Origin: Chitinophagaceae bacterium
GTDB lineage: Bacteria; Bacteroidota; Bacteroidia; Chitinophagales; Chitinophagaceae
Assembly: GCA_947454235.1 (NCBI GenBank)
Contig: CANGIY010000001.1
Span: 124,001-188,000, forward strand
Direction: 5' to 3'
Length of the DNA stretch: 64,000 bases
Positions 1 through 64,000 of the stretch are shown here, piece by piece. How positions within the stretch are numbered: the stretch's first letter is position 1; the number at the start of each line of letters is the position of its first letter. A program made the translations under genes and the position numbers. A model generated the notes under the pieces. The model was given only the letters and a program-made list of their open reading frames with translations. It was not told the origin of the DNA and made no database searches.

Positions 1-235
1 GTTCGTTAGCAACAATGCGCGATAGAGTGGTTTTACCCAAGCCGGGAGGACCATGAAACAACACGTGGTCAAGTGCCTCACCCCGCATATTGGCTGCCTT
101 GATGAAGATTTTGATGTTTTCGACTAGCCCGGGTTGACCCGAGAAGTCGTCAATCAGTTGAGGTCTGATTTTGTTTTCAAATTCTCTTTCCTGCCTTGTG
201 AGGTCGGTAGTTGGCCGTATGTTGTTGTTTGACAT
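1..235 (-). CDS. ruvB: Holliday junction branch migration helicase RuvB, N-terminal part (runs off the window)
   Basis: The first 78 codons of RuvB, the AAA+ motor that drives branch migration of Holliday junctions with RuvA and hands them to RuvC. Translating the minus strand from the ATG at 235 gives the family N-terminus: an [11 protein letters not shown] stretch near residues 25-34, [15 protein letters not shown] at 51-65 and the Walker A loop GPPGLGKT at 62-69. The remaining two thirds of the protein lies beyond position 1. The gene is too short here to appear as a complete ORF, but the sequence match is unambiguous. A TATTTTTG -7-like element at 286-293 (minus) could be its promoter. 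The next gene upstream (EnvC-like) ends at 322 in the same orientation. Confidence 0.95.
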
Positions 236-285
236 TGCGTTGTACCCGGCTACAAACCTGTGGTGGTTTGTACTTCAATTTGAAT

Positions 286-293
286 CAAAAATA
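286..293 (-). promoter_or_regulatory. Putative -7 box for ruvB
   Basis: Read on the minus strand the octamer is TATTTTTG, matching the Bacteroidota TAnnTTTG element, 51 nt before the ruvB ATG. No TTG is seen at the expected 17-23 nt upstream, so only half of the promoter is supported. Confidence 0.35.
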
Positions 294-321
294 AGGTTTT
301 TCCTTTTGAAAATGGTGCAGA

Positions 322-1737
322 CTATTTCGCTCTGCCAATCCATTGCTCTGGGTTCAACTTGGAGCTGCCTTTTTTATCGGCTCTCCATACCTGGAATTTC
401 ATTTGAGGTTCTCCCTCGAAATTCTCACCCACAACACCAATTGTTTGCAGGGTTTTTACGTGGTCGCCTTTTTGAACTGATGTTGAAGAAAGGTTGTTAT
501 ACACAGTAAAGTAGTTACCATGCTCTACCATCACAATTTTCATACCCTCTACAACAATTACTGAACTTACAGTGCCTTCAAATACAGCTCTAACTGCGGC
601 TTTTGGTGGCGTTTGAATAACAATGCCGTCCATGTCTTCTTCCACCTTAGTACCCGGAATCTGGTGCACACCAAAGTGATCGACGATAAAACCTTGTGCT
701 ACAGGCCAGTACAATTTGCCTTTATTGCCGGCAAAATTGTTGGCAAGTTCAACATCGGTAGGTGTCATGAGCATTGGCACATCTTCTGTTGTTTTCTTAG
801 CCTTGGTTTCACCCTTGGTGTTGGTATAAACATTCGGGTTTTTGCCACCGTTATCTGTTTTAGCAGGTTCGGTTTTGCCGTTTGTTTTTGTGTCTTTTGT
901 TGTTTGTTGTTTTGTTGCTTCAGCTGCTCTGCGTTTTTTCTCTTCGTCTTCAGCACGTTTTCTGGCAGCCGCCATTTCTTTTTCAATAATAGCGTTAATT
1001 GCCTTGTTGATGCGGGCTGCTACTTTTTTGTTTTCTTCTGCTTTCTTAGTGAGTTCGGCTTCTTTGCCTTTCAAACTTTGAATTACGTTGTTGGTTTCAG
1101 AAACGTCTGTTTTAAGCGCATCGCTTTGTTGTTTCTGAGAATTCAATAATTGGTCTTTTTCAAGTTTTTCTTTGTTGAGGTCGCCAATCTTGTGCTCAAT
1201 TTGTACCTGAGTTTGTGTAATTTGGTCAACTTGTTGCTTGCGGTATTCCCTGAATTTCTTCAGGTACTTCATGCGTCTTACGGCATCATTAAAACTTGAT
1301 GACGAGAACAAAAACGCAAGCATATCGTAGGAGCTGCGGGTAGAGTAGGAATACCGAATGCTTTGCGCATAGCGCGTTTTCAGTATTTCTAATTTCTGCT
1401 GTAGGCTTACAACTTCTTTTGAAGATTCATTAATGGAAACATCAATGCCTTCAAGTTCATCGTTAATGTTTTTAATCAATGTTTGGCGTTGTGCCAGCTT
1501 GTATTGAAGTACTCGAAGCTGACTTACTGTAGCGTTCTTATTCTTTTTAATTTCATCGAGCTGGCGTTCAGTTTCCTGTATTGCATCCTGAATTTTTTTC
1601 TTCTCAGCTTCGAGTTGCGATTTGGTAGGCGGCGTGTAGTTGTTTGCATATTTTACACGTTCTCCGTTTTGCTGTGCTATTGCTAGTCCAACAATCATTA
1701 AGAATGCTAATATGCCTCCGATACGCTTTTGCATCAA
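322..1737 (-). CDS. EnvC-like murein hydrolase activator (coiled coil plus LytM/M23 domain)
   Basis: Secreted 471-residue protein with a signal peptide (about residues 1-21, ending LAIAQ), a long charged coiled coil (about 35-260), a Lys/Ala/Thr-rich linker (about 265-325) and a C-terminal LytM/peptidase M23-type domain (about 340-468). This is the layout of EnvC, which activates cell-division amidases in the periplasm. The Zn-binding residues of active M23 enzymes look lost: the usual HxH motif near the C-terminus reads PQMKFQV, and the first motif reads FGVHQIPG without a clean HxxxD. Degenerate LytM domains are typical of EnvC activators, so regulation rather than peptidase activity is inferred. 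The start could be Met1 or Met2. A -7 box (TATATTTG) lies at 1755-1762 on the minus strand. Confidence 0.85.
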   Translation of the reverse strand: MMQKRIGGILAFLMIVGLAIAQQNGERVKYANNYTPPTKSQLEAEKKKIQDAIQETERQLDEIKKNKNATVSQLRVLQYKLAQRQTLIKNINDELEGIDVSINESSKEVVSLQQKLEILKTRYAQSIRYSYSTRSSYDMLAFLFSSSSFNDAVRRMKYLKKFREYRKQQVDQITQTQVQIEHKIGDLNKEKLEKDQLLNSQKQQSDALKTDVSETNNVIQSLKGKEAELTKKAEENKKVAARINKAINAIIEKEMAAARKRAEDEEKKRRAAEATKQQTTKDTKTNGKTEPAKTDNGGKNPNVYTNTKGETKAKKTTEDVPMLMTPTDVELANNFAGNKGKLYWPVAQGFIVDHFGVHQIPGTKVEEDMDGIVIQTPPKAAVRAVFEGTVSSVIVVEGMKIVMVEHGNYFTVYNNLSSTSVQKGDHVKTLQTIGVVGENFEGEPQMKFQVWRADKKGSSKLNPEQWIGRAK

Positions 1738-1754
1738 CGTTTTAGTGGTGGAAA

Positions 1755-1762
1755 CAAATATA
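1755..1762 (-). promoter_or_regulatory. Putative -7 box for the EnvC-like gene
   Basis: Minus-strand TATATTTG, a match to TAnnTTTG, ends about 18 nt before the ATG at 1737, giving a short leader. No clear -33 TTG at standard spacing. Confidence 0.4.
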
Positions 1763-1874
1763 CCTCAAAACCCCTGAAATGCAGAAGTATGTGGTGTTTT
1801 TGGGATAAATTTATAAAATACCAATAGCAGAAATCGTGAATCAACCGTAACAGGCTATTCGCGTATGTCTGCTT

Positions 1875-4800
1875 TTACTTAAATGCCAGTTCCTTTTCGT
1901 CGGCATCCATCATGTCTTTTAAAGTGTTCCTTGTTTGTTCATATTCCGTTACCGAAATATTGCCTTTAAGGTGTTTTACTGTGCGAGTAGCATACACTTT
2001 ATCGTCGGTGACTGTGTAGGTGAGGTCATATTTTAAAAGCGGACAAAGCAGGTGTACATCCACCGGTTTTTCAGCGGTTTTCTTGCCTTTTGGTATGTTA
2101 ATCACCATTTTTTCTTCCGTTTGTTCTAAGAACATCAATCCCCAGTAGTCAACGTTGTATTTTCTGTCAGCTACTGATATCAAACTACTGAAATCTGATT
2201 TGTCAGTCCACGGTAGTTTAATAACACTCAGACCGGCAATATTGCTCACAAGGTTATTCACCGTGAACGAGTATTCTACCAGCACTGTATCGCCCAACGG
2301 TTTTAGGTCCGACGATTTATAGTCGCCCTGCGTCACAGTTTTGCTGAATTCTTTGTTTACAGATTCAACAATTGCTTTTCGTTGTTCGTCTAAGGTGCGA
2401 TCGCGATAGCTCAATCTGAAATCTGCAGCAGGGCTACCTGTTTTCAAGGCAGTGCGTTGCACTTTCACGTCGTTTCTTTCTATAGAAACAGTTGATGTTC
2501 TGAAATTCCCGTTGATGGGTGCATAAGGCGATTTCAACTTTATCAATTCCGCTTCTTTTGTGGTTGTTCCATCTTTTGGAATTGAAAGTGCGTTCGCCCC
2601 AATTAAAGTGGCAGGGAATGATGTAAATGAAAGCGCATCAGAAGTAAGCTCTACAGGGTATTCGCGACCATTATCACGGAACAGAGCAATACAATGGTTG
2701 AATGACAACGTGGGTAATACAAATTCATTCTTCGTGTTGCCGTTGGTCTGAACCAATGCCAGATTGGCGTCTAACCCTGCCTCGCGGCACATTGCCACAA
2801 ACAACACAGCCAGGTCTTTACAATCACCAAGTCTTGCATTCATTGTTCTGGTGCAATGTTGTGGGATGAGTGGTCCGTGTAAGAACGGTACATTACTGTA
2901 ATGGCATGTTTCTTCGATGAAGTTGTACAGAATACGTGCTTTGTCGAAGTTAGATTCTGATTCATGCCCGTTCAAAAGTTCTTTCACTTTTTCCTTCAAC
3001 TCCATGTCGGCCTTTGTTTTAGGGTAGCTTACTTCACTGTACCAGTTAGCTATGTAATTCCAGTCGGGGAGTGACGATATAATCAGTTCATTTCTTGAAT
3101 CACCCGACATGCCTTGTTCAGGAATTATTTTTGAGATGTCTTTCCTTTCCCAAGTGTACAATTTAAAGTCGTTGATGGTTTTAATAGTAGGTTCAATTGA
3201 GCCATTCATCAGGCGGTATTCAAATTTTTTCTCAGCAGGCAACATCAGGCTATAACGGCTGTATTTCGTTGGGAAGGTAAATTCGAACGTATTAGTTTCC
3301 CAAAAATGCTCTGCGAGCCTTCCGGAATAAGATGTTTCAATTTTGTAAGAAACGTGTACAATATCACCCACCTCTATGGTTGAAAATACTACCTGATTGT
3401 AATTTCTTTCAGCTGGTACTTTTGAACCATCTTTCTTAATAATCTCAGCTTTTTCAAAAATGAGTCTTTGGTTATTTCTATTCACCGGGAACGTCATTTC
3501 CTTCAGGTGTTCCAGCCCCTCTTTGCTGTTAGCCATCAAAAGCAATTCATCGTGCGATTCCTGAGCGCCATTTTCGGCATAGACAATCAGGTTTTTATCC
3601 ATGAGCAGACACACTAGCGTTTCGTTTTCGTACAGTTTCGCATCGTTGCGTGCTTCAGCAATAATTTTCGAAATGTCGTTTTCAGGAAAGTTTTGGCGCA
3701 GGTCGGGTTGTTTGGTTGCGTCTGCGAGCATTTTGCGTGCAACAAAATCGGTTGGGTTGTATACTATACAAGCCTTAAGTTCAGTAACCGCATCAGCCTT
3801 TCGATTGAGTGACTGTAAAATTTGCGATTTCAAATAATGGTACTGCCCTACATATGGCGAAATTTCAATGGCTTTGTCAATGTAATTGAGTGCAGCATTG
3901 AAATCGCGGATGTCGTACATGAAATCGGCATAATCTTTGTACCAACCGACTGCAACAGGCGCACTTTCAAGTAATTCGTTGTAAAGCTTTTTAGGAGTTT
4001 CCTTATCGCCAAGTTTCAGATAGTTGTCTATCATGGTACTCTTTGCGCGAGCATCCCACACTTCTTTGGTGTACTTTCTTAGTATTTCGTTTGCGGCGCG
4101 CACATTTTGCGAACCGTTGAGTGTCGTATAATATTTCTCGAGCACTATCGAATAATTAGTCGGGTATTGGTCGTATGCTTTGTTGAGTTCAGCAAAGTAT
4201 TTTTCCTTTTCATTTTTCTTTCTGTAAATCGCCATCCGGTTGTCGGCCATATCGGCATTGTCACCATACAATTCTACATACCTATTTATGAACATCATGG
4301 CTGAATCCCATTGTTCACGTTGGAAAGCATCGTTGAAATTGGTAAGTATCGCAAAAGTTGAATTAGGGTCGTTGGCTAGTATGATTTCCTTTTCGGTACC
4401 CAGTGCAATCGAATTTTTATCAATGCCATATAATCTTCTGGCTTTCAATGATATGTAAGTGGAAAGCGGGTATTGTTTTTTGAGTGCTTTAACCACAGGA
4501 TGTGCAGGGTCTATGTGCCAGTTTAGTACATAGGTTTCAAACAGTAAAATTTGGTTCAAAAATTCGTTTCCTTCATGTTTTTTAAGCCTGCGCTCAAAGA
4601 AGCTTTCAGCAAACAAAGGTGTTTTTTTAACCGGATACGCCTGTGCTTTACTGTATTCGTGCGGCACATTATCGTCTTTTAGGCTTAAAATTTGCCCATT
4701 CACATCAGCAATCCGAACTAGGAAATTGTTGGATTCTATTTCAGAATTGCCAACTTGCAGCAGAATGCGGTTATAGCCCTTGTTCAGTCTTATGCGGTAT

Positions 4801-5606
4801 GTATAGAAGTCAGCATTTGTATTGCGTTCCTCTTCTTCTGTGGCAACCATGAAATCATTCACCCATACTTTTAAAGAGCCTGAAAGTCCGATTTTCAGGT
4901 CCACTTCCTGTTCCTTATCGCTTTCAACAAATGTTTGGGCATATACAAGTGCATTATTGACAATGAAATGGTACTCCATATCATACCACCTGTCAAGGCG
5001 GCATTTGGTAATAGGGAACCATTTTACTTTTGCACCCTTTTTATTCAAGAAAGTGTATGACATTTCAGGGTGTGCGAGCGCACCAAAATCGGTATTGAAT
5101 CCGCCACCAGATGTGTTGTCGAATTCACCTACTATATTCCAGTGTTTTAATTCGTTGGTAGCAGTGAATAGTTCGGTTGCACTCTTGAAATCGCCCTGTT
5201 GTTTCAAATTACTGAACATCGCCTCACGCAAAAGTGGTTTGAGTGCTTCGTTGAGGTTGGGCTTTGAAAGGGTCTTTTTGAAGAGGTCGTACACCTGATC
5301 GTCTTCGGTATTGAAGAACACTTGCGGGTGCAACGCATAGATGTAAGCATCGGGAGAATCGCAAGTTTTTAGAAAATCGCGGAAGGCAGTAAATGCCTTA
5401 TCCTTTTGGTCTAATTCGCTGTAAATAAGTACTTTTAGCAAGAGTGCTTCGTTGGGCTTCCCCTGGTTAGGTGCAATCTTATCAGCCATCGCCAACGCGT
5501 CGTTGTACTTGTTAGTACACATGAGGTTGATACACTCATTGAGCGTTTGTGCGTTGCCTGCCAACATCTGGCACATAAAAGATGCCAGAATTAAGAGTTT
5601 TTTCAT
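1875..5606 (-). CDS. Giant secreted TPR / DUF3857 / transglutaminase-like protein
   Basis: A 1243-residue exported protein (signal peptide about 1-20). The N-terminal half is helical and TPR-like, including tandem helix pairs around residues 430-660. A DUF3857-type beta domain follows at about 680-840. A transglutaminase-like fold contains the Cys in LGDCKDLAVLF (near 929), the His in FNHCIALF (near 971) and an Asp in ELTSDA (near 988), so the Cys-His-Asp triad appears intact. The last 200 residues resemble the C-terminal beta region that accompanies this family. DUF3857-transglutaminase proteins are common in Bacteroidota, but their substrates are poorly known. Cross-linking or peptidase-like activity in the periplasm is possible but not shown. 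It stands alone, with a 189-nt gap to the divergent gene at 5.86 kb. Confidence 0.8.
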   Translation of the reverse strand: MKKLLILASFMCQMLAGNAQTLNECINLMCTNKYNDALAMADKIAPNQGKPNEALLLKVLIYSELDQKDKAFTAFRDFLKTCDSPDAYIYALHPQVFFNTEDDQVYDLFKKTLSKPNLNEALKPLLREAMFSNLKQQGDFKSATELFTATNELKHWNIVGEFDNTSGGGFNTDFGALAHPEMSYTFLNKKGAKVKWFPITKCRLDRWYDMEYHFIVNNALVYAQTFVESDKEQEVDLKIGLSGSLKVWVNDFMVATEEEERNTNADFYTYRIRLNKGYNRILLQVGNSEIESNNFLVRIADVNGQILSLKDDNVPHEYSKAQAYPVKKTPLFAESFFERRLKKHEGNEFLNQILLFETYVLNWHIDPAHPVVKALKKQYPLSTYISLKARRLYGIDKNSIALGTEKEIILANDPNSTFAILTNFNDAFQREQWDSAMMFINRYVELYGDNADMADNRMAIYRKKNEKEKYFAELNKAYDQYPTNYSIVLEKYYTTLNGSQNVRAANEILRKYTKEVWDARAKSTMIDNYLKLGDKETPKKLYNELLESAPVAVGWYKDYADFMYDIRDFNAALNYIDKAIEISPYVGQYHYLKSQILQSLNRKADAVTELKACIVYNPTDFVARKMLADATKQPDLRQNFPENDISKIIAEARNDAKLYENETLVCLLMDKNLIVYAENGAQESHDELLLMANSKEGLEHLKEMTFPVNRNNQRLIFEKAEIIKKDGSKVPAERNYNQVVFSTIEVGDIVHVSYKIETSYSGRLAEHFWETNTFEFTFPTKYSRYSLMLPAEKKFEYRLMNGSIEPTIKTINDFKLYTWERKDISKIIPEQGMSGDSRNELIISSLPDWNYIANWYSEVSYPKTKADMELKEKVKELLNGHESESNFDKARILYNFIEETCHYSNVPFLHGPLIPQHCTRTMNARLGDCKDLAVLFVAMCREAGLDANLALVQTNGNTKNEFVLPTLSFNHCIALFRDNGREYPVELTSDALSFTSFPATLIGANALSIPKDGTTTKEAELIKLKSPYAPINGNFRTSTVSIERNDVKVQRTALKTGSPAADFRLSYRDRTLDEQRKAIVESVNKEFSKTVTQGDYKSSDLKPLGDTVLVEYSFTVNNLVSNIAGLSVIKLPWTDKSDFSSLISVADRKYNVDYWGLMFLEQTEEKMVINIPKGKKTAEKPVDVHLLCPLLKYDLTYTVTDDKVYATRTVKHLKGNISVTEYEQTRNTLKDMMDADEKELAFK

Positions 5607-5825
5607 TTAGAATGACTTAGTGTACAATTATGATATTGCAATTTGGTTAAAAATAGTGGTAACATGAAATTTAGGTTTAAAATTAGGGTGTGTGTTTCTG
5701 GCTCCCTGAAATTAAGTTGGTACAACTGCCAACACTTTTAGTAATGAACGTAACAACCATGTCTGAACATATATTTTTCAGAAAATTTTAAGTATTTGCT
5801 GACCATAATTGAAATCTGTAACGTT

Positions 5826-5833
5826 TACTTTTG
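5826..5833 (+). promoter_or_regulatory. Putative -7 box for the DegT-type aminotransferase
   Basis: TACTTTTG matches TAnnTTTG and ends 22 nt before the ATG at 5856. A TTG is present at 5809-5811, but the 14-nt spacing is short. The element lies inside the longer reading frame that begins at 5796, which supports the downstream start. Confidence 0.45.
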
Positions 5834-5855
5834 TCATGAAACAAATCTCAAAAAA

Positions 5856-7070
5856 ATGCCGGGTTATGAATTGTTTGGCGATGCCGAACGCAACCAAGTG
5901 AACGAAGTGCTAGAAACAGGTATCTTGATGCGCTACGGATTTGACGGAGCCAGAAAGGGTATCTGGAAAGCCAAGGAGCTGGAAAGCGACATTTGTAATT
6001 ACTTCGGTGCCGGTCATGCACAGTTGGTGAGCAGTGGTACTGCTGCGCTTACAACTGCTATGGCGGCTTTGGGAATTGGAGCCGGTGATGAGGTTATTAT
6101 GCCAAGTTTCACTTTTGTAGCCAGCTTTGAAGCAGTAGTTTCAGTAGGTGCGGTGCCTGTAGTGGTTGAAATTGATGATACACTCACAATGGATCCGAAA
6201 TCGGTTGAAGCGGCTATCACTTCAAAAACTAAGGCGGTGATGCCGGTACACATGTGCGGTAGTATGGCACAACTTGATGAGTTGAAAGATATTTGTACCC
6301 GCCACAATTTGTTGTTGCTGGAAGACGCTTGTCAGGCAATAGGTGCAAAATATAAAGGCAAACATGTAGGTACTATTGGTGATGCCGGTACATTCTCGTT
6401 CGACTTTGTGAAAATTATTACTTGTGCTGAGGGTGGTGCGGTAATGACCAATAAGTTAGATGTTTACGAGAAATGCGACCAGTACAGCGACCACGGTCAC
6501 GACCACAAGGGTAAAGACCGCGGTGCCGATTTACACCCGTATCTCGGGTATAATTTCAGAATATCAGAATTGCATGCTGCTGTGGGTGTTGCGCAATTGA
6601 AGCGCCTCCCGGAGTTTTTGGAGATGCAATTGAAGAACCATAATATCATTTTTGAAGCCCTTAAGGCAATTCCTGAAGTTACTTTCAGGCGGATACCTGA
6701 TGAAGCTGGCAACACAGGCTCTTTCCTTTCGTTCTTCCTGCCTACAGAAGCCATAACGCGTGCTGTGGTTACTGAATTTCAGGCGAGGGGCATTGCCGGC
6801 AACTTCTATTGGTTCGATAACAACTGGCATTACATTAGAAAATGGCAACACTTGCAACATGGTTCATTCATGCATAAGTTCTACCCTGAACACAGGGCTG
6901 CAATTATGGAGCAAGTGAATAAAGCTTTCCCTCAGAGTGATGCGCTGATGGCAAGGTGTATTTCATCTTCTATTAGCCTTACCTGGACTGAAACGCAAGC
7001 TAAAGAGCGCGGCGCGTCTATGGCTGATGCAATCAGGAAAGTATTGAAGGAAGCTTTAGCAACAGCATAA
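5856..7070 (+). CDS. DegT/DnrJ/EryC1/StrS family PLP aminotransferase
   Basis: PLP-dependent enzyme of the sugar aminotransferase family (404 residues). Visible hallmarks are SSGTAALTTAM (cofactor phosphate region), PSFTFVAS, LEDACQAIGA with the pyridine-binding Asp, and SFDFVKIITCAEGG with the Schiff-base Lys at residue 186. The GYNFRISELHAAVG segment is also family-typical. I chose ATG 5856 rather than the TTG-initiated extension at 5796 because a promoter element falls inside the extension and the family starts close to this point. Members usually transfer an amino group to a nucleotide-linked keto-sugar for surface polysaccharides or secondary metabolites. No sugar-nucleotide genes flank it, so the substrate cannot be named. 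It is followed by the Bat-type genes after 58 nt and may be co-transcribed with them. Confidence 0.85.
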   Translation: MPGYELFGDAERNQVNEVLETGILMRYGFDGARKGIWKAKELESDICNYFGAGHAQLVSSGTAALTTAMAALGIGAGDEVIMPSFTFVASFEAVVSVGAVPVVVEIDDTLTMDPKSVEAAITSKTKAVMPVHMCGSMAQLDELKDICTRHNLLLLEDACQAIGAKYKGKHVGTIGDAGTFSFDFVKIITCAEGGAVMTNKLDVYEKCDQYSDHGHDHKGKDRGADLHPYLGYNFRISELHAAVGVAQLKRLPEFLEMQLKNHNIIFEALKAIPEVTFRRIPDEAGNTGSFLSFFLPTEAITRAVVTEFQARGIAGNFYWFDNNWHYIRKWQHLQHGSFMHKFYPEHRAAIMEQVNKAFPQSDALMARCISSSISLTWTETQAKERGASMADAIRKVLKEALATA

Positions 7071-7128
7071 AAACAAGACCAACTAAAATAAGCCATTGGT
7101 ACTCAAATAGAAAAACGTTGATGAAAAT

Positions 7129-7998
7129 ATGACCACTGCGGAGATTTTAAAGAACGTAAGACGAATTGAGATTAAATCAAGGGGTTTAAGCAATCATATA
7201 TTCGCCGGGGAATACCATTCAGCCTTCAAGGGGCGTGGAATGTCATTTAGTGAGGTTAGAGAATATGTGCCTGGCGACGATGTGAAATTTATCGACTGGA
7301 ACGTAACTGCTCGTTTCAATACGCCCTTTGTCAAGGTTTTTGAAGAAGAACGTGAGCTGATTATGATGTTGCTTGTCGACATCAGTACAAGTGCGCTGTT
7401 CGGTACGCAAAAACGCATTAAGAGGGAGATAATTACCGAAATGGCTGCAGTGCTTTCCTTTTCTGCCATTACCAATAATGACAAAGTGGGAGTTATTTTC
7501 TTCAGCGATAAAGTTGATAAGTACATTCCACCCAAGAAAGGGAAGGGGCATGTGTTGAGAATCATCAGGGAATTGCTTGTATTGGAGCCCGCTAAAGAAG
7601 GCGGTGAAACCAATGTGGGTGAAGCTTTACAGTTCTTCAATAATGTCATCAAGAAGAAAACCATTGCTTTTGTATTGAGTGATTTTCTGAGTAAACCATT
7701 TGAACAACCATTGCAACTGGCAGCCCGCAGGCACGATTTGCTGGGAGTACATGTGTACGACAAACACGACCGTGAATTGCCTAAGCTGGGTTTGGTGAAT
7801 GTGCTGGATTCAGAAACCGGAATAAATACATGGGTTGATACTGACGACAAAGGGGTAAGGAATGCGTATGCTGCTACGTTTGATAAAAAGAACAAGTATT
7901 GCACCCAAACTTTCAGGAAATGCGGCGCGAAGCTCATTAATGTAAAAACAGAGGAGGACTATGTAAAAGTGCTTCAAAATTATTTTAAAGGACGATAA
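7129..7998 (+). CDS. DUF58 domain protein (Bat/MoxR-associated)
   Basis: A 289-residue cytosolic DUF58 protein. The family signature REYVPGDDVKFIDWNVTAR occupies about residues 44-62, and a VWA-like MIDAS start, VDISTS, is at 83-88. DUF58 proteins typically sit between a MoxR AAA+ ATPase and VWA membrane proteins (BatA/BatB) and are thought to help assemble or remodel envelope or metal-binding complexes. No moxR gene is adjacent here; the upstream neighbour is a DegT aminotransferase. The next gene follows after 32 nt, consistent with an operon running through 10003. Confidence 0.88.
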   Translation: MTTAEILKNVRRIEIKSRGLSNHIFAGEYHSAFKGRGMSFSEVREYVPGDDVKFIDWNVTARFNTPFVKVFEEERELIMMLLVDISTSALFGTQKRIKREIITEMAAVLSFSAITNNDKVGVIFFSDKVDKYIPPKKGKGHVLRIIRELLVLEPAKEGGETNVGEALQFFNNVIKKKTIAFVLSDFLSKPFEQPLQLAARRHDLLGVHVYDKHDRELPKLGLVNVLDSETGINTWVDTDDKGVRNAYAATFDKKNKYCTQTFRKCGAKLINVKTEEDYVKVLQNYFKGR

Positions 7999-8030
7999 CT
8001 TAATCTGAATCAAAACACAGAGAAGATAGA

Positions 8031-8996
8031 ATGAAGTACCTACCCTTAAATAAAAGAATGTGGTTGCTGTCGCTGTCCATTTTTCTTTCCTCGTTCTGCT
8101 TTGGTCAGGGCAAAGGATGGGTGAGCGCACAAATGGATGCTAAAGAAGCAACTATTGGCGATCAGGTTCGGCTGTTCCTGTTGGCTGATTTCAACCCGGC
8201 GACCGGTAAGCTAGTTTGGCCTATTATTCCCGACTCCTTTGGTAGCCTGGAAGTTGTGGAAAAAGGTAAAATAGATACAAACATATCTAACGGGAAAACT
8301 ACGCTCAAACAGCGCATTTTGTTGTCAGCTTTCGATTCGGGTACATACAAAATACCTTCATTGCAGTTTGCAGTAACACCTAACTCCGGTGACGCTTATA
8401 TTCTAACGACCGATTCGTTGTACCTACACGTCAACACTGTCGCGGTTGATACCACCAAAGAATTCAAACCTATTAAGGGTAACATCAAGGTTACCACCAA
8501 TTGGCGCGACTATATTTGGTACATAGCGGGAGGTAGTTTGTTATTGGTTTTGGCAATTATTGCCACCATCATTTACATGAAGCGGAAACCTGCCAAGCCT
8601 GTCGCAAAACCAGCTCCGTCGATTCCATTACAAGATAGAATGTTGACGCTACTCAATGAATTGGAACAAAAGCAACTGTGGCAGAAAGGCAATGTTAAAG
8701 AATACTACATTGAGTTGACTGACATTGTACGTGGTTACATTGAAGAGCGATTCAGAACTCCGGCATTGGAGCTAACTACCGATGAACTGTTATCAAAAAT
8801 CGCCTTTAATAAGGAGTTGTTGCCTTTTAGGGAGTTGCTATCCAACATACTTACAACAGCCGATTATGCGAAGTTTGCAAAGCACCAACCAATGCCGCAA
8901 GAGCATTTTGATGCGATGGAAAACGCGAAGAAATTTATTGATACAACCCGGCCAAAACCGGTAATCACTGAACAGACAACGGAACAGAAAATATGA
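8031..8996 (+). CDS. Bat-operon membrane protein (BatD-like position, unassigned)
   Basis: A 321-residue protein with a signal peptide (about 1-26, ending CFGQ), a periplasmic beta-rich domain (about 27-155), one transmembrane helix (about 160-183) and a cytosolic helical tail. The tail is rich in conserved-looking acidic/aromatic stretches (KEYYIELTDIVRGYIEERF). It occupies the place where Bacteroidota bat operons encode oxygen-tolerance proteins of the BatD type or a related DUF4381-like protein. I cannot assign the family firmly. Its stop overlaps the start of the BatA gene by 4 nt (8993-8996), indicating translational coupling. Confidence 0.7.
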   Translation: MKYLPLNKRMWLLSLSIFLSSFCFGQGKGWVSAQMDAKEATIGDQVRLFLLADFNPATGKLVWPIIPDSFGSLEVVEKGKIDTNISNGKTTLKQRILLSAFDSGTYKIPSLQFAVTPNSGDAYILTTDSLYLHVNTVAVDTTKEFKPIKGNIKVTTNWRDYIWYIAGGSLLLVLAIIATIIYMKRKPAKPVAKPAPSIPLQDRMLTLLNELEQKQLWQKGNVKEYYIELTDIVRGYIEERFRTPALELTTDELLSKIAFNKELLPFRELLSNILTTADYAKFAKHQPMPQEHFDAMENAKKFIDTTRPKPVITEQTTEQKI

Positions 8997-10003
8997 AAGC
9001 ATATCTAGATTGGAAACATCTTTCGTTTGCCCATCCGTATTTTTTCGGGTTGCTGGTGCTGATACCTATAATGGTGTATTGGCAATATTGGGGCAGAAAA
9101 AATACGCAGTCCTCGCTCAGGCTATCGTCACTTTCAGGTATTGCTAACGTTAAAAAGGGATGGAAGGCGCAAATGCAGCCTATGATGTTCATTCTGAGAT
9201 TGATAGCTATTGGTTGTATATCTATAGCCCTAGCCCGCCCTCAATCATCGAACGTAACCACCACCAGCGATAGCGATGGTATTGATATCGTGATGTGTAT
9301 GGACATTTCGGGTTCAATGCTGGCGGAAGATTTCAAGCCCAACAGAATTGAATGCGCTAAAAGGGTGGCATTGAACTTCGTTGACCGTAGAATGGCTGAC
9401 CGCATGGGGTTAGTTATTTTCTCAGGTGAAAGTTTTCAGATGTGCCCTATTACAATTGATCACAATGTGCTTAAAAGCCAGTTGAACGCAGTAAAAAGCG
9501 GTATGCTCACCGATGGTACAAGTATTGGTATGGGGCTGGCTGCAGCAGTAAATGGATTGAGAAGTTCGAAAGCCAAAACAAAGGTGATTGTTCTTATGAC
9601 CGACGGTGTCAACAACACAGGTTTAATAGACCCTTTAACTGCACTCGAGATTGCGAAGGCTTACAAAGTGCGCGTTTATACGGTGGGTGTAGGTGCCATG
9701 GGGCAGGCGTATATTCCGGTTAAAACCCCGTTCGGACTAAGCAAACAATTAATGCCGGTTGAAATTGACGAACCGTTATTGAGGCAAATGGCTAGCCAGA
9801 CCGGAGGTAAATACTTTAGGGCTACCGACAATAAATCTTTGGAGGGAGTGTATAGCGAGATTGATAAATTGGAAAAGACAAAGATGGAAACATCTTCTTA
9901 CAAGCATTATGCCGAGTTGTTTTTTCCTTTTGCTATGATTGCAGTGATTTGTCTTGCGCTTGAACTAATAGCTCGATATACTTTCCTGAGGTCGATAACA
10001 TAG
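8993..10003 (+). CDS. batA: BatA-type VWA domain membrane protein
   Basis: A 336-residue inner-membrane protein with two N-terminal transmembrane segments (about 15-32 and 63-82), a von Willebrand A domain and a C-terminal helix (about 308-328). The MIDAS motif DISGS is complete at residues 104-108, followed by the T-containing LTDGTS and the MTDGVNNTG segment, so metal-ion-dependent ligand binding is expected. BatA proteins work with DUF58 and MoxR proteins in an envelope function historically called aerotolerance. It is the last gene of the operon; batB is not present downstream. Confidence 0.88.
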   Translation: MKAYLDWKHLSFAHPYFFGLLVLIPIMVYWQYWGRKNTQSSLRLSSLSGIANVKKGWKAQMQPMMFILRLIAIGCISIALARPQSSNVTTTSDSDGIDIVMCMDISGSMLAEDFKPNRIECAKRVALNFVDRRMADRMGLVIFSGESFQMCPITIDHNVLKSQLNAVKSGMLTDGTSIGMGLAAAVNGLRSSKAKTKVIVLMTDGVNNTGLIDPLTALEIAKAYKVRVYTVGVGAMGQAYIPVKTPFGLSKQLMPVEIDEPLLRQMASQTGGKYFRATDNKSLEGVYSEIDKLEKTKMETSSYKHYAELFFPFAMIAVICLALELIARYTFLRSIT

Positions 10004-10145
10004 AATGCCATTTATTAACTATAGGATTTACTAATAGTTTTCATCCAACATTTTCTCGAAAAATGCGTCTTATATAGTAGAGGCTAAGACAATGAGTTTC
10101 ATGTTTTAGATTTTTGTTGTAATGATGTTTTGTTTTTGAGCAACA

Positions 10146-10167
10146 GCGGGGGCGTTTTCGCCCCTGC
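10146..10167 (+). terminator. GC-rich hairpin, probable terminator of the bat operon
   Basis: Nine-base-pair stem GCGGGGGCG / CGCCCCTGC (one G-T wobble) with a TTTT loop, followed by ttcatttt. It stands 143 nt after the batA stop and about 80 nt before yicC. The U-tract is short, and a small RNA end is an alternative. Confidence 0.5.
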
Positions 10168-10244
10168 TTCATTTTCTGCACATTTGAATAGGTTTAGGGT
10201 TTCATTTCGAAAAGTTTGATTTCTTTTGTAAAAAATGTTCGGTT

Positions 10245-11120
10245 ATGTTGTATTCGATGACAGGCTTTGGTAGTGCAGAAGCTAGAATTGGTGAAAGGCA
10301 GGTAATAGTAGAAATCAAAGCCCTCAATGGGAAGCAGTTTGAAATGGTTTCAAAGTTGCCTCCATTGATCAAGAATTACGAGTTTGAAATAAGGTCGTTG
10401 TTGAATTCCTTGTTGATGCGTGGAACTATTGATTTTTCAATTACCATCAAGCAAGAAGGCGCATCGAAACCAATGACTGTAAACACCGATCTTGCTGCGT
10501 TTTACTTTAAAGGCATGCAGCAAATCGCCGATAAAATTGGCGTTAATACCGATAATATTATCTCTACCCTGATGCGTATGCCGGAGGTTGTTGCACCCGA
10601 CCAGGATGCAATGCCGGAAGCTGATTGGTTGAAAATAAAAGAAGTGATTACCACAGCTGCTAACAGGCTGATGGAACACCGCAAACACGAAGGTATTGCT
10701 CTTTATAAAGACATACATTCAAGGGTTGATGCGATAGAAGGCTTGCTGGGTAAAGTAGCACCATTTGAAACTGAACGCGTTGAAAAAGTACGTACAAGAA
10801 TTGAACAAATGATTTCAGATCTTGCCGGTAAAGCCAATCTTGACCCCAACAGGCTGGAGCAGGAGATGATTTATTACATCGAGCGCATGGATTTTTCTGA
10901 AGAGAAAACCCGTTTGAAGCAACACTGCATTTATTTTCACACTACAGTTGATAATAAAGATGTGGCAATTGGGCGCAAACTTAATTTCATTCTTCAGGAA
11001 ATGGGAAGGGAAATCAATACACTTGGCTCAAAAGCCAATCATGCTGATATACAGCAGATTGTGATTAACATGAAGGATGAACTAGAAAAAGCTAAAGAGC
11101 AAATCAACAATATTCTTTAA
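10245..11120 (+). CDS. yicC: YicC family endoribonuclease-like protein
   Basis: A 291-residue protein, close to the usual family length (about 290). The N-terminal YSMTGFGSAEA motif (residues 3-13) and the C-terminal DUF1732 region with GRKLNFILQEMGREINTLGSKA are diagnostic. YicC of enteric bacteria has been reported as an endoribonuclease acting on small RNAs; a similar RNA role here is inferred from homology only. ATG 10245 was chosen because the conserved N-terminus begins immediately. The next gene follows after 26 nt, so co-transcription is likely. Confidence 0.92.
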   Translation: MLYSMTGFGSAEARIGERQVIVEIKALNGKQFEMVSKLPPLIKNYEFEIRSLLNSLLMRGTIDFSITIKQEGASKPMTVNTDLAAFYFKGMQQIADKIGVNTDNIISTLMRMPEVVAPDQDAMPEADWLKIKEVITTAANRLMEHRKHEGIALYKDIHSRVDAIEGLLGKVAPFETERVEKVRTRIEQMISDLAGKANLDPNRLEQEMIYYIERMDFSEEKTRLKQHCIYFHTTVDNKDVAIGRKLNFILQEMGREINTLGSKANHADIQQIVINMKDELEKAKEQINNIL

Positions 11121-11146
11121 GGTAACATTTCCATTTCCCGCTGCTT

Positions 11147-11857
11147 ATGAAAGAGCCGGTTAACTACTTACAGCCGGGAAAAATGCTGGCAATGTCGCTG
11201 CTTCCATTACAGATAATTGTAACTGCAGGTTGTTATACCACACAGCACAGTGCAGCCAGAAAAATGGCTGCGGTAGCCCATGTGCAGCCACTTGATGCCA
11301 TTATTGTGCCCGGAATTCCTTACAACGGAGTAGGGTGGGATTCTATTATGAAGGCAAGGGTGGTGTGGTCGTGCCTGTTGTACAAACGGGGAATTGCAAA
11401 AAATATCATTTTTTCGGGAGGGGCCGTATATACGCCGTGGGTAGAGGCGCAGGTGATGAGTACTTATGCCCGCAAGTTGGGTGTGCCTGCCGAACATATT
11501 TTTATGGATACTGTTGCAGAGCACAGCAGTGAAAATATTTACTATTCCTACCTTTTGGCGAAAAAGCTAGGATTCAAGAGCTTAGGGCTGGCGACCGATC
11601 CATTTCAATCAAAGATGTTGCAGAAGTTTACCAAGAAACACTTCGGAACTTTCATATTTCATTTGCCATTTGTATACAACCAATTGCATGAAGCAATGCA
11701 AAATACCCATGTTCTTATTTCACTCCCGCTCCCAGACTCGATTAGTGGATTTATTCCATTGCCTCAAAGAAAGAGTTTAAGGGCGCGTTTCAGGGGAACT
11801 TTGGGTAAGGACATTAACTGGGCACAATACAAAAACAAAAAAGTAGATCAATTATAG
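11147..11857 (+). CDS. YdcF/SanA-like DUF218 protein
   Basis: A 236-residue DUF218 protein. The core includes DAIIVPGIPY, the SGGAVYTPWVEA segment with conserved Gly-Gly and Glu, and AEHSSENIYYSYLLAKK, the family's conserved Asn/Tyr region. The N-terminus holds a short hydrophobic stretch ending VTAGC, which could be a weak lipobox and would place the protein at the membrane. ElyC/SanA/YdcF members affect envelope integrity, but no reaction is settled. It lies 26 nt after yicC. A hairpin at 11868-11889 follows its stop. Confidence 0.8.
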   Translation: MKEPVNYLQPGKMLAMSLLPLQIIVTAGCYTTQHSAARKMAAVAHVQPLDAIIVPGIPYNGVGWDSIMKARVVWSCLLYKRGIAKNIIFSGGAVYTPWVEAQVMSTYARKLGVPAEHIFMDTVAEHSSENIYYSYLLAKKLGFKSLGLATDPFQSKMLQKFTKKHFGTFIFHLPFVYNQLHEAMQNTHVLISLPLPDSISGFIPLPQRKSLRARFRGTLGKDINWAQYKNKKVDQL

Positions 11858-11867
11858 CATAAAAAAA

Positions 11868-11889
11868 AACTGCCTCAGTTGAGGCAGTT
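11868..11889 (-). terminator. Intrinsic terminator for the 11.9-kb secreted protein, likely shared
   Basis: Perfect 9-bp stem AACTGCCTC / GAGGCAGTT with an AGTT loop. On the minus strand it is followed by an uninterrupted run of Ts (the A-run at 11861-11869), a classic terminator for the gene ending at 11913. The plus-strand gene ending at 11857 may also use it. Confidence 0.75.
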
Positions 11890-11912
11890 CAAGATATTTT
11901 GTATTTGAGCAA

Positions 11913-12461
11913 CTAGAGCTGATCGTAGATTGCAGCATCCACAACGCGATAGATGCCATAGTATTGATAAGTTTTGTGGTTGTAACCTTTCTTAATCAAG
12001 CCATCAGTTTCGTCAGAATTTTCTTCAGGAACTGTCAACCAAGCGCCTCTTTTAGCACTGTGCCAACGGTAAATACAAACTGTATTAGGACCGCGACGAG
12101 TTAAAGCGTAGTACTGAAGGTGTTTGTTTTTATAACCCCATTTCAACATTTGGTCATCAGTGAATTCGTCATCACAAACAGAGATGTAAGTTCTAGACAC
12201 TGGGTTTTCCCAACCGTAAATAGCTACCCTACCAGGACCAGGAGATTTGTAAGCGAAGAACAGCAGTGTTTTACCTGTCCAACCCCAGTTAATCAGCTGA
12301 CCATCCTGAAACTCACCATCAGCAACAGTGATGTAAGAATTTTCCTGAGGAATCCACCAACGGAAAACGCGTACAAGATCTTCTTGCGCGAAGGTTTTAG
12401 ACGTTAAAAAGACACATGCCAAAAGCGTGGTAAATAGAATGACGGTTTTTTTCATGTTCAT
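11913..12461 (-). CDS. Secreted protein with three tandem Trp/Tyr-rich repeats
   Basis: A 182-residue exported protein if started at the MNMKKTVILF methionine (12461); the signal peptide ends near TFAQ. The longer frame from 12512 adds 17 residues that spoil the signal peptide. The mature part is three repeats of about 48 residues, each with an aromatic opening (RVFRWWIPQ, AIYGWENP, CIYRWHSA), a YITV/YISV/WLTV segment, acidic residues, and a closing GW/GY-x-K-x5-8-YYA/YYG block. The layout recalls secreted DUF5648-type repeats, in which about 40-50-residue units form a beta-trefoil-like fold, but I cannot confirm the family. No partner gene is adjacent. It has its own terminator at 11868-11889. 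Confidence 0.75.
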   Translation of the reverse strand: MNMKKTVILFTTLLACVFLTSKTFAQEDLVRVFRWWIPQENSYITVADGEFQDGQLINWGWTGKTLLFFAYKSPGPGRVAIYGWENPVSRTYISVCDDEFTDDQMLKWGYKNKHLQYYALTRRGPNTVCIYRWHSAKRGAWLTVPEENSDETDGLIKKGYNHKTYQYYGIYRVVDAAIYDQL

Positions 12462-12826
12462 TTGTTTTTCAAAAACTGCAACAAAATACATAAATTTTTT
12501 GTTGACCAGCAAAGTATTAAGTCAAATATTTTTTATTCTAACAGTACCTTAGGCAATTTTTGGCGCTTAAATCTCTAAATACCAGCTTTATAAAAATCGA
12601 AATCCGTTGAATGTTACTCCAATGTAAAAGATTTTAATGAGCTGTATTTGTCAAAAAAGGCGTTGCCGATTGACTAACGGAGCGTAAAAGTAAATGAAAA
12701 ACACACAACTTGTATACGTTGCTGAGAATAAAATAATATTTCACGTTTATTTCCTTGTTTGGCGTTGTATACAGAATGCATTGATGCCCTAAAAATACTG
12801 TTTGTCACATCTGTCATACATTTAAC
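12462..12826. other. AT-rich intergenic region between divergent genes
   Basis: About 365 nt between the secreted repeat protein (minus) and the secA promoter (plus). I see no convincing ORF, RNA or repeat. A minus-strand promoter for the 11.9-kb gene must lie here, but no exact TAnnTTTG match was found. Confidence 0.5.
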
Positions 12827-12857
12827 TTGTCTGAATGCCTGATTTGGCATAGTTTTG
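12827..12857 (+). promoter_or_regulatory. Promoter of secA (Bacteroidota type)
   Basis: TTG at 12827-12829, a 20-nt spacer and TAGTTTTG at 12850-12857, an exact fit to the Bacteroidota sigma-A consensus. The predicted start near 12864 leaves a leader of about 110 nt before the secA ATG. Confidence 0.7.
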
Positions 12858-12908
12858 AGATTTTTTGTGTCTAAATGTCATTTGCGGGCAATCAGCACGT
12901 TATTTGAT

Positions 12909-12974
12909 ATGAAACATATTCCCGAGGTACATAAAAGCCTCAATTTAAACAGCTATTATTCAATTTATTTATAA
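12909..12974 (+). CDS. Short leader ORF overlapping the secA start
   Basis: An ATG at 12909 opens 21 sense codons that end in TAA at 12972-12974. The last A of the stop is the first A of the secA ATG (TAATG). The peptide begins MKHIPEV, is basic near the front and ends with a hydrophobic/tyrosine-rich YYSIYL. It lies wholly within the leader predicted from the promoter at 12827-12857. A stop-start overlap of this kind usually means translational coupling, and upstream peptides such as SecM, VemP and ApdA regulate Sec genes elsewhere. This peptide has no recognisable signal sequence or known arrest motif. Whether it is translated is unknown. Confidence 0.4.
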   Translation: MKHIPEVHKSLNLNSYYSIYL

Positions 12975-15900
12975 TGATTGGTTTTCTTTCCAAATTATTC
13001 GGAGGCAGTAAATCTGATAAAGACGTTAAGGCACTTCAACCCATAGTCGCTAAGGTGAATGAATATTTTCAACAATTTCAATCGCTGACCAACGACGAAC
13101 TAAGAAATAAGACAGTAGAGTTTCGAAGCATAATTGCAGAACACCTTGTTGATGTAAACAATCAGATTCAGGCAAAACGCGAGGAAGCTGATCAATTTGA
13201 AGATATACATCAGCGTGAAAGTGTTTATGTCGAGGTAGATAAACTCATTAAACTTCGTGACGAGAAAATTGAAGAAGTGCTGAAACAAATTCAGCCTGCT
13301 GCATTTGCTGTAGTAAAAGAAACTGCCCGTCGTTTCAAAGAGAACGAAGAGATGGTTTCTACTGCAACCGATGTTGATAGATTTTTGGCACCTAATCGCC
13401 CTCATATCACTATTGAAGGCGACAAGTGTATATATAAGAACAATTGGGAAGCTGCAGGTAACACTGTTAAGTGGAACATGGTGCATTACGATGTACAGTT
13501 GATAGGTGGTAGCGTCTTGCACGATGGTAAAATTGCAGAGATGGCAACGGGTGAAGGTAAAACCCTCGTTTCTACATTGCCTGCTTACCTGAATGCGCTT
13601 GCAGGTGAAGGTGTACACATCGTAACCGTGAACGACTACCTTGCAAAAAGGGACCAGGAGTGGAACGGTCCGATTTTCGAATGGTTAGGTCTTGTTACCG
13701 ACTGTATCGACAAGCACGATCCTAACTCTGAAGAAAGAAGAAACGCTTATAATGCCGACATTACCTGGGGTACGAACAACGAATTTGGTTTCGATTACCT
13801 GAGGGATAACATGGTTCACCAGTCGAGCGAAATGGTGCAAAGAAAACACCACTACGCGATGGTGGATGAGGTGGATAGTGTATTAATTGATGATGCGCGT
13901 ACACCACTCATTATTTCCGGTCCGGTGGCTAAAGGCAATGAGCAACAGTTCCATATACTTAAACCACGTATCGAGCGCCTGATTGAGGCTCAGAGAAGAG
14001 TAATTAATACCAGTTTGGCGGAAGCGAAAAAACTGATCGCTGACGGCAAGTCTGATAAAGATTCAGGTGGTTTGTACCTTTACCGTGCATTCCGCGGCTT
14101 ACCTAAAAATGGTGCGCTCATTAAATTTTTGAGTGAAGAAGGTAACAAAATCATTCTCCAAAAATCAGAAAACTACTACATAGGCGAGCAACAACGCAAC
14201 ATGCCTAAGGTAGATGCTGAATTGTATTTCACGATTGATGAAAAGAACAACAGCGTTGACCTTACCGAGAAAGGGCTTGCACTCATCACCGGAGTTTCTG
14301 AAGATGCTTCATTCTTCGTGTTGCCCGATATTGGCAGCGAACTTGCGGTATTAGAGAAACTTGATGTGACTGCTGAAGAAAAAATGCAGCGCAAAGATGC
14401 ATTGTTGCAAGACTACGCAATTAAAACTGATAGGATCCACTCTATACAACAGCTTTTGAAGGCATACACATTGTTTGATAAAGACGTTGAGTATGTAGTG
14501 ATGGATGGCAAAGTGAAAATTGTAGATGAGCAAACAGGTCGTATCCTCGAAGGTAGAAGGTACTCTGACGGTTTGCATCAGGCTATTGAGGCAAAGGAAA
14601 ATGTAGAAGTAGAAGCTACCACACAAACATTTGCCACTGTAACACTCCAAAACTACTTCCGTATGTACCACAAACTTGCGGGTATGACGGGTACAGCGGA
14701 AACAGAAGCAGGCGAGTTCTGGCAAATCTATAAGTTAGATGTTGTATCTATTCCTACTAACTTACCTATTACCAGAAAAGACCAGCAAGACTTAGTGTAT
14801 AAAACTAAGCGCGAAAAAATGAAGGCTGTAATTGATGAAGTTGAAAAACTCATGAATGCAGGTCGCCCGGTACTGGTGGGTACTACATCGGTAGAGGTTT
14901 CGGAATTGTTGAGTCGTATGATGCAACAAAAGAAGATTCCGCATAGGGTACTTAACGCCAAACACCACGCACAGGAAGCGAGCATTGTTGCTGAAGCTGG
15001 TAGGGCAGGTGCTGTCACTATCGCCACCAACATGGCTGGTCGTGGTACCGACATTAAGTTGGGCCCAGGTGTTAAAGAAGCGGGTGGTTTAGCAATTATT
15101 GGTACTGAAAGGCACGAAAGTCGTCGTGTTGACAGGCAGTTAAGAGGTCGTGCCGGTCGTCAGGGCGATCCGGGTTCTTCTCAGTTCTTTGTTTCCTTGG
15201 AAGATGAATTGATGCGTTTGTTCGGTTCAGAACGTATCGCAGCACTCATGGATAAAATGGGTCACAAAGAAGGTGAGGTACTCCAACATAAAATGATTTC
15301 AAACTCAATTGAGCGTGCGCAGAAAAAAGTAGAAGAAAACAACTTTGGTACGCGTAAAAACTTGCTTGAGTATGATGACGTTATGAACTCACAACGTGAC
15401 GTTATCTATAAAATACGCAGGCACGCATTGTTTGGCGAGCGCCTTGCGGTTGACTTAGATAATGCCATGTATTCGGTGTGCAGCAACTTTGCTGAAACGT
15501 TCATGCAGAATAAAGACTACGAAGCGTACAAGCTCGATGTAATGCAGCATTTGGCAATTGAGCCTGATTTCAACAACATTGATTTGGATAAAATCAATGG
15601 CGACCAAATGGCTGAGCATTTATACTTGCAGGTGAAAGATTTCTACCACAGGAAGATGCAGGCATTGCGTGACCACATGATTCCAACAATCGCTGAAGTA
15701 TACAACTCCAATAATTTTGAAAGCATAGGTGTTCCGTTCACCGACGGCGTTAGAGGCTTACAATTGGTTGTTTCATTGAAAGAGTCTTACGATTACCAGT
15801 GCCACCCAATTACACAGGCGTTGGAAAAGAACATCACACTTTCTTTAATCGACGAAGCATGGAAAAACCATTTGCGTGCTATGGACGATTTAAGGCAGTC

Positions 15901-16270
15901 GGTACGTATGGCTTCTTACGAACAAAAAGACCCGTTGTTGATTTATAAGTTTGAGGCATTCAAATTGTTCAAACAAATGATGGATGAAACCAACAGAAAC
16001 ATCATATCATTCTTGTTGAGAGCAGGTATTCCTTTACAGGAAGCACCACCACAAGCAGTAATGCAACAACCTGAACCAACCGACATGCGTCAGATGCGTA
16101 TGCAACACGGTGATGAGTTCGTTGATGAAGACTACTACACTGAACCAAATGAAGGTGATGAACCAACAAAGAAGGCACCGGTTCAGGCAGCACCTAAAAT
16201 TGGTAGAAATGACTCCTGCCCTTGCGGAAGTGGCAAGAAGTTCAAAAACTGCCACGGTAAAGGAATCTAA
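12974..16270 (+). CDS. secA: Preprotein translocase ATPase SecA
   Basis: Motor ATPase of the Sec pathway, 1098 residues. Walker A is EMATGEGKTLVS (about 189-199), followed by TVNDYLAKRDQEW. The DEAD-like box is MVDEVDSVLIDDARTPLI (about 296-313). The NBD2 motifs NMAGRGTDI and GRAGRQGDPGSSQFF are complete. The C-terminal zinc-binding motif CPCGSGKKFKNCH ends the protein (about 1081-1094), preceded by an acidic/Pro-rich linker. The protein is about 200 residues longer than E. coli SecA. Most of the extra length lies between the DEAD box and NBD2 (about 320-480), an insertion typical of Bacteroidota. It has its own promoter and leader, and a strong hairpin at 16281-16309 ends the unit. Confidence 0.98.
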   Translation: MIGFLSKLFGGSKSDKDVKALQPIVAKVNEYFQQFQSLTNDELRNKTVEFRSIIAEHLVDVNNQIQAKREEADQFEDIHQRESVYVEVDKLIKLRDEKIEEVLKQIQPAAFAVVKETARRFKENEEMVSTATDVDRFLAPNRPHITIEGDKCIYKNNWEAAGNTVKWNMVHYDVQLIGGSVLHDGKIAEMATGEGKTLVSTLPAYLNALAGEGVHIVTVNDYLAKRDQEWNGPIFEWLGLVTDCIDKHDPNSEERRNAYNADITWGTNNEFGFDYLRDNMVHQSSEMVQRKHHYAMVDEVDSVLIDDARTPLIISGPVAKGNEQQFHILKPRIERLIEAQRRVINTSLAEAKKLIADGKSDKDSGGLYLYRAFRGLPKNGALIKFLSEEGNKIILQKSENYYIGEQQRNMPKVDAELYFTIDEKNNSVDLTEKGLALITGVSEDASFFVLPDIGSELAVLEKLDVTAEEKMQRKDALLQDYAIKTDRIHSIQQLLKAYTLFDKDVEYVVMDGKVKIVDEQTGRILEGRRYSDGLHQAIEAKENVEVEATTQTFATVTLQNYFRMYHKLAGMTGTAETEAGEFWQIYKLDVVSIPTNLPITRKDQQDLVYKTKREKMKAVIDEVEKLMNAGRPVLVGTTSVEVSELLSRMMQQKKIPHRVLNAKHHAQEASIVAEAGRAGAVTIATNMAGRGTDIKLGPGVKEAGGLAIIGTERHESRRVDRQLRGRAGRQGDPGSSQFFVSLEDELMRLFGSERIAALMDKMGHKEGEVLQHKMISNSIERAQKKVEENNFGTRKNLLEYDDVMNSQRDVIYKIRRHALFGERLAVDLDNAMYSVCSNFAETFMQNKDYEAYKLDVMQHLAIEPDFNNIDLDKINGDQMAEHLYLQVKDFYHRKMQALRDHMIPTIAEVYNSNNFESIGVPFTDGVRGLQLVVSLKESYDYQCHPITQALEKNITLSLIDEAWKNHLRAMDDLRQSVRMASYEQKDPLLIYKFEAFKLFKQMMDETNRNIISFLLRAGIPLQEAPPQAVMQQPEPTDMRQMRMQHGDEFVDEDYYTEPNEGDEPTKKAPVQAAPKIGRNDSCPCGSGKKFKNCHGKGI

Positions 16271-16280
16271 TCATATTTCA

Positions 16281-16309
16281 GAAGGCTGCTCATTCAACGG
16301 GCAGCCTTC
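16281..16309 (+). terminator. Terminator of secA
   Basis: Perfect 9-bp stem GAAGGCTGC / GCAGCCTTC with an 11-nt loop, 10 nt after the secA stop, followed by ttgcttt. Confidence 0.7.
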
Positions 16310-16342
16310 TTGCTTTAATGAGGTTATTTGTTGGTCTTTGCC

Positions 16343-16350
16343 TATTTTTG
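16343..16350 (+). promoter_or_regulatory. Putative -7 box for the 16.4-kb secreted protein
   Basis: TATTTTTG matches TAnnTTTG and ends 20 nt before the ATG at 16371. Upstream TTGs are at non-standard spacing. Confidence 0.4.
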
Positions 16351-16370
16351 ATACATAGAAAGAACAAACC

Positions 16371-17027
16371 ATGAAATTTTTGCTGAAGACTATTCCATTA
16401 ATCGCAGTAGCTATACTTATTTCATTCATTGGCAAAGCTGCTGACTCTTGTGGGAAGATAACTTTTCACCCGCGCCCTGTAAAAGAATTAATGGGTAATC
16501 CGTGTAATTTCAAGGCCATCTCAACCATGAAAGATGCGCAGTATCGCTGGCAGGTAGATAATGGAGCGGGTTTTAAAAACCTAAACGACGGCGGGGCTTA
16601 TACAGGTACTCATACGCAGGATTTCAAAGTGTTTGCAAGTACGCGAATCTTATCAGGAGAAAAATATAGGTGTATAGTAACCAATAAACTTGGTTGTGCC
16701 GATACTACAACGACAGCGTTGCTGACCATCGCGCCCGATGAAGCTCCGGTTTTGAGTGCAGAGACCATCATCATTACGCCCGAGGAAATCAAAGATGTTT
16801 CAAGAGTGATGCTTCCGGGTAACTATTTTGGCACAATGGAGCTGATTGATAATCTGGGCAGGGTAGTTGCTAAAAAGGATTTGCGCATGAGCATGACTTA
16901 CGTAGAATTTAGCACAGTATTGCCTGGTTACTATACAGCCAAGTTCACTATTAACGATGTCGCGTACTTTAAACGTGTACATCTCGTTCATACTTACCGT
17001 AGCCCCGAAGAGCTCAATAAACACTAG
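16371..17027 (+). CDS. Secreted Ig-like protein with a C-terminal sorting-like beta domain
   Basis: A 218-residue exported protein (signal peptide about 1-23). The middle (about 30-125) is an Ig/PKD-like unit with the YRWQVDNGAGF and KYRCIVTNKLGC segments seen in many Bacteroidota cell-surface proteins. The last 75 residues (IDNLGRVVAKKDL, FSTVLPGYYTAKF) resemble a T9SS type A sorting domain, although the usual PNP motif is not visible. Secretion and surface display are inferred; the ligand is unknown. Its stop overlaps the convergent helicase gene by 4 nt. Confidence 0.72.
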   Translation: MKFLLKTIPLIAVAILISFIGKAADSCGKITFHPRPVKELMGNPCNFKAISTMKDAQYRWQVDNGAGFKNLNDGGAYTGTHTQDFKVFASTRILSGEKYRCIVTNKLGCADTTTTALLTIAPDEAPVLSAETIIITPEEIKDVSRVMLPGNYFGTMELIDNLGRVVAKKDLRMSMTYVEFSTVLPGYYTAKFTINDVAYFKRVHLVHTYRSPEELNKH

Positions 17028-20000
17028 TCATCCATTTCAGTTTCGTCGCTCGGCCGAAGCAGTTCGTAGTTTTTAGCAAAGTTGCACCACTGGCATTCAG
17101 CTTCGCCGCACCCATGGTCGAAGTTCTTACGCATGATGTTGCTATATGTGTCCTTTATTTGTTGCATCACCAGTGCTTGTTCATGTTCAAAAAACGGTAT
17201 TGTGTAGTTTTTGTATCCGCCTTTATCCAGTTTTTGAACAAATTCAAATGTGCCCTGGTCTACAATCCACGGGTTTTCTTCCATGTGCTCCAGTACAATT
17301 TTGTAGAAGAACATTTGTCGCCAATAGTCGCCACCGTTCGGGTTTTTATCATTGGGCGATGATGTTTTGCTTCCATTATTCTCAGGCTTTCCGGTTTTAT
17401 AGTCGAATACCCTGCAATGAACGCCGTCTTTTTCTATCCGGTCAATTTTAGCAGTAACAGGCACCCCTTCAAGTATGTATCTGGGTACTTTGTATTCTAT
17501 TTCAACGTTTTTCTGTAGTTTGTCAATGTTCTCATCATAAAACTCGGCAAGTACGGTGAGCCCTTGTTCCATGCGCCTGTCAAGCTGGGTTTGCGTGAAA
17601 GAAGCAATGTCTTTATTGAGCGCATATTTAAACCATTCCAGCAGCGACTCTTTAGGTGGAAAGTCTCCGTTCACCTTCATTTCTTTATAAAAGCGTTCTA
17701 ATGCAGCATGTATGGCAGTGCCAAAAGCCAGCGCATCACTCTTTTGGGAGGGAACCCGTAACAGTTCAGCAAAATAAAATTCCAGCGGACAGCGAAGGTA
17801 CCTGGACAGAGATGTTGCACTCATGGTAAATTGTTGCAAGGCTCTATCAATCCATTGTTCGTTGGCGTAAGTAAAGTATTCCGGCTTAACTGGTTGCAGG
17901 GTGGTTTGTATGAAGCTACTTATTGGGTCATCGGTCACCGCCACCTTAATTGCTTCGTCTCCTTCGCATATTTCATCAACAAATTGCGACACTTCCAGGG
18001 CCTTGCCTGCATTGTCGTTGGAAGAGTAAGAAATGGTGAGGTGTTTTTTAGCCCTTGTTAGTGCTACGAAGAATAGGCGTCTTGCCTCTTCTTCCTTATA
18101 CACCTTGCGTTCGTCGTTTTCAGTGCCCACAAGATTTTCAGGAAGTTTGTACTGACGGTTATTGCCTGCTTTTTTCTCCCAAAAATTCTTGGTGCATCCT
18201 ATCAGGAATACATGTTCAAATTCATTGCCTTTCGAGCTGTGGGCTGTATAAAGTTTTACGCCCCTGTCGCTTTGTACTACCCTGTGAACAGGCAGAGAGA
18301 TGTGCTCATCGTTCATGCGCTCAACCATCTTTAGCAAAGTGCTGAGGTTTAGTTTAGCGTTGCGATCCAACGAATCTTTTACGAAATCGAAGAACGTATT
18401 GAGTACTTGCAATCGCCATATCTTGTCAGGTCTGCTTATTTCGTGTTGTACGATTCCGCCTTCATAAAGTACTTTTTCAAGCAGTAGCAATACCGGCATT
18501 GTTGTAAGTTCTGTCTCCCAGGTTTCCAGGAGTCGTCCCCATTTTAAAATTGCCTGAGCATTCTTTAGTCCGGTTTCCCGCAGCCATTGTTCATTGCTCA
18601 ATGACAGCTTCCATTTTCTCGCAGTATCGGTGTAAGGAATTGATTGCATTCTCAGTGCAACTAATCCAAGGTCAGAGGGTACGATTTTAGTCCATGGGCA
18701 ATGTAACAGCGTAAACAACAAATCTTCACCTGAAAACGGTTTTTTAGACTCAAGGTCTAAGTATTTTAGAATGCTGAGAATTTGTTCTATGACGGGCAGC
18801 TCCAGAATGTTGGCAGGGCGTTTTACATCGAAAGGAATGCCTTTTTTCTCAAAAATATCAATGATGTTGGCTACCTGTTTATGCTGTGCATACAAAATAG
18901 CGATCTCGTTCAGGGGTACGTTATTGTCTCTTAGAGCTATTATCTGGTTTACAACATCGGTTTCCTCCTGCAATACGCACGGGTACATTTTCACCACCGG
19001 GTGTATTTTCTCGGTAGCTTCTGTGAAACGCGAGTTGGCGGCGACTATATTTTTCTCAAGTTTGATGTCTTCTATCTGGTTGATGAGCCGTTGACCGTTG
19101 TTCTTGATAGATGCCATCGCTTTATCAATAATTTCTTGCGATGAGCGGTAGTTGTGAGGTAATATCACCACTTTAATTGATTCGCGGTGGCGGTCGTAAA
19201 AGTCAACAATGTTCCTGATTCTTGCACCCTGAAACTCAAAAATGCTTTGGTCGTCGTCGCCCACTACAAATATGTTGGGGTCTTCCCAATACGACGTTAG
19301 TGTTTTCAGTAAATCGTTCTGGGCACCGTTGGTATCCTGAAACTCATCGACCAATATAAACTGGAAGCGCTCCTGATATGTTTGAAGTAGCCAAGGTTGT
19401 TCTTCGAAGGCTTTCAAAACCCACAATATCATATCACTGAAGTCGTACCTGCCTAAGTCTCTCATGTGTTTTTCGTACACATCGAGCAGTTGGGCAGCGG
19501 CACGCGTCGTCTCCATTCTCTTGGTTTCCTCGTCAATTTTATCCTGCTTTGGCTGTCCTTTTTCAAACCCGTTTGTTTTCTTTTTGTAGATGTATTCGGG
19601 GTTTTCAGGCAGGCTCGCCAGGTAGGCATCAATATGTTCTGAAATTTCTTTCGGGCTGTAATTCTCCCGTTTCATCAGTTCGAACAAGCTGAGCAAACGT
19701 GGTACATCGGTATAAATTCCACCACTCAGCCTGCGCAACAAATGCCCTGAAGGTAGACTGTCAATGAGTCCATACATCAGTTCGGTGCGTTCTAGGTCGG
19801 TGATGGGTTGCAAGGTGCGCAAACTGAAATATTCGGAATGTGCCTGTATGATATTGTTGCAAAACGCGTGAAAGGTAAAGATGTTTACTTTGTGGGCAGC
19901 CGTACCTATCACCTGCACCAGCCTGCGGCGCATAGAGTTGGTAGCTTCATCAGTGTAGGTAAGGCACAGTATTTCGTGGGGCTGCACCTGTGCTTCACTC

Positions 20001-20158
20001 TTCATCAGGTTGGCAATGCGCATTGCCAGCACTTCTGTTTTACCTGTGCCAGGTCCGGCAATTACCATTACGGGGCCGTAAATGGTTTCAACAGCTTCAC
20101 GCTGATTTTCATTTAATTTGTCAAATCGTTCCTGAAATGCGGCTTCGTTAATCGTCAT
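17024..20158 (-). CDS. UvrD/PcrA-like helicase fused to a PD-(D/E)XK nuclease, AddB-like
   Basis: A 1044-residue superfamily 1 helicase-nuclease. Walker A GPGTGKT is at 35-41, Walker B LVDEFQDT near 273, and VVGDDDQSIFEFQGA follows. The helicase motif YTAHSSKGNEFEHVFL and the ALTRAKKHL motif are present. The C-terminal third carries a RecB-type nuclease with FDYKTGKPE (near 920). Cysteines in SRYLRCPLEFYF (near 790) and CGEAECQWC (near 1020) are positioned like the iron-sulfur cysteines of AddB/AdnA nucleases. A DNA-end resection or repair role is inferred. No AddA or RecC partner is adjacent; the sensor kinase gene lies 27 nt upstream in the same direction, so they may share a transcript. 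Confidence 0.88.
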   Translation of the reverse strand: MTINEAAFQERFDKLNENQREAVETIYGPVMVIAGPGTGKTEVLAMRIANLMKSEAQVQPHEILCLTYTDEATNSMRRRLVQVIGTAAHKVNIFTFHAFCNNIIQAHSEYFSLRTLQPITDLERTELMYGLIDSLPSGHLLRRLSGGIYTDVPRLLSLFELMKRENYSPKEISEHIDAYLASLPENPEYIYKKKTNGFEKGQPKQDKIDEETKRMETTRAAAQLLDVYEKHMRDLGRYDFSDMILWVLKAFEEQPWLLQTYQERFQFILVDEFQDTNGAQNDLLKTLTSYWEDPNIFVVGDDDQSIFEFQGARIRNIVDFYDRHRESIKVVILPHNYRSSQEIIDKAMASIKNNGQRLINQIEDIKLEKNIVAANSRFTEATEKIHPVVKMYPCVLQEETDVVNQIIALRDNNVPLNEIAILYAQHKQVANIIDIFEKKGIPFDVKRPANILELPVIEQILSILKYLDLESKKPFSGEDLLFTLLHCPWTKIVPSDLGLVALRMQSIPYTDTARKWKLSLSNEQWLRETGLKNAQAILKWGRLLETWETELTTMPVLLLLEKVLYEGGIVQHEISRPDKIWRLQVLNTFFDFVKDSLDRNAKLNLSTLLKMVERMNDEHISLPVHRVVQSDRGVKLYTAHSSKGNEFEHVFLIGCTKNFWEKKAGNNRQYKLPENLVGTENDERKVYKEEEARRLFFVALTRAKKHLTISYSSNDNAGKALEVSQFVDEICEGDEAIKVAVTDDPISSFIQTTLQPVKPEYFTYANEQWIDRALQQFTMSATSLSRYLRCPLEFYFAELLRVPSQKSDALAFGTAIHAALERFYKEMKVNGDFPPKESLLEWFKYALNKDIASFTQTQLDRRMEQGLTVLAEFYDENIDKLQKNVEIEYKVPRYILEGVPVTAKIDRIEKDGVHCRVFDYKTGKPENNGSKTSSPNDKNPNGGDYWRQMFFYKIVLEHMEENPWIVDQGTFEFVQKLDKGGYKNYTIPFFEHEQALVMQQIKDTYSNIMRKNFDHGCGEAECQWCNFAKNYELLRPSDETEMDD

Positions 20159-20185
20159 AAGATAAGTATGAAATATTGCAGCGGT

Positions 20186-23170
20186 TTATTTCTGCAACTG
20201 AACTTTAAATGTGAGTGTCAGAATTGTTCCTTTGTCGGGGCGCGAGTCGATATACAGTCTTCCATGCAGGCGTTCGGCACGTTGCATCATATTATTAATA
20301 CCATTGCCGCGCTTTATAGAGGTAGTATCAAATCCCTTTCCGTTGTCGCGCAAAATGAGTTGAACAACTGTTTTCTTGGGCATGGTGACTTCAATAGAAA
20401 CCTCGCCGGCATTGGCGTACTTGAGTACATTATTGAGCGCCTCTTTGTAAATCATAATGAAATTGCGGCTCATGTCCATCGGTAGTTTTATCTTCCGATA
20501 CTTTTCTACAATTCCATGAAATACAAAGGTTGTTTGCGAGTCTTCGAAAAGTTCGTGCCCAAATTCCTGTACCCTGCAAAGTATTTCAAACAGGTTGTCA
20601 TTAGCTGGTTTCAGCGACCAAAGAATGTCACGGGTGCCTTCATACAGCGAGCCGGTGTTTTCTTCGATTTGCACTAAAAGTTTGTCTATTTCAGGGGTAG
20701 GTATGATTTTGTTTTTGAGCAATTTGGTAAGCAGGTTTATGCGGGTGATGCGATTACCTACTTCATCGTGGAAATCTTCCGCAGTTCTGATGCGTATTTT
20801 ATCTTGCTCTTCTCGGCGCAGGCGATCTACGAGTTTCTGTCGCCTTCTTTTTTGGCGGGTAAGTACATTCTGTAACAACACACCTAATGCCACAAGTCCG
20901 GCAATAATCAGCAACTTGAACCAAATAGTTTTTATGAAAGGCGTTTCAACTTCAAATTCGTAAATGAGTTCGGGGTAGGCTTCTTCCAGCCCTTGTATCT
21001 TGCACTGTACATGCAGCCTGAATTTACCTGAGGGTAGGGTTGAGTAATTGACTGTATTCGTCTGCGACCATTCCGACCAGTTAGGGTCAAGGCCTTCTAA
21101 CGTATAACGGTATAAAAGGTTTTCGGTACTCACTAAAGAAATAGCTCTGAACGAAAACGAAATGCTGCTCTTTTTGTAAGGAATTACCAAATGAAGCGGT
21201 ACCCCTAAAAGTGCATCAAGCGAGTCGAACCAGGAGCGGTCAATTGTTGACTCTCCTGCCACCTTCACCGATTGAAGTAAAAGGCGGGTAGGCGATGGCA
21301 CAATCTGTAAGCTGCTTGGGTTGTATTTCATGGCTCCATTCGTAGTGCCAAACCAAATAGTGCCATCAGGCAACATAATAGAGGCATTAGAATTGCTCTC
21401 CATGCCCTTAACACCATCTGATTTACCAAAATGAACCAACTGCGGGTTATCGGCAGTGGGGTTCATGATTTTTTGAATTCCAAAACCGGTACCCAACCAT
21501 ATATTGCCATTTTTGTCGCCAATGATGTTGTAGATGAAATCTGACTTTAAACCATTCGCTTTATTGAAAACGACCGCTTTGTGGCTTTCAAGGTCATACC
21601 TGAATACACCTTTTTCACCGGTGCCTGCCCAAATGTATTTTCCGCTGGTATAAATACAACTGATGGAATAGCTGTCCAACACACTGTGGGTCACAAATTC
21701 GGAGGTTACACCATTGGTACACAACATGATACCCTTCGATTCGGTGACTATCAAAATACTGTCGGCACCAATTGACGAAAAACCCTGTATTCGAGTAGGC
21801 TTAATAGGAATAGTTTTGAAAGAGTCATTTTCAAGTACAGTCACCCCGTCTCTGAACCCTATCCAAAGCCTGCTTTTAGCATCTTCGTACAGCGCAAATA
21901 TTGAGTTAGAATTGAAGCCTTTGTGTGGTGGTTGAAAAACCCTGAACTTGTTTTTAGAATATTCGTAAAGCCCGTAGTTATAAGTGCCAATCCACAACTT
22001 CTGGCTTCGGCTGTAGCAAAGTGATGTTATGTATGCTCTGGTTGCGCCGGGCAGGGGAAGCGGAACAGCTTTTTCGTCTTTATACACAAATAGCCCTGCA
22101 TCTACTGTTCCCAGAAATAAAGAGTCCCGTTTATTGTGCGCCAATGCCATTACCTGACTACTGGCAAGTCCACTCGATTCGTCGAGGCATGTAAATAGCG
22201 TACCTGAAAACCTGTAAATGCCAAGACCATCACTTGCCATCCAGATATTGCCTTCGCGGTCTTCGAAAATATCAGTGAAGGAATTGTCTGCTAGCCCGTT
22301 TTTCTTGTTGAAAATGGTGAATTTATTGGGTTCCATTTTCATAATTCCTGACTGAGTAGCCATCCATAGTGCACCACTGCGGTCAACAATCATTCTATTA
22401 ATGGTGAAGAAATTTAAATCCTGATTGTTGAGCTTAACTGCTTTTATTTTCTTGCCATCAATCGAGTACAATCCGGCATCGGTGCCTATATAAGTCACTG
22501 CATTTTTGTCGGTGTACATGCACCTGATACCTGGCGCGCCGGTGGGTTTATCAGAAAATGTAATTGTGTCCCATTTGTTGTTTTGCAAACGAAAAATGGT
22601 ATCTCTTTGCGCCACCCAAAGCGTTTGCTTGTCGGCAAGTATAGAAGTAATGGGGTTGTCTTTTGCCGGTGTGTTGAATTTTGTAAGCTTATTGCCTTTG
22701 AGAAGGTACAATTCGCCCCTCACCCGCCACCAAACAGAGTCGCCTACCTGTATTACCTGTGCCCGTGGGTCACGTCGTTTTTTGTTTTTTTCGTCATCGC
22801 TTTCGTTGAGGAACGGCAACAAAAAATTTTGCAGTGTTTTACCTGTTAGTTTCTGTAATCCAAATGAATTACTGATCCATATATTGCCGTTTTTATCGGC
22901 AGCTATGCCATTGGTGAGGTTTGATAGCAAGCCATTACCGGTGCTTATATTATCAAAGTGTTGCCCGTCAAACGAAGAAACGCCACCCATGGTGCCAATC
23001 CAAAGTTTACCGTCGGGGTCTTGGGCAAAGCAAGTGGCTTGAGACTGAATAAGCCCATCGTCGATGCCAAGATTATGAAAAGTGTAGCGTTGCGCCCATG
23101 ACGATACCCCCGCAAGTAGTAACAGTGCAGTGATGTAACTGATTTTGGAAAGACGCTGGTAAAATGGCAT
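20186..23170 (-). CDS. Two-component propeller sensor histidine kinase (Reg_prop, Y_Y_Y, HisKA_3-like)
   Basis: A membrane sensor kinase, 994 residues from the ATG at 23170 (preferred because MPFYQRLSK leads directly into a signal peptide ending SSWAQ). The periplasmic part contains many Reg_prop beta-propeller repeats (DGKLWIGTMGG, NGNIWLGTGFG, GTIWFGTTNG) and a Y_Y_Y domain (YRYTLEGLDPNWSEWSQT). After a transmembrane helix (about 746-768) comes a dimerisation/phosphoacceptor segment with EDFHDEVGNRIT (His near 799) and a HATPase with NNVLKYANA, DNGKGFD and GNGINNM. This resembles LytS/NarX-type kinases, unlike hybrid polysaccharide sensors, since no receiver or AraC domain is attached. No response regulator gene is adjacent. 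The ligand is unknown. Confidence 0.9.
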   Translation of the reverse strand: MPFYQRLSKISYITALLLLAGVSSWAQRYTFHNLGIDDGLIQSQATCFAQDPDGKLWIGTMGGVSSFDGQHFDNISTGNGLLSNLTNGIAADKNGNIWISNSFGLQKLTGKTLQNFLLPFLNESDDEKNKKRRDPRAQVIQVGDSVWWRVRGELYLLKGNKLTKFNTPAKDNPITSILADKQTLWVAQRDTIFRLQNNKWDTITFSDKPTGAPGIRCMYTDKNAVTYIGTDAGLYSIDGKKIKAVKLNNQDLNFFTINRMIVDRSGALWMATQSGIMKMEPNKFTIFNKKNGLADNSFTDIFEDREGNIWMASDGLGIYRFSGTLFTCLDESSGLASSQVMALAHNKRDSLFLGTVDAGLFVYKDEKAVPLPLPGATRAYITSLCYSRSQKLWIGTYNYGLYEYSKNKFRVFQPPHKGFNSNSIFALYEDAKSRLWIGFRDGVTVLENDSFKTIPIKPTRIQGFSSIGADSILIVTESKGIMLCTNGVTSEFVTHSVLDSYSISCIYTSGKYIWAGTGEKGVFRYDLESHKAVVFNKANGLKSDFIYNIIGDKNGNIWLGTGFGIQKIMNPTADNPQLVHFGKSDGVKGMESNSNASIMLPDGTIWFGTTNGAMKYNPSSLQIVPSPTRLLLQSVKVAGESTIDRSWFDSLDALLGVPLHLVIPYKKSSISFSFRAISLVSTENLLYRYTLEGLDPNWSEWSQTNTVNYSTLPSGKFRLHVQCKIQGLEEAYPELIYEFEVETPFIKTIWFKLLIIAGLVALGVLLQNVLTRQKRRRQKLVDRLRREEQDKIRIRTAEDFHDEVGNRITRINLLTKLLKNKIIPTPEIDKLLVQIEENTGSLYEGTRDILWSLKPANDNLFEILCRVQEFGHELFEDSQTTFVFHGIVEKYRKIKLPMDMSRNFIMIYKEALNNVLKYANAGEVSIEVTMPKKTVVQLILRDNGKGFDTTSIKRGNGINNMMQRAERLHGRLYIDSRPDKGTILTLTFKVQLQK

Positions 23171-23258
23171 TTGGGATGTGAAGTTAGCGCAATACAATTA
23201 AAACTGGAGGTGGGCAGAGCTTTTTTAACGACTGTACCATATTGAAATCGTGAAGTTC

Positions 23259-23289
23259 TTGAAAATGTCTTGTGACACCTATAAATTTG
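23259..23289 (+). promoter_or_regulatory. Promoter of the DUF922-like gene, possibly leaderless
   Basis: TTG at 23259-23261, a 20-nt spacer and TAAATTTG at 23282-23289. The predicted start falls at about the ATG (23296), so the message may have almost no leader. Confidence 0.65.
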
Positions 23290-23295
23290 CTTCCA

Positions 23296-24498
23296 ATGAA
23301 AAACCCTTGCTTTTTAATATTGTGTTTATTGGTGAACTATGCTTCGTTCGCTCAAGATTGGGTGGCACCCGAGGGTAAGGTGATTAACCACCGGACATTA
23401 ATTTGGACCGATTTCCATGGAAAGCCTTCCCGCGAAGCGAAGGCGAAAAATATAGGAGCTCTTACGCATGGTGCTCTTTACTTTACTGCGTCGGGAGGCT
23501 CAGTTGCTGAAGATGGAAAGATGCATTTTGATTTTAAAGTGCAATGTGCTTTTCAGAGTGCTTCCTGGGTGAGGAAAGAAGTGAAAAGTGGAGGTGGATT
23601 CTCAGACCAGATTCTCAACCACGAGCAGGGACACTACGATATTTCCCTCATTTTTGCCGATCAGTTGCAGAAAGCACTTGGAGGGAGAGGTTATTCTAAA
23701 CAACGCTATAAAGAAGAGATTGATTCGGTATATCTGCCTATTAAAGCGCAAATGGAAAGAGTTCAGGATGATTACGATAGCACCACAAACCACGGTCTTG
23801 TAAATGAAATACAGCATCTTTGGGATTGCCGCATTAGAAAATGTATGGAAAACTGCACCGATCAATATCTTGATAGTGCATTGAAAGCCGTAGCAATGGT
23901 AGCCTGGCCGGGACAATGGGTGAAAAAAATGCCCAATGAGCCTTTTTTACAATTTGCGGTACGATGCAGACCTATCTATACCCAGTCTACTGATTCTTTG
24001 AACCGTTGGATAAAGAAATTTTCGAACTGGTCGGGTGGAATGACGGCGGCAGTGTCTTTTTATGAGCACAATATCACTTTTGTTGATGCTGATAAAAACA
24101 CCAATCCGGGAAAAGAACTTATAGGATATGCATATCTGCCATTGAACCAACAACTATACCGCAGAGTTTTATTAGATACCTTTTCGTTTTTTGGTGTAGC
24201 CCCTCAAATTAAAGCAGTCTTTTTTGCCAATGCAGATAAAGACACCGCAAAAGAAATGGTTGTACTCTGTTCGGTGCCTGTAAAAAACAAAGCAATGGAG
24301 GGTACAGTGTACATCACTACTATTTTTGATGATGAGAAACCGGGCATCCCATCGTCACGGTTAAGGCGCCTTTCAGATATATCAATGCGCATGACCGGTG
24401 GCGTTGAAGGTACCATGAACGGAAAACCATCAAAAGCGAGGTATAAGACTGAAATGGAAATAAGAGAGGGTCTAAAAGCTGAGGGCTTTACAGACTAG
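23296..24498 (+). CDS. DUF922-like secreted putative zinc protease
   Basis: A 400-residue exported protein (signal peptide MKNPCFL to about residue 20, ending ASFAQ). The N-terminal half has the DUF922 features LIWTDFHGKPS, an SWVRKE segment and HEQGHYDIS, an HExxH zinc motif. Further conserved-looking His/Asp residues follow in the 150-200 region. The C-terminal 200 residues (about 205-400) are of unknown fold and may be a TonB-like or receptor-binding module. I chose ATG 23296 over the GTG at 23272, because the promoter -7 box lies across the latter. Predicted activity is a metal-dependent peptidase in the periplasm or outside the cell. The gene stands alone. Confidence 0.72.
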   Translation: MKNPCFLILCLLVNYASFAQDWVAPEGKVINHRTLIWTDFHGKPSREAKAKNIGALTHGALYFTASGGSVAEDGKMHFDFKVQCAFQSASWVRKEVKSGGGFSDQILNHEQGHYDISLIFADQLQKALGGRGYSKQRYKEEIDSVYLPIKAQMERVQDDYDSTTNHGLVNEIQHLWDCRIRKCMENCTDQYLDSALKAVAMVAWPGQWVKKMPNEPFLQFAVRCRPIYTQSTDSLNRWIKKFSNWSGGMTAAVSFYEHNITFVDADKNTNPGKELIGYAYLPLNQQLYRRVLLDTFSFFGVAPQIKAVFFANADKDTAKEMVVLCSVPVKNKAMEGTVYITTIFDDEKPGIPSSRLRRLSDISMRMTGGVEGTMNGKPSKARYKTEMEIREGLKAEGFTD

Positions 24499-24551
24499 TA
24501 CGAGAAGTGCTTTTTCAGGTTCATTACACGCTTCATAACAAGCACCCCTTT

Positions 24552-25538
24552 TTATTTAGTAACTGTCTCCGGGTGTGTACGCACATACATGTCGTCCATC
24601 AGACTGTCAACTATATTTCGGCGGTAGTGCATTGGTTCGTAATAATTGTACTTGCTTTTAGTGATATTGTTGATGCCTGAATAGTCAAATATCCTATTTT
24701 GATCGAATGTGGTTTGTAATATTTTGAAGTCCACTGGTGCCATTTTAATCTGGTCGTACATCGGGTGAATTAGGATGATGTAGTTGGTGTGGTGTTTGTC
24801 GAGAATGTGTTTTATGCTGATTAACAGAGTTTTGACTTCTTCGTCTATCAAATTTTTGTTGAACCGTTGACTGTCGGTACGTATGATCTGGTCAAAACGG
24901 GGCTGTCGCGCCGAATAGAATGAATCTCGATTGCGCATAATTAGTGTGTCGAATAAAGAATAGGGGTCACGGATGCTCAGTTCATAATCGGCTTGAGTAG
25001 TCTTTTTTAGTTTGTAGTATGAGCTTATGAATTCTGTATTGAAGACGTCCATAAAGTTCGCAATTTGGAAGTCAAGCCACGTTTCACCTGAAAGTGACGG
25101 GTGTTTTCGGTAGAGGTGGCCCTTACTGTTGCTTCCGGTCGAAAGCAGATCGTTGTCCATTGTAATAAGTACATTCTTAATATCAGTACCAGTCCGATCC
25201 AGAAATTCCAGTTTTTTGGCGACACCATAAATAGTCTCTTGTGCTACGGTGTACGTAAAGTAACTCTTAGAGGCAAATAGGTGTTCCATGTGATCGCCTC
25301 TATAAAGAGCTCCACGTGAACTACCGAAAATAAAAGTGTTGTAATGTTTTTTTGGATACTCATCTTTGAAACGCTCCAACATGCAATAGTCTTCATTCAG
25401 TTCCAGATGCTTAATTTTTGTTTCGTATACATGCGGATATTGCCGAACGACCAAGAACGGGTCGGTGTACACATAGAACGCCAGTATCAAAATTAGAGGT
25501 ACACTCGCCAGAAATAGTTTTAAAAAGAGTTTTTTCAC
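24552..25538 (-). CDS. SGNH-like protein paired with MBOAT (DltD-like)
   Basis: A 328-residue protein with one N-terminal transmembrane anchor (about 5-24) and an extracytoplasmic domain. It has the nucleophile-type motif FGSSRG (Ser73/74) and a C-terminal EPMHYR (His304) where SGNH hydrolases carry DxxH. DltD and AlgJ/AlgX proteins next to MBOAT acyltransferases have this arrangement and deliver an acyl group to an extracytoplasmic acceptor. The gene starts 2 nt after the MBOAT stop, so the pair is almost surely co-expressed. The Glu in place of Asp in the ExxH motif is a deviation. The acceptor molecule is unknown. Confidence 0.72.
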   Translation of the reverse strand: MKKLFLKLFLASVPLILILAFYVYTDPFLVVRQYPHVYETKIKHLELNEDYCMLERFKDEYPKKHYNTFIFGSSRGALYRGDHMEHLFASKSYFTYTVAQETIYGVAKKLEFLDRTGTDIKNVLITMDNDLLSTGSNSKGHLYRKHPSLSGETWLDFQIANFMDVFNTEFISSYYKLKKTTQADYELSIRDPYSLFDTLIMRNRDSFYSARQPRFDQIIRTDSQRFNKNLIDEEVKTLLISIKHILDKHHTNYIILIHPMYDQIKMAPVDFKILQTTFDQNRIFDYSGINNITKSKYNYYEPMHYRRNIVDSLMDDMYVRTHPETVTK

Positions 25539-25540
25539 GA

Positions 25541-27001
25541 CTAAAATTGAAAATAAATGAACGAATGTTTTTCATAAACGCCGAAGAAGAGAAGCAATCC
25601 GAGCGCTGAATAATAAGTAGCCCACCTAAAGGCAGCCGGCTTGGTATGAAATGTTTCCCCAATCCGGTATTTCTCGTTTAGGTACTGCAACAACTCAAGT
25701 ATTAAAATCATTACTGCGTACGGAAGAAGTACGGTCTTGTAATTAGGCAGGTTCAGGAATGCAAATTTGTGCGTATGCAAACCCTGCATGAGCTCTAATG
25801 GAATATAAGCCAGCTTCTTTACAATAAAGAAAGAATCACCCAAGTTCTTCGACCTGAAGAACACTACTGCGAAAACAACGAAGAGAAAGGTACACACCAG
25901 GCAAAGTGTATCGGCCAGTTTCCGGGGTAGTTTTGCTAAGGCGGCCAGCCTGAAGTCGCGGGTGTAGAACTCATAAGAAATAACTATACCTTGCAATACG
26001 CCCCAAACTACATAGTTCCAACTTGCACCGTGCCATAGCCCACTGAGGAAGAAAGTCAACATCAACCCAAAAACAACGGACCATTTCCTCCACTTTCTGA
26101 GCGATGCAACAACCGGGTTAAAGAGGTAGTCGAAAAACCAGGTGGACAATGAAATATGCCAACGGCGCCAAAACTCAGAAAGACTCTTGCTCGCGAAGGG
26201 ACGGTTAAAGTTTACCATCAGGTCAAACCCCATCACTTTTGCGCAGCCTATCGCAATATCAGAATAGCCGGAAAAGTCGCAATAAATTTGAAACATGAAG
26301 AAAGTCGCTCCGATAGCGAGCGCAATGCCCGAATAATTTGTTGGATTATTGAACATAGGCTCGGTGACAAGTAATAACCGATCAGCAATAACAACCTTTT
26401 TTAAGAAACCCCAAAGCATTATACGAATTCCCTTAGCCACATTTTCATACTTCAAGTCATGGACTTCATAGAATTGGTGCAATATGTTCTGTGGTCGCTC
26501 AATAGGACCGGCAACCAGTTGCGGATAAAACATTACGTACAACGCATAGATTCCAAAATTCCGCTCGGCCTTTTGATTCTCGCGGTATACCTCTATGGTA
26601 TAGCTCATTGCTTGAAACGTATGAAATGACAGACCGATGGGTAATATTATGTCGAGAAAAGGCAAATTCACGGGTGCCTTAGCAAGGTGCAGTAGCTCAT
26701 TGACGTTTTCTGTAAAAAAGTTGTAGTACTTAAAGAAGCCTAAAACACCCACATTTGCTATTACGCTCATTACCAGGAACCGCATTTTCTTTTCTTCCGG
26801 TGCATTTTCTATCATGATGCCAGCATAGTAGTCGATTACAATCGTGAAGAAGAGAATTAGGATATATACAGGGATATACACCATGTAAAACAGGCAACTC
26901 GCAACCAACAGGTGAAACCATCTGAACTTGTGAGGCAGTAAAAAGTAAATAATAGTTACAATAGGGAAGAATAGAAGAAATTGTAATGAATTGAATAGCA
27001 T
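25541..27001 (-). CDS. MBOAT family O-acyltransferase (AlgI/DltB-like)
   Basis: A multipass membrane-bound O-acyltransferase (486 residues from the MLFNSLQF methionine; the longer frame from 27037 adds 12 unlikely residues). Family motifs are visible: the SEFWRRWHISLSTWF block and the catalytic His in FFLSGLWHGASWNYVVWG (near residue 324). About ten hydrophobic segments are apparent. MBOATs of this class move an acyl group from a donor (acyl carrier or acyl-CoA) across the membrane to a polysaccharide or teichoic acid. The downstream SGNH-like protein and the upstream ligase and carrier fit a Dlt-like pathway. A -7 box (TACATTTG) is at 27065-27072 on the minus strand. Confidence 0.93.
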   Translation of the reverse strand: MLFNSLQFLLFFPIVTIIYFLLPHKFRWFHLLVASCLFYMVYIPVYILILFFTIVIDYYAGIMIENAPEEKKMRFLVMSVIANVGVLGFFKYYNFFTENVNELLHLAKAPVNLPFLDIILPIGLSFHTFQAMSYTIEVYRENQKAERNFGIYALYVMFYPQLVAGPIERPQNILHQFYEVHDLKYENVAKGIRIMLWGFLKKVVIADRLLLVTEPMFNNPTNYSGIALAIGATFFMFQIYCDFSGYSDIAIGCAKVMGFDLMVNFNRPFASKSLSEFWRRWHISLSTWFFDYLFNPVVASLRKWRKWSVVFGLMLTFFLSGLWHGASWNYVVWGVLQGIVISYEFYTRDFRLAALAKLPRKLADTLCLVCTFLFVVFAVVFFRSKNLGDSFFIVKKLAYIPLELMQGLHTHKFAFLNLPNYKTVLLPYAVMILILELLQYLNEKYRIGETFHTKPAAFRWATYYSALGLLLFFGVYEKHSFIYFQF

Positions 27002-27064
27002 TTTACCCTGTTTTTGAAATATTGGCACACCTTCCAAGAGGTAGAGCTACATCTAAGAAAGGGG

Positions 27065-27072
27065 CAAATGTA
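27065..27072 (-). promoter_or_regulatory. Putative -7 box for the MBOAT-SGNH pair
   Basis: Minus-strand TACATTTG matches TAnnTTTG about 64 nt before the preferred MBOAT start. No -33 TTG at standard spacing. Confidence 0.4.
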
Positions 27073-27383
27073 CAAAACATATCACAGCTGGGTATACCTT
27101 AAGAATGGGAAAAATGCTCCGGTTCAATACCTGCAATTCATGCCAAAGCATTTTTATAAAATTTGTGTCATCGATTTAATATAAGTGGATCAAACTTGGT
27201 AGTAGCGTTGCTTTGTTTCTTTCAGTATCATTTCTGTAAGTGAATCAGAACCAATTAAGTGCTTGTAGCACAACTTTTGCGCATGATCTATTATCCCTAC
27301 ACACAATGTGCACTTTGTTTACAGTACACATTGCCTATCTATGTTTTTCGAATTGTTTAGAATTCGCAATACATCCACATAAG

Positions 27384-27417
27384 ATCTCCTAGAATAATCA
27401 TAACTATTCGAGGAGAT
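27384..27417 (-). terminator. 13-bp inverted repeat downstream of the GNAT-ACP gene
   Basis: Arms ATCTCCTAGAATA and TATTCGAGGAGAT pair over 13 positions with one mismatch, around an 8-nt loop. It lies about 104 nt past the stop of the gene ending at 27521. Neither side has a clear U-tract, so an attenuator or protein-binding site is also possible. Confidence 0.35.
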
Positions 27418-27520
27418 TTGAAAAAATATGAAGGAGATATGTTATTCTCGCTGTGGGCTATTAAAAATCTTAATCAGAATAAATTGAGTATCAAAGTCGT
27501 AATGTAACCACCGATATTGT

Positions 27521-28411
27521 CTAGGAAATCTTTTTTTCGATGGTAGCGACCATTTCACCTACATTCTTGAATTTCATAATCTCATTCAGTTTGAACTTGA
27601 TTTTGAAATGTTCTTCAACTGAATCTATGAGTATCATGTGATTCAAAGATGTCCAACCATTTACATCTGTTGCTACGGTTGTAGGAGTCAACGACAATGT
27701 AGGTTGTTTCAGTACCTTTGCGAAAATTGAATTCAACTGCGACAGTATGCCATTTTCTGACGGATTGCCGCAAGAACGTTCCATCAACACGCGGGTGTCG
27801 GAGGAAAGTATCTTGTTAATTGCTTTGTTGGCTGCCTGTTTAGTTTTTACAATCGTGAAGCCTGCTTTTTCGTAAGATTTGGTAGCAGCTATATTATTAC
27901 CAAGTAAAAACACCTGCACTTTTTCAAACTTATCTCCGCTTTTCTGGTAGTCAGTGATTTGAGCTTCGATCAATTGTTTCGAAAGACCTTTGCCTCTGAA
28001 TTTAGGTGCAGTATACACCGACTCGATTTGAAGAGTGCCCGGTGTTCTGTCGATGCCAATCTCATTCATGAGAGAAATATTTTCGGTAGCTAATAATACT
28101 TTTTGCCTATCAAGGAAATAAATCAGCAAGTCATTTTTTATTGCACTGGCGCTGCGTCCGGTTTTTCCTTCCACCCAAGCTGCCAGTGCTGCGGCTTTCT
28201 CACCGTTCTCTTCGGCTATCATAAAACTAGAAATGCACAATTCCTGTCCTTCTACATTCTCATCCAACATATTACGAAGAGCTTTTATCAATTCGGCTTC
28301 AGTAATATTGAAAATTCCGCAATAGCTAATCATCTCCGACCCACTTTTTTCTGCCTCAATAATCGCTGTGATTAAAAAATCAATGTCGGTCGTGTTTGCT
28401 CTCCTTATCAT
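27521..28411 (-). CDS. GNAT N-acyltransferase fused to an acyl carrier protein domain
   Basis: A 296-residue two-domain protein. Residues 1 to about 212 form a GNAT-type acyltransferase with an acyl-CoA loop FRGKGLSKQL (138-147) and NNIAATKSYEKAGF (172-185). Residues about 220-296 form an acyl/peptidyl carrier domain with GWTSLNHM (252-259), where Ser255 is the expected phosphopantetheine site, followed by DSVEEHFKIKF and a helical KNVGEMVATIEKKI tail. The usual DSL motif reads TSL, within the WxSLxH pattern seen in some carrier proteins. Its start overlaps the AMP-ligase stop by 4 nt, so ligase and carrier are coupled. In standard Dlt systems the carrier is a free DltC; here it is tethered to a GNAT. 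Confidence 0.85.
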   Translation of the reverse strand: MIRRANTTDIDFLITAIIEAEKSGSEMISYCGIFNITEAELIKALRNMLDENVEGQELCISSFMIAEENGEKAAALAAWVEGKTGRSASAIKNDLLIYFLDRQKVLLATENISLMNEIGIDRTPGTLQIESVYTAPKFRGKGLSKQLIEAQITDYQKSGDKFEKVQVFLLGNNIAATKSYEKAGFTIVKTKQAANKAINKILSSDTRVLMERSCGNPSENGILSQLNSIFAKVLKQPTLSLTPTTVATDVNGWTSLNHMILIDSVEEHFKIKFKLNEIMKFKNVGEMVATIEKKIS

Positions 28412-29889
28412 TTCGTAGAATTTAAAATTTTTGTCAACTCGTTTCGGTCGGTTTTACCGTTCGTATTTAGAGGGAAGGTTTTTACAAAGTGTACTTGTGT
28501 AGGCATCATGTAGGAAGGTATTTTAGTCTCAAGTTCAGAAAGGGTTCCTGATACATCAATGTATTGTCCTTCAAATACAGCCTGTATTTCCAGTTGCCCG
28601 GCATGGTTAGGTATTGCCAATGCAACTAGATTGCTATCATTTGTTATTTGTCGCAAGTGGAACTCTATTTCGCTCAGTTCTATCCTGTACCCCTGTATTT
28701 TCACCTGGTGATCAACCCGACCTGCGTACATAAAGTTACCGTTGGATGTTCTGAAAGCGATATCACCTGTACGGTAGTAGCGTGTACCATTGTGCTCAAA
28801 GAACGCAGTTTTGTTGCGGTCAGAGTTTAGATATCCCATCGTAAGCTGGTCTCCAGCAAGGCACAACTCTCCTTTTACTTCTCCTTCCAACAAATGACCG
28901 TCGGAATCTGCTATCTGCGATTCCATGCCAGCCATTGATTTACCTATCGAAATGATACCATTATAATCTTCTATCAATCCATCCCGTGTTACAGGATATG
29001 TCATGCAAAAAATGGTAGCCTCGGTAGGTCCATAAACATTCTCGACTATGGCATTGGGCGCACATTTCATCCAGCCAATTGTTGTTTCAGTGTACAGCGC
29101 TTCTCCGCAGAAGAGTGAGTACCGCAATGCCGGAAGGTCTATTTCATGAAAATATTGCTTTAGGCTCGCAAGTATAGACGGAACCATTAGCGCGAAAGTT
29201 ACGTTGTATTCCTCTAAAATGTTATATACGTTTGTAAACTTCATGCCCTCATCAGGCAGTGTATAAACACAGGCTCCTATACACAAAGGTACTAGGTATG
29301 ACATTACAGACAGATCGAACGTTAGATCAAACATCTGCAAAAATCTATCTTCACAAGTTACTTGATACCCCAACTTGCCGAACGCAGTTATGAACGAATC
29401 AAGGTTGCCATAAGTTATAGGCACCCCTTTAGGTATTCCAGTGCTGCCAGAAGTAAACAAAATGTAAGCATCGGCTGCGCTATTATATTTGGAATTACTT
29501 AATTCAATTTTGCTGCCATCCAAATTTTCAGTCACGATTAGGCGAACAACCGCATTCTGGCGATCATATTTGTTACACAATATGGTTTGAAGCTGTGACT
29601 GTTCTACAATTTGGCGCGTGCGTTCTGGCGGGTGATTGGGATGTATTGGAATATATGTTCTGCCGGTCATTAGGCAAGCGAGCAATCCTGCGTATGTCTC
29701 CAAACAGTTTGTCGCTAAAATACCAATTTTCCTCTCACCAGGTGCTTTTTCATTCAGACTGGCTGCGATAGATTTGGTTTTAGCAAGTAGCTCTTTGTAG
29801 GTGTAAAAAATACCCTCTATGCAAAATGCATTTCTTTCTCCATGTACTTCAAAAACAGCGTATAACTGATCTACAAAATTCATACTCAT
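28408..29889 (-). CDS. Stand-alone AMP-forming adenylation enzyme, DltA-like
   Basis: A 493-residue adenylating ligase with all core motifs: ILFTSGSTGIPKG (143-155), NVYGPTEAT (284-292), YRTGDIA (372-378), GRVDHQVKIQGYR (390-402) and C-terminal NGKTDR with the catalytic Lys. Length and motif wording fit D-alanine:carrier ligases (DltA) and freestanding amino-acid adenylation domains. FCGE around residue 260 places a Cys where DltA structures have one near the substrate. It should activate an amino or hydroxy acid and load it on the carrier domain encoded next. The substrate is not proved. It is the first gene of the Dlt-like cluster. The start may be Met1 or Met3. Confidence 0.88.
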   Translation of the reverse strand: MSMNFVDQLYAVFEVHGERNAFCIEGIFYTYKELLAKTKSIAASLNEKAPGERKIGILATNCLETYAGLLACLMTGRTYIPIHPNHPPERTRQIVEQSQLQTILCNKYDRQNAVVRLIVTENLDGSKIELSNSKYNSAADAYILFTSGSTGIPKGVPITYGNLDSFITAFGKLGYQVTCEDRFLQMFDLTFDLSVMSYLVPLCIGACVYTLPDEGMKFTNVYNILEEYNVTFALMVPSILASLKQYFHEIDLPALRYSLFCGEALYTETTIGWMKCAPNAIVENVYGPTEATIFCMTYPVTRDGLIEDYNGIISIGKSMAGMESQIADSDGHLLEGEVKGELCLAGDQLTMGYLNSDRNKTAFFEHNGTRYYRTGDIAFRTSNGNFMYAGRVDHQVKIQGYRIELSEIEFHLRQITNDSNLVALAIPNHAGQLEIQAVFEGQYIDVSGTLSELETKIPSYMMPTQVHFVKTFPLNTNGKTDRNELTKILNSTK

Positions 29890-30349
29890 ATTCGGTTCCT
29901 GTACACGTTTTTTGTTTCCGGGACGCCCATAAGCGTTATATAAAGATGCAAAGATGTGAATTTTTTTTGAATACTGCTCATTCTAAAAATGCTACAACAG
30001 GGTTATTCTGATGTGATGGTAAGCACAATTAATTTTCGTTTGAATAGATGAACTAAGGTGCAAAAAATAGTTTTAGTTGATGTTGAAAAATTGAATAGAT
30101 TATTTGATCCATCGAGAATCTTGAATTTAACAGGAAAGAATAATTTCAATGCCAACAAGCGCAACTTCTTTGAAATAAACCACTATCGAAGCTTCATTGC
30201 GGATAGGATAGTAGATACACTGTTCAATAGGCACCTTCCTAATATCAATGGTACTTATTGATATGTTGGTGTTGTTATCGCCTTACGAATAGTCTTTACC
30301 GAGAAAATGAAGTGATTCGCCTATTAGCTGTCCTAATTGTTATCATTGA
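29890..30349. other. Intergenic region before yidC
   Basis: About 460 AT-rich nt between divergent genes. A GTG-started frame at 30058-30261 (67 codons) has no recognisable motif and is probably chance. The promoter of the minus-strand ligase must lie near 29950; only a 7/8 -7 match (29949-29956) is visible. Confidence 0.5.
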
Positions 30350-30381
30350 TTGGCTTTTAATGGGTTAATTGCCTACCTTTG
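30350..30381 (+). promoter_or_regulatory. Promoter of yidC
   Basis: TTG at 30350-30352, a 21-nt spacer and TACCTTTG at 30374-30381, 20 nt before the yidC ATG. Confidence 0.7.
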
Positions 30382-30400
30382 GCATCGTTTTTAAATATAC

Positions 30401-32242
30401 ATGGAACGTAATCAGTTTGCTGGATTTGTACTTATCGCCCTTTTACTCGTAGGGTATTTAACGTACAACCAGTATGAGCAGAAGAAATTAGAAGATTTCA
30501 AAAAGGCCGAAGCGGCAAAGAATCCTAAGAAAGCACCACAGGGTAAAGACTCAACAGCAGTAGCTGCCGCAGCGGCTGCTACTCAGGCTGCTATTCCCGA
30601 CTCAGTGAAGAAGTTGATGCCACCGGCATTCAACGGTACTTCTCAGGTTGTAACTTTGGAGAACAGCAAAGTATCTGTACAATTCAATACGAAGGGCGCA
30701 TTTCCTGTTGCAGCTTCGTTGAAAGAATACACTACTTACGGCAAAAAAGCACTCTACCTTTTCAACGGCAACAATAACCACCTTACGGCTATTCTACCAA
30801 CAGATAATGGTAGGTCAACCGAGACATTGTTTTTTACTCCTGAGGTAAAGAATGATGGCAAAGGGGGGCAATCTATTGATTTTGCTGCTGATATGGGTGG
30901 TGGTAAGAAAGTAGAGCTTATCTATTCGTTGCCTGCCAACGACTACATGATGCAGTGCAACGTGGTGCTTACCGGCATGACGGCGCAGGAGCTTAAGCTG
31001 AACTGGCTTACCAATGCAGTGCATACTGAAAAAGACATCAACAATGAGCGCCTGAACACTCAGGTTTATTATCGCTTCAAAGATGGCGATAATGATTACT
31101 TTACTGTTCGTACCGGTGAAGATAAAAGCCATGAAAGCTCTTCTGCTACACACTGGGTGGGCTTTAGGAAACAGTATTTCAGCACTGTGTTGATTTCAGA
31201 AGACGGTTTTACGCACATGAGTACCAAGGCTTCAATGAAGGCAGAGGATACAACCAATGTCGCATTCAATCAGGCTGAATTAATGTTGCCATTAAAAGCC
31301 ACAGGCAACGGAACAGCATCAGGAGCAATGAAATGGTATATGGGCCCTAATGACTACCGTACACTTAAAGCCTATAACATGGGCTTAGACGAGATGGTGC
31401 CATTGGGTACAGGTATATTTGCTTTTGTTAAGTATATCAACCGTGGAATTTTAATTCCTATTTTCTACATGCTTTCCGGCTTTATCAGCAACTATGCAAT
31501 CATCATTATCTTAATGACGATTTTCATCAGGCTGATACTTTCGTTCTTTACTTACAAAAGCTACCTTTCTTCAGCGAAAATGAGGGTTTTAAAACCTGAG
31601 TTAGATGAGTTAAGGGCTAAGTTTGGTGAAGACCAACAGAAGATGAGCATGGAGCAAATGAAAATGTATCGTACTGCAGGTGTTAACCCACTAGGCGGTT
31701 GCCTTCCAATGTTATTCCAGATCCCGATTTTGTTGTCGTTGTATAATATGTTCCCATCTTTTATTGAGTTTCGGCAACGTGGTTTTCTTTGGGCTGAAGA
31801 TCTTTCAACCTACGATAGTATTGCGTCGTGGACTACAAACATTCCATTCCTTAGTTCGGTTTATGGTAACCATATCAGTTTGTTTACTCTGTTAATGACT
31901 GCATCGAGCTTGTTCCTTGCAATCTATAACCGCAACATGACTCCGCAAGACCCTAACAACCCTATGATGAAATACATGCCATATGTGTTCCCTGTTATTT
32001 TGATGGGTTGGTTCAATAAAATGGCAGCAGCCCTTACGTTTTATTACACATTCTCTAACTTATTGAGTATTGCGCAACAATTCATCATTCAGAAGTACTT
32101 CATTGATGAAAAAGCAATTCATGCTCAAATTCAGGAGAACAGAACGAAAGGACCTACAACATCTAAATGGCAGCAGCGTCTTGAAGAAATGCAAAAACTT
32201 CAGGCAGAAAAAGCAAAGCAACCAAAAGGTGGTAAGAAATAA
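30401..32242 (+). CDS. yidC: Membrane protein insertase YidC
   Basis: A 613-residue YidC/Oxa1/Alb3 insertase of the Gram-negative type. It has an N-terminal transmembrane helix (about 5-22), an Ala/Lys-rich linker, a large periplasmic beta domain (about 75-340) and the conserved insertase core. The core includes YINRGILIPIFYML, KSYLSSAKMRVLKPEL, NPLGGCLPMLFQIPILLSLY and the final helices ending in a Lys-rich tail. It inserts inner-membrane proteins alone or with SecYEG. It has its own promoter (30350-30381) and a strong terminator (32262-32287), so it appears monocistronic here. Confidence 0.97.
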   Translation: MERNQFAGFVLIALLLVGYLTYNQYEQKKLEDFKKAEAAKNPKKAPQGKDSTAVAAAAAATQAAIPDSVKKLMPPAFNGTSQVVTLENSKVSVQFNTKGAFPVAASLKEYTTYGKKALYLFNGNNNHLTAILPTDNGRSTETLFFTPEVKNDGKGGQSIDFAADMGGGKKVELIYSLPANDYMMQCNVVLTGMTAQELKLNWLTNAVHTEKDINNERLNTQVYYRFKDGDNDYFTVRTGEDKSHESSSATHWVGFRKQYFSTVLISEDGFTHMSTKASMKAEDTTNVAFNQAELMLPLKATGNGTASGAMKWYMGPNDYRTLKAYNMGLDEMVPLGTGIFAFVKYINRGILIPIFYMLSGFISNYAIIIILMTIFIRLILSFFTYKSYLSSAKMRVLKPELDELRAKFGEDQQKMSMEQMKMYRTAGVNPLGGCLPMLFQIPILLSLYNMFPSFIEFRQRGFLWAEDLSTYDSIASWTTNIPFLSSVYGNHISLFTLLMTASSLFLAIYNRNMTPQDPNNPMMKYMPYVFPVILMGWFNKMAAALTFYYTFSNLLSIAQQFIIQKYFIDEKAIHAQIQENRTKGPTTSKWQQRLEEMQKLQAEKAKQPKGGKK

Positions 32243-32261
32243 TTGAATAGAATAGGATAAC

Positions 32262-32287
32262 AAAAAGGAGGCGAAAGTCTCCTTTTT
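32262..32287 (+). terminator. Terminator of yidC
   Basis: Stem AAAAAGGAG / CTCCTTTTT with an inner GC-GT pair closing a GAAA tetraloop, followed by TTG after a T-run. It starts 20 nt after the yidC stop. Confidence 0.85.
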
Positions 32288-32446
32288 TTGTTGGTAGTTG
32301 TACGTTCATTGCGAAAACAGATTTGAGTCTGAATTGCCCAGCTTAATGGCTTCATTGACCTATGTGCTGATAGTATATCTGGACTAATGAGGTAATGTTT
32401 CATTACGATATCTGCCTTTAGGAAGTGCTTTTTTAGGTAAACGAAA

Positions 32447-32470
32447 CAGCCGGGAAATTCGTCCCGGCTG
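32447..32470 (-). terminator. Putative terminator of the 32.6-kb TonB receptor
   Basis: Perfect 9-bp stem CAGCCGGGA / TCCCGGCTG with a 6-nt loop, about 96 nt past the receptor stop on the minus strand. The U-tract after it is interrupted (TTTCGTTTA). Confidence 0.45.
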
Positions 32471-32565
32471 CTTAGTGAATTTGTCTTAGTCTGAATACTA
32501 ATTGAGATTACATTTCGTTGTTTTGATACAAAAGGTTGAATTATCAAAGCAACCCATCACGCTCA

Positions 32566-34776
32566 TTAAAAGTTATAGCGCAATGTACCGTAGATATTTC
32601 TTCCTGGTGCATTGATACCACTTGCGAAAGTTCTGTATTGTACATCGAGTATGTTGTCAATACCTGCTTGTACAGTGAAATGTTTATTGAATTTGTAAGC
32701 ACCTCTCAAGTTGAGTGTATACCATGCCGGCATACCATCTTTAGTTGCATACGCTTCATTATCCTCACCATTTAAGTAGTAGTCTGCGATGCTCTTCTTG
32801 CCATTGTAGTTAACAATAAGATCTACGTTGTACTTAGTTTTATGGTAGCCAGCACCAATTTTAACTACCAGCGGAGCAATGTGGTCAAGTGGCATGCTGG
32901 TGCTATCTGTCTTAATTCTGCCGTAGGTATAGTTAAGCCCTACGAATAGGTGAATGTTTCCACCAACTACAGTGCTCGCTCTGCCCGTAAAACCTGCTAT
33001 ATAAGCAGAACGTTGATTTTGATTAGCCAAGACTCTACTCATTGACCCATCATATAAAATGCTGTCCTGTCCGTTGTATTTGAATTCCGACGTTACAATC
33101 GCATCAAAGAAGCTGGTATAAAACACATTTGCTTCAAACATGGTCTTATGGGATGGATTTGATGCAAAGCCTAAATCGAAATTGATTGTTTTTTCGGGCT
33201 TAAGGTCTTTATTTGGAACAATAAGTGATCCAGGTGCAGATTCAAAAACCTTTGAAAGGTCATCAACATTTGGCGTTCTGAATCCCGTCGAAATCAAGAA
33301 AGATAAGCGCGAATTATTGTTGATTGGGTGAATCAGACCCAGATTGGCAGAATAAACCAGATTGCTTTGGTCGGCGTTTGTGTACGGTAAGTGGAAAAAT
33401 GAAGTGTCAACAAATGTGCTGTGAAGTGTATTATAGCCAACCCTAATACCCTCAGTTAATATTAGTTTGTTGCTGAGTTTAGTTGTGCCTGAATAATAGA
33501 GTGCCAAATTCATCATTGTATTATCTCCATCAGGGTATCGTGTATCTAGTTTTGTAGTTGCACCTGTATTGATGTTTTCTTTTTCAGCAGTCGATTTGAG
33601 CGTGTTGTACTGGAAATCAATACCCATGTGCATGGTTGTTTTGCCATGTATTTTGGTTCCGTCGGCATTTGCGCCTACTACATTAACATTTTCTGTTCTA
33701 TGCGATAGATTTGAACTTCCGAAAGATCTTGAGTGGCGACTTTCTTCAACACTTTGATAGTTTACACCAAGGTGAAACAAATCGAACATACCCAATTTTT
33801 CAGCATTCATATCATAAGCTGCCATAAACCTTGTTTGAGGACCATAGTACCATTGTGCTGATTTTAGTTTACCCGCCGACATATCAGTCAGCCTATCATA
33901 CCTTGGGACATCAGTTGAGTTTGAAAACTGGATATTTAAACCATGAGTGATGCGCTCGTTTTGTTTATACAGGAATTTCTGAACAATATCGTATTGGTTG
34001 TAACCCGAATACTTTTGAACGGCAGGGTCGCTGTTTTTAACCATGGAGTCAACACCGTTGATGCGATCGGCATAGTAATTTCTATCGCCATAAGTAGTGT
34101 CGTAGAGTGGGTTTTTGGTAGTTCCACCTCTTAAGTCGCCGAAACTGGAATAGGTAAGTGAAGTGTAAGAAGCGAATTTTTTACCACCTAACATTGCAGC
34201 ACCATGCACCGTAGTTTCATTGTTTACAGTCCCGAATCTAAAAAATCCGTCAGAACCGGTGAGTAGTTTTCCGTTGGTAGAGAACTTTGGTTTTTTGGTG
34301 AAAAAGCTCATAACACCACCTAGTGCATCACTGCCATACATGGTTGATGACGGGCCAAATAATACTTCAACGCGGTCGAGGCTAGCCTGATCGAGTGTTA
34401 CAATATTTTGAAGGTGCCCACCGCGATAAATAATATTATTCATCCGAACACCATCTACAACCAACACAACTCTGTTGGCTTCAAATCCTCTTAATACCGG
34501 GCTACCGCCACCCAATTGACTTTTTTGCACAAATACCGAAGGGTCTGACGCCAATAAGTCTGCAGAACTTTGTGCATTTTGACTACTGATGTAGTCTGAA
34601 TTCATAATTACAGACTGTTGGACTACATTTTTCTTAAGCTCTTCGGTTCTGTTTGCTGATATAATAATATTGTTGAGGTCAACTACTGAGTCTTTATTTG
34701 TTTGACCATTTGCACTTTGGTTTGCACACAAAAGCAATATAACTGCCGGTACGACAGTGAGTTTAAGTTTATTCAT
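32566..34776 (-). CDS. TonB-dependent outer-membrane receptor (CirA/heme-receptor type)
   Basis: A 736-residue TonB-dependent receptor with a signal peptide (about 1-24), an N-terminal TonB box/plug region and a 22-strand barrel ending NIYGTLRYNF with the terminal Phe. The plug contains SPVLRGFEANRVVLVVDGVRMNN and YGSDALGGVMSFFTK, wording shared by heme/hemoglobin and catecholate-siderophore receptors. It lacks the N-terminal carboxypeptidase-like domain found in SusC-type proteins. The substrate is not settled; iron, heme or copper chelates are candidates. A 177-residue membrane/secreted protein gene lies 51 nt upstream in the same direction. No SusD partner is present. Confidence 0.9.
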   Translation of the reverse strand: MNKLKLTVVPAVILLLCANQSANGQTNKDSVVDLNNIIISANRTEELKKNVVQQSVIMNSDYISSQNAQSSADLLASDPSVFVQKSQLGGGSPVLRGFEANRVVLVVDGVRMNNIIYRGGHLQNIVTLDQASLDRVEVLFGPSSTMYGSDALGGVMSFFTKKPKFSTNGKLLTGSDGFFRFGTVNNETTVHGAAMLGGKKFASYTSLTYSSFGDLRGGTTKNPLYDTTYGDRNYYADRINGVDSMVKNSDPAVQKYSGYNQYDIVQKFLYKQNERITHGLNIQFSNSTDVPRYDRLTDMSAGKLKSAQWYYGPQTRFMAAYDMNAEKLGMFDLFHLGVNYQSVEESRHSRSFGSSNLSHRTENVNVVGANADGTKIHGKTTMHMGIDFQYNTLKSTAEKENINTGATTKLDTRYPDGDNTMMNLALYYSGTTKLSNKLILTEGIRVGYNTLHSTFVDTSFFHLPYTNADQSNLVYSANLGLIHPINNNSRLSFLISTGFRTPNVDDLSKVFESAPGSLIVPNKDLKPEKTINFDLGFASNPSHKTMFEANVFYTSFFDAIVTSEFKYNGQDSILYDGSMSRVLANQNQRSAYIAGFTGRASTVVGGNIHLFVGLNYTYGRIKTDSTSMPLDHIAPLVVKIGAGYHKTKYNVDLIVNYNGKKSIADYYLNGEDNEAYATKDGMPAWYTLNLRGAYKFNKHFTVQAGIDNILDVQYRTFASGINAPGRNIYGTLRYNF

Positions 34777-34827
34777 TTTTTGATTTATTGAATTTTTGAC
34801 GTAAAATATTCTTGTAGTTTTTTAAGT

Positions 34828-35361
34828 CTACAAGAACTTAGGCGGGGGTAAATGAGCCGTCAAAAAAGCCATTGGCCAATTCAATTTCAATGAACAAAAT
34901 TCGGTTTTTAGGAAAGGATAGAATTGGGTTGCAATAGAGAATCGGGATGGTAAATCGCATATGAAGTCAAGAAATGCGACTATGCTTTTTTTCATTTTTA
35001 GCAATTCGTCATCGTTGGCATTTTCAGCAATTTGAAAAAGGAAGTTATCTTCTTCCTTATCTTCCATGGCCAGTACCAGCCAATTGGAGTCCGTTTTCTT
35101 GATACTAATGATATCAAAGATGTGCCCATCTATTTTTAATTCGTCGGCATTTGCACCTTCCCTTGAAAACTCACTATCATTCAAAAGGAAAGTAGCGACT
35201 TTTTTCGAGTGGCGCCTTTTTTCAAATTTTTCGTGGTGAAGTTTCCATATTTCGTACTGCAATTTAAGTGTAAGCCCTCCGTTTTTCATGAAAAACGAGA
35301 AGAGAATCAACACACTTATCAGTACCCTGAGCATTAAGGCAAAAATAATAGATACAGCCAT
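34828..35361 (-). CDS. Small membrane/secreted protein upstream of the TonB receptor
   Basis: A 177-residue protein (possibly starting at Met10, 35334) with one N-terminal hydrophobic helix (about 5-24) and a soluble part rich in charged residues. It ends in a hydrophobic, proline-rich tail (HLPPPKFL). No family is recognised. It lies 51 nt upstream of the TonB receptor and is probably co-transcribed. The arrangement parallels the 52.5-kb cluster, where another short secreted protein with a Pro-Pro tail precedes a TonB receptor. A role as a periplasmic accessory to the receptor is only an inference. Confidence 0.6.
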   Translation of the reverse strand: MAVSIIFALMLRVLISVLILFSFFMKNGGLTLKLQYEIWKLHHEKFEKRRHSKKVATFLLNDSEFSREGANADELKIDGHIFDIISIKKTDSNWLVLAMEDKEEDNFLFQIAENANDDELLKMKKSIVAFLDFICDLPSRFSIATQFYPFLKTEFCSLKLNWPMAFLTAHLPPPKFL

Positions 35362-35476
35362 TCGGGGTATATAATGGCACAGCTATTTGTTAAGTGATGA
35401 CTGTGAATAACTTTTGTCATTAGGCTCAATATTAATAGATCCCTTATTTTATTGAGCAGCAAGGGTTTGCATAAAA

Positions 35477-35502
35477 AAAGCCGAAACGAACGTTCCGGCT
35501 TT
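35477..35502 (-). terminator. Terminator of the Ig-like T9SS protein gene
   Basis: Hairpin with outer stem AAAGCCG / CGGCTTT, one A-C mismatch and inner AACG/CGTT pairing. On the minus strand it is followed by a T-run (A-run at 35473-35479), just after the stop at 35523. Confidence 0.75.
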
Positions 35503-35522
35503 AGTATATAAGTGATTTGAAA

Positions 35523-37193
35523 TTATTTTTCTACTTGAATTTTATGGCTTGAATAAGCTCCGTTCTCATTGCGCAAAACAATGAAGTAGCTTCCTGCAGC
35601 TAGCATTGAAAGGTCTGTTTTGCCACTGGAAGCATTGTTAATTACTTCGTGTTTCAAGTTTCTGCCTACAACATCAAATACGTCAATTGATACTTGATTG
35701 TGCACATCACCCCAGTTCATAAATACCTCGCCTGAAGTAGGGTTAGGGCTGATTTGAACATTCGGCATCTCTACTTTATTTACATCCAACAAAGAGATGT
35801 AGATAATGTTGGTAGGCAACATTGGGCAATTGTTTGATATTTTCTTACAGTAGTAATAACCCAAGTGTGTTGGGTGGTAGGTTGCAGAGTCAATACCCGG
35901 TACAATTGAATCGATACCTGTGCTGGTATGGTAGTTATTGATATCAGAATAATACCATTGGAATGTACCATGGTTAGAAACAATCAATGCATTTCCAATC
36001 AATGACAAAATACCTGTAGCAATGGTAGAAGAGCTGTCTCTCAAGATAACCATTTCAGGTACGCGAATTGTATCGTGTACATAGCAGCCCGGTGCCGGGT
36101 GAACATAGAAACTAACCCTGTCGTGGTTTACAAAGTAACGACTGATAGTTGTTGAATCGACTGCATCAGGTACATTGTTAATGCTCCATTCAATGTGAGC
36201 AGCAGAGCCGCATGAATCAATAACGGCTTGAAGTGTCATTGTACTATCAAAACAACCAGGATTAGAACCACGCATAATCCTCATGTAAGCTGAATTATTA
36301 ATCAATCTGATTCTGTGGACAATAAACCCATTTGAAGTATCTGTAGGGTTTAGAACGCAAGAGTCGCTTGTATAAGAAACACAATAAACTGAATCGCCAT
36401 CATTGATACTATCGGTATAATAGTTTTGGTTTACAGCACCAAATTGTGGAATACCATTCACAAACCACTGATAAGTTACGCCTGTACCGTAATCAACGAC
36501 TACAGCTTGTAAACTATCAACTCCATGAGCACAAGTAGTATCGTGTACCGCAGAAATTGTAATGTTTTGCGTAAGGTGTATGTGGATGATTGGAATTAAA
36601 ACAGAATAAACAGTATCAAATGGCGCGCAAGTCGAATTTGAAATCATACGGCATGAAACTGTGTCAGCACCACCAAAAATGCGTGTAAAAGAAACTGAAT
36701 CAGAACCTGATACCTCAGTGCCATTGATGTACCATTGATAACGTGGGTTGGAACCACCATTAACAGGGTATGCTGTGAAGGTAAGCGGATGACCGGCGCA
36801 GTCAGGATTGCTACCTGTAGTAAGCGATACCAGTACGCGTGGAGGAATAGAAATAGCTCTGTGAATGTAAATGACATTTGACGTATCAGTGTCATTCACG
36901 CCGAAAGAGTTGACGAAATGAATAACGCAATAAGCACTATCACCATCGTTCATCGCCGTCGTATAGAATGTATCCAATGTTACACCTGTAGGGTAGCTGT
37001 TAGTATACCATTGATAAGTAACGGTAGAGAAAGTGTCGCTTGACAAAGTAGCCCAAAACTCAAGCTGAGAGCCGATGCAAGTTGTATCGGTGTATGGGAG
37101 CAGGTGTATTGTGGCGGTGTCCCGAACTTGCGCGCGGGAGATAGAGTTCATACTGATGAACAGGAGTAGGAATAAAGTAATTTTACGTAGCAT
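35523..37193 (-). CDS. Secreted Ig-like multi-repeat protein with T9SS sorting domain
   Basis: A 556-residue exported protein (signal peptide about 1-21, ending ISRAQ). Five tandem Ig/PKD-like units of about 90 residues are marked by YQWYTNS, YQWYINGTEV, YQWFVNGIP, IEWSINNVP and FQWYYSD, each with a paired Cys-containing strand. The C-terminal domain (about 478-556) has QISPNPTSGEVFM, VFDVVGRNL, GSYFIVL and HKIQVEK, the classic type A T9SS sorting signal. The protein is therefore predicted to reach the cell surface or medium, probably as an adhesin-like or structural protein. It has its own terminator. A CCCCAAAATTTGGGG palindrome lies 20 nt upstream of its start. Confidence 0.85.
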   Translation of the reverse strand: MLRKITLFLLLFISMNSISRAQVRDTATIHLLPYTDTTCIGSQLEFWATLSSDTFSTVTYQWYTNSYPTGVTLDTFYTTAMNDGDSAYCVIHFVNSFGVNDTDTSNVIYIHRAISIPPRVLVSLTTGSNPDCAGHPLTFTAYPVNGGSNPRYQWYINGTEVSGSDSVSFTRIFGGADTVSCRMISNSTCAPFDTVYSVLIPIIHIHLTQNITISAVHDTTCAHGVDSLQAVVVDYGTGVTYQWFVNGIPQFGAVNQNYYTDSINDGDSVYCVSYTSDSCVLNPTDTSNGFIVHRIRLINNSAYMRIMRGSNPGCFDSTMTLQAVIDSCGSAAHIEWSINNVPDAVDSTTISRYFVNHDRVSFYVHPAPGCYVHDTIRVPEMVILRDSSSTIATGILSLIGNALIVSNHGTFQWYYSDINNYHTSTGIDSIVPGIDSATYHPTHLGYYYCKKISNNCPMLPTNIIYISLLDVNKVEMPNVQISPNPTSGEVFMNWGDVHNQVSIDVFDVVGRNLKHEVINNASSGKTDLSMLAAGSYFIVLRNENGAYSSHKIQVEK

Positions 37194-37212
37194 AACTGTA
37201 TAAAATTTACCA

Positions 37213-37227
37213 CCCCAAAATTTGGGG
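37213..37227. promoter_or_regulatory. Perfect 15-bp palindrome upstream of the T9SS protein gene
   Basis: CCCCAAA-A-TTTGGGG lies 20 nt before the minus-strand ATG at 37193, next to a 7/8 -7 box (TAAATTTT at 37202-37209, minus). It could be an operator or a short RNA hairpin. No copy was noticed elsewhere in the window. Confidence 0.35.
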
Positions 37228-37350
37228 CATTAAAAGTCACGGTAAAAATAAGCATTCATTTAATAATGTTGCAACTATTTGAGGGATAAAATACATTTGC
37301 AGCAAAAAAAACAATCCGGGGATATTTTTTTTTAATGAGGCGTGAAAAAG

Positions 37351-37382
37351 TTGTTAGTTGTAATTTTTTTCACTTACCTTTG
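37351..37382 (+). promoter_or_regulatory. Promoter of rpmH-rnpA
   Basis: TTG at 37351-37353, a 21-nt spacer and TACCTTTG at 37375-37382. It lies inside the upstream extension of the rpmH frame, which shows that the true start is ATG 37417. Confidence 0.75.
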
Positions 37383-37416
37383 CACTCCCGTTTTTAAATC
37401 AGTAATCAATTTAAAT

Positions 37417-37572
37417 ATGAAACGTACATATCAACCGCACCGTCGTCGCCGTAAATCAGTTCATGGTTTCCGCAAACGTATGCAATCGGCAAACGGACGT
37501 AAAGTATTGGCTTCGCGCCGCGCTAAAGGTCGTCATAAACTGACAGTATCAAGCGAAAGCCGTCTCAAATAA
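37417..37572 (+). CDS. rpmH: 50S ribosomal protein L34
   Basis: A 51-residue ribosomal protein. The whole sequence follows the L34 pattern: [34 protein letters not shown]. The upstream in-frame extension from 37342 contains the promoter and is discarded. As in most bacteria it precedes rnpA. The two genes are in the same reading frame, separated only by the TAA and six codons. Confidence 0.97.
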
Positions 37573-37590
37573 TTTAAATCTTTTTTCGCC

Positions 37591-37983
37591 ATTCGTAATA
37601 CTTTCAAGGTATTTGAGCGACTTAAAAAAGAACAACAGATTGACACGCTTTTCCGAGAAGGAAAAGCGTTTTCTGTTTTTCCGTTACGCCTCATATACAT
37701 CATTACTGCTCGTACTGATGACCAAAAATCGCCGGTTTTGGTCGGATTTTCTGTGCCCAAAAAGAAGTTCAAGCATTCTGTTGACCGCCATCGTATAAGA
37801 AGGCTGATGTTTGAATCATGGCGTCTGCAAAAGCAAGATTTCTACGAGGTAATTCCTGAAAACTGTCAGGTGCATTTGTTTATCATTTTTACAGATACAC
37901 AATTGCCTGAATACACAAAGGTTTTTGCTGCGCTTACCCAAGGTGTACAAAAATTGAAAACACTAAAATTTAACTTGCCCTAG
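37591..37983 (+). CDS. rnpA: Ribonuclease P protein component, apparently with an ATT start
   Basis: Protein subunit of RNase P, which matures tRNA 5' ends. The frame is open from right after the rpmH TAA. Family-like sequence begins RNTFKVFERLKKEQQ and continues through TLFREGKAF, VGFSVPKKKFKHSVDRHRIRRLM to the stop at 37981-37983. No ATG, GTG or TTG occurs in frame before this conserved region; the first candidate is ATT at 37591, giving 130 residues, the usual length. An automatic start at GTG 37738 would remove the N-terminal third. The RNR signature reads RHR here. Alternatives are a sequencing error in an ATG, or an unusual mode of initiation. It overlaps the convergent phosphoesterase by 4 nt. 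Confidence 0.85.
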   Translation: MRNTFKVFERLKKEQQIDTLFREGKAFSVFPLRLIYIITARTDDQKSPVLVGFSVPKKKFKHSVDRHRIRRLMFESWRLQKQDFYEVIPENCQVHLFIIFTDTQLPEYTKVFAALTQGVQKLKTLKFNLP

Positions 37984-38480
37984 GTCCCGCGTTTCCCAAT
38001 TTCTATCACTTGCAGGTCTTTCATTTTATTTCCGTCAACGGTCAGCTTTATCAGTGTTTTTACTTTGTGCCAGCCACTATTACCCGCCGCACCTGGGTTG
38101 ATGTGCAAGCACTGCAATTCCTCGTCAAACATCACTTTTAGTATGTGGGAATGACCACTAATGAAAAGCTGCGCACTATTGCTTTTTATTTCATTCTTCA
38201 CTTTCGGGGCATACTTGCCGGGGTAGCCACCAATATGAATCATAAACACTTTCACTTGCTCGCATTCGAAAAAAAGCTTTTCCGGAAATTCGTTTCTGAT
38301 TGTTGTATCGTCGATATTGCCATAAACACCACGTAGGGGCTTGAAAGAGCGAAGTTGTTCAATTACATCGATCGAGCCAAAGTCGCCACCATGCCATATC
38401 TCATCGCAATCAGCGAAATGATGGAATACTTTTTCGTCGAGATGGCTGTGTGTGTCTGAGATGATACCTATTCGTTTCAA
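37980..38480 (-). CDS. YfcE/MJ0936-type metallophosphoesterase
   Basis: A 166-residue calcineurin-like phosphodiesterase. Metal-binding motifs are complete: ISDTHSHLD (8-16), WHGGDFGS (about 29-36), GVYGNIDD (GNxD), a central IHIGGYPG, SGHSHILK (GHxH) and INPGAAG. The family hydrolyses phosphodiesters, and its physiological substrates are usually unknown. It is last in a probable three-gene operon with the peroxiredoxin (5 nt away) and the multicopper oxidase. Confidence 0.92.
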   Translation of the reverse strand: MKRIGIISDTHSHLDEKVFHHFADCDEIWHGGDFGSIDVIEQLRSFKPLRGVYGNIDDTTIRNEFPEKLFFECEQVKVFMIHIGGYPGKYAPKVKNEIKSNSAQLFISGHSHILKVMFDEELQCLHINPGAAGNSGWHKVKTLIKLTVDGNKMKDLQVIEIGKRGT

Positions 38481-38485
38481 CGAGT

Positions 38486-39019
38486 TTACTTTTTTATCGA
38501 ATGTGTTTTGAGGAAATTAAGCGCATTGTCTACGTGTTCTTTTCCTTCAGTTAATGCCACATACGAATAGGCAATTTTACCCTCAGGGTCAATTACAAAA
38601 GTGGCCCTGCCATTGATGAAGAATTTCTTTTTTATTCCGAATTGGTTGTACACGACATCGCCAGCGTCACTTAACAGCGAATATGGTAGTTTATGGTTGC
38701 CTGCGAAATTTTTGTGTTCAGCAACCGAGCCGTTATTAATACCTGCAACCACAGCGTTCATTTCAGTGAATTGGTGCCAGTCGTCTCTAAAAGCACATGC
38801 CTCTTTCGTGCAAACAGCACTCTCATCTTTAGGGTAGAAAAACAAAACAACCCATTTCTTGCCAATGTAATCACCCATGTTCCAAACGTTGCCATTTTGG
38901 TCGGTCAACGAAAACACAGGGGCTTTATCGCCGATTTTGAGTGTTTTTTTATTGTCTTTGCATGAAGCGAAAAAGGGAATTGTAAGCGATAAGAGAACTG
39001 TCATTCCAAGTGTTTTCAT
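38486..39019 (-). CDS. Exported peroxiredoxin (Bcp/AhpC-TSA type), putative lipoprotein
   Basis: A 177-residue thioredoxin-fold peroxidase. The start at 39019 was chosen because MKTLGMTVLL begins a signal peptide ending FFASC, a plausible lipobox; the frame from 39094 runs into the upstream gene. The active site SAVCTKEACAFRD has the peroxidatic Cys and a second Cys five residues later, as in Bcp-type enzymes, although the usual Pro-Gly before the first Cys reads Ala-Val. It should reduce hydroperoxides at the envelope. It begins 2 nt after the multicopper oxidase stop, so the pair is translationally close. Confidence 0.88.
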   Translation of the reverse strand: MKTLGMTVLLSLTIPFFASCKDNKKTLKIGDKAPVFSLTDQNGNVWNMGDYIGKKWVVLFFYPKDESAVCTKEACAFRDDWHQFTEMNAVVAGINNGSVAEHKNFAGNHKLPYSLLSDAGDVVYNQFGIKKKFFINGRATFVIDPEGKIAYSYVALTEGKEHVDNALNFLKTHSIKK

Positions 39020-39021
39020 AG

Positions 39022-40716
39022 TTATTCTTTCACAAATGTAGCTGTTCCTGTGTAGCTGCCTGATTTTACCGATACAAAATAAAGTCCTGAACAAAGGTCA
39101 GAGGTGTTGACAGTTATTCTGCCGTCAATGAAAGTAGTGTTTACATTAACTATCCTACCATCGGGTTGCGCCACAACAACTACTGGTTTTTGTGTGCCAT
39201 TAAAACAATCACTCTCAATAGTCAGCTCATTGCCTGCAGGGTTGGGTTTGATAGACAAAGGCATTGTGCTTGGTTGATTGATCTTGTTGGGATAGTCGCC
39301 CACCAAAAACTGCCCCATCATGCCATCATCTTCGTGCATGAGTATGTGGCAGTGATACATATATGGAGTTGTTGTATCGGCAAAATCGGTGAATTGAGCA
39401 ATAAAGCGTACAGTTTCGTTGGGTTTAATTAATACAACATCCTTCCTGCCTGCTTCTTGTGGTGAAGGTGCAACGCCATTGCGGTCAAGTATGTAAAAAT
39501 GTACATCGTGTAAATGGAAAGGGTGGGCAACCATTGTGCTATCCAGCAAAGTCCAGATTTCTATATTGTTCAATGGTATTTTGTAGTCGATACGCATCAT
39601 ATCGAATGTGTTGCCATTGAAGTAAAATGGCCCATCCATCACCATCATACTATCGGCTGTCATATGAATGGTTCTGTGAGCATTAGCCATACTTGCAATG
39701 AGTGGTGTATCAGCTACCAATGAAGTAGGAATGGTTGTTACAGGGCTGGCGGTTTGGGCGCCTATGTTTATTTGTAAAATATTGAAATCAACTCCGTTCA
39801 ACGGACTATTCATATCGGGGCTGCCGGGCGGCATAGGCATGGTTGGTCCCCCTTGCACACCCATAGGTATTTCTGATGCATAGCTTTTCAAATGAATGGT
39901 TTGGCCTTGCATACCCGATAGGTCGATTAAAATTTCTACTCTTTCACCCGGTGAAAGCCAAATACGTGTAACGTCAACCGGTGTTCTTAGTAGTCCGTTG
40001 TCATTTGCAATTATTTTAAAGTGCTTGTTCGCAGTGAACCCGAAATTAAAAGTTCTTTCACCTGAACCATTAAGCATTCTCATACGCACCACTTGAGCGG
40101 GCATTGAAACCATTGGTGTGTCAGTTCCATTCACCAATACAACACTGTCCTTCATTCCCTTCGGCATGAACTGATTGAAGGTGTCAAGTTCTAGTGATTG
40201 TACTACAATCGGGAAGTCGTCTAGTCCATATCTTCTTGGAAGGGTAAGTGCTGCTTCTTCATTGTCGCGTACAAGAATAAGACCAACGTCACCCTTCATC
40301 GCTTGTTCAGCAGTTTTCGCCATCATATGTGGGTGGTACCAGTAGGTTGCGGCTCTGTTCCTTACCACAAAACGTGGCGTCCAATCCATGCCGTCCATAA
40401 TCATACTTTGTGGACCACCATCATTGCTAGGTGCTACGTGCAGGCCATGCCAGTGCATTGTAGTAGTATCGCCGATATGGTTGTTAACGGTCAGGCTAAC
40501 GCTATCGCCTTTTCTCAAAATAATTGTTGGACCGAAGTAGTGATAGCTGTTGATGCCTAACGACTGCGTTATACGCCCGGTTTTCAGGCGAATACTGTCA
40601 CGGTGAACATCCAGGTTAAAACTTGTTCCTGAAAGGGTATCGGGAATAAACAATGTGTGTTGTGCATGTACATTACCAAAAAATGCCAGCATCACCCAGA
40701 AGAATAATTTTCGCAT
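39022..40716 (-). CDS. Multicopper oxidase with C-terminal T9SS sorting domain
   Basis: A 564-residue exported laccase/CueO-type oxidase. Copper motifs are intact: HWHGLH (T2/T3), WYHPHM, HPFHLHDVHFY and YMYHCHILMHEDDGMM (T1 Cys-His and an axial Met). A Met-rich stretch (MPMPPGSPDMNSP) recalls the Met-rich cover of copper-detoxifying oxidases. The final about 80 residues (SIKPNPAGNELTIES, GLYFVSVKSG) are a type A T9SS sorting domain, so the enzyme is probably displayed outside the cell. It oxidises Cu(I), phenols or similar donors with O2. It heads an operon with a peroxiredoxin and a phosphoesterase, hinting at oxidative or metal stress. Confidence 0.93.
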   Translation of the reverse strand: MRKLFFWVMLAFFGNVHAQHTLFIPDTLSGTSFNLDVHRDSIRLKTGRITQSLGINSYHYFGPTIILRKGDSVSLTVNNHIGDTTTMHWHGLHVAPSNDGGPQSMIMDGMDWTPRFVVRNRAATYWYHPHMMAKTAEQAMKGDVGLILVRDNEEAALTLPRRYGLDDFPIVVQSLELDTFNQFMPKGMKDSVVLVNGTDTPMVSMPAQVVRMRMLNGSGERTFNFGFTANKHFKIIANDNGLLRTPVDVTRIWLSPGERVEILIDLSGMQGQTIHLKSYASEIPMGVQGGPTMPMPPGSPDMNSPLNGVDFNILQINIGAQTASPVTTIPTSLVADTPLIASMANAHRTIHMTADSMMVMDGPFYFNGNTFDMMRIDYKIPLNNIEIWTLLDSTMVAHPFHLHDVHFYILDRNGVAPSPQEAGRKDVVLIKPNETVRFIAQFTDFADTTTPYMYHCHILMHEDDGMMGQFLVGDYPNKINQPSTMPLSIKPNPAGNELTIESDCFNGTQKPVVVVAQPDGRIVNVNTTFIDGRITVNTSDLCSGLYFVSVKSGSYTGTATFVKE

Positions 40717-40735
40717 GAGTCAAAGGTTAAAAAAG

Positions 40736-40758
40736 AAGGCTGCCTGAAGGGCAGCCTT
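40736..40758 (-). terminator. Terminator of the 40.8-kb T9SS protein
   Basis: Perfect 9-bp stem AAGGCTGCC / GGCAGCCTT, 5-nt loop, followed on the minus strand by TTCTTTTTT. It separates this gene from the multicopper oxidase operon. Confidence 0.75.
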
Positions 40759-40763
40759 AAATG

Positions 40764-41657
40764 TTAGTTTTTAATCAGCTTTTCAGTATAAGTGCCTGCC
40801 CCGCTAGTAATTCTTACCAAGTAAACACCCGGTGCGAAATTAGCAATATTGACAGTGTGGTTGATTGTTTGATTATCGGTTTTTACCATATCCTTAATCA
40901 TACTACGACCATCGAAAGAAGTAATCTCAAGTTGATAGTCGTTGTTAAATGTGTTCAAGCTACTGAAGGTAACTGTTGAAGTAGCAGGGTTAGGAAACAT
41001 TTCAAATTGTTTTGAACCTTGACTAACGTTATTGATTGCTGTTGCAGAATCGGCAAAGCCCAAAGAATCAACCCACAAATAACTGTTCACTACAGGAGTG
41101 AAACCACTTGCAGCAAGGAAGATCAAACCAGTGTCAGGAGTTTCAGTACTTGTGTATGTAAATGGCAAAGAAAATCTGCGCCAAGACATTTCCATACCCG
41201 GTAAATTGCTTTGAGCAGTAGCTACAGTATCGCGGCGAGATGAAGTTGCATTCCATTTTGTCAGAACTGCATACATCTGTCCACGGTCGCTACCGAAAAA
41301 CATATACTGGTAAGCTCCTATGAAGAAATCGGGTCTTGATGACATTGGGAAACCGTACTTAGGAGCGCGCGTCACGAAATCAATACCGCCACTTACAGCA
41401 ATACCAGGAACAACTATTGTACCGCCCATTGCCGATACCGTAGTCAATTTCATGTATGTATGGCCGGAAAAACCCGGAGTGTCTGCCTTGCAAGTAATAA
41501 TGGTATCTACAATTGTAGGAGTATCAATCACCCCCCAGCCATCGGGGCGGGAGATACCGTTAACAACCGACCACGATTCGAAATCGGCATTTGGGATTTG
41601 AGCAAATCCAAGGCTTACAGATACAGCCGCTAGAATGGTAAGTAGCAGTTTTTTCAT
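40764..41657 (-). CDS. Secreted T9SS protein with PCMD-like N-terminal domain
   Basis: A 297-residue exported protein (signal peptide about 1-19, ending GFAQ). The N-terminal IPNADFESW, SRPDGWGV and later DTGLIFLAASG, YLWVDSLGF pattern is that of the jelly-roll (PCMD/carbohydrate-binding-like) domains found on Bacteroidota surface proteins. The C-terminal FEMFPNPATSTVTF, NFAPGVYLVRI and TEKLIKN is a type A T9SS sorting domain. The ligand is unknown. It is a single-gene unit with a promoter at 41690-41717 and a terminator at 40736-40758. Confidence 0.85.
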   Translation of the reverse strand: MKKLLLTILAAVSVSLGFAQIPNADFESWSVVNGISRPDGWGVIDTPTIVDTIITCKADTPGFSGHTYMKLTTVSAMGGTIVVPGIAVSGGIDFVTRAPKYGFPMSSRPDFFIGAYQYMFFGSDRGQMYAVLTKWNATSSRRDTVATAQSNLPGMEMSWRRFSLPFTYTSTETPDTGLIFLAASGFTPVVNSYLWVDSLGFADSATAINNVSQGSKQFEMFPNPATSTVTFSSLNTFNNDYQLEITSFDGRSMIKDMVKTDNQTINHTVNIANFAPGVYLVRITSGAGTYTEKLIKN

Positions 41658-41689
41658 TGTTCTATTTTAATTCACGTTTAAATTCAGTT

Positions 41690-41717
41690 CAAAAGTAGGT
41701 CAATTTTACATTTTCAA
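41690..41717 (-). promoter_or_regulatory. Promoter of the 40.8-kb T9SS protein gene
   Basis: On the minus strand: TTG (41717-41715), a 17-nt spacer and TACTTTTG (41697-41690), about 33 nt before the ATG. Confidence 0.6.
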
Positions 41718-41876
41718 CCCAGTATTTAGTATATGTTTTTTCAATATCAGGCTGAATGCAGTAGGAGTTTACAGGACAGCAAGCATGGGGATGTTGCTGC
41801 TCTTCGAAAAAATGAGTAAGATGTTTTGGAAAATCTATATACAACAAATTGGCATTGAATAACTTGTGGTAAAACG

Positions 41877-43388
41877 TTAGAACAAGCGTTTTGTTTCTTT
41901 GATTGTTTTTATGTAAGTGCTCAAATCTTCTGAAGGCTTTAGCCATAACACCATTAAAAGGAAGGAAACTGAAATTATGATACTTCTTACAGCAATATCG
42001 AAAATCGGATTCAATATATTGTTTCCTCTGAACGGGAAAAACGAAGGACAAAAATAGGAAAGCGCAATTGGTGGGAGGCTGCACAGTAAAATGGTTAGAA
42101 TGTTTTTACTGAAAGGATGAAATTTGTACTTCTTGTAGATGAAGAATGTTTTCAGAGAATTGAACAAGATGATAGAGATAGATGTTCCTGCCGCAGTACC
42201 AATTATTCCATACCTTGATGTAGTATAGTAAATAAGAACGATGTTCACTGCAATTGAAAGGACCGAAAGGATAAAATTTAGCTTGTAATTACGAGTAGTC
42301 GACAAAAGAACATCGTTGAACCCCGTAGCGAGATCAAATACTCTGCCAATCAGTAATACAAAAAACACGTTGAATACAGCCTCATATTTTCGCATAATTA
42401 CTGCGATAATTGAATGAAGGTTGCCAATGAGCAGAATTGCAATCAACATTGAACTTAGTACAACATTGATAGTAGTACGTGAAAAAATATCTTTAACTTT
42501 TGGCAAATCATTGTCGTTATAACTTTTAGCAAGTTCAACTGCTGCGGCTGCTGCCATTGATCGTGCGGGAATTTGAATAAAGGAGGTTAAAAAAACGGCA
42601 TTGATGTACACTGCCACGTCCTGTAATCCTCTTTTGCTCAAAAACGGCAAAATGATTTGATCAACGTAATTACTTAAGTAGAGCGAAATGGTTAAAAGAA
42701 ATTGGAAAAAGGCGTAGTTGAAAATGTCCCTTTTCTCTTCATTAGAAAATGTATTTAAGTCAAAGTTCGGTCGGAATATTTTGCTTTTTGCAGATTTTGC
42801 AAAATACATCGCGACAATTAAAGAAAAACCTATAACCGTGAATAAGACAAAGCCATCAAAAAGATAAACCTTAGTGACATAAATGGCAATCGCAGCAATA
42901 ATAAAAAGTTTAAGGGCTATTTCTTTCAGAAAGGAAGAGTACGCTATTTTCATTTGTGAATTGAGAAATGCCTCAAGGAGTGTAATGTATGCGTAGCAAG
43001 CTGCTATTGCAGGTAAAAACCAGTAATATTTATCAAGGTAGTTTCGGTCTGATGAACCAATTAAACTCAAAATGAAAGGTTTTGCCAAAAAATAAATAGG
43101 CAAAATGAGCGCCAACATAAACAAAGGAGTTAGATTGGCAATTGTATTCAGGGCTTTTGATTTGTAGTCATTCGTCCGGTATTTTTGAATATAGAAAATT
43201 GTAGTGTTGTGCATGCCGAAAATCATTGCACTGCCCGCAATCAAACCAAGATTGGTTACAAACTTAAAAAATCCGTATTCCTGCTGGGAAACGTAATTTG
43301 AAAACCCCCATACGGTTATTGCACCCAGTACAGAACTGGCCATTAAAACTATTGCAGACTTTATAGACTGTCGGAATACAATACCCAT
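41877..43388 (-). CDS. Oligosaccharide flippase (Wzx/MATE-like)
   Basis: A 503-residue integral membrane protein with about 12-14 predicted helices and the polysaccharide-biosynthesis transporter layout: the N-terminal amphipathic QSIKSAIVLMASSVLGA, GFFKFVTNLGLIAGS, and repeated helix pairs. Such proteins flip lipid-linked sugars across the inner membrane. No glycosyltransferase genes are adjacent in the window, so the cargo is unknown. It is separated from the divergent nuo operon by about 300 nt. Confidence 0.85.
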   Translation of the reverse strand: MGIVFRQSIKSAIVLMASSVLGAITVWGFSNYVSQQEYGFFKFVTNLGLIAGSAMIFGMHNTTIFYIQKYRTNDYKSKALNTIANLTPLFMLALILPIYFLAKPFILSLIGSSDRNYLDKYYWFLPAIAACYAYITLLEAFLNSQMKIAYSSFLKEIALKLFIIAAIAIYVTKVYLFDGFVLFTVIGFSLIVAMYFAKSAKSKIFRPNFDLNTFSNEEKRDIFNYAFFQFLLTISLYLSNYVDQIILPFLSKRGLQDVAVYINAVFLTSFIQIPARSMAAAAAVELAKSYNDNDLPKVKDIFSRTTINVVLSSMLIAILLIGNLHSIIAVIMRKYEAVFNVFFVLLIGRVFDLATGFNDVLLSTTRNYKLNFILSVLSIAVNIVLIYYTTSRYGIIGTAAGTSISIILFNSLKTFFIYKKYKFHPFSKNILTILLCSLPPIALSYFCPSFFPFRGNNILNPIFDIAVRSIIISVSFLLMVLWLKPSEDLSTYIKTIKETKRLF

Positions 43389-43629
43389 TGAATAAAGATG
43401 AAAAACAGCGCAATATTACACAGAAATATCTGAAGCGAATTGTGATACAATTTCAAATTAACTTAGCTACTTGTAACTAAGAAAATTAAAAATTTAGGTA
43501 TCGCGGCTTTGAATCGACTGTAAGGACGATATTGAAAATGGCTCAATGTAAATGATTCGCAGAAAATACAAGTTACAAACGATATAAAATTTATGCCCAC
43601 TCTGCATAGCCATAAAAAACAATCTGCCC
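43389..43629. other. Divergent intergenic region flippase / nuoA
   Basis: About 240 AT-rich nt ahead of the nuoA promoter. No ORF, RNA or strong repeat seen. Confidence 0.5.
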
Positions 43630-43659
43630 TTGTTATTTCATGATATAACAGTAGCTTTG
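43630..43659 (+). promoter_or_regulatory. Promoter of the nuoABCDE operon
   Basis: TTG at 43630-43632, a 19-nt spacer and TAGCTTTG at 43652-43659, 36 nt before the nuoA ATG. Confidence 0.75.
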
Positions 43660-43695
43660 TAGGTTATTTCGTACTGACAATATTCTGTTGATTCA

Positions 43696-44088
43696 ATGAA
43701 TTGGTTTCTACTAGATGCGACTTCCAGCACACCCATATACTACTTGCCAATTGTACTGCAATTGGTGGTTGCAATTGGTTTTGTCGTTGTAATGATGGCT
43801 GTGACTCACTTACTTGGTCCAAAAAGGAAAACAAAAGATAAACTTATTAACTTCGAGAGTGGTATTCCTTCTGTGGGTAACGCTCGTCAGCCAATGGGTA
43901 TCAAGTACTTCCTAGTGGCTATCCTTTTCGTGCTTTTTGACGTTGAGGTTATTTTCTTTTATCCATACGCTGTCAATTTCAGAGAGTTAGGCAAAGAAGG
44001 CTTTTTCGAGGTGATTCTGTTTGTTGCCTTCTTCTTGTGTGGGTTTATTTACATCGTGAAAAAAGGTGCCCTCGATTGGGAAGATTAG
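43696..44088 (+). CDS. nuoA: NADH-quinone oxidoreductase subunit A
   Basis: A 130-residue membrane subunit of complex I with three transmembrane helices. Family signatures are FESGIPSVGNAR and the acidic LFDVEVIFFYPYA segment on the second helix. It anchors the peripheral arm to the membrane arm near the quinone site. First gene of nuoABCDE, 43 nt before nuoB. Confidence 0.95.
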   Translation: MNWFLLDATSSTPIYYLPIVLQLVVAIGFVVVMMAVTHLLGPKRKTKDKLINFESGIPSVGNARQPMGIKYFLVAILFVLFDVEVIFFYPYAVNFRELGKEGFFEVILFVAFFLCGFIYIVKKGALDWED

Positions 44089-44131
44089 TTCAACATTAGA
44101 TTAGTTGTAAAAAACTAAATACAATATATCA

Positions 44132-44692
44132 ATGCGTCCGGTTCAATACAATACTAACATAAAACTTGTTGAAGCTCCTCCGGGATATTCGGGAGAAGGC
44201 TTTTATTCTACTTCATTTGATAAAGTAGTAGGTCTTGCGCGTGCCAACAGCCTTTGGCCGTTGCCTTTTGCAACTTCTTGCTGCGGTATCGAGTTCATGG
44301 CTACAATGGGTTCAAACTACGATTTGTCGAGGTTTGGGTCTGAAAGAATGGGCTTTACACCACGCCAATGCGACATGCTGTTGGTTGCAGGTACTATTGC
44401 TAAAAAAATGGCACCAGTATTGCGCCAGGTGTACTTGCAAATGGCAGAACCTCGCTGGGTAATCGCTATTGGTGCTTGTGCGTCAAGCGGTGGTATTTTC
44501 GATTCTTATTCTGTGCTCCAGGGTATTGATCAGGTTATTCCGGTTGACGTTTATGTGCCGGGCTGTCCTCCAAGACCTGAAGGTATTTTGGATGGTATCC
44601 TGAAATTGCAGGAACTGGTTAAGAATGAAAGTTTACGTCGCAGAAACAGCGGTGTGTACAAAGAACTAATGGAAAGCTACGGAATTCAATAG
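44132..44692 (+). CDS. nuoB: NADH-quinone oxidoreductase subunit B
   Basis: A 186-residue peripheral-arm subunit that holds cluster N2, the last iron-sulfur centre before quinone. ATSCCGIEFMAT provides the adjacent cysteines, followed by GACASSGGIFDSY and VPGCPPRPEGILDG, so all four ligand cysteines are visible. The gene is spaced 16 nt from nuoC. Confidence 0.97.
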   Translation: MRPVQYNTNIKLVEAPPGYSGEGFYSTSFDKVVGLARANSLWPLPFATSCCGIEFMATMGSNYDLSRFGSERMGFTPRQCDMLLVAGTIAKKMAPVLRQVYLQMAEPRWVIAIGACASSGGIFDSYSVLQGIDQVIPVDVYVPGCPPRPEGILDGILKLQELVKNESLRRRNSGVYKELMESYGIQ

Positions 44693-44708
44693 TATAAAGA
44701 GGGAATCA

Positions 44709-45212
44709 ATGACCAACGAATCGATACAGCAACAACTCACCGATAAATTTGGAGATGTTCTTTCCGGATGGGATACCCCTTATGGAATGCTTACTTTCTC
44801 TACCCGGGCAGCGAAGAACACCGAGGTGGTAGGGTATTTGAAAAATGAACTTGGGTTCAACTTCATGACCGACCTCACTGCGGTGCATTATCCTGATCGC
44901 AAAGACGAAGAACTTTGTGTAGTGTACATGCTCCACAACCTTATTGATAATATCAGGGTACGAATTAAGGCTTATGTACCTTCAGCGCAGCCTGATATTC
45001 AAACAATGGTTGACTTATTTTCTACAGCCAACTGGTTAGAGCGTGAAGCTTACGACTTCTTTGGCGTGAATTTCGTTGGGCACCCTAATCTTATTCGCAT
45101 TATGAATGTAGATGAAATGGACTATTTCCCGCTGAGGAAGGAATATGAAATGGAAGACCCTACACGCCGCGATAAAGATGATGAGATGTTTGGAAGGGGC
45201 AACTGGCAATAA
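44709..45212 (+). CDS. nuoC: NADH-quinone oxidoreductase subunit C
   Basis: A 167-residue 30-kDa-type subunit. DLTAVHYPDRKDE, the EREAYDFFGVNFVGHPN signature and the C-terminal YFPLRKEYEMEDPTRRD segment are diagnostic. NuoC and NuoD are separate genes here rather than the NuoCD fusion of enteric bacteria. Confidence 0.95.
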   Translation: MTNESIQQQLTDKFGDVLSGWDTPYGMLTFSTRAAKNTEVVGYLKNELGFNFMTDLTAVHYPDRKDEELCVVYMLHNLIDNIRVRIKAYVPSAQPDIQTMVDLFSTANWLEREAYDFFGVNFVGHPNLIRIMNVDEMDYFPLRKEYEMEDPTRRDKDDEMFGRGNWQ

Positions 45213-45237
45213 ATTCTGGTTCTGTAAATAAACGACA

Positions 45238-46491
45238 ATGACCGAAGTACAAAATTCAACACAACACCATATAAAGCTCACTGAAGATTCACTTCAGAAG
45301 CAAACCACTACGCTCAATCTTGGCCCTACGCACCCTGCTACCCACGGGGTTTTCCAGAATATTATGGAAATTGATGGGGAGCGCGTATTGAAAACTGTTC
45401 CTACTGTTGGTTACATACACAGGGCATTTGAAAAAATTGCAGAACGTAGGTCTTACTACCAAATCACTACACTTACCGATAGGCTCAATTATTGTTCTGC
45501 CCCAATCAACAACATGGGGTGGCACATGACTATTGAAAAACTCCTGAACATACAGACTCCCAAAAGGGTTGACTACCTGCGGGTAATCATTATGGAGCTT
45601 TCTCGTATTGCCGACCACTTGGTTTGTAATTCAGTTGTTGCGGTTGATACTGGTGCGTTGACTGGTTTTACGTATGTGTTCCAGTTCAGGGAGCGCATTT
45701 ATGAGATTTTCGAAGAAGTATGTGGTTCTCGCCTTACTACCAATATTGGTCGTGTAGGTGGCTTTGAGCGCAACATGTCGCCTGCATTTTTCAGTAAGAT
45801 TGAATCTTTCATGAGGGATTTTCCTAAGACCATGAAGGAATTCGAAACGCTGCTGAACAGAAATAGGATTTTCATGGAACGTTGTATAGGTGCCGGGCCA
45901 ATCAATGCTGACAGGGCTTTAAACTATGGTTTTACAGGTCCGAACCTGCGTGCAGCCGGTGTTGACTATGACGTACGTGTTCATGCTCCATATTGCTCTT
46001 ACGACGAATTTGACTTTGTAATTCCTACCGGAACTACGGGTGACGTATACGACCGTTACATGGTGCGTAACGATGAGATTTGGCAGAGCTATAAAATCAT
46101 TCAACAGGCGTTGGAAAAAATCACGCGTCTGGAGAAAGATGCACCTGAAATGAAGGATGTGTTTTATGCGCCAGAAGCTGACCACTTCCATTTGCCAGCA
46201 AAGGAAGATGTGTACAGTAAAATGGAAGCATTAATCTATCACTTCAAGATTATTATGGGTGAAATTGCCGTACCTGCAGGTGAAATCTATCATTCGGTAG
46301 AGGGCGGTAATGGCGAACTAGGTTATTACCTTATTAGTGATGGTGGTCGCACGCCTTACAGGCTGCACTTCCGCCGCCCATGTTTCATTTATTATCAGGC
46401 ATACCCTGAAATTGTTGAGAACGGTTTGTTAAGCGATGCTGTTATCACATTGAGTAGCCTGAACGTAATCGCAGGAGAACTGGACGCGTAA
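45238..46491 (+). CDS. nuoD: NADH-quinone oxidoreductase subunit D
   Basis: A 417-residue 49-kDa-type subunit lining the quinone pocket. LGPTHPATHGVF, the quinone-loop His residues (HRAFEKIAE), YCSAPINNMGWHM, GRVGGFERNMSP and the C-terminal SLNVIAGELDA are typical. The start at 45238 gives a slightly extended N-terminus relative to the conserved TLNLGPTHPA block. Confidence 0.96.
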   Translation: MTEVQNSTQHHIKLTEDSLQKQTTTLNLGPTHPATHGVFQNIMEIDGERVLKTVPTVGYIHRAFEKIAERRSYYQITTLTDRLNYCSAPINNMGWHMTIEKLLNIQTPKRVDYLRVIIMELSRIADHLVCNSVVAVDTGALTGFTYVFQFRERIYEIFEEVCGSRLTTNIGRVGGFERNMSPAFFSKIESFMRDFPKTMKEFETLLNRNRIFMERCIGAGPINADRALNYGFTGPNLRAAGVDYDVRVHAPYCSYDEFDFVIPTGTTGDVYDRYMVRNDEIWQSYKIIQQALEKITRLEKDAPEMKDVFYAPEADHFHLPAKEDVYSKMEALIYHFKIIMGEIAVPAGEIYHSVEGGNGELGYYLISDGGRTPYRLHFRRPCFIYYQAYPEIVENGLLSDAVITLSSLNVIAGELDA

Positions 46492-46547
46492 AAAAAGTAA
46501 AATTGATATTACGGGTTTTAAAGACCCTGAGTATAAAATCATTTTCG

Positions 46548-47045
46548 ATGAGCTTACAATTTTCAGATAAAAAACTACAAGAGGTAAAAGCACTTATTGC
46601 AAAGTATCCTGAGGGCAAACAAAAAAGTGCGCTCATTCCTTTGTTGCATATTGCTCAAGAGGAATTTGGCGGATGGCTTGATGTGCCTGCTATGGATTAC
46701 GTTGCGGGTTTGTTGCAGATTTTGCCGATTGAAGTGTATGAGGTGGCATCTTTTTATACCATGTTCAACCTGAAGCCGGTAGGAAAGTATGTTTTGGAAG
46801 TTTGCCGTACAGGACCTTGCATGTTGAATGGCAGTGACGGTATTATTGACCACATCAAGCAAAAATTAGGCATTAAAGAAGGCGAAACAACTCCGGATGG
46901 TTTGTTTACATTGAAACCTGCTGAATGCCTTGGTGCATGCGGTTATGCACCTATGATGCAACTTGGTAAATTTTACAAAGAGCATCTGACAAAAGAAAAA
47001 GTAGATAAACTGCTTGACGAACTCAGAGCTCAGGCTTCAAACTAA
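46548..47045 (+). CDS. nuoE: NADH-quinone oxidoreductase subunit E
   Basis: A 165-residue thioredoxin-like [2Fe-2S] subunit. Cysteines in VCRTGPCML and in ECLGACGYAP fit cluster N1a. I prefer the ATG at 46548 (MSLQFSDKKL) over the TTG at 46503. It is the last nuo gene here: an SRPBCC protein follows after 5 nt and nuoF is not present in the window. Confidence 0.95.
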   Translation: MSLQFSDKKLQEVKALIAKYPEGKQKSALIPLLHIAQEEFGGWLDVPAMDYVAGLLQILPIEVYEVASFYTMFNLKPVGKYVLEVCRTGPCMLNGSDGIIDHIKQKLGIKEGETTPDGLFTLKPAECLGACGYAPMMQLGKFYKEHLTKEKVDKLLDELRAQASN

Positions 47046-47050
47046 CATCT

Positions 47051-47455
47051 ATGGAACTGAATCTGAATTTGGTGTTTCAATTGCCTGTAAAGCCCAAAAG
47101 GGTAATGCAGTTGCTCACTGATACTGTACTGATTAGAAAATGGTCGGGCGGTGAAGCAAAACTGGAATTGGAGCCCAACGGTGCTTTCGAAATGTTTGAT
47201 GGCTGGGTAACCGGTAAAGTGATTAAAGTTTCAGAGAATGAGCTTTCATATACCTGGAAAACAACCGATTGGGACGATAACGCCAAAGATTCGATAGTTA
47301 GTTACAAACTCACACCATTCGATGGAGGTACAAAAGTACAGGTGTCCCACTCGGGGTTCCCGAACGAAGATGAGATGAAGGCGCATGAAGCAGGCTGGTC
47401 TGATTATTTTTTCGACCCACTTGAAGATTATATAATGGTTTTCGACAGGCCATAG
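47051..47455 (+). CDS. SRPBCC/AHSA1 (START-like) domain protein
   Basis: A 134-residue protein of the Aha1-type SRPBCC fold: PVKPKRVMQLLTDTVLIRKWSGG at the front, GGTKVQVSHSGFP near the end and a W/F-rich C-terminal helix. Such small cytosolic proteins bind hydrophobic ligands or chaperones, but this one has no known ligand. It starts 5 nt after nuoE and may ride on the same transcript. Confidence 0.85.
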   Translation: MELNLNLVFQLPVKPKRVMQLLTDTVLIRKWSGGEAKLELEPNGAFEMFDGWVTGKVIKVSENELSYTWKTTDWDDNAKDSIVSYKLTPFDGGTKVQVSHSGFPNEDEMKAHEAGWSDYFFDPLEDYIMVFDRP

Positions 47456-47473
47456 ATACTACAACCAAACAGC

Positions 47474-48031
47474 ATGTTTAAGATTTATACCAAAACCGGC
47501 GACAAAGGAGCAACTAGCCTCATTGGTGGTGTTCGGGTGCCTAAAAACCACATCAGAATCGAAAGTTACGGTACTGTTGACGAGTTAAATTCCTATATAG
47601 GAATGGTGTCTGATATGGTGAATAACAACGAAATCATCGAACAATTACGAGAGATTCAGGATCGTTTGTTCACCGTTGGTTCAGTTTTGGCTACTGCGCC
47701 CGATAAAAATGTGCAAATGAAATTGCCTGACCTGCATGAGCAGGACATTGAGTGGCTTGAAACGAACATTGATAAAATGAATGAAGTATTGCCTGAAATG
47801 AGGTCGTTTATACTTCCTGGTGGTAATCTGGCTTCAAGTACTTGTCATGTCGCTCGGTGCGTATGCCGTAGGGCAGAGCGCCTGGTGGTGGGCATGCAGG
47901 AAATAAACGAGCACGTTGAACCCATTGTAATATCATACCTCAACAGGCTATCAGACTATTTGTTTGTTTTGTGCCGTTATATAGGTCATTTAAATGGTGC
48001 TTCAGAAGTGCCTTGGAAACCTCGGTTATAA
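47474..48031 (+). CDS. Cob(I)yrinic acid a,c-diamide adenosyltransferase, PduO type
   Basis: A 185-residue corrinoid adenosyltransferase that makes adenosylcobalamin from cob(I)alamin and ATP. The N-terminal ATP-binding motif TKTGDKGATSL (6-16), YGTVDELNSYIG and the C-terminal CHVARCVCRRAERL helix are diagnostic of the PduO family. It suggests the cell uses B12-dependent enzymes. It follows the SRPBCC gene by 18 nt. Confidence 0.93.
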   Translation: MFKIYTKTGDKGATSLIGGVRVPKNHIRIESYGTVDELNSYIGMVSDMVNNNEIIEQLREIQDRLFTVGSVLATAPDKNVQMKLPDLHEQDIEWLETNIDKMNEVLPEMRSFILPGGNLASSTCHVARCVCRRAERLVVGMQEINEHVEPIVISYLNRLSDYLFVLCRYIGHLNGASEVPWKPRL

Positions 48032-48061
48032 AGCCAAAATCGCCATCGGGTTATAACTTTA

Positions 48062-49321
48062 GTGATTTTTAGAAGTCTATTTAAGTATCAGAAACAAATT
48101 GGCGAGTTGAGTATCTTTTCAAAACTAATTTTAGTCGCGGTCATTTTTTGCGCTGGTTCCAACACTTATGGTCAGCGAATCAACCCGTTTGAAGACGATA
48201 ATGTCGATTTAGTTGATGTTTTAAGGTTGTTAAAGAAGCCCGCTAGTCTGAAGCCGCGCGACACGGTTCAGTCAATCAATAAATTTCGAGTTTCAGGAGT
48301 CCCTGCTGCGGGGTATACATTACAAACAGGGTTCGCAGGCTTGGTAAGTGCCAACGCGGCGTTCAAGACAGGCAAGGAATCAAAAACATCGACTGCCCTA
48401 TCTAGTTTGACGTACACTGCACGGAATCAGATTTTATTCCCTTTGCAAAGTGCTATTTGGTCGCGCAACAACAAGTATAATCTGGTATTGGACTGGAGGT
48501 ACTTGTACTACCCATCGTACACTTATGGGCTAGGGGGGTATACTTCGCTGGGAGATGGTTATATCGTAAACTATTCTGCTTTAAGGCTGCACCAAACATT
48601 GTTGCGTCAAATTAAGGGTGATTTATATCTTGGTGTAGGTTACAATCTTGACTATTTCTGGGATATTACCGAACAAGCATCAACCCATGTACAGCCCACC
48701 GACTATCAAAACTACGAATATGGTTCAACGGGTACAATTAATACAAAAGAACTTGCATCGGGTATAACTTTCAATTTTTTGTTAGATGAACGTGAGAATG
48801 CTATTAACCCAGATAAAGGAAATTTCGTCAACATCATATATCGCCCCAATTTGGTTGCATTTGGTAACTCAAATACTTGGCGTTCGTTGGTGCTTGATGC
48901 AAGAAAATATATTCCTTATCCTGAAGGTTCGGGTAATGTGCTCGCTTTCTGGACGTACGATTGGCTCACGTTGAATGGCAAGCCGCCGTACCTCATGTTA
49001 CCCAATACAGGTAGCGACCCATATAGCAACACAGGAAGGGGGTATATACAGGGGCGTTTTCGTGGTAAAGATATGTTGTATGGCGAGGTGGAGTACAGGT
49101 TCGGATTGACACCCAGCGGTTTAATAGGAGGTGTCGTGTTTGCCAATGCTCAGTCTTTTACAGAGTATTCTTCGGGCAAATTTGAAACTGTAGCCCCGGG
49201 GTGGGGGCTGGGACTTAGGGTGAAGCTCAATAAAATGTCGAAAACAAATCTGGCAATTGATTACGGCTTTGGGCTTGGTGGGTCACAGGGTTTATTTGTA
49301 AATCTGGGAGAGGTTTTTTAG
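48062..49321 (+). CDS. Omp85/BamA-like outer-membrane barrel protein
   Basis: A 419-residue exported protein (GTG start at 48062; hydrophobic signal region about 20-38 ending NTYGQ). The mature part is a beta barrel with the bacterial surface antigen (Omp85) pattern: LLDERENAINPDKGNFV, the RGYIQGRFRGKDMLYGEVEYRF strand pair and a C-terminal GLGGSQGLFVNLGEVF ending in Phe. No POTRA domains are visible, so it is not BamA itself. It is a short Omp85-family porin of unknown cargo. The start is uncertain because only a GTG begins the long frame. Confidence 0.8.
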   Translation: MIFRSLFKYQKQIGELSIFSKLILVAVIFCAGSNTYGQRINPFEDDNVDLVDVLRLLKKPASLKPRDTVQSINKFRVSGVPAAGYTLQTGFAGLVSANAAFKTGKESKTSTALSSLTYTARNQILFPLQSAIWSRNNKYNLVLDWRYLYYPSYTYGLGGYTSLGDGYIVNYSALRLHQTLLRQIKGDLYLGVGYNLDYFWDITEQASTHVQPTDYQNYEYGSTGTINTKELASGITFNFLLDERENAINPDKGNFVNIIYRPNLVAFGNSNTWRSLVLDARKYIPYPEGSGNVLAFWTYDWLTLNGKPPYLMLPNTGSDPYSNTGRGYIQGRFRGKDMLYGEVEYRFGLTPSGLIGGVVFANAQSFTEYSSGKFETVAPGWGLGLRVKLNKMSKTNLAIDYGFGLGGSQGLFVNLGEVF

Positions 49322-49542
49322 TTATTTTTTGAGTTGCGCGACTGCTTCGATTTGTGGTACGCAAGGTAAGTGAGCGTTGTTTCAGCCAATAAGTACTAAT
49401 AAGACTTTAAAATTGAGCATTTTAGACCCTTTAGGTCGGTTATAGCTGCCAAAAAAATGTCCCAAAAAACAATTTTCTGACTTATTGGCATTACATTTAT
49501 CTTGGTTTTAAAATTGCAGTTTCAACAAAAACAACTTTTGGT

Positions 49543-50238
49543 ATGAATCATAACGAATTTAGAAAATATGCGATTAAGCATAAAGGTATCAGCAGTCTTG
49601 CTTTTGACAATTATACATCATCTTTTACCAAGCTGCCAACTAATTTAACTCCATATATCATTGAAGAGCGCCCAATGAACATTGCCCAAATGGACGTGTT
49701 CTCGCGTTTGATGATGGACAGAATTATCTTCTTGGGTGAAGGCATCAATGACTACGTGGCAAACATCGTTACAGCACAGTTGTTGTTCCTTGAAAGTGCT
49801 GATCGCACACGTGACATTCAAATGTACCTGAACAGCCCTGGAGGTAGTGTATATGCTGGTTTAGGTATCTATGATACTATGCAAATCATTACTCCTGATG
49901 TAAGTACAATTTGTACTGGTATTGCGGCTTCAATGGCTGCAGTATTAATGTGTGCAGGTACAAACGGAAAGCGTACAGCATTGAAACACAGTCGCGTCAT
50001 GATTCACCAACCATTGGGCGGCGCTGAAGGACAAGCAAGTGACATTGAGATTACAGCAAGGGAAATAGGTAAGTTGAAAAAGGAACTTTACGAAATCATT
50101 GCTTACCACAGCGGCCAAACCTTCGAAAAAGTGGAAAGAGACAGTGACCGTGATTACTGGATGACTGCTGACGAAGCGAAAGTATACGGTATGGTCGATG
50201 AAGTTTTGACTAGAAATCCGAAAAAAGAAAATCTATAG
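49543..50238 (+). CDS. clpP: ATP-dependent Clp protease proteolytic subunit
   Basis: A 231-residue serine protease that forms the ClpP tetradecamer with ClpX or ClpC. The triad is complete: Ser130 in GIAASMAAVL, His155 in RVMIHQPLGG and Asp204 in SDRDYWM. GEGINDYVANI and NSPGGSVYAG are further signatures. The N-terminal 40 residues are longer than in E. coli, as commonly seen in Bacteroidota. A bidirectional hairpin ends the gene. Confidence 0.97.
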   Translation: MNHNEFRKYAIKHKGISSLAFDNYTSSFTKLPTNLTPYIIEERPMNIAQMDVFSRLMMDRIIFLGEGINDYVANIVTAQLLFLESADRTRDIQMYLNSPGGSVYAGLGIYDTMQIITPDVSTICTGIAASMAAVLMCAGTNGKRTALKHSRVMIHQPLGGAEGQASDIEITAREIGKLKKELYEIIAYHSGQTFEKVERDSDRDYWMTADEAKVYGMVDEVLTRNPKKENL

Positions 50239-50255
50239 TAGTTTTTAATAAAACG

Positions 50256-50299
50256 AATAAGGGCTGACCATTTGTGAAACCACATAGTCAGCCCTTATT
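50256..50299. terminator. Shared terminator of clpP and the C-type-lectin protein gene
   Basis: 13-bp perfect stem AATAAGGGCTGAC / GTCAGCCCTTATT around an 18-nt loop between converging genes. U-tracts are short on both sides. Confidence 0.6.
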
Positions 50300-50322
50300 A
50301 ATTGGCGAAAGATTGTTCTCGG

Positions 50323-51174
50323 TTACTCTAAAACGCATCGTTGCGTAACAACTGCGCCACTATTGAGTTTAAACGTTATCAAATAAATCCCTTTAGGGAA
50401 TTCGGTTACGTTGATGAAATGGTCTCCAGAAGCGGCTTTTGCAATTAGTTGACCGCTAATTGTAGTCAAAGTGGCTTCTTCAAAATCACCTGATAAATTG
50501 ATTATGCCTTTTGCAGGTACCGGACTAACTCCAACCGGTCTCTCAGTTGCAATATTAGTTACCGACGTGCCAGACCTGTATTCAATGATATAGTACAACG
50601 TATTTGAGGTAGCAATGTCGTTCCACTCTCCAGGTGTGCCAAACGGCCATGAAGAAAGTGCAATGGCTCCACCATCTTGCGCACTGCCGTAATTATCGGG
50701 TTCTTGCGCTATGCCTGAATGTTTGCCACCCCAGTTCCAAAATGCACCCGAAACCGCAGTGCCTCCGCCATTTCCTGCGTCTCCTTCGCCGTTCCAGAAA
50801 TTGATGCCGGCACCGTCATTGTTTCCATCCCATAACCAACGCCCTTCTGTTGCTTTGTCGGTAGCACCTATCCAAATATAGGCGGCACCACCGCCATCGC
50901 CAACAGCAGTGTAAGTAGGCGAGATATGCGCACCATTCACCACCTGATAATAAACACTGTCTTGCTCTTGCTGGCTGTTGATTTCAGCTAAAACGCCTCC
51001 ACGCCTTACGGCACAGGCAGCAGCACTGTCCCACGTTTTCATTTCTTTAATAACTTCATACCTACCTCCGTTGTAAGTAAACGAATAAATATTCGCAGTG
51101 TCAGCACATTGAGCTGAGGCGACTTGACTTGATATTCCTACTAAAGCTGTAAACAGTAATTGTTTGAATTGCAT
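50323..51174 (-). CDS. C-type-lectin-fold secreted protein with T9SS sorting domain
   Basis: A 283-residue exported protein (signal peptide about 1-21, ending VASAQ). The CTL fold is marked by WDSAAACAVRRGG, YIWIGATDKATEGRWLWDG, QEPDNYG (a QPD/EPD-type ligand motif) and GEWNDIA (WND), so Ca-dependent carbohydrate or protein binding is plausible. The last about 75 residues (VSPVPAKGIINLSG, EFPKGIYLITF, QRCVLE) are a T9SS sorting domain. It begins 5 nt after the TPR protein stop in the same direction, so the two share an operon. Confidence 0.85.
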   Translation of the reverse strand: MQFKQLLFTALVGISSQVASAQCADTANIYSFTYNGGRYEVIKEMKTWDSAAACAVRRGGVLAEINSQQEQDSVYYQVVNGAHISPTYTAVGDGGGAAYIWIGATDKATEGRWLWDGNNDGAGINFWNGEGDAGNGGGTAVSGAFWNWGGKHSGIAQEPDNYGSAQDGGAIALSSWPFGTPGEWNDIATSNTLYYIIEYRSGTSVTNIATERPVGVSPVPAKGIINLSGDFEEATLTTISGQLIAKAASGDHFINVTEFPKGIYLITFKLNSGAVVTQRCVLE

Positions 51175-51179
51175 AGAGT

Positions 51180-52460
51180 TTAGTCTTTAAATTGTTTGCG
51201 ATATTTTTTGATGTATCCAACTATTTCTTTATCATTCAGTAATTTTTGATAGGTATACAGGCTGTCATTAAAAAGTTTGAAGAACGGTTTTGCAGCATCT
51301 TCCGATTCATTTTGAATTATATCACCTAATACAAGCAATGATTCATTGACCATAATTGCAAACTGCAGGCATTCATCAAAGTCTTTTGCGTTTATTTTTT
51401 GCAATGAGCCGAAAGGATATTGTTGTAGCATGGTTTTCATGGGTACGTAGCTTTTCGTTGTGTCTTCGAAAAAGTTATAAGTAAGTCCATCGTACACACA
51501 ACCGGCAAAAAGACCATTTTTAGATGAAGTATCGAGACTTGAAAACCGAATTTTTTTCTCACTTAAATTGTTGTCCAATAGTTCTTTGAGGCATAACATG
51601 CCATGCGTATAGTAGTGCTCCAGATGAGGAAGTTTCCAATCGATTTTCTTTGATTTGTCAGCCGACACTTTTTGAACGACCAGTGTAGTGTCAATCTTTT
51701 TCATATCGTCAGAATCATTTGCATATTTTCCTGCACCAAAAAGTGCCGGGTGTTTTTTAGCCAGGGCTTTTGTGTACCACGGCACACCAATAAGTTCCCA
51801 GTTTACAAGTACCACATCGGGGCGCACATTTTGTACCTCCTGTAAATAGACCGAAGCATAAAAAGGCAAATCGCCAGAAACAAAATAAATGCAGTTACCC
51901 GGAAGTCTTGACAATTGATACCTGAAATGCTCTAGGGTGTACGGTGTAAATCCACCACGCTTAACACCTTCGTTGAAAGCCCAAAGTGCTGAATCACGTT
52001 TATTGGTGTACAATTTAGTGCAAGCAATGGTGCCCCAGATTGAGGTAATTTTAGAATAGGGACTTAAGTTAATCATCCTGCCTTCATAATTGGGCTGCAA
52101 TTTTATAGCTTTTTCAAATTCATAGCTGGCCTTATATTCCCACGATAAGTCAGATTTAACCCAAGCATCGGCTGAAGGTGTAAAATAGTAGTCGTAAGCG
52201 GCACCTAGGAAGTAACATATTTCAGCATTTTTTTGATCGAGGCGTGCTGCTGTTTCTAGTTTTGAAATGGCATAACTGTAGTATGATTTTGCTTTTTCAT
52301 TGTAATCAGCACTGCTAGGTAGGTTGCGACCTTCTTTTATTACGTCAATGCTTTCTTCTAATAGTTTTGATGCAGTAGACTGGGCATTACTATAAAATGC
52401 ATTCGCAACGAAAAACAGTAATATTGATATGGAAAAAACAGACCCAAGCCGCCGCTTCAT
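51180..52460 (-). CDS. Secreted TPR protein with a DUF2723-like C-terminal motif
   Basis: A 426-residue protein with a signal peptide (about 1-26, ending YSNAQ), a TPR-like helical region (about 35-180) and a segment IYFVSGDLPFYASVYLQEVQNVRPDVVLVNW (split by eye into short motifs: GDLPFYASVYLQ and RPDVVLVNW). That wording resembles the soluble end of DUF2723 membrane glycosyltransferase-like proteins. The DUF2723 transmembrane part is absent, so the domain seems detached. Function unknown. A -7 box (TAAGTTTG) is at 52483-52490 on the minus strand. The C-type-lectin gene follows. Confidence 0.65.
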   Translation of the reverse strand: MKRRLGSVFSISILLFFVANAFYSNAQSTASKLLEESIDVIKEGRNLPSSADYNEKAKSYYSYAISKLETAARLDQKNAEICYFLGAAYDYYFTPSADAWVKSDLSWEYKASYEFEKAIKLQPNYEGRMINLSPYSKITSIWGTIACTKLYTNKRDSALWAFNEGVKRGGFTPYTLEHFRYQLSRLPGNCIYFVSGDLPFYASVYLQEVQNVRPDVVLVNWELIGVPWYTKALAKKHPALFGAGKYANDSDDMKKIDTTLVVQKVSADKSKKIDWKLPHLEHYYTHGMLCLKELLDNNLSEKKIRFSSLDTSSKNGLFAGCVYDGLTYNFFEDTTKSYVPMKTMLQQYPFGSLQKINAKDFDECLQFAIMVNESLLVLGDIIQNESEDAAKPFFKLFNDSLYTYQKLLNDKEIVGYIKKYRKQFKD

Positions 52461-52482
52461 GGTGTATAGAAATTGGTTATTA

Positions 52483-52490
52483 CAAACTTA
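52483..52490 (-). promoter_or_regulatory. Putative -7 box of the TPR-lectin operon
   Basis: Minus-strand TAAGTTTG, 22 nt before the ATG at 52460; no TTG at standard spacing. Confidence 0.45.
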
Positions 52491-52530
52491 AGCGTTTACC
52501 TGTGATTTTTCTTAAAAAGGATAAATTGGT

Positions 52531-52538
52531 TAAATTTG
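52531..52538 (+). promoter_or_regulatory. Putative -7 box of the 52.5-kb TonB cluster
   Basis: TAAATTTG matches TAnnTTTG exactly, 13 nt before the GTG start at 52552. The -33 region lacks a clear TTG, which may mean dependence on an activator. Confidence 0.5.
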
Positions 52539-52549
52539 CTGTACAGCAA
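52536..52549. promoter_or_regulatory. Perfect 14-bp palindrome over the promoter, operator candidate
   Basis: TTGCTGT-ACAGCAA is a perfect dyad overlapping the end of the -7 box and the predicted transcription start. Its position is right for a repressor of the downstream secreted protein / PepSY / TonB receptor genes. No regulator gene is adjacent. Confidence 0.5.
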
Positions 52550-52551
52550 TT

Positions 52552-52947
52552 GTGAAAAAGGGAATTGCCATATCAATATTATTTTTCTATTTTTTGGGAA
52601 ATGTACTTCTCCCAAACTTTGATTTGGTGCATGTAAGCGAACAGTATTTACATTGTCAGGTTGAAGACACTGATATTACTTTGGCTGATTTTGTTTTCGA
52701 ACACCTGTTGAATATTCCCGATTTACAGGGCGTCAAGGAAGATGCTGAAAATTCGGGGAAAGAAAAGCCACATGTACCGTTTCATGTCACCGCTATCAGC
52801 CAGAATTCAGCATTGGTCTCAGAGCCATTTTTTTTGAGAACGTCAAAGCCTGTTATTCTAGTTCCTAAGTCAACGCAAACAGGCTATTTTAGTCTTATCT
52901 TACCCAATGGTTATTGGTCTAATATTTTTCGACCTCCCATTTGTTAG
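52552..52947 (+). CDS. Small secreted protein, HYC_CC_PP-like
   Basis: A 131-residue exported protein starting at GTG 52552 (signal/anchor about 4-22). It has a YLHCQ motif, and its last residues are IFRPPIC. The spaced His-Cys and Pro-Pro endings are reminiscent of the HYC_CC_PP family of small Bacteroidota proteins, but the central Cys-Cys is missing, so the assignment is tentative. It is the first gene before a PepSY-like protein and a TonB receptor, which suggests a periplasmic accessory role in uptake. Confidence 0.6.
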   Translation: MKKGIAISILFFYFLGNVLLPNFDLVHVSEQYLHCQVEDTDITLADFVFEHLLNIPDLQGVKEDAENSGKEKPHVPFHVTAISQNSALVSEPFFLRTSKPVILVPKSTQTGYFSLILPNGYWSNIFRPPIC

Positions 52948-52978
52948 TGTTTATTAATTAGTTTTATTATTAGACACA

Positions 52979-53006
52979 TGCCACCCTTTAGGTTTTAAGG
53001 GGCAGC
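52979..53006 (+). terminator. Imperfect hairpin after the small secreted protein
   Basis: TGCCxxCCCTT pairs with AAGGGGCA around a T-rich loop with a bulge, followed by gctttt. It could be a partial terminator before the PepSY-like gene. Confidence 0.35.
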
Positions 53007-53030
53007 TTTTAAACAATTTAGTCAAGTAAA

Positions 53031-53453
53031 ATGAAATCGATAATAGTTTTATTGGTTGCTGTCGTATTGACCGGCAACGTAGCGTCTGCGCAAAAAACTG
53101 TAATTCCTTCAGGCGTAAAAAGTGCATTCCTCAAAAAATATCCTTCTGCAACAAATGTTAAGTGGGATAAAGAGCAAACGAAGTATGAAGCATCTTTTAA
53201 GCTGGAAGGCAACGAAATGTCGGTGTTATACAATGGCAATGGAACTCCTGAAGAAATAGAAACCAAAATTCCTATATCGGAAGTGCCTGCGAGTGCACAA
53301 AAAGTGGCAAAATCAAAAGGTGTGATAAAAGGCGCAGCGCGGATCTTAGATGTTGCTAGCGGTAAAGTGAAGTATGAAGTCGAGGTTGCCGGAAAAGATG
53401 TTTTTTTCACTGAGAAATGGGAATTCATCGAAGAAAAAGTTGAAAAAGATTAG
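53031..53453 (+). CDS. PepSY-like (DUF2874) periplasmic protein
   Basis: A 140-residue exported protein (signal peptide about 1-20, ending ASAQ). The VKSAFLKKYPSATNVKWDKEQTKYEASF segment (motif blocks AFLKKYPSA, VKWDKE and YEASF) is the PepSY-like signature, and a second half-repeat with AARILDVASG and KYEVEVAGKD follows. These proteins are found near TonB receptors and two-component genes and may bind peptides or inhibit proteases; the function is not established. It lies between the small secreted protein and the TonB receptor. Confidence 0.82.
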   Translation: MKSIIVLLVAVVLTGNVASAQKTVIPSGVKSAFLKKYPSATNVKWDKEQTKYEASFKLEGNEMSVLYNGNGTPEEIETKIPISEVPASAQKVAKSKGVIKGAARILDVASGKVKYEVEVAGKDVFFTEKWEFIEEKVEKD

Positions 53454-53486
53454 TTCTTCAAAACGCTTTTTTTAAATGATTAAAGG

Positions 53487-53515
53487 TTTAGGGCGGTTGT
53501 AAGTACTGCCCTAAA
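53487..53515 (+). terminator. 11-bp hairpin between the PepSY-like and TonB receptor genes
   Basis: TTTAGGGCGGT / ACTGCCCTAAA (one G-T pair) with a 7-nt loop. There is no U-tract, so it may be a processing or attenuation element lowering receptor expression relative to the upstream gene. Confidence 0.35.
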
Positions 53516-53546
53516 ACTATTCATGGCAGTCTAAAAAAATAAAGAA

Positions 53547-55727
53547 ATGAAGCAATATATTTTTGTAATACTTTTCAGTTGTGCCGGCTATTTAGTACCA
53601 GCACAAGAAAAAATGCAGGTGCAGGTGCTAGATCAGAAATCAAAGGGTCCGCTTGAATACGTAATTGTCAGTACTGAGAAAAATTGGCTTGCGACTACAG
53701 ATAGCTTAGGTCTTGGAACCTGCAACCTCCCCAAAGGACAGAATAGAATCATTTTTACGCTAACAGGGTATGAAAAATTAGATACTGTTTTTCCATCAGT
53801 TCCTAATGCGATGGTGAAAATTGAATTGAAGCAGATCGATGCCGAATTAGATGAAGTGACTGTATCTTTTTCGTCAAGAAATAACCAGGCTATTGAAAGT
53901 AGCCCGTTGAAAGTTGAGGTTTTGGGAAGTGAAGAAGTGAGCGAGGAAGCATCAATACGCCCGGCAAATATTGCCAGTATCCTGGGCGATGTAAGTGGCG
54001 TGCAAATTCAACAGTCTTCAGTTACGTCGGGTAATAGTAGTGTAAGGATCCAAGGTTTGGAGGGCAAATACACTCAGATTCTGCGAGATGGTATGCCGCT
54101 TTACGATGGTTTTTCGGGTAACTTCGGTATACTCAGCATTCCACCCCTCGATTTGAAACAAATTGAATTAGTTAAAGGTTCTGCAAGTACACTTTATGGC
54201 GGAGGTGCAATAGGAGGTTTGGTTAATATTATATCTAAAACGCCTACCGAAAAACAGAATCTTGATGCATTGGTCAATTACACGACTTTGGGCGAAGCGA
54301 ACGCAAATATTTACGCTTCACGTCGTGGGAAGAAATTTGGTTATACTTTTTTTGGGGGTTATGGTCACTTGGAAGCTCGCGACGTAAATGATGATGGGTT
54401 AAGTGACGTTCCCGGCGGGGAGAACGTTGTCCTGCACCCGAAAGTCTTTTTTTATCCATCAGAAAAAACATCTATTTCAGCCGGTTATCAGTTTTCATAT
54501 GATGTGAGAAAGGGGGGTGATATGCATGTATTAAATGGTGATTCCAATTCATTGCATAGTTTTTATGAATACAATACTTCGCATAGAAGCACGGGAGAAT
54601 ATGACATTGTACACAAGCTAGGACACAATATCAAGCTCGAATTGAAGGGAAGCTTAAGTCATTTCAATTTAGAGCAAAACACCTCGGAGTACGGCACTGA
54701 AATAGGCCGGCAAATCAATCATTTTAACGAATTATCAGTGGTTGTTCCCAGTGGTGAAAACTGTTTTGTTGCTGGAGTTAACTATCTGGGCGATGAGTAT
54801 AAGAAAGTCAAGCCCGACTATTCGTATTGGACAGTTAAAGACCTTTCGGCAACCAATTCAGTGCTAGGTGGGTTTGCACAGTATACCTATCATTGGGGAG
54901 CAAAAACAATATTGGAAGGCGGTTTCAGACTCGATAATCACAATGTTTATGGGCTTTTCCCGCTGCCTCGTGTGTCAGCTTTCAGGAGGTTGAACGATCA
55001 TTTTGCAACAAGGGTAGGCATCGGCATGGGTTACAAAGCTCCAAATCCGCGTGCACCTTATTATCAAGACTATAATGTTGCTGTACTGGAGCCAGTATAT
55101 TACCAAATGAAACCCGAGCGATCGTTGGGATTGAATGCAGAAATGAACTACAAAAAAGAATGGGGGGCGCATTCAACTGTGTTCATCAATGAAGCTTTGT
55201 TTTATACTGAAGTGCAAAATCCTACGCGTATTGTACCATCAACCACATTGTTTTTTTACCGACTCATTAATTTGAACACTCCGGCAATTACTAAAGGTTC
55301 TGATACTTATATTAAGGTGACGCTTGATGAATGGGAATTGTATTTCGGCTACACGTTTACCTTCGTCGGATTTAATAATACGAATTACGTTGATCGAATT
55401 TATTACACACCGCAAAACCGTTGGGCATTTGTAGCAGCGAAAGAGTTTAAGAAAAAGCTACGCCTCGGTTTGGAAGGTTCTTATACAGGTCAACAAATTA
55501 GGTTTGATAATACACTCACTCCCGGTTACATGTTCCTGGCAGGCAGCGTACAATATAAATTGAATAAGCATTTCATGATTATGCTCAACGGAGAAAACTT
55601 ACTTGACTATCGTATGAGTAGGGAAGAAAGTTTATTTACCGGAACTGTTTCAGTTCCGTATTTTAAAACGTTGTGGGCTCCTATCGATGGAAGGGTGATT
55701 AACGTGTCGCTGAGGTGGCAGTTGTAA
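53547..55727 (+). CDS. TonB-dependent receptor with carboxypeptidase-like N-terminal domain
   Basis: A 726-residue outer-membrane receptor: signal peptide (about 1-19), CarboxypepD_reg-like beta sandwich (about 22-98), plug (about 118-228, with SVRIQGLEGKYTQILRDG and STLYGGGAIGGLVNIISK) and barrel ending VINVSLRWQL. Many family members import iron chelates, cobalamin or metals, but no substrate is shown here. No SusD-like partner exists, arguing against a polysaccharide transporter. It is the third gene after the small secreted and PepSY-like proteins. Confidence 0.9.
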   Translation: MKQYIFVILFSCAGYLVPAQEKMQVQVLDQKSKGPLEYVIVSTEKNWLATTDSLGLGTCNLPKGQNRIIFTLTGYEKLDTVFPSVPNAMVKIELKQIDAELDEVTVSFSSRNNQAIESSPLKVEVLGSEEVSEEASIRPANIASILGDVSGVQIQQSSVTSGNSSVRIQGLEGKYTQILRDGMPLYDGFSGNFGILSIPPLDLKQIELVKGSASTLYGGGAIGGLVNIISKTPTEKQNLDALVNYTTLGEANANIYASRRGKKFGYTFFGGYGHLEARDVNDDGLSDVPGGENVVLHPKVFFYPSEKTSISAGYQFSYDVRKGGDMHVLNGDSNSLHSFYEYNTSHRSTGEYDIVHKLGHNIKLELKGSLSHFNLEQNTSEYGTEIGRQINHFNELSVVVPSGENCFVAGVNYLGDEYKKVKPDYSYWTVKDLSATNSVLGGFAQYTYHWGAKTILEGGFRLDNHNVYGLFPLPRVSAFRRLNDHFATRVGIGMGYKAPNPRAPYYQDYNVAVLEPVYYQMKPERSLGLNAEMNYKKEWGAHSTVFINEALFYTEVQNPTRIVPSTTLFFYRLINLNTPAITKGSDTYIKVTLDEWELYFGYTFTFVGFNNTNYVDRIYYTPQNRWAFVAAKEFKKKLRLGLEGSYTGQQIRFDNTLTPGYMFLAGSVQYKLNKHFMIMLNGENLLDYRMSREESLFTGTVSVPYFKTLWAPIDGRVINVSLRWQL

Positions 55728-55778
55728 ATGAAGTGCTATTTGGGGCAACGAAACCATTTGATTTTAAAGAAGCCAAAA

Positions 55779-55802
55779 AACCGCCTCGAAATCGAGGCGG
55801 TT
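55779..55802 (-). terminator. Terminator of rplU-rpmA, possibly shared
   Basis: Perfect 11-bp stem AACCGCCTCGA / TCGAGGCGGTT with a 2-nt loop. On the minus strand it is followed by TTTTTT, so it mainly serves rpmA; the plus-strand TonB receptor ends 51 nt before it. Confidence 0.7.
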
Positions 55803-55903
55803 ATATAAGTTATTTGTAGTAGTTGTTTGTGAATTTTGTTGGTACTGAGTGGCGTTTACGCCCTTAACTATTTTCCAACAGTTAGTTTGAATAGCTTATG
55901 CTA

Positions 55904-56173
55904 TTAAGCAGTTGCTGTTTCAGCAACAGGAACAACAGATACTTTTGTTTTTGTCCTAGTTTTACGGAACTCAACGATACCGTCGCTCAATGCGAAAATT
56001 GTAAAGTCTTTACCAAGACCTACGTTTTCACCCGGATGGTAAACTGTACCTCTTTGACGGATAATGATATTACCTACGATAGCTGGTTGACCACCGAAGA
56101 TTTTCACACCCAGTCTCTTACTCTTGGAGTCGCGGCCGTTTTTTACACTACCTTCACCCTTTTTGTGTGCCAT
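55904..56173 (-). CDS. rpmA: 50S ribosomal protein L27
   Basis: An 89-residue ribosomal protein whose N-terminus reaches toward the peptidyl-transferase centre. [25 protein letters not shown] and [16 protein letters not shown] are the L27 hallmarks. There is no cleavable N-terminal extension. It follows rplU by 26 nt, the standard pair. Confidence 0.97.
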
Positions 56174-56199
56174 TTTATGTTAAGGTTTTAAAGATTTAA

Positions 56200-56496
56200 T
56201 TAAGCGATTGAACTGATTTTGATTTTAGTCAAAGCTTGACGATGACCATTTTTCTTCATAAAACCCTTGCGGCGTTTTTTCTTGAAAACGATAACTTTAT
56301 CGCCCTTAAGATGATCAATGATTTCAGCTTTAACTGAAGTTGGTTTGGCGAAAGTGATGTTACCACCGTTGCTTACCATCAAAATGTCAGAAAATTCAAC
56401 TGTGTCTCCAGCGTTTCCTTTTAAACGGTGTACGAACAATTCATCGTTTTGTTTAACTTTGAACTGTTGTCCCGCTATATTTACTATTGCAAACAT
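56200..56496 (-). CDS. rplU: 50S ribosomal protein L21
   Basis: A 98-residue ribosomal protein. The real start is the MFAIVNIAGQQFKV methionine at 56496; the longer frame to 56529 would cross the promoter. Family features include GDTVEFSDILMV and the RRKGFMKKNGHRQ tail. It heads the rplU-rpmA operon. Confidence 0.96.
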   Translation of the reverse strand: MFAIVNIAGQQFKVKQNDELFVHRLKGNAGDTVEFSDILMVSNGGNITFAKPTSVKAEIIDHLKGDKVIVFKKKRRKGFMKKNGHRQALTKIKISSIA

Positions 56497-56517
56497 GACG
56501 TACCAAAAAAATTTTTG

Positions 56518-56548
56518 CAAAGGTAGCAATTAATTTTTTTCCTTCCAA
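56518..56548 (-). promoter_or_regulatory. Promoter of rplU-rpmA
   Basis: On the minus strand: TTG (56548-56546), a 20-nt spacer and TACCTTTG (56525-56518), 22 nt before the rplU ATG. Confidence 0.75.
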
Positions 56549-56807
56549 AAAAAATCAACATCACCTTCAAATAAGTGCCAATAAAAACGCATTTTATTTG
56601 GATGCAATATTGGCCGGAACTCAGTTTTTGCGCCAATTTTTAAAACCACTAGTGTTAGTAGTAGGAATTGTCGAATTTCCTGAAACGCTTTACCAGTATC
56701 GCTTTTCGAACAAATTTACCTCAAAATACGTCCCTGATATCCTTAATGGATAGTTAATTGATGTGGCGATAGTGGAAAATTGTGTAATATTGTTCCCCTT
56801 AATTCAG

Positions 56808-59800
56808 ATGCAAAATTCAACCATGCAGGATTTGCCAATTTCCCGACAGGAAGAAGGACGGTTGTCCGTCCTGAATTCCTATGACATTCTGGATACCCCA
56901 AGTGACCCTGATTTTGACAATCTGGCGAGGCTTGCCGCCGACATCTGTAAAACTCAGATGGCTACCATCGGGTTTCTCGATGCGCAACGTATTTGGTTCA
57001 AATCACACATTGGCTTATTAATATCTGAAACACCCCGCGACAATGGCTTTTGCCGGTACACTGTACTCAAAGACGATTTTTTCGAGGTAACACAACCGCT
57101 CGCTGACAATAGATTTGATAAGAATATTCTGGTTGAGGGTGAAACATCGGTAAGGTACTATGCCGGTATACCTCTTATAAATAAGGAAGGGTATCGCATT
57201 GGTGCATTGGCTGTTATGGGTCCATATCCGCACAAGCTCGATGAACGCCAGAAGCAGGCGATGCGCATTATTAGAGCGGCAGTTATGTCGTTGCTGGAAT
57301 TGCGCCGAGAGGAGAGGGATGCGAAGTTCTTCAAAGACGCATTGGTTGAATCGGCACAAGTGGCGATTTTAGATGACAAAGATAGATTTGAATACATCAA
57401 TTCGACCTTTGCAGCACTCGCTGAACTTAAGGAAAGCGAGCTTTTAGGCAAGTCGAAAGACAACATTAAGCTCGGTGATTTTACAAACGAACAAAAAACC
57501 GAAATTGCAGAAAGGACTGCGGAAAAGAAACCGTGGAAAGGCAAGATCAGGAACATAAGCCTTAACGGCACTGTAACATGGAGTAAGGCAACGATTATGC
57601 CTTTTTTAGGTAAGTCGGGCAACTTGATCAAAACCCTTTATGTGCGCAACGACATTACCAATGAAGTGGCACTAAAGGAGCAACTAGAGGAAACAGAACA
57701 TATTTCAAGGTCGGGTTCGTGGGAACTGAATTTGCTGAATGGCTTGTCGACATGGAGTCAGGGCATGTATAAGATTTTCGATTTCGATTATCAATACGAG
57801 AAAGCTCCCGATCAGTCGTTCCTGAACTTTATCATTCCGCTTGATTATTATAAAGTCAATGCGTTATTCAAACGCCTTACAGGCAATGAACTTGCAGGTC
57901 CGGTTGCTGACTACAAAATCATCAATAAAAAAGGGAAAGACCTTTCGAGCCAAAAGCTGGAAATGGCTGACCCTGTAGTTGCAGGTAAGACTCAGGCGCA
58001 CCCGCTCGAATTCAAAATACTCACACGCAAGGCTGTTGAGAAAGATGTAAAGGGAATAGTAAAAACCCGTCTCAATAATAAAGGAGAAGTGATAGGGCTA
58101 TATGGCTCTCTCACCGAAGTGCGTGACGCTAAAGATTTCAAGATTCCATTAGAAACCAAGCTCAATGGTGTGCACCACGCACCCAATGACAAGGTGCCTT
58201 ATGGTTACTGGGTAACCAATGCATTTGGGCAGTTTCATGAGGCAAATGAAACCATTTTAAACTGGCTGGGGTATACCTCAGAGGAATTGATTGATTTGGT
58301 GCGTGTGCATGATTTGCTGGTAACCCATGATGATGTGAAGCTTTTTGAGGAAAACATCAGGTTGTTAGAAGCCCGCGAACACCCGAAAGAAGTGCAGCTT
58401 ACCTTAAAGAAGAAAGATGGCGGCATTTTAAACGTGTTGTTCAATGTCAGTTCGTTAAGGCACGACCACGGAAATACGGGTGGTTATGCTGCTTATATAT
58501 TTGACATTAGTGCATTGAAAAGGCAGCTTGCTGCAGTTGAAGAAAGTGAAACTATGTACCGAAACCTTATTGAGGAATCGGCGCAAATGATGTTCACTGC
58601 CGACATGCAGGGCCGCTTTACGTTTGTGAGTAACAGGCTGAAGAAAATTCTTGGGTATTCTGATAAGGACTTACTTGGTAAGCAGTTCGCTTCAATATAT
58701 GATGGCGAGTATCGTAAAAAGTCGATTGCATTCTATCAAAAACAACTGCTCGATAAAACAGAGGAGACGGAATACATTGCGCCAATCATTATTAAATCGG
58801 GCGAAAAGCTTTGGATAGAGCAAGTAGGCACACTCATAAAAAAGAACAACAACATTGTAGGGTACAGGTTTGCGCTGCATGACATCACCCACCGCCTTAA
58901 GACACAGGAAGCAATGGAAGAGGCAGCGCGCCTGGCAACTGAAGCCAAGGACATGCAGCAGACATTCCTGGGCAAAATGAGTCATGAAATACGCACACCT
59001 ATGAACGGTGTGGTTGGTATGCTCAATCTACTTACTACAACTACTCTTTCAGAAGAGCAGAGAGAGTTTGTGGACGGCATCAAGGAAAGCTCCCGCAACA
59101 TGATTCGGATTATCAATGATATCCTTGATTTTACGAAGATTGAATCAGGTAAACTCATTTTCGAAGAGACCGAATTTGTCTTGAAGAATTTGGTGAACAG
59201 CGTAGTATTCAATTTGAAAGCCGGAGCCGACGAAAGAGGAATACAATTGATTTCTAACATCGACAGCCAGATACCTGATGTATTGATTGCTGACCCAGTG
59301 CGATTGAATCAAATTTTATTGAATCTGGGTGATAATGCGCTCAAGTTCACCGAAAAAGGTTCCATTACCATCAATGTGATTCAAAAGGCAATGTCGCCTG
59401 ATACAGTTACGTTGGAGTTCTCTGTTGCCGATACCGGTATTGGTATTCCACAGGCGAAACTGAATACAATTTTTGAAAGCTTTACACAAGCCCAGTCTGA
59501 TACTACACGTAAATATGGTGGTACAGGTTTAGGGCTTACTATTGCAAAGCAGCTTATTGAGCAACAAGGTGGGTTTATTAAAGTAACCAGTCTTGAGGGG
59601 CAGGGTACTACCTTTACATTTACGTTCCACTTTAAGCTGAACAAGGCCGCAATAATTACTGAAAAAGCCAAGGTTACACCGTCAAATACCATCACGTCTT
59701 TTGAAGGTTACGACATATTGCTGGTGGAAGATAACATCATGAACCAACGCGTTGCGAAGTACACCATCGAAAAGTGGGGAGCTAAGCTTACGGTTGCTGA

Positions 59801-60428
59801 TAGTGGTGCAAAAGCGTTGGAATTACTGAGGGAGAACAAGTACGACCTTATTTTAATGGATATCCAGATGCCTGATATGAATGGCATTCAGACTACCGAT
59901 AAAATAAGGAACGAGCTGCATTGTAAGACGCCAATTATGGCTATGACCGCATCGGTAATGCAAGGCGAAAAAGACAATTGCATTAAAGTGGGTATGAGCG
60001 ATTACATCTCCAAGCCGTTCAATCCGTTTGAACTGAATCAGAAGATGAATGATTTGATTCCGAAGCGCCGGGAAGCTAACTCAAAGCGTGTTTCGAATAT
60101 CAATTACCTCAAAAACGCTGTTGGTAACGAGACTTCTGCAGTGAAAGAGATTCTGGAAATTTACTTGTCTAAAACGCCGCCAATTCTTGATGCGATAGAC
60201 AAAGAGATGGATGAGGAGCATTATACCAACCTACAGAATCTGGTACATAACCTGAAAAACTCGGTTGGTATTATTGGTGCCGAAGAACTCTTCAAATTAC
60301 TCGATAGCCTTGAGCAAAGTTTGAACGTATTACCACCGACCGCCGAGACAGTTAACCTGATTGAGAAAGCACGTAAGATGACACGTGAATCGCTGAAAGA
60401 GATAATCGAAGACTATAAGACGCTTTAA
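56808..60428 (+). CDS. Hybrid histidine kinase: GAF, multiple PAS, HisKA, HATPase, receiver, Hpt
   Basis: A cytosolic phosphorelay protein of 1206 residues (ATG 56808; a GTG at 56763 would add 15). An N-terminal GAF domain (about 10-160) is followed by three or four PAS units (about 165-710, e.g. LNWLGYTSEELID and FVSNRLKKILGYSDKDLLG). The kinase core comprises the phosphoacceptor His in MSHEIRTPMNG (near 725), NLGDNALKFTEKG, DTGIGIP and GTGLGLTIA. Then come a receiver with Asp in LILMDIQMPD (near 1018) and an Hpt domain with LVHNLKNS (His near 1147). No transmembrane segment is seen, so it likely senses internal small molecules or redox. No output regulator is adjacent. Confidence 0.92.
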   Translation: MQNSTMQDLPISRQEEGRLSVLNSYDILDTPSDPDFDNLARLAADICKTQMATIGFLDAQRIWFKSHIGLLISETPRDNGFCRYTVLKDDFFEVTQPLADNRFDKNILVEGETSVRYYAGIPLINKEGYRIGALAVMGPYPHKLDERQKQAMRIIRAAVMSLLELRREERDAKFFKDALVESAQVAILDDKDRFEYINSTFAALAELKESELLGKSKDNIKLGDFTNEQKTEIAERTAEKKPWKGKIRNISLNGTVTWSKATIMPFLGKSGNLIKTLYVRNDITNEVALKEQLEETEHISRSGSWELNLLNGLSTWSQGMYKIFDFDYQYEKAPDQSFLNFIIPLDYYKVNALFKRLTGNELAGPVADYKIINKKGKDLSSQKLEMADPVVAGKTQAHPLEFKILTRKAVEKDVKGIVKTRLNNKGEVIGLYGSLTEVRDAKDFKIPLETKLNGVHHAPNDKVPYGYWVTNAFGQFHEANETILNWLGYTSEELIDLVRVHDLLVTHDDVKLFEENIRLLEAREHPKEVQLTLKKKDGGILNVLFNVSSLRHDHGNTGGYAAYIFDISALKRQLAAVEESETMYRNLIEESAQMMFTADMQGRFTFVSNRLKKILGYSDKDLLGKQFASIYDGEYRKKSIAFYQKQLLDKTEETEYIAPIIIKSGEKLWIEQVGTLIKKNNNIVGYRFALHDITHRLKTQEAMEEAARLATEAKDMQQTFLGKMSHEIRTPMNGVVGMLNLLTTTTLSEEQREFVDGIKESSRNMIRIINDILDFTKIESGKLIFEETEFVLKNLVNSVVFNLKAGADERGIQLISNIDSQIPDVLIADPVRLNQILLNLGDNALKFTEKGSITINVIQKAMSPDTVTLEFSVADTGIGIPQAKLNTIFESFTQAQSDTTRKYGGTGLGLTIAKQLIEQQGGFIKVTSLEGQGTTFTFTFHFKLNKAAIITEKAKVTPSNTITSFEGYDILLVEDNIMNQRVAKYTIEKWGAKLTVADSGAKALELLRENKYDLILMDIQMPDMNGIQTTDKIRNELHCKTPIMAMTASVMQGEKDNCIKVGMSDYISKPFNPFELNQKMNDLIPKRREANSKRVSNINYLKNAVGNETSAVKEILEIYLSKTPPILDAIDKEMDEEHYTNLQNLVHNLKNSVGIIGAEELFKLLDSLEQSLNVLPPTAETVNLIEKARKMTRESLKEIIEDYKTL

Positions 60429-60665
60429 TTACTTTTTGTTGCGATGTTCAATGGCATCGCTCACGGCAAGTACCAAATCATAAGGTATTTTCAGTGAGGC
60501 ATCGGTAACATCATATCTTTCCAGCGGAGACCAGGCAACAAAAAAGCGTGGATAATCGGGGATATTCACCTCGTAGTGCATGCCGTTTTTGCGCAAGTGA
60601 GGAAGAATTACTGCGAGCATCGTTTTTTTGTTGTAGACGATTTGTTGCGAAAAGCTACTAGCCAT
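60429..60665 (-). CDS. Small conserved-looking protein of unknown function
   Basis: A 78-residue soluble protein, abutting the hybrid kinase stop head-on. There is no signal peptide or membrane segment. It has a central aromatic block, YPRFFVAWSPLERYD, and an acidic C-terminal helix. I recognise no family. A -7 box (TACTTTTG, 60670-60677 minus) lies only 5 nt before the ATG, so its message may be leaderless. The promoter supports it as a real gene. Confidence 0.6.
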   Translation of the reverse strand: MASSFSQQIVYNKKTMLAVILPHLRKNGMHYEVNIPDYPRFFVAWSPLERYDVTDASLKIPYDLVLAVSDAIEHRNKK

Positions 60666-60669
60666 GTTT

Positions 60670-60677
60670 CAAAAGTA
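60670..60677 (-). promoter_or_regulatory. Putative -7 box of the 78-residue protein gene
   Basis: Minus-strand TACTTTTG immediately before the ATG at 60665, predicting a start at or next to the initiation codon. Confidence 0.4.
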
Positions 60678-60868
60678 AGTGAAGTTGACAAAATAAATTT
60701 CATCTAGTTTAATTATTATGTTTCTTTTGTGCTAGGCGCAAAATCCGAGAATAGTGAACTATTTAAGGACTTTTGCAACGCCGCAGAAATGGAACAGAAT
60801 GGTTGAAATGGTGGCATTTATTTTGTCATCTTCACTAAGGGCAATTTTCAAATGCACAAATTCAAGCC

Positions 60869-60876
60869 TATTTTTG
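60869..60876 (+). promoter_or_regulatory. Putative -7 box of the GNAT gene
   Basis: TATTTTTG ends 19 nt before ATG 60895 and lies inside the longer frame from 60754, which favours the downstream start. Confidence 0.45.
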
Positions 60877-60894
60877 GCACGAATTCCGGAACCG

Positions 60895-61398
60895 ATGAAC
60901 AACGAAACCAAGTACACAAGAGAAGGCACAGCAGATGATATTGCAATGATTCAAGACATTGCAGCCAGGGTTTGGCCGCAAACCTATGAGCCAATAGTTG
61001 GTGTCGAACAGGTGAAGTATATGCTTGACAGGTTTTATACTCACGAGGCATTGCTGGAACAATTAGACACAGGGCATCGGTTTCGCATAGCTTATACCAA
61101 TGGCGAAGGAATTGGGTTTGCTTCTTTTTCTGAAATTCAACCGGGTGTGTATAAGTTACACAAACTATATGTGGCAGTCGAAACACACGGAAAAGGTATG
61201 GGGTTGTTTTTAATGAACGATGTAGTAACCGAATTACGCAAAATAAATGCACAAGAACTGCGACTGAATGTAAACAGGTACAATTCAAGGGCAATACAAT
61301 TTTATGAACGTTACGGTTTCAGCCAACTTTATACCGAAGATATTGAGATTGGACTCGGCTATCAGATGAACGACTACGTGTATGGCTTAACGCTTTAG
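60895..61398 (+). CDS. GNAT family N-acetyltransferase
   Basis: A 167-residue acetyltransferase. The fold is marked by an N-terminal TREGTADDIAMIQDIA helix, the LHKLYVAVETHGKGMGLFLM segment with the acetyl-CoA loop THGKGMG, and NRYNSRAIQFYERYGF, the typical Asn-Tyr pair of motif B. The acceptor is unknown. The extension from 60754 (47 codons) looks non-coding and contains the -7 box, so ATG 60895 is preferred. Confidence 0.85.
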   Translation: MNNETKYTREGTADDIAMIQDIAARVWPQTYEPIVGVEQVKYMLDRFYTHEALLEQLDTGHRFRIAYTNGEGIGFASFSEIQPGVYKLHKLYVAVETHGKGMGLFLMNDVVTELRKINAQELRLNVNRYNSRAIQFYERYGFSQLYTEDIEIGLGYQMNDYVYGLTL

Positions 61399-61408
61399 TG
61401 GCTTTAAG

Positions 61409-62326
61409 TTATTTGTTGAAGATTGCATTCACTGCACCATTGATATCGGGGTAGTTGTACCTGAAGCCAAGTTTCATGATTTTATCGGCACTGGCATGGC
61501 AACTTTTAAGTACTTCGGTTGCCATTTCTCCAAGGTGAATTTTGATAAGGTTTGAGGGAACCTGCGCTGGAGTTCTGATGCCACCTCTAATACTCGAAAC
61601 TACCCTTGCAAGCTCTTTTTGCGCAACGGGAAGCGGCGAAACAGCGTTAATGATTTCGTCGTCTTTGCAGTTTTCGAGCACAAATAAAATCATTCTTGCC
61701 AGGTCGCTGGCTTCAATCCAGCTAATCAATTGGTTGCTGTAGCCAAGAATGGGCATAATTTCAAGATCCATCAGACGTACAAACTGTTGGAAAGCTCCAT
61801 CTTCTTTTGCGAAAATAGCACCGTGTCTTAAAATTAGTGTTCTCATTTTAGGTGCAGCATGGCGAATGGCCTGTTCCCAGTTTTTCACCACATTGCCCAC
61901 CCAATCGTCAAACACAGGTGAATTTTCTTTGAACGGGGTTTTGCCTTCTGCATCCGGACCATAATACCCGATAGAAGAAGTGCCGAGGAATATTTTACAA
62001 TTAGGTGCAAACGCCTTCAATTGTGCAATGGTGAAATTGATGCTCTCAATGCGCGCATGTTGAATTTCCTCACGACGGTTTTTCGTCCAGCGCTTGTCAA
62101 GTATTGCAGCGCCGGATAAATGTACTACAGCATCTATCTTTTTCAATGCAGCTCCGTCACATATCTTCTTGACAGGGTCAAAAGGGACGTAAGTAAGATT
62201 TTTCTTTGAATGGAATTTGGATGCGTTGCGCGAAAGGATGACTATAGCATAGCCTTTATCTTGTAAAACCTTTACAAGATATGACCCTATAAGTCCCGTT
62301 CCTCCAACAATTCCAATGGTCTTCAT
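61409..62326 (-). CDS. TIGR01777-type NAD(P)-dependent epimerase-like protein
   Basis: A 305-residue extended short-chain dehydrogenase-like protein (YfcH/SulA family). The nucleotide-binding GGTGLIGSYL is at 8-17, followed by VVHLSGAAI, GTSSIGYYG with Tyr in the YxxxK-like region, LRHGAIF and the C-terminal DUF1731 block GEMATEVLKSCHASADKIMKLGF (split: GEMATEVLKS and ADKIMKLGF). Substrates are not defined for the family. It is a single gene, convergent with the GNAT gene. Confidence 0.9.
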   Translation of the reverse strand: MKTIGIVGGTGLIGSYLVKVLQDKGYAIVILSRNASKFHSKKNLTYVPFDPVKKICDGAALKKIDAVVHLSGAAILDKRWTKNRREEIQHARIESINFTIAQLKAFAPNCKIFLGTSSIGYYGPDAEGKTPFKENSPVFDDWVGNVVKNWEQAIRHAAPKMRTLILRHGAIFAKEDGAFQQFVRLMDLEIMPILGYSNQLISWIEASDLARMILFVLENCKDDEIINAVSPLPVAQKELARVVSSIRGGIRTPAQVPSNLIKIHLGEMATEVLKSCHASADKIMKLGFRYNYPDINGAVNAIFNK

Positions 62327-62400
62327 CCTGTTCCCAATGTACGAATTTGTGCATTAAATGCAAGTGATTACATTCGAAACGCAGAAAAAAAGAACGGTCA

Positions 62401-63423
62401 TTAGAATTCTTTCATGCCTTTTTCGCGGTTGAAATGAACCCTGATGTTCTTGGATTCACCATTTCTGGAAATTTTGAAATGAACCACCTGATTCACCCAC
62501 ACATCGTCCAAAATTTCCTGCAGGTCGTCAATGTTTGTGACTCTGAAGTTGTCAACTCTCAGTATCACATCGCCGGGTAAGAAACCGGCGTCTTCAGCAG
62601 GCGTGTTCTGTTTCACGTCCATTACCTTAACGCCACGCAATTGTCGGTCGTTTTTTGCATTGATGCCTAGTTCCGGTGCAAACTGGAATGAGTTCTCTGC
62701 GTTGTTGACGTTAGGAGAGTTGTACATAGGAGGTGGCATTCTTCTGCTGCCATGTAGGTCGGGTACTGAGTACTCATAGCGCTCAAATCTGATTGCCGGC
62801 ATTTTATCTTCCAAAACTACTGATACTTCTTTTTCTGATGTACCCCTGTTATAGGTGATTGTTATTTTTTCACCTCCGTTGTGGTCGCCAATGGCTGTTA
62901 TCAGGTCGTCTTGGTTATGTATTGGTGTACTATTGACTTTTGTAATTACGTCGCCTGCTCTTATGCCTGCATCCCATGCCGGGCCAAAAGGCACAGTTGA
63001 TAAAACTGTGGCTCCTTTGTTGTCGGAATTCGTTTCAAGGTAAACGCCAATAGAGCCGCGGTGTACCTGGGTTGTGGTTCTTTCTTTTACTTTTTTATCT
63101 TCATTGTCGTCATCAGATAGGCGAACAACAATTTTATGATCTTCTGTTTTTGCGTTCTTAATTGTAGACACTAATTCGTTGTCAATATAAAGACCGCCGT
63201 TTTTCACTTCAACAACTACAGTTCCGCTTGAGTGGTCAAGTTCCAAAACTTCTTGTTGCTGCGTGACTTTTTGAACATGTTTTTTAGGTTTTGGCTTCGC
63301 GACGGTGCTTTTGTGTGCAGTGTCAGTCTTTGGTTTCGCAGTTGGAGTTACTGGTTTATTTTGTGCGAAAGTCAGTGATGCGCCTGAAAAGAGCAGGGCT
63401 GCTGTGAAAACCGTTTTTTTCAT
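62401..63423 (-). CDS. Secreted two-PDZ-domain protein
   Basis: A 340-residue exported protein (signal peptide about 1-20, ending TFAQ), with a Lys/Pro/Thr-rich linker (about 22-55), a beta segment and two PDZ domains (about 120-208 and 250-332). Each PDZ has the carboxylate-loop pattern (SIGVYLETN with AGIRAGDVITKVN; GVKVMDVKQ with AGFLPGDVILRVD). No protease catalytic domain is present, so it resembles the substrate-recognition half of DegP/Tsp-type proteins or a scaffold. The partner is unknown. It is separated from the receiver gene upstream by a terminator. Confidence 0.85.
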   Translation of the reverse strand: MKKTVFTAALLFSGASLTFAQNKPVTPTAKPKTDTAHKSTVAKPKPKKHVQKVTQQQEVLELDHSSGTVVVEVKNGGLYIDNELVSTIKNAKTEDHKIVVRLSDDDNEDKKVKERTTTQVHRGSIGVYLETNSDNKGATVLSTVPFGPAWDAGIRAGDVITKVNSTPIHNQDDLITAIGDHNGGEKITITYNRGTSEKEVSVVLEDKMPAIRFERYEYSVPDLHGSRRMPPPMYNSPNVNNAENSFQFAPELGINAKNDRQLRGVKVMDVKQNTPAEDAGFLPGDVILRVDNFRVTNIDDLQEILDDVWVNQVVHFKISRNGESKNIRVHFNREKGMKEF

Positions 63424-63455
63424 GTTCTGAAATATTTACCGAAATATACGGCAAA

Positions 63456-63496
63456 AAACGTACCACAAACAACGCTTTGTTGTCTGTGGTACGTTT
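63456..63496 (-). terminator. Terminator of the receiver gene
   Basis: 12-bp perfect stem AAACGTACCACA / TGTGGTACGTTT, then one mismatch and 5 more pairs. On the minus strand it is followed by TTTTTTGC. It separates the receiver gene from the PDZ gene. Confidence 0.75.
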
Positions 63497-63527
63497 CTAA
63501 AGAATTTTAACAGATTTTGGGCTACTA

Positions 63528-64000
63528 TTAGTAGTTAGAATTCAGACGCAATAACATAACGATTGCGGTTGCTAGTACAAGGATGAACGCCACACCGAGG
63601 AAGGTGAGCATAAATTTGTACTTTTTATTTGCTGCCCTGATGAAGTTAACTTCGTTGATGTAGTTGATGATGTTTTCCATGCGCGAAAACGCAGTTTCGC
63701 CCTTGATCACATAATCGAAAGCGCCGTATTTCATGCTGTCGATAGCTACTTCAATTTTATCCTGTCCCGAAAGCATAATAACTTTCGCGTCAGTGTTGTG
63801 TTCTCTAATCTCTCTCAACACTTCAACACCGTTTTTTGCGTCAGGAAGGTGCGCATTCAAGTGGTAGTCTAACACTATCGCAACAGGATTCAAATGAAGT
63901 TCCTTAATTGCGTCTTCTCCACTTTCAAAGGTTTTGAAGTTGAATGCAAATTTTTCTGAAAGGAAGTCTTTCAGCATCTCGTTTTGAATAGGTTCGTCAT
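63528..64000 (-). CDS. Response-regulator receiver domain with C-terminal transmembrane helix (5' end outside window)
   Basis: The frame is open to the window edge: the first complete codons read DEPIQNEMLKDFL, the usual start of a receiver after the acidic pair, so the annotated Met at 63977 is internal. The receiver contains the phosphoacceptor Asp in IVLDYHLN, Ser in VIMLSGQ (in place of Thr) and Lys in DYVIKGE. After the domain come a helix with basic residues and a hydrophobic segment of about 20 residues (FMLTFLGVAFILVLATAI), then a few residues ending the protein. Receivers tethered to the membrane by a C-terminal helix are unusual. A DNA-binding output domain is lacking. The gene may continue as the start of a larger protein beyond the edge. 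Confidence 0.75.
   Translation of the reverse strand, partial: DEPIQNEMLKDFLSEKFAFNFKTFESGEDAIKELHLNPVAIVLDYHLNAHLPDAKNGVEVLREIREHNTDAKVIMLSGQDKIEVAIDSMKYGAFDYVIKGETAFSRMENIINYINEVNFIRAANKKYKFMLTFLGVAFILVLATAIVMLLRLNSNY

Follow-up and report, generated by a model that had tools for sequence, protein, structure and literature searches.

The window, a 64,000-nucleotide stretch of DNA from a Chitinophagaceae bacterium, contains a cluster of four minus-strand genes encoding a DltA-like ligase (enzyme A), a fusion of a GNAT with an acyl carrier protein (ACP), an MBOAT and an SGNH-like partner (Table 1). The original prediction had named these four genes, and ORFs, Pfam searches and fold prediction confirmed them. 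The residues singled out at that stage were confirmed as well, namely Ser255 in the carrier, His324 in LWHGA of the MBOAT, and Ser74 of GSSR and His304 of ExxH in the fourth protein. The ORFs of enzyme A and the GNAT-ACP protein overlap by 4 nt. The MBOAT length was counted from the ATG at 27001; the ORF list begins at an upstream TTG at 27037.

Table 1. Features of the cluster, with positions in the window
Feature	Position	Strand	Basis
DltA-like/NRPS-type adenylation enzyme A, 493 aa	28408..29889	-	ORF, Pfam, NCBIfam, PDB alignments
GNAT-ACP fusion protein, 296 aa	27521..28411	-	ORF, Pfam, junction DNA
GNAT domain, residues 1-213, CoA-loop FRGKGL	27773..28411	-	Pfam; predicted structure, pLDDT about 98
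Acyl carrier domain, residues 220-296, Ser255 in GWTSLNHM (codon 27647-27649)	27524..27754	-	Pfam, 2lml match
519-nt gap between ACP and MBOAT, with hairpin 27384-27417	27002..27520	-	ORF scan, folding z-score, copy search
MBOAT, 486 aa; His324 (26030-26032), Tyr483 (25553-25555) in C-terminal FIYFQF	25541..27001	-	Pfam, motif
SGNH/DltD-like partner, 328 aa, N-terminal hydrophobic helix; Ser74 (25317-25319), His304 (24627-24629)	24552..25538	-	alignment, fold

The only Pfam domain found in enzyme A is AMP-binding (210 bits). After a general adenylation-domain model, the best whole-protein NCBIfam names were those of curated DltA models, but neither cut-off was reached (278.3 bits against 559.85 for TIGR01734, and 293.7 against 476 for NF003417). 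In the PDB, the whole of enzyme A is closest in sequence to linear gramicidin synthetase LgrA; LgrA is a multimodular peptide synthetase, whereas A is a lone enzyme with AMP-binding alone. The ten-residue pocket code of A reads DLMLLCVIFK and includes Asp192, Cys261, Phe294 and Lys479. Asp192 is presumably the alpha-amino contact, as in enzymes for alpha-amino acids. Five of nine aligned code positions, Cys261 and four more, are common with the solved D-Ala ligase 7r27 (DltA). The same number (5/9) is common with 4oxi, the PDB entry that matches the pocket region best. It carries the database name ‘Enterobactin synthetase component F-related protein’, and we take it to be the glycine-activating AlmE with glycyl-AMP. 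With module 2 of LgrA, which we assume to be a glycine module, 5 of 10 positions are common. As judged from its residues, the pocket would fit a small alpha-amino acid, and the substrate is most likely glycine or alanine. In Vibrio cholerae, the AlmEFG system decorates lipid A with glycine; its AlmG is not known to work as an MBOAT-SGNH pair, and the system has no GNAT. Both systems have a glycine-type adenylating enzyme and a carrier for modification of a Gram-negative envelope, whereas only the cluster adds an MBOAT-SGNH pair and a GNAT.

The MBOAT was recognized by Pfam with 83.5 bits, and its sole NCBIfam match was DltB (TIGR04091), at 167.5 bits against a cut-off of 375. It ends in FIYFQF, an instance of the FxYxxF shuttle motif. 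This motif forms the very C-terminal end of 75 of 82 MBOATs, and a looser form is present in 82/82. Among 121 ORFs of 20–120 aa on both strands between 23000 and 31500, none carried the DltX motif FxYxxF in its last 15 residues. For the fourth protein, Pfam returned DUF1574 only, below its cut-off. Its AlphaFold2 model adopts an SGNH fold (pLDDT 79.9), and the first Foldseek match was DltD 6pfx (E 1.7e-5, TM 0.38). A second structural comparison (VIA) aligned 237 residues with DltD at a Z of 10.7; many GDSL/SGNH esterases stood above DltD by Z (up to 12.0), while the longest alignments were those with DltD. The matches of this predicted structure support an SGNH fold of the partner, not a DltD identity. 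G72, S74 and H304 are conserved in 90% or more of 28 aligned partners, a set that includes the cluster's own.

The original prediction had proposed a Dlt-like logic for these genes, and much of that logic holds, since a ligase, a carrier, an MBOAT and a DltD-like SGNH partner occur together here and lie adjacent in relatives. Membership in Dlt is not supported. The DltA and DltB scores reach roughly half of their curated cut-offs, no DltX-like ORF was found in the cluster (23000–31500), and the shuttle motif is fused to the MBOAT. In addition, the carrier is fused to a GNAT whereas the Dlt carrier DltC is free, and a GNAT or a formyltransferase has been added in the cluster and its relatives. 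Dlt D-alanylates teichoic acids, which to our knowledge the Gram-negative Bacteroidota host does not have. Could the cluster nevertheless be a true Dlt system that links D-alanine, not N-capped, to an envelope polymer as an ester, with the GNAT as a side passenger? The DltA and DltB names, the pocket residues common with 7r27, DltD as the leading fold match for the partner, and relatives with A, ACP, MBOAT and an SGNH call but without a GNAT (L091, L095, L109, L146) are in line with such a system. Pocket and GNAT go together: when a single A enzyme is counted for each locus, 12 of the 13 loci whose code is exactly DLMLLCVIFK have a GNAT, and in the remaining one (L078) a formyltransferase takes the GNAT slot. 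With the pocket DLxL-CV-F, 18 of 20 loci have a GNAT, which is too regular for a side passenger. Together with the low scores and the lack of a DltX-like ORF in the cluster, this makes a true Dlt system very improbable.

The GNAT-ACP protein matched GNAT families with up to 35 bits and PP-binding (PF00550) with 25.6 bits (cut-off 20.8). Residues 223–295 match the solved acyl carrier protein 2lml, presumably GmACP3, with an E of 1.3e-14; following up GmACP3 in the literature gave nothing useful for the cluster. Together the PP-binding and 2lml matches point to a carrier in residues 220–296, where it had been predicted. In the predicted structure, residues 237–270 have a pLDDT below 50, and the alignment behind the model had GNAT rows and no carrier rows. 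As the joint alignment misplaced carrier rows on the GNAT and the GNAT rows alone were kept, this part of the model is not informative.

We also considered whether the GNAT and the ACP might be unrelated neighbours joined by a frameshift, as the original prediction had allowed. The evidence speaks against this. Of 67 related GNAT ORFs, 38 have a carrier no more than 300 nt away, and at the junction the stop and the start codon are both gone, the DNA being 7 nt shorter than in L068 and L069 (counted by eye). A frameshift artefact was likewise rejected for the cluster, since no stop for the GNAT with a subsequent start for the ACP appears in either of the remaining frames. The fusion is therefore real in this genome but derived. 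It is a local novelty and not the essence of the system, as 66 of the 67 related GNAT ORFs were annotated without a carrier domain. A GNAT-ACP ORF in another genome (L179 in G711) is doubtful as an independent fusion and was left out because of a run of nine A at its junction, one fewer of which would give separate genes. Loading modules of curacin-type polyketide synthases also place a GNAT directly before a carrier domain, inside synthase megaproteins; in the cluster, the GNAT-ACP protein sits after A and before the MBOAT.

What does the GNAT do? Its fold was recognized by Pfam above cut-off, and the model matches GNATs (Z up to 17.4, 178 residues aligned). Foremost among these matches are GNATs named as acetyltransferases (1u6m, 4m85 and phosphinothricin acetyltransferases). 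Formyltransferases act on amines. Since one of them occupies the GNAT slot in L078, the slot looks like one for N-capping. In L041 and L092, a formyltransferase and a GNAT are both present, and the L041 formyltransferase is a weak match to the formylation domain of LgrA. The strongest rival is that the GNAT uses the aminoacyl-ACP as a donor. It would then pass the amino acid to a soluble amine or hydroxyl, for instance on an amino sugar or some small molecule, or join it to another aminoacyl-ACP to give a dipeptide, and the MBOAT and SGNH partner would use the carrier-bound product or another share of it. By analogy, the excerpted text of PMC6331615 describes an adenylating enzyme, a carrier and a GNAT acting in vitro with the carrier-bound acid as donor, in SbzL/SbzG/SbzI and SbzB/SbzG/SbzC of the altemicidin and SB-203208 pathways. 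In contrast to the cluster, this is a soluble antibiotic pathway with separate carrier and GNAT genes, and the excerpt names no MBOAT or SGNH protein (PMC6331615). SbzI and the SbzI-SbzG complex are among the first 50 Foldseek matches of the GNAT model (8zt3 at rank 33, 8zt4 at rank 47), but SbzI is not singled out, as 495 chains match at E ≤ 0.001. The CoA-pyrophosphate loop GxG/A is degenerate in 25 of 46 aligned GNAT rows, and some loci are rich in GNATs: in L075, L076, L079 and L085, A enzymes are accompanied by two to four GNAT genes while no MBOAT was called, and L099 has one GNAT beside each of two ACPs. All of this speaks for a donor role. The acetyltransferase matches, the intact loop of the cluster's GNAT and the formyltransferase of L078, which fits N-capping better, speak against it, and we consider the donor role unlikely, if well worth keeping in mind.

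Our preferred reading, to which we assign a probability of about 45%, is that the cluster is a carrier-fed transmembrane acyl-ester system with an N-capped small amino acid. According to its motifs and pocket residues, A would adenylate glycine or alanine and load the phosphopantetheine of the ACP. The GNAT would then N-acetylate the carrier-bound amino acid with acetyl-CoA, which is the least certain step. The C-terminal motif and the His suggest that the MBOAT could pass the N-acetyl-aminoacyl group through the inner membrane to its own Tyr483, as PatA does with acetyl. Finally, the SGNH/DltD-like partner would take the acyl group on Ser74 and esterify a hydroxyl of an exported envelope polymer. 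If so, the N-capped residue would add no positive charge, unlike D-Ala from Dlt. Among the observations that run counter to the preferred reading, only a minority of GNAT rows (21/46, the cluster's own among them) keep the CoA-pyrophosphate loop, and several SGNH esterases outscore DltD for the partner fold.

The 519-nt gap between ACP and MBOAT, which the earlier account had left out, may also uncouple the two halves of the cluster and thus stands against the carrier-fed reading. No plausible gene was found among 17 ORFs of at least 20 aa overlapping 26950–27560, two of which are the flanking genes; therefore, the cluster may consist of two transcription units. The gap contains a stable hairpin (121-nt region, z-score -3.77). 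A mobile element was rejected, as a 476-base piece of it is single-copy in the genome. Scans showed no excess of sigma-70-type promoters (18 vs 16.8 in shuffles) or of terminators (5 vs 4.8). Upstream of the MBOAT, TAnnTTTG at 27072–27065 is what we take to be one half of a promoter pattern of the Bacteroidota type; no complete copy of the pattern turned up there.

The gap and the half promoter would suit a quite different arrangement, in which the MBOAT and SGNH partner are an ordinary acetyl-CoA-fed O-acetyltransferase and A with GNAT-ACP makes something else, such as a small molecule, the two being chance neighbours. Consistent with this, no carrier was found near the other six MBOATs of the genome, and L069 and L070 have A-GNAT-ACP without an adjoining MBOAT. 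However, the same gap shrinks to about 40 nt in L072 and about 70 nt in L157, and in L072, a close relative, the spacing of the five genes goes from overlap to 39 nt at most. In G680, from the same genus, one contig stops after A-GNAT-ACP and another opens within an ACP that is almost identical and leads on to MBOAT-SGNH. On an MBOAT tree, the label ‘carrier-adjacent’ required 15 changes as compared with 27.6 in shuffles (0/500 as low), indicating clustering; the tree was built by a quick method, 8 of its 82 rows were unlabelled because they lie too near an edge, and some ACPs were missed by the gene caller. The cluster's MBOAT groups with the carrier-linked ones and, in favour of the carrier-fed reading, is the only one of the genome's seven MBOATs with a carrier found within about 5 kb. 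Chance neighbourhood is thus hard to credit.

We then assessed how widely the arrangement occurs across Bacteroidota, as the original prediction had proposed. Counts include the cluster's own genome. The phylum-wide search with a seven-row GNAT alignment found 3 of 395 genomes, and the class-wide search 19/395. The order-wide search, which used the fused protein alone, found 26 of 298 genomes; 20 of these were hit through the carrier domain and lacked a complete GNAT match (neighbourhoods annotated for 10 of the 20). At the genus level, 4 of 11 genomes were found, two of them with a GNAT. Gene adjacency supports the carrier-fed reading: when 80 named loci were selected by their A enzyme alone, 30 had a nearby GNAT, 30 a same-strand MBOAT and 16 both. 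The order A-GNAT-ACP-MBOAT-SGNH recurs in relatives, e.g. in L044, L072, L077, L087, L177 and L192, while the fusion is mostly absent. This gene set of Bacteroidota is the wider finding beyond the fusion. An A enzyme is absent nearby in 7/18 class-level and 2/6 order-level GNAT loci, and no carrier lies within 300 nt of 29 of the 67 GNAT ORFs, so the GNAT family has other uses. GNAT loci without a same-strand MBOAT in reach (14/30) count against the carrier-fed reading, and so do L069 and L070, where A-GNAT-ACP has no adjoining MBOAT.

The gene set appears to mix parts of two known coating systems, the donor parts of Dlt (ligase and carrier) and a PatA-like shuttle motif on the MBOAT. PatA/PatB, which O-acetylates peptidoglycan, has the same FxYxxF at the MBOAT C-terminus, the MBOAT His, and an SGNH partner with Ser and His in the next gene. 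As excerpted, PMC12148441 (2025) gives MBOATs two routes: Dlt relies on a carrier and DltX, and PatA-like pairs draw on acyl-CoA and do without a carrier. The FxYxxF motif, the acyl-Tyr (PatA; DltB/DltX) and a Ser relay are described there as well. PatA uses acetyl-CoA according to this text, whereas the cluster encodes a ligase and a carrier upstream of its MBOAT. The excerpt presents MBOAT-SGNH pathways other than Dlt as working without a carrier (PMC12148441), and the A-GNAT-ACP-MBOAT-SGNH set does not fit that rule. With somewhat less than even odds, we suggest a third kind of MBOAT-SGNH machine across Bacteroidota. A carrier-bound acid, loaded by A or FkbH and tailored by a GNAT, formyltransferase or methyltransferase, would feed a built-in acyl-Tyr shuttle and yield N-acetyl- or N-formyl-aminoacyl envelope esters. 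In the literature searched, where subscription journals are thinly covered and absence means little, we found no paper on an arrangement of MBOAT, carrier, adenylation/FkbH and GNAT in Bacteroidetes, and no report of N-acetyl- or N-formyl-aminoacyl esters on envelope polymers.

Envelope acylation shapes the encounters of bacteria with host defences, phages and other bacteria. If our reading is true, an MBOAT that is fed by a carrier and brings its own shuttle would link the Dlt and PatA routes, and the donor range would open to tailored amino acids and hydroxy acids. The predicted esters would be easily lost in alkaline work-up. The natural GNAT-ACP fusion offers a compact two-protein system (A and GNAT-ACP) for the N-capping step in vitro. 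Translation could also begin within the fusion ORF, at the ATG of ‘MER’, and give a free carrier.

The four genes of the predicted Dlt-like cluster were present as claimed, all on the minus strand: a DltA-like AMP-forming adenylation enzyme (A enzyme), a GNAT-ACP fusion, an MBOAT and an SGNH/DltD-like partner. The GNAT-ACP protein matched both GNAT families and the PP-binding family of Pfam above cut-off, and the solved acyl carrier protein 2lml matched its residues 223-295 (E 1.3e-14), which bears out the carrier domain. The partner gave no match above cut-off in Pfam. For its AlphaFold2 model (pLDDT 79.9) the top Foldseek match was DltD 6pfx (E 1.7e-5), and a structural second look at the model returned SGNH esterases, DltD and PatB alike (Z about 10 to 12), suggesting a fold of this kind; across an alignment of 28 partners, Ser74 and His304 are conserved in 90% or more. 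No plausible gene was seen in the 519-nt gap between carrier and MBOAT. This gap holds a stable hairpin, and the surrounding 121-nt region folds at z -3.77. Elsewhere in the window, a 1044-aa protein unites a UvrD-type helicase with a PDDEXK nuclease, which makes it an AddAB/RecB-like fusion.

Features of the window and of relative loci (L-handles)
Feature	Position	Strand	Remark
A enzyme	28408-29889	-	AMP-binding protein (Pfam)
GNAT-ACP gene	27521-28411	-	4-nt overlap with A gene
MBOAT	25541-27001	-	best start ATG at 27001; C-terminal end FIYFQF
SGNH/DltD-like partner	24552-25538	-	
Gap hairpin	27384-27417		
Helicase-nuclease fusion	17024-20158		
Lone carrier	L045:9841-10083		
A-GNAT ORF	L147:1541-3742		Ignavibacteriales MAG
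GNAT-ACP ORF	L179:1920-2819		
Two-carrier cluster	L092:7968-13982		A-FMT-ACP-GNAT-ACP-MBOAT-SGNH (FMT, formyltransferase)
Repeated GNAT-ACP cluster	L099:7944-11967		A-GNAT-ACP-GNAT-ACP-MBOAT

An A-enzyme alignment of five rows served to scan the GTDB genome collection, and the best 80 of at least 590 matching stretches, nearly all from Bacteroidota, became named loci; these were annotated by six-frame search and with profiles derived from the initial loci. Within these best 80, a GNAT lay near the A enzyme in 30, a same-strand carrier in 67 and a same-strand MBOAT in 30, and the usual order in loci with all parts was A–GNAT–ACP–MBOAT–SGNH. The neighbourhood sought thus recurs, with GNAT and MBOAT together in 16 of the best 80, but its carrier is usually separate from the GNAT. 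At class level, an A call adjoined the GNAT in 10 of 18 further GNAT-bearing genomes and no A enzyme was near in 7; in the class-level locus L181 the A enzyme is present and the gene caller had missed the GNAT ORF. At order level, four of six GNAT loci had an A enzyme. Because several class- and order-level GNAT loci have no A enzyme nearby, the GNAT family appears to serve other uses too. Loci L059, L061, L075, L076, L079 and L085, several of them from Ignavibacteria, combine one or two A enzymes with up to four GNAT genes, have no MBOAT call nearby and perhaps represent a small-molecule pathway. The layouts of L099 and L092 hint at two acylation steps.

In the nearest relatives (L068, L069, L070, L071 and L072), GNAT and carrier are separate adjoining genes. 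The A enzyme of L068, apparently the same record as a genome of the window's genus (G680), is 58% identical to that of the window. Relative to L068 and L069, the window's GNAT/ACP junction is 7 nt shorter and both the stop and the start codon are gone; a single wrong base hence does not account for the fusion. The fusion is therefore genuine, the frameshift that might have refuted it being countered by the junction. The annotated loci hold 67 further GNAT ORFs (65 different sequences), 38 of which have a same-strand carrier within 300 nt. On the GNAT tree the window's domain groups with L068 to L071, and hence the fusion looks recent. Only one of the 67 contains a carrier domain, the ORF in L179; its junction falls on a stretch of nine A, and the fusion is doubtful, as it may stem from a single-base difference there. 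Slippage or sequencing error could toggle this junction between fused and separate forms. The fused GNAT-ACP state is thus the exception among relatives, not the rule. In L147, A enzyme and GNAT form a single 733-aa ORF, and together these fusions of A, GNAT and ACP point to one functional unit.

Ten pocket residues of the A enzyme were taken from a window-anchored alignment, at positions that follow the Stachelhaus scheme. The resulting code was DLMLLCVIFK, in which Asp192 presumably marks an alpha-amino acid. Printed pocket-region alignments stop short of the Lys, hence nine positions were compared. The D-Ala ligase 7r27 agrees with the window at five of the nine (Asp, Leu, Met, Leu, Cys). 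The best pocket-region match, 4oxi, which we take to be the glycine-activating AlmE, likewise agrees at five (Asp, Leu, Leu, Cys, Ile). LgrA module 2, presumably a glycine module, lies in the PDB entry that best matches the whole A enzyme by sequence; it agrees at 5 of 10 pocket positions (Asp, Leu, Cys, Ile, Lys), and three further positions carry similar residues. We predict glycine or alanine as substrate, the two not being separable. As counts with related sequences at full weight, rather than independent events, a GNAT was found among the 80 loci, the best of at least 590 matching stretches, in 12 of 13 with the exact DLMLLCVIFK pocket (one A enzyme per locus), 18 of 20 whose pocket is of this type with Phe as the ninth residue, 2 of 12 with its Tyr variant, 7 of 16 in the DVQ group, 0 of 13 in the DFVTSGYVY group and 3 of the remaining 19.

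The thirteenth DLMLLCVIFK locus, L078, has a formyltransferase in the GNAT's slot, between A and ACP, and in L041 and L092 one accompanies a GNAT. For this reason we favour an N-capping GNAT, which would acetylate the amino acid held on the carrier, and give it, as part of the whole mechanism, a probability of about 0.45. The L041 formyltransferase resembles ArnA and methionyl-tRNA formyltransferase and has a weak likeness to the formylation domain of LgrA; a sugar could also be its substrate. The other reading, somewhat less likely to us, makes the GNAT a transferase that takes the aminoacyl carrier as donor; SbzI and SbzC use a carrier-bound group in this way in vitro according to PMC6331615. 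SbzI and its carrier complex appear among the structure-search matches of the GNAT model, amid hundreds of other GNATs, and 25 of 46 aligned GNAT rows have a degenerate CoA loop, though the window's protein keeps it intact.

As PMC12148441 describes them, the Dlt route has a carrier donor and hands the acyl group to a Tyr of DltX; the PatA-like route has an acyl-CoA donor, and there the MBOAT itself bears, at its C-terminus, the same motif with its Tyr. This C-terminal motif was found on 75 of 82 MBOATs in strict form and on all 82 in a looser form. Ligase and carrier are encoded ahead of the window's MBOAT, and a check of 121 small ORFs in and around the gene set showed no DltX-like end. Judged from its parts, the window set resembles Dlt up to the MBOAT (ligase, carrier) and PatA/PatB from there onward (shuttle motif on the MBOAT itself), and should work like each over that stretch. 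Because it misses the curated cut-offs and no DltX was found in the cluster, it is not a Dlt member; we class it as a variant within MBOAT–SGNH acylation. The Dlt-like logic originally proposed is supported by the ligase, carrier, MBOAT and DltD-first partner fold, whereas membership in Dlt itself is not supported. Our confidence is moderate for the predicted route from carrier via MBOAT to SGNH partner, and low for the exact acyl group carried.

MBOATs that adjoin a carrier fall together on a quick tree, with 15 label changes where shuffling gave 27.6 on average and 0 of 500 shuffles went as low; the labels come from gene calls, which missed some carriers. In the window's group of 32, 23 adjoin a carrier and 9 do not, a group of 13 has one in 12, and a group of 17 in none, though 7 of these lie so close to an edge that they bear no label. 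In the window's genome a carrier was found near one of seven MBOATs. A lone carrier of that genome, in L045, is 45% identical to the fused one and has no MBOAT or ligase call near. Close to the window's MBOAT on the tree are clusters with FkbH, another loader of carrier-bound acid, instead of the A enzyme (L048, L050, L063 to L066, L159), as if the loader had been swapped and the MBOAT had retained its carrier donor. FkbH, called by TIGR01686 in L046, L048 and L050 and by our own profile in L063, L064, L065, L066 and L159, lies near an ACP, an MBOAT and an SGNH partner in all of these, which would make them MBOAT sets fed by a carrier but with a different loader. The L048 cluster also holds a methyltransferase and a glyoxalase-like gene.
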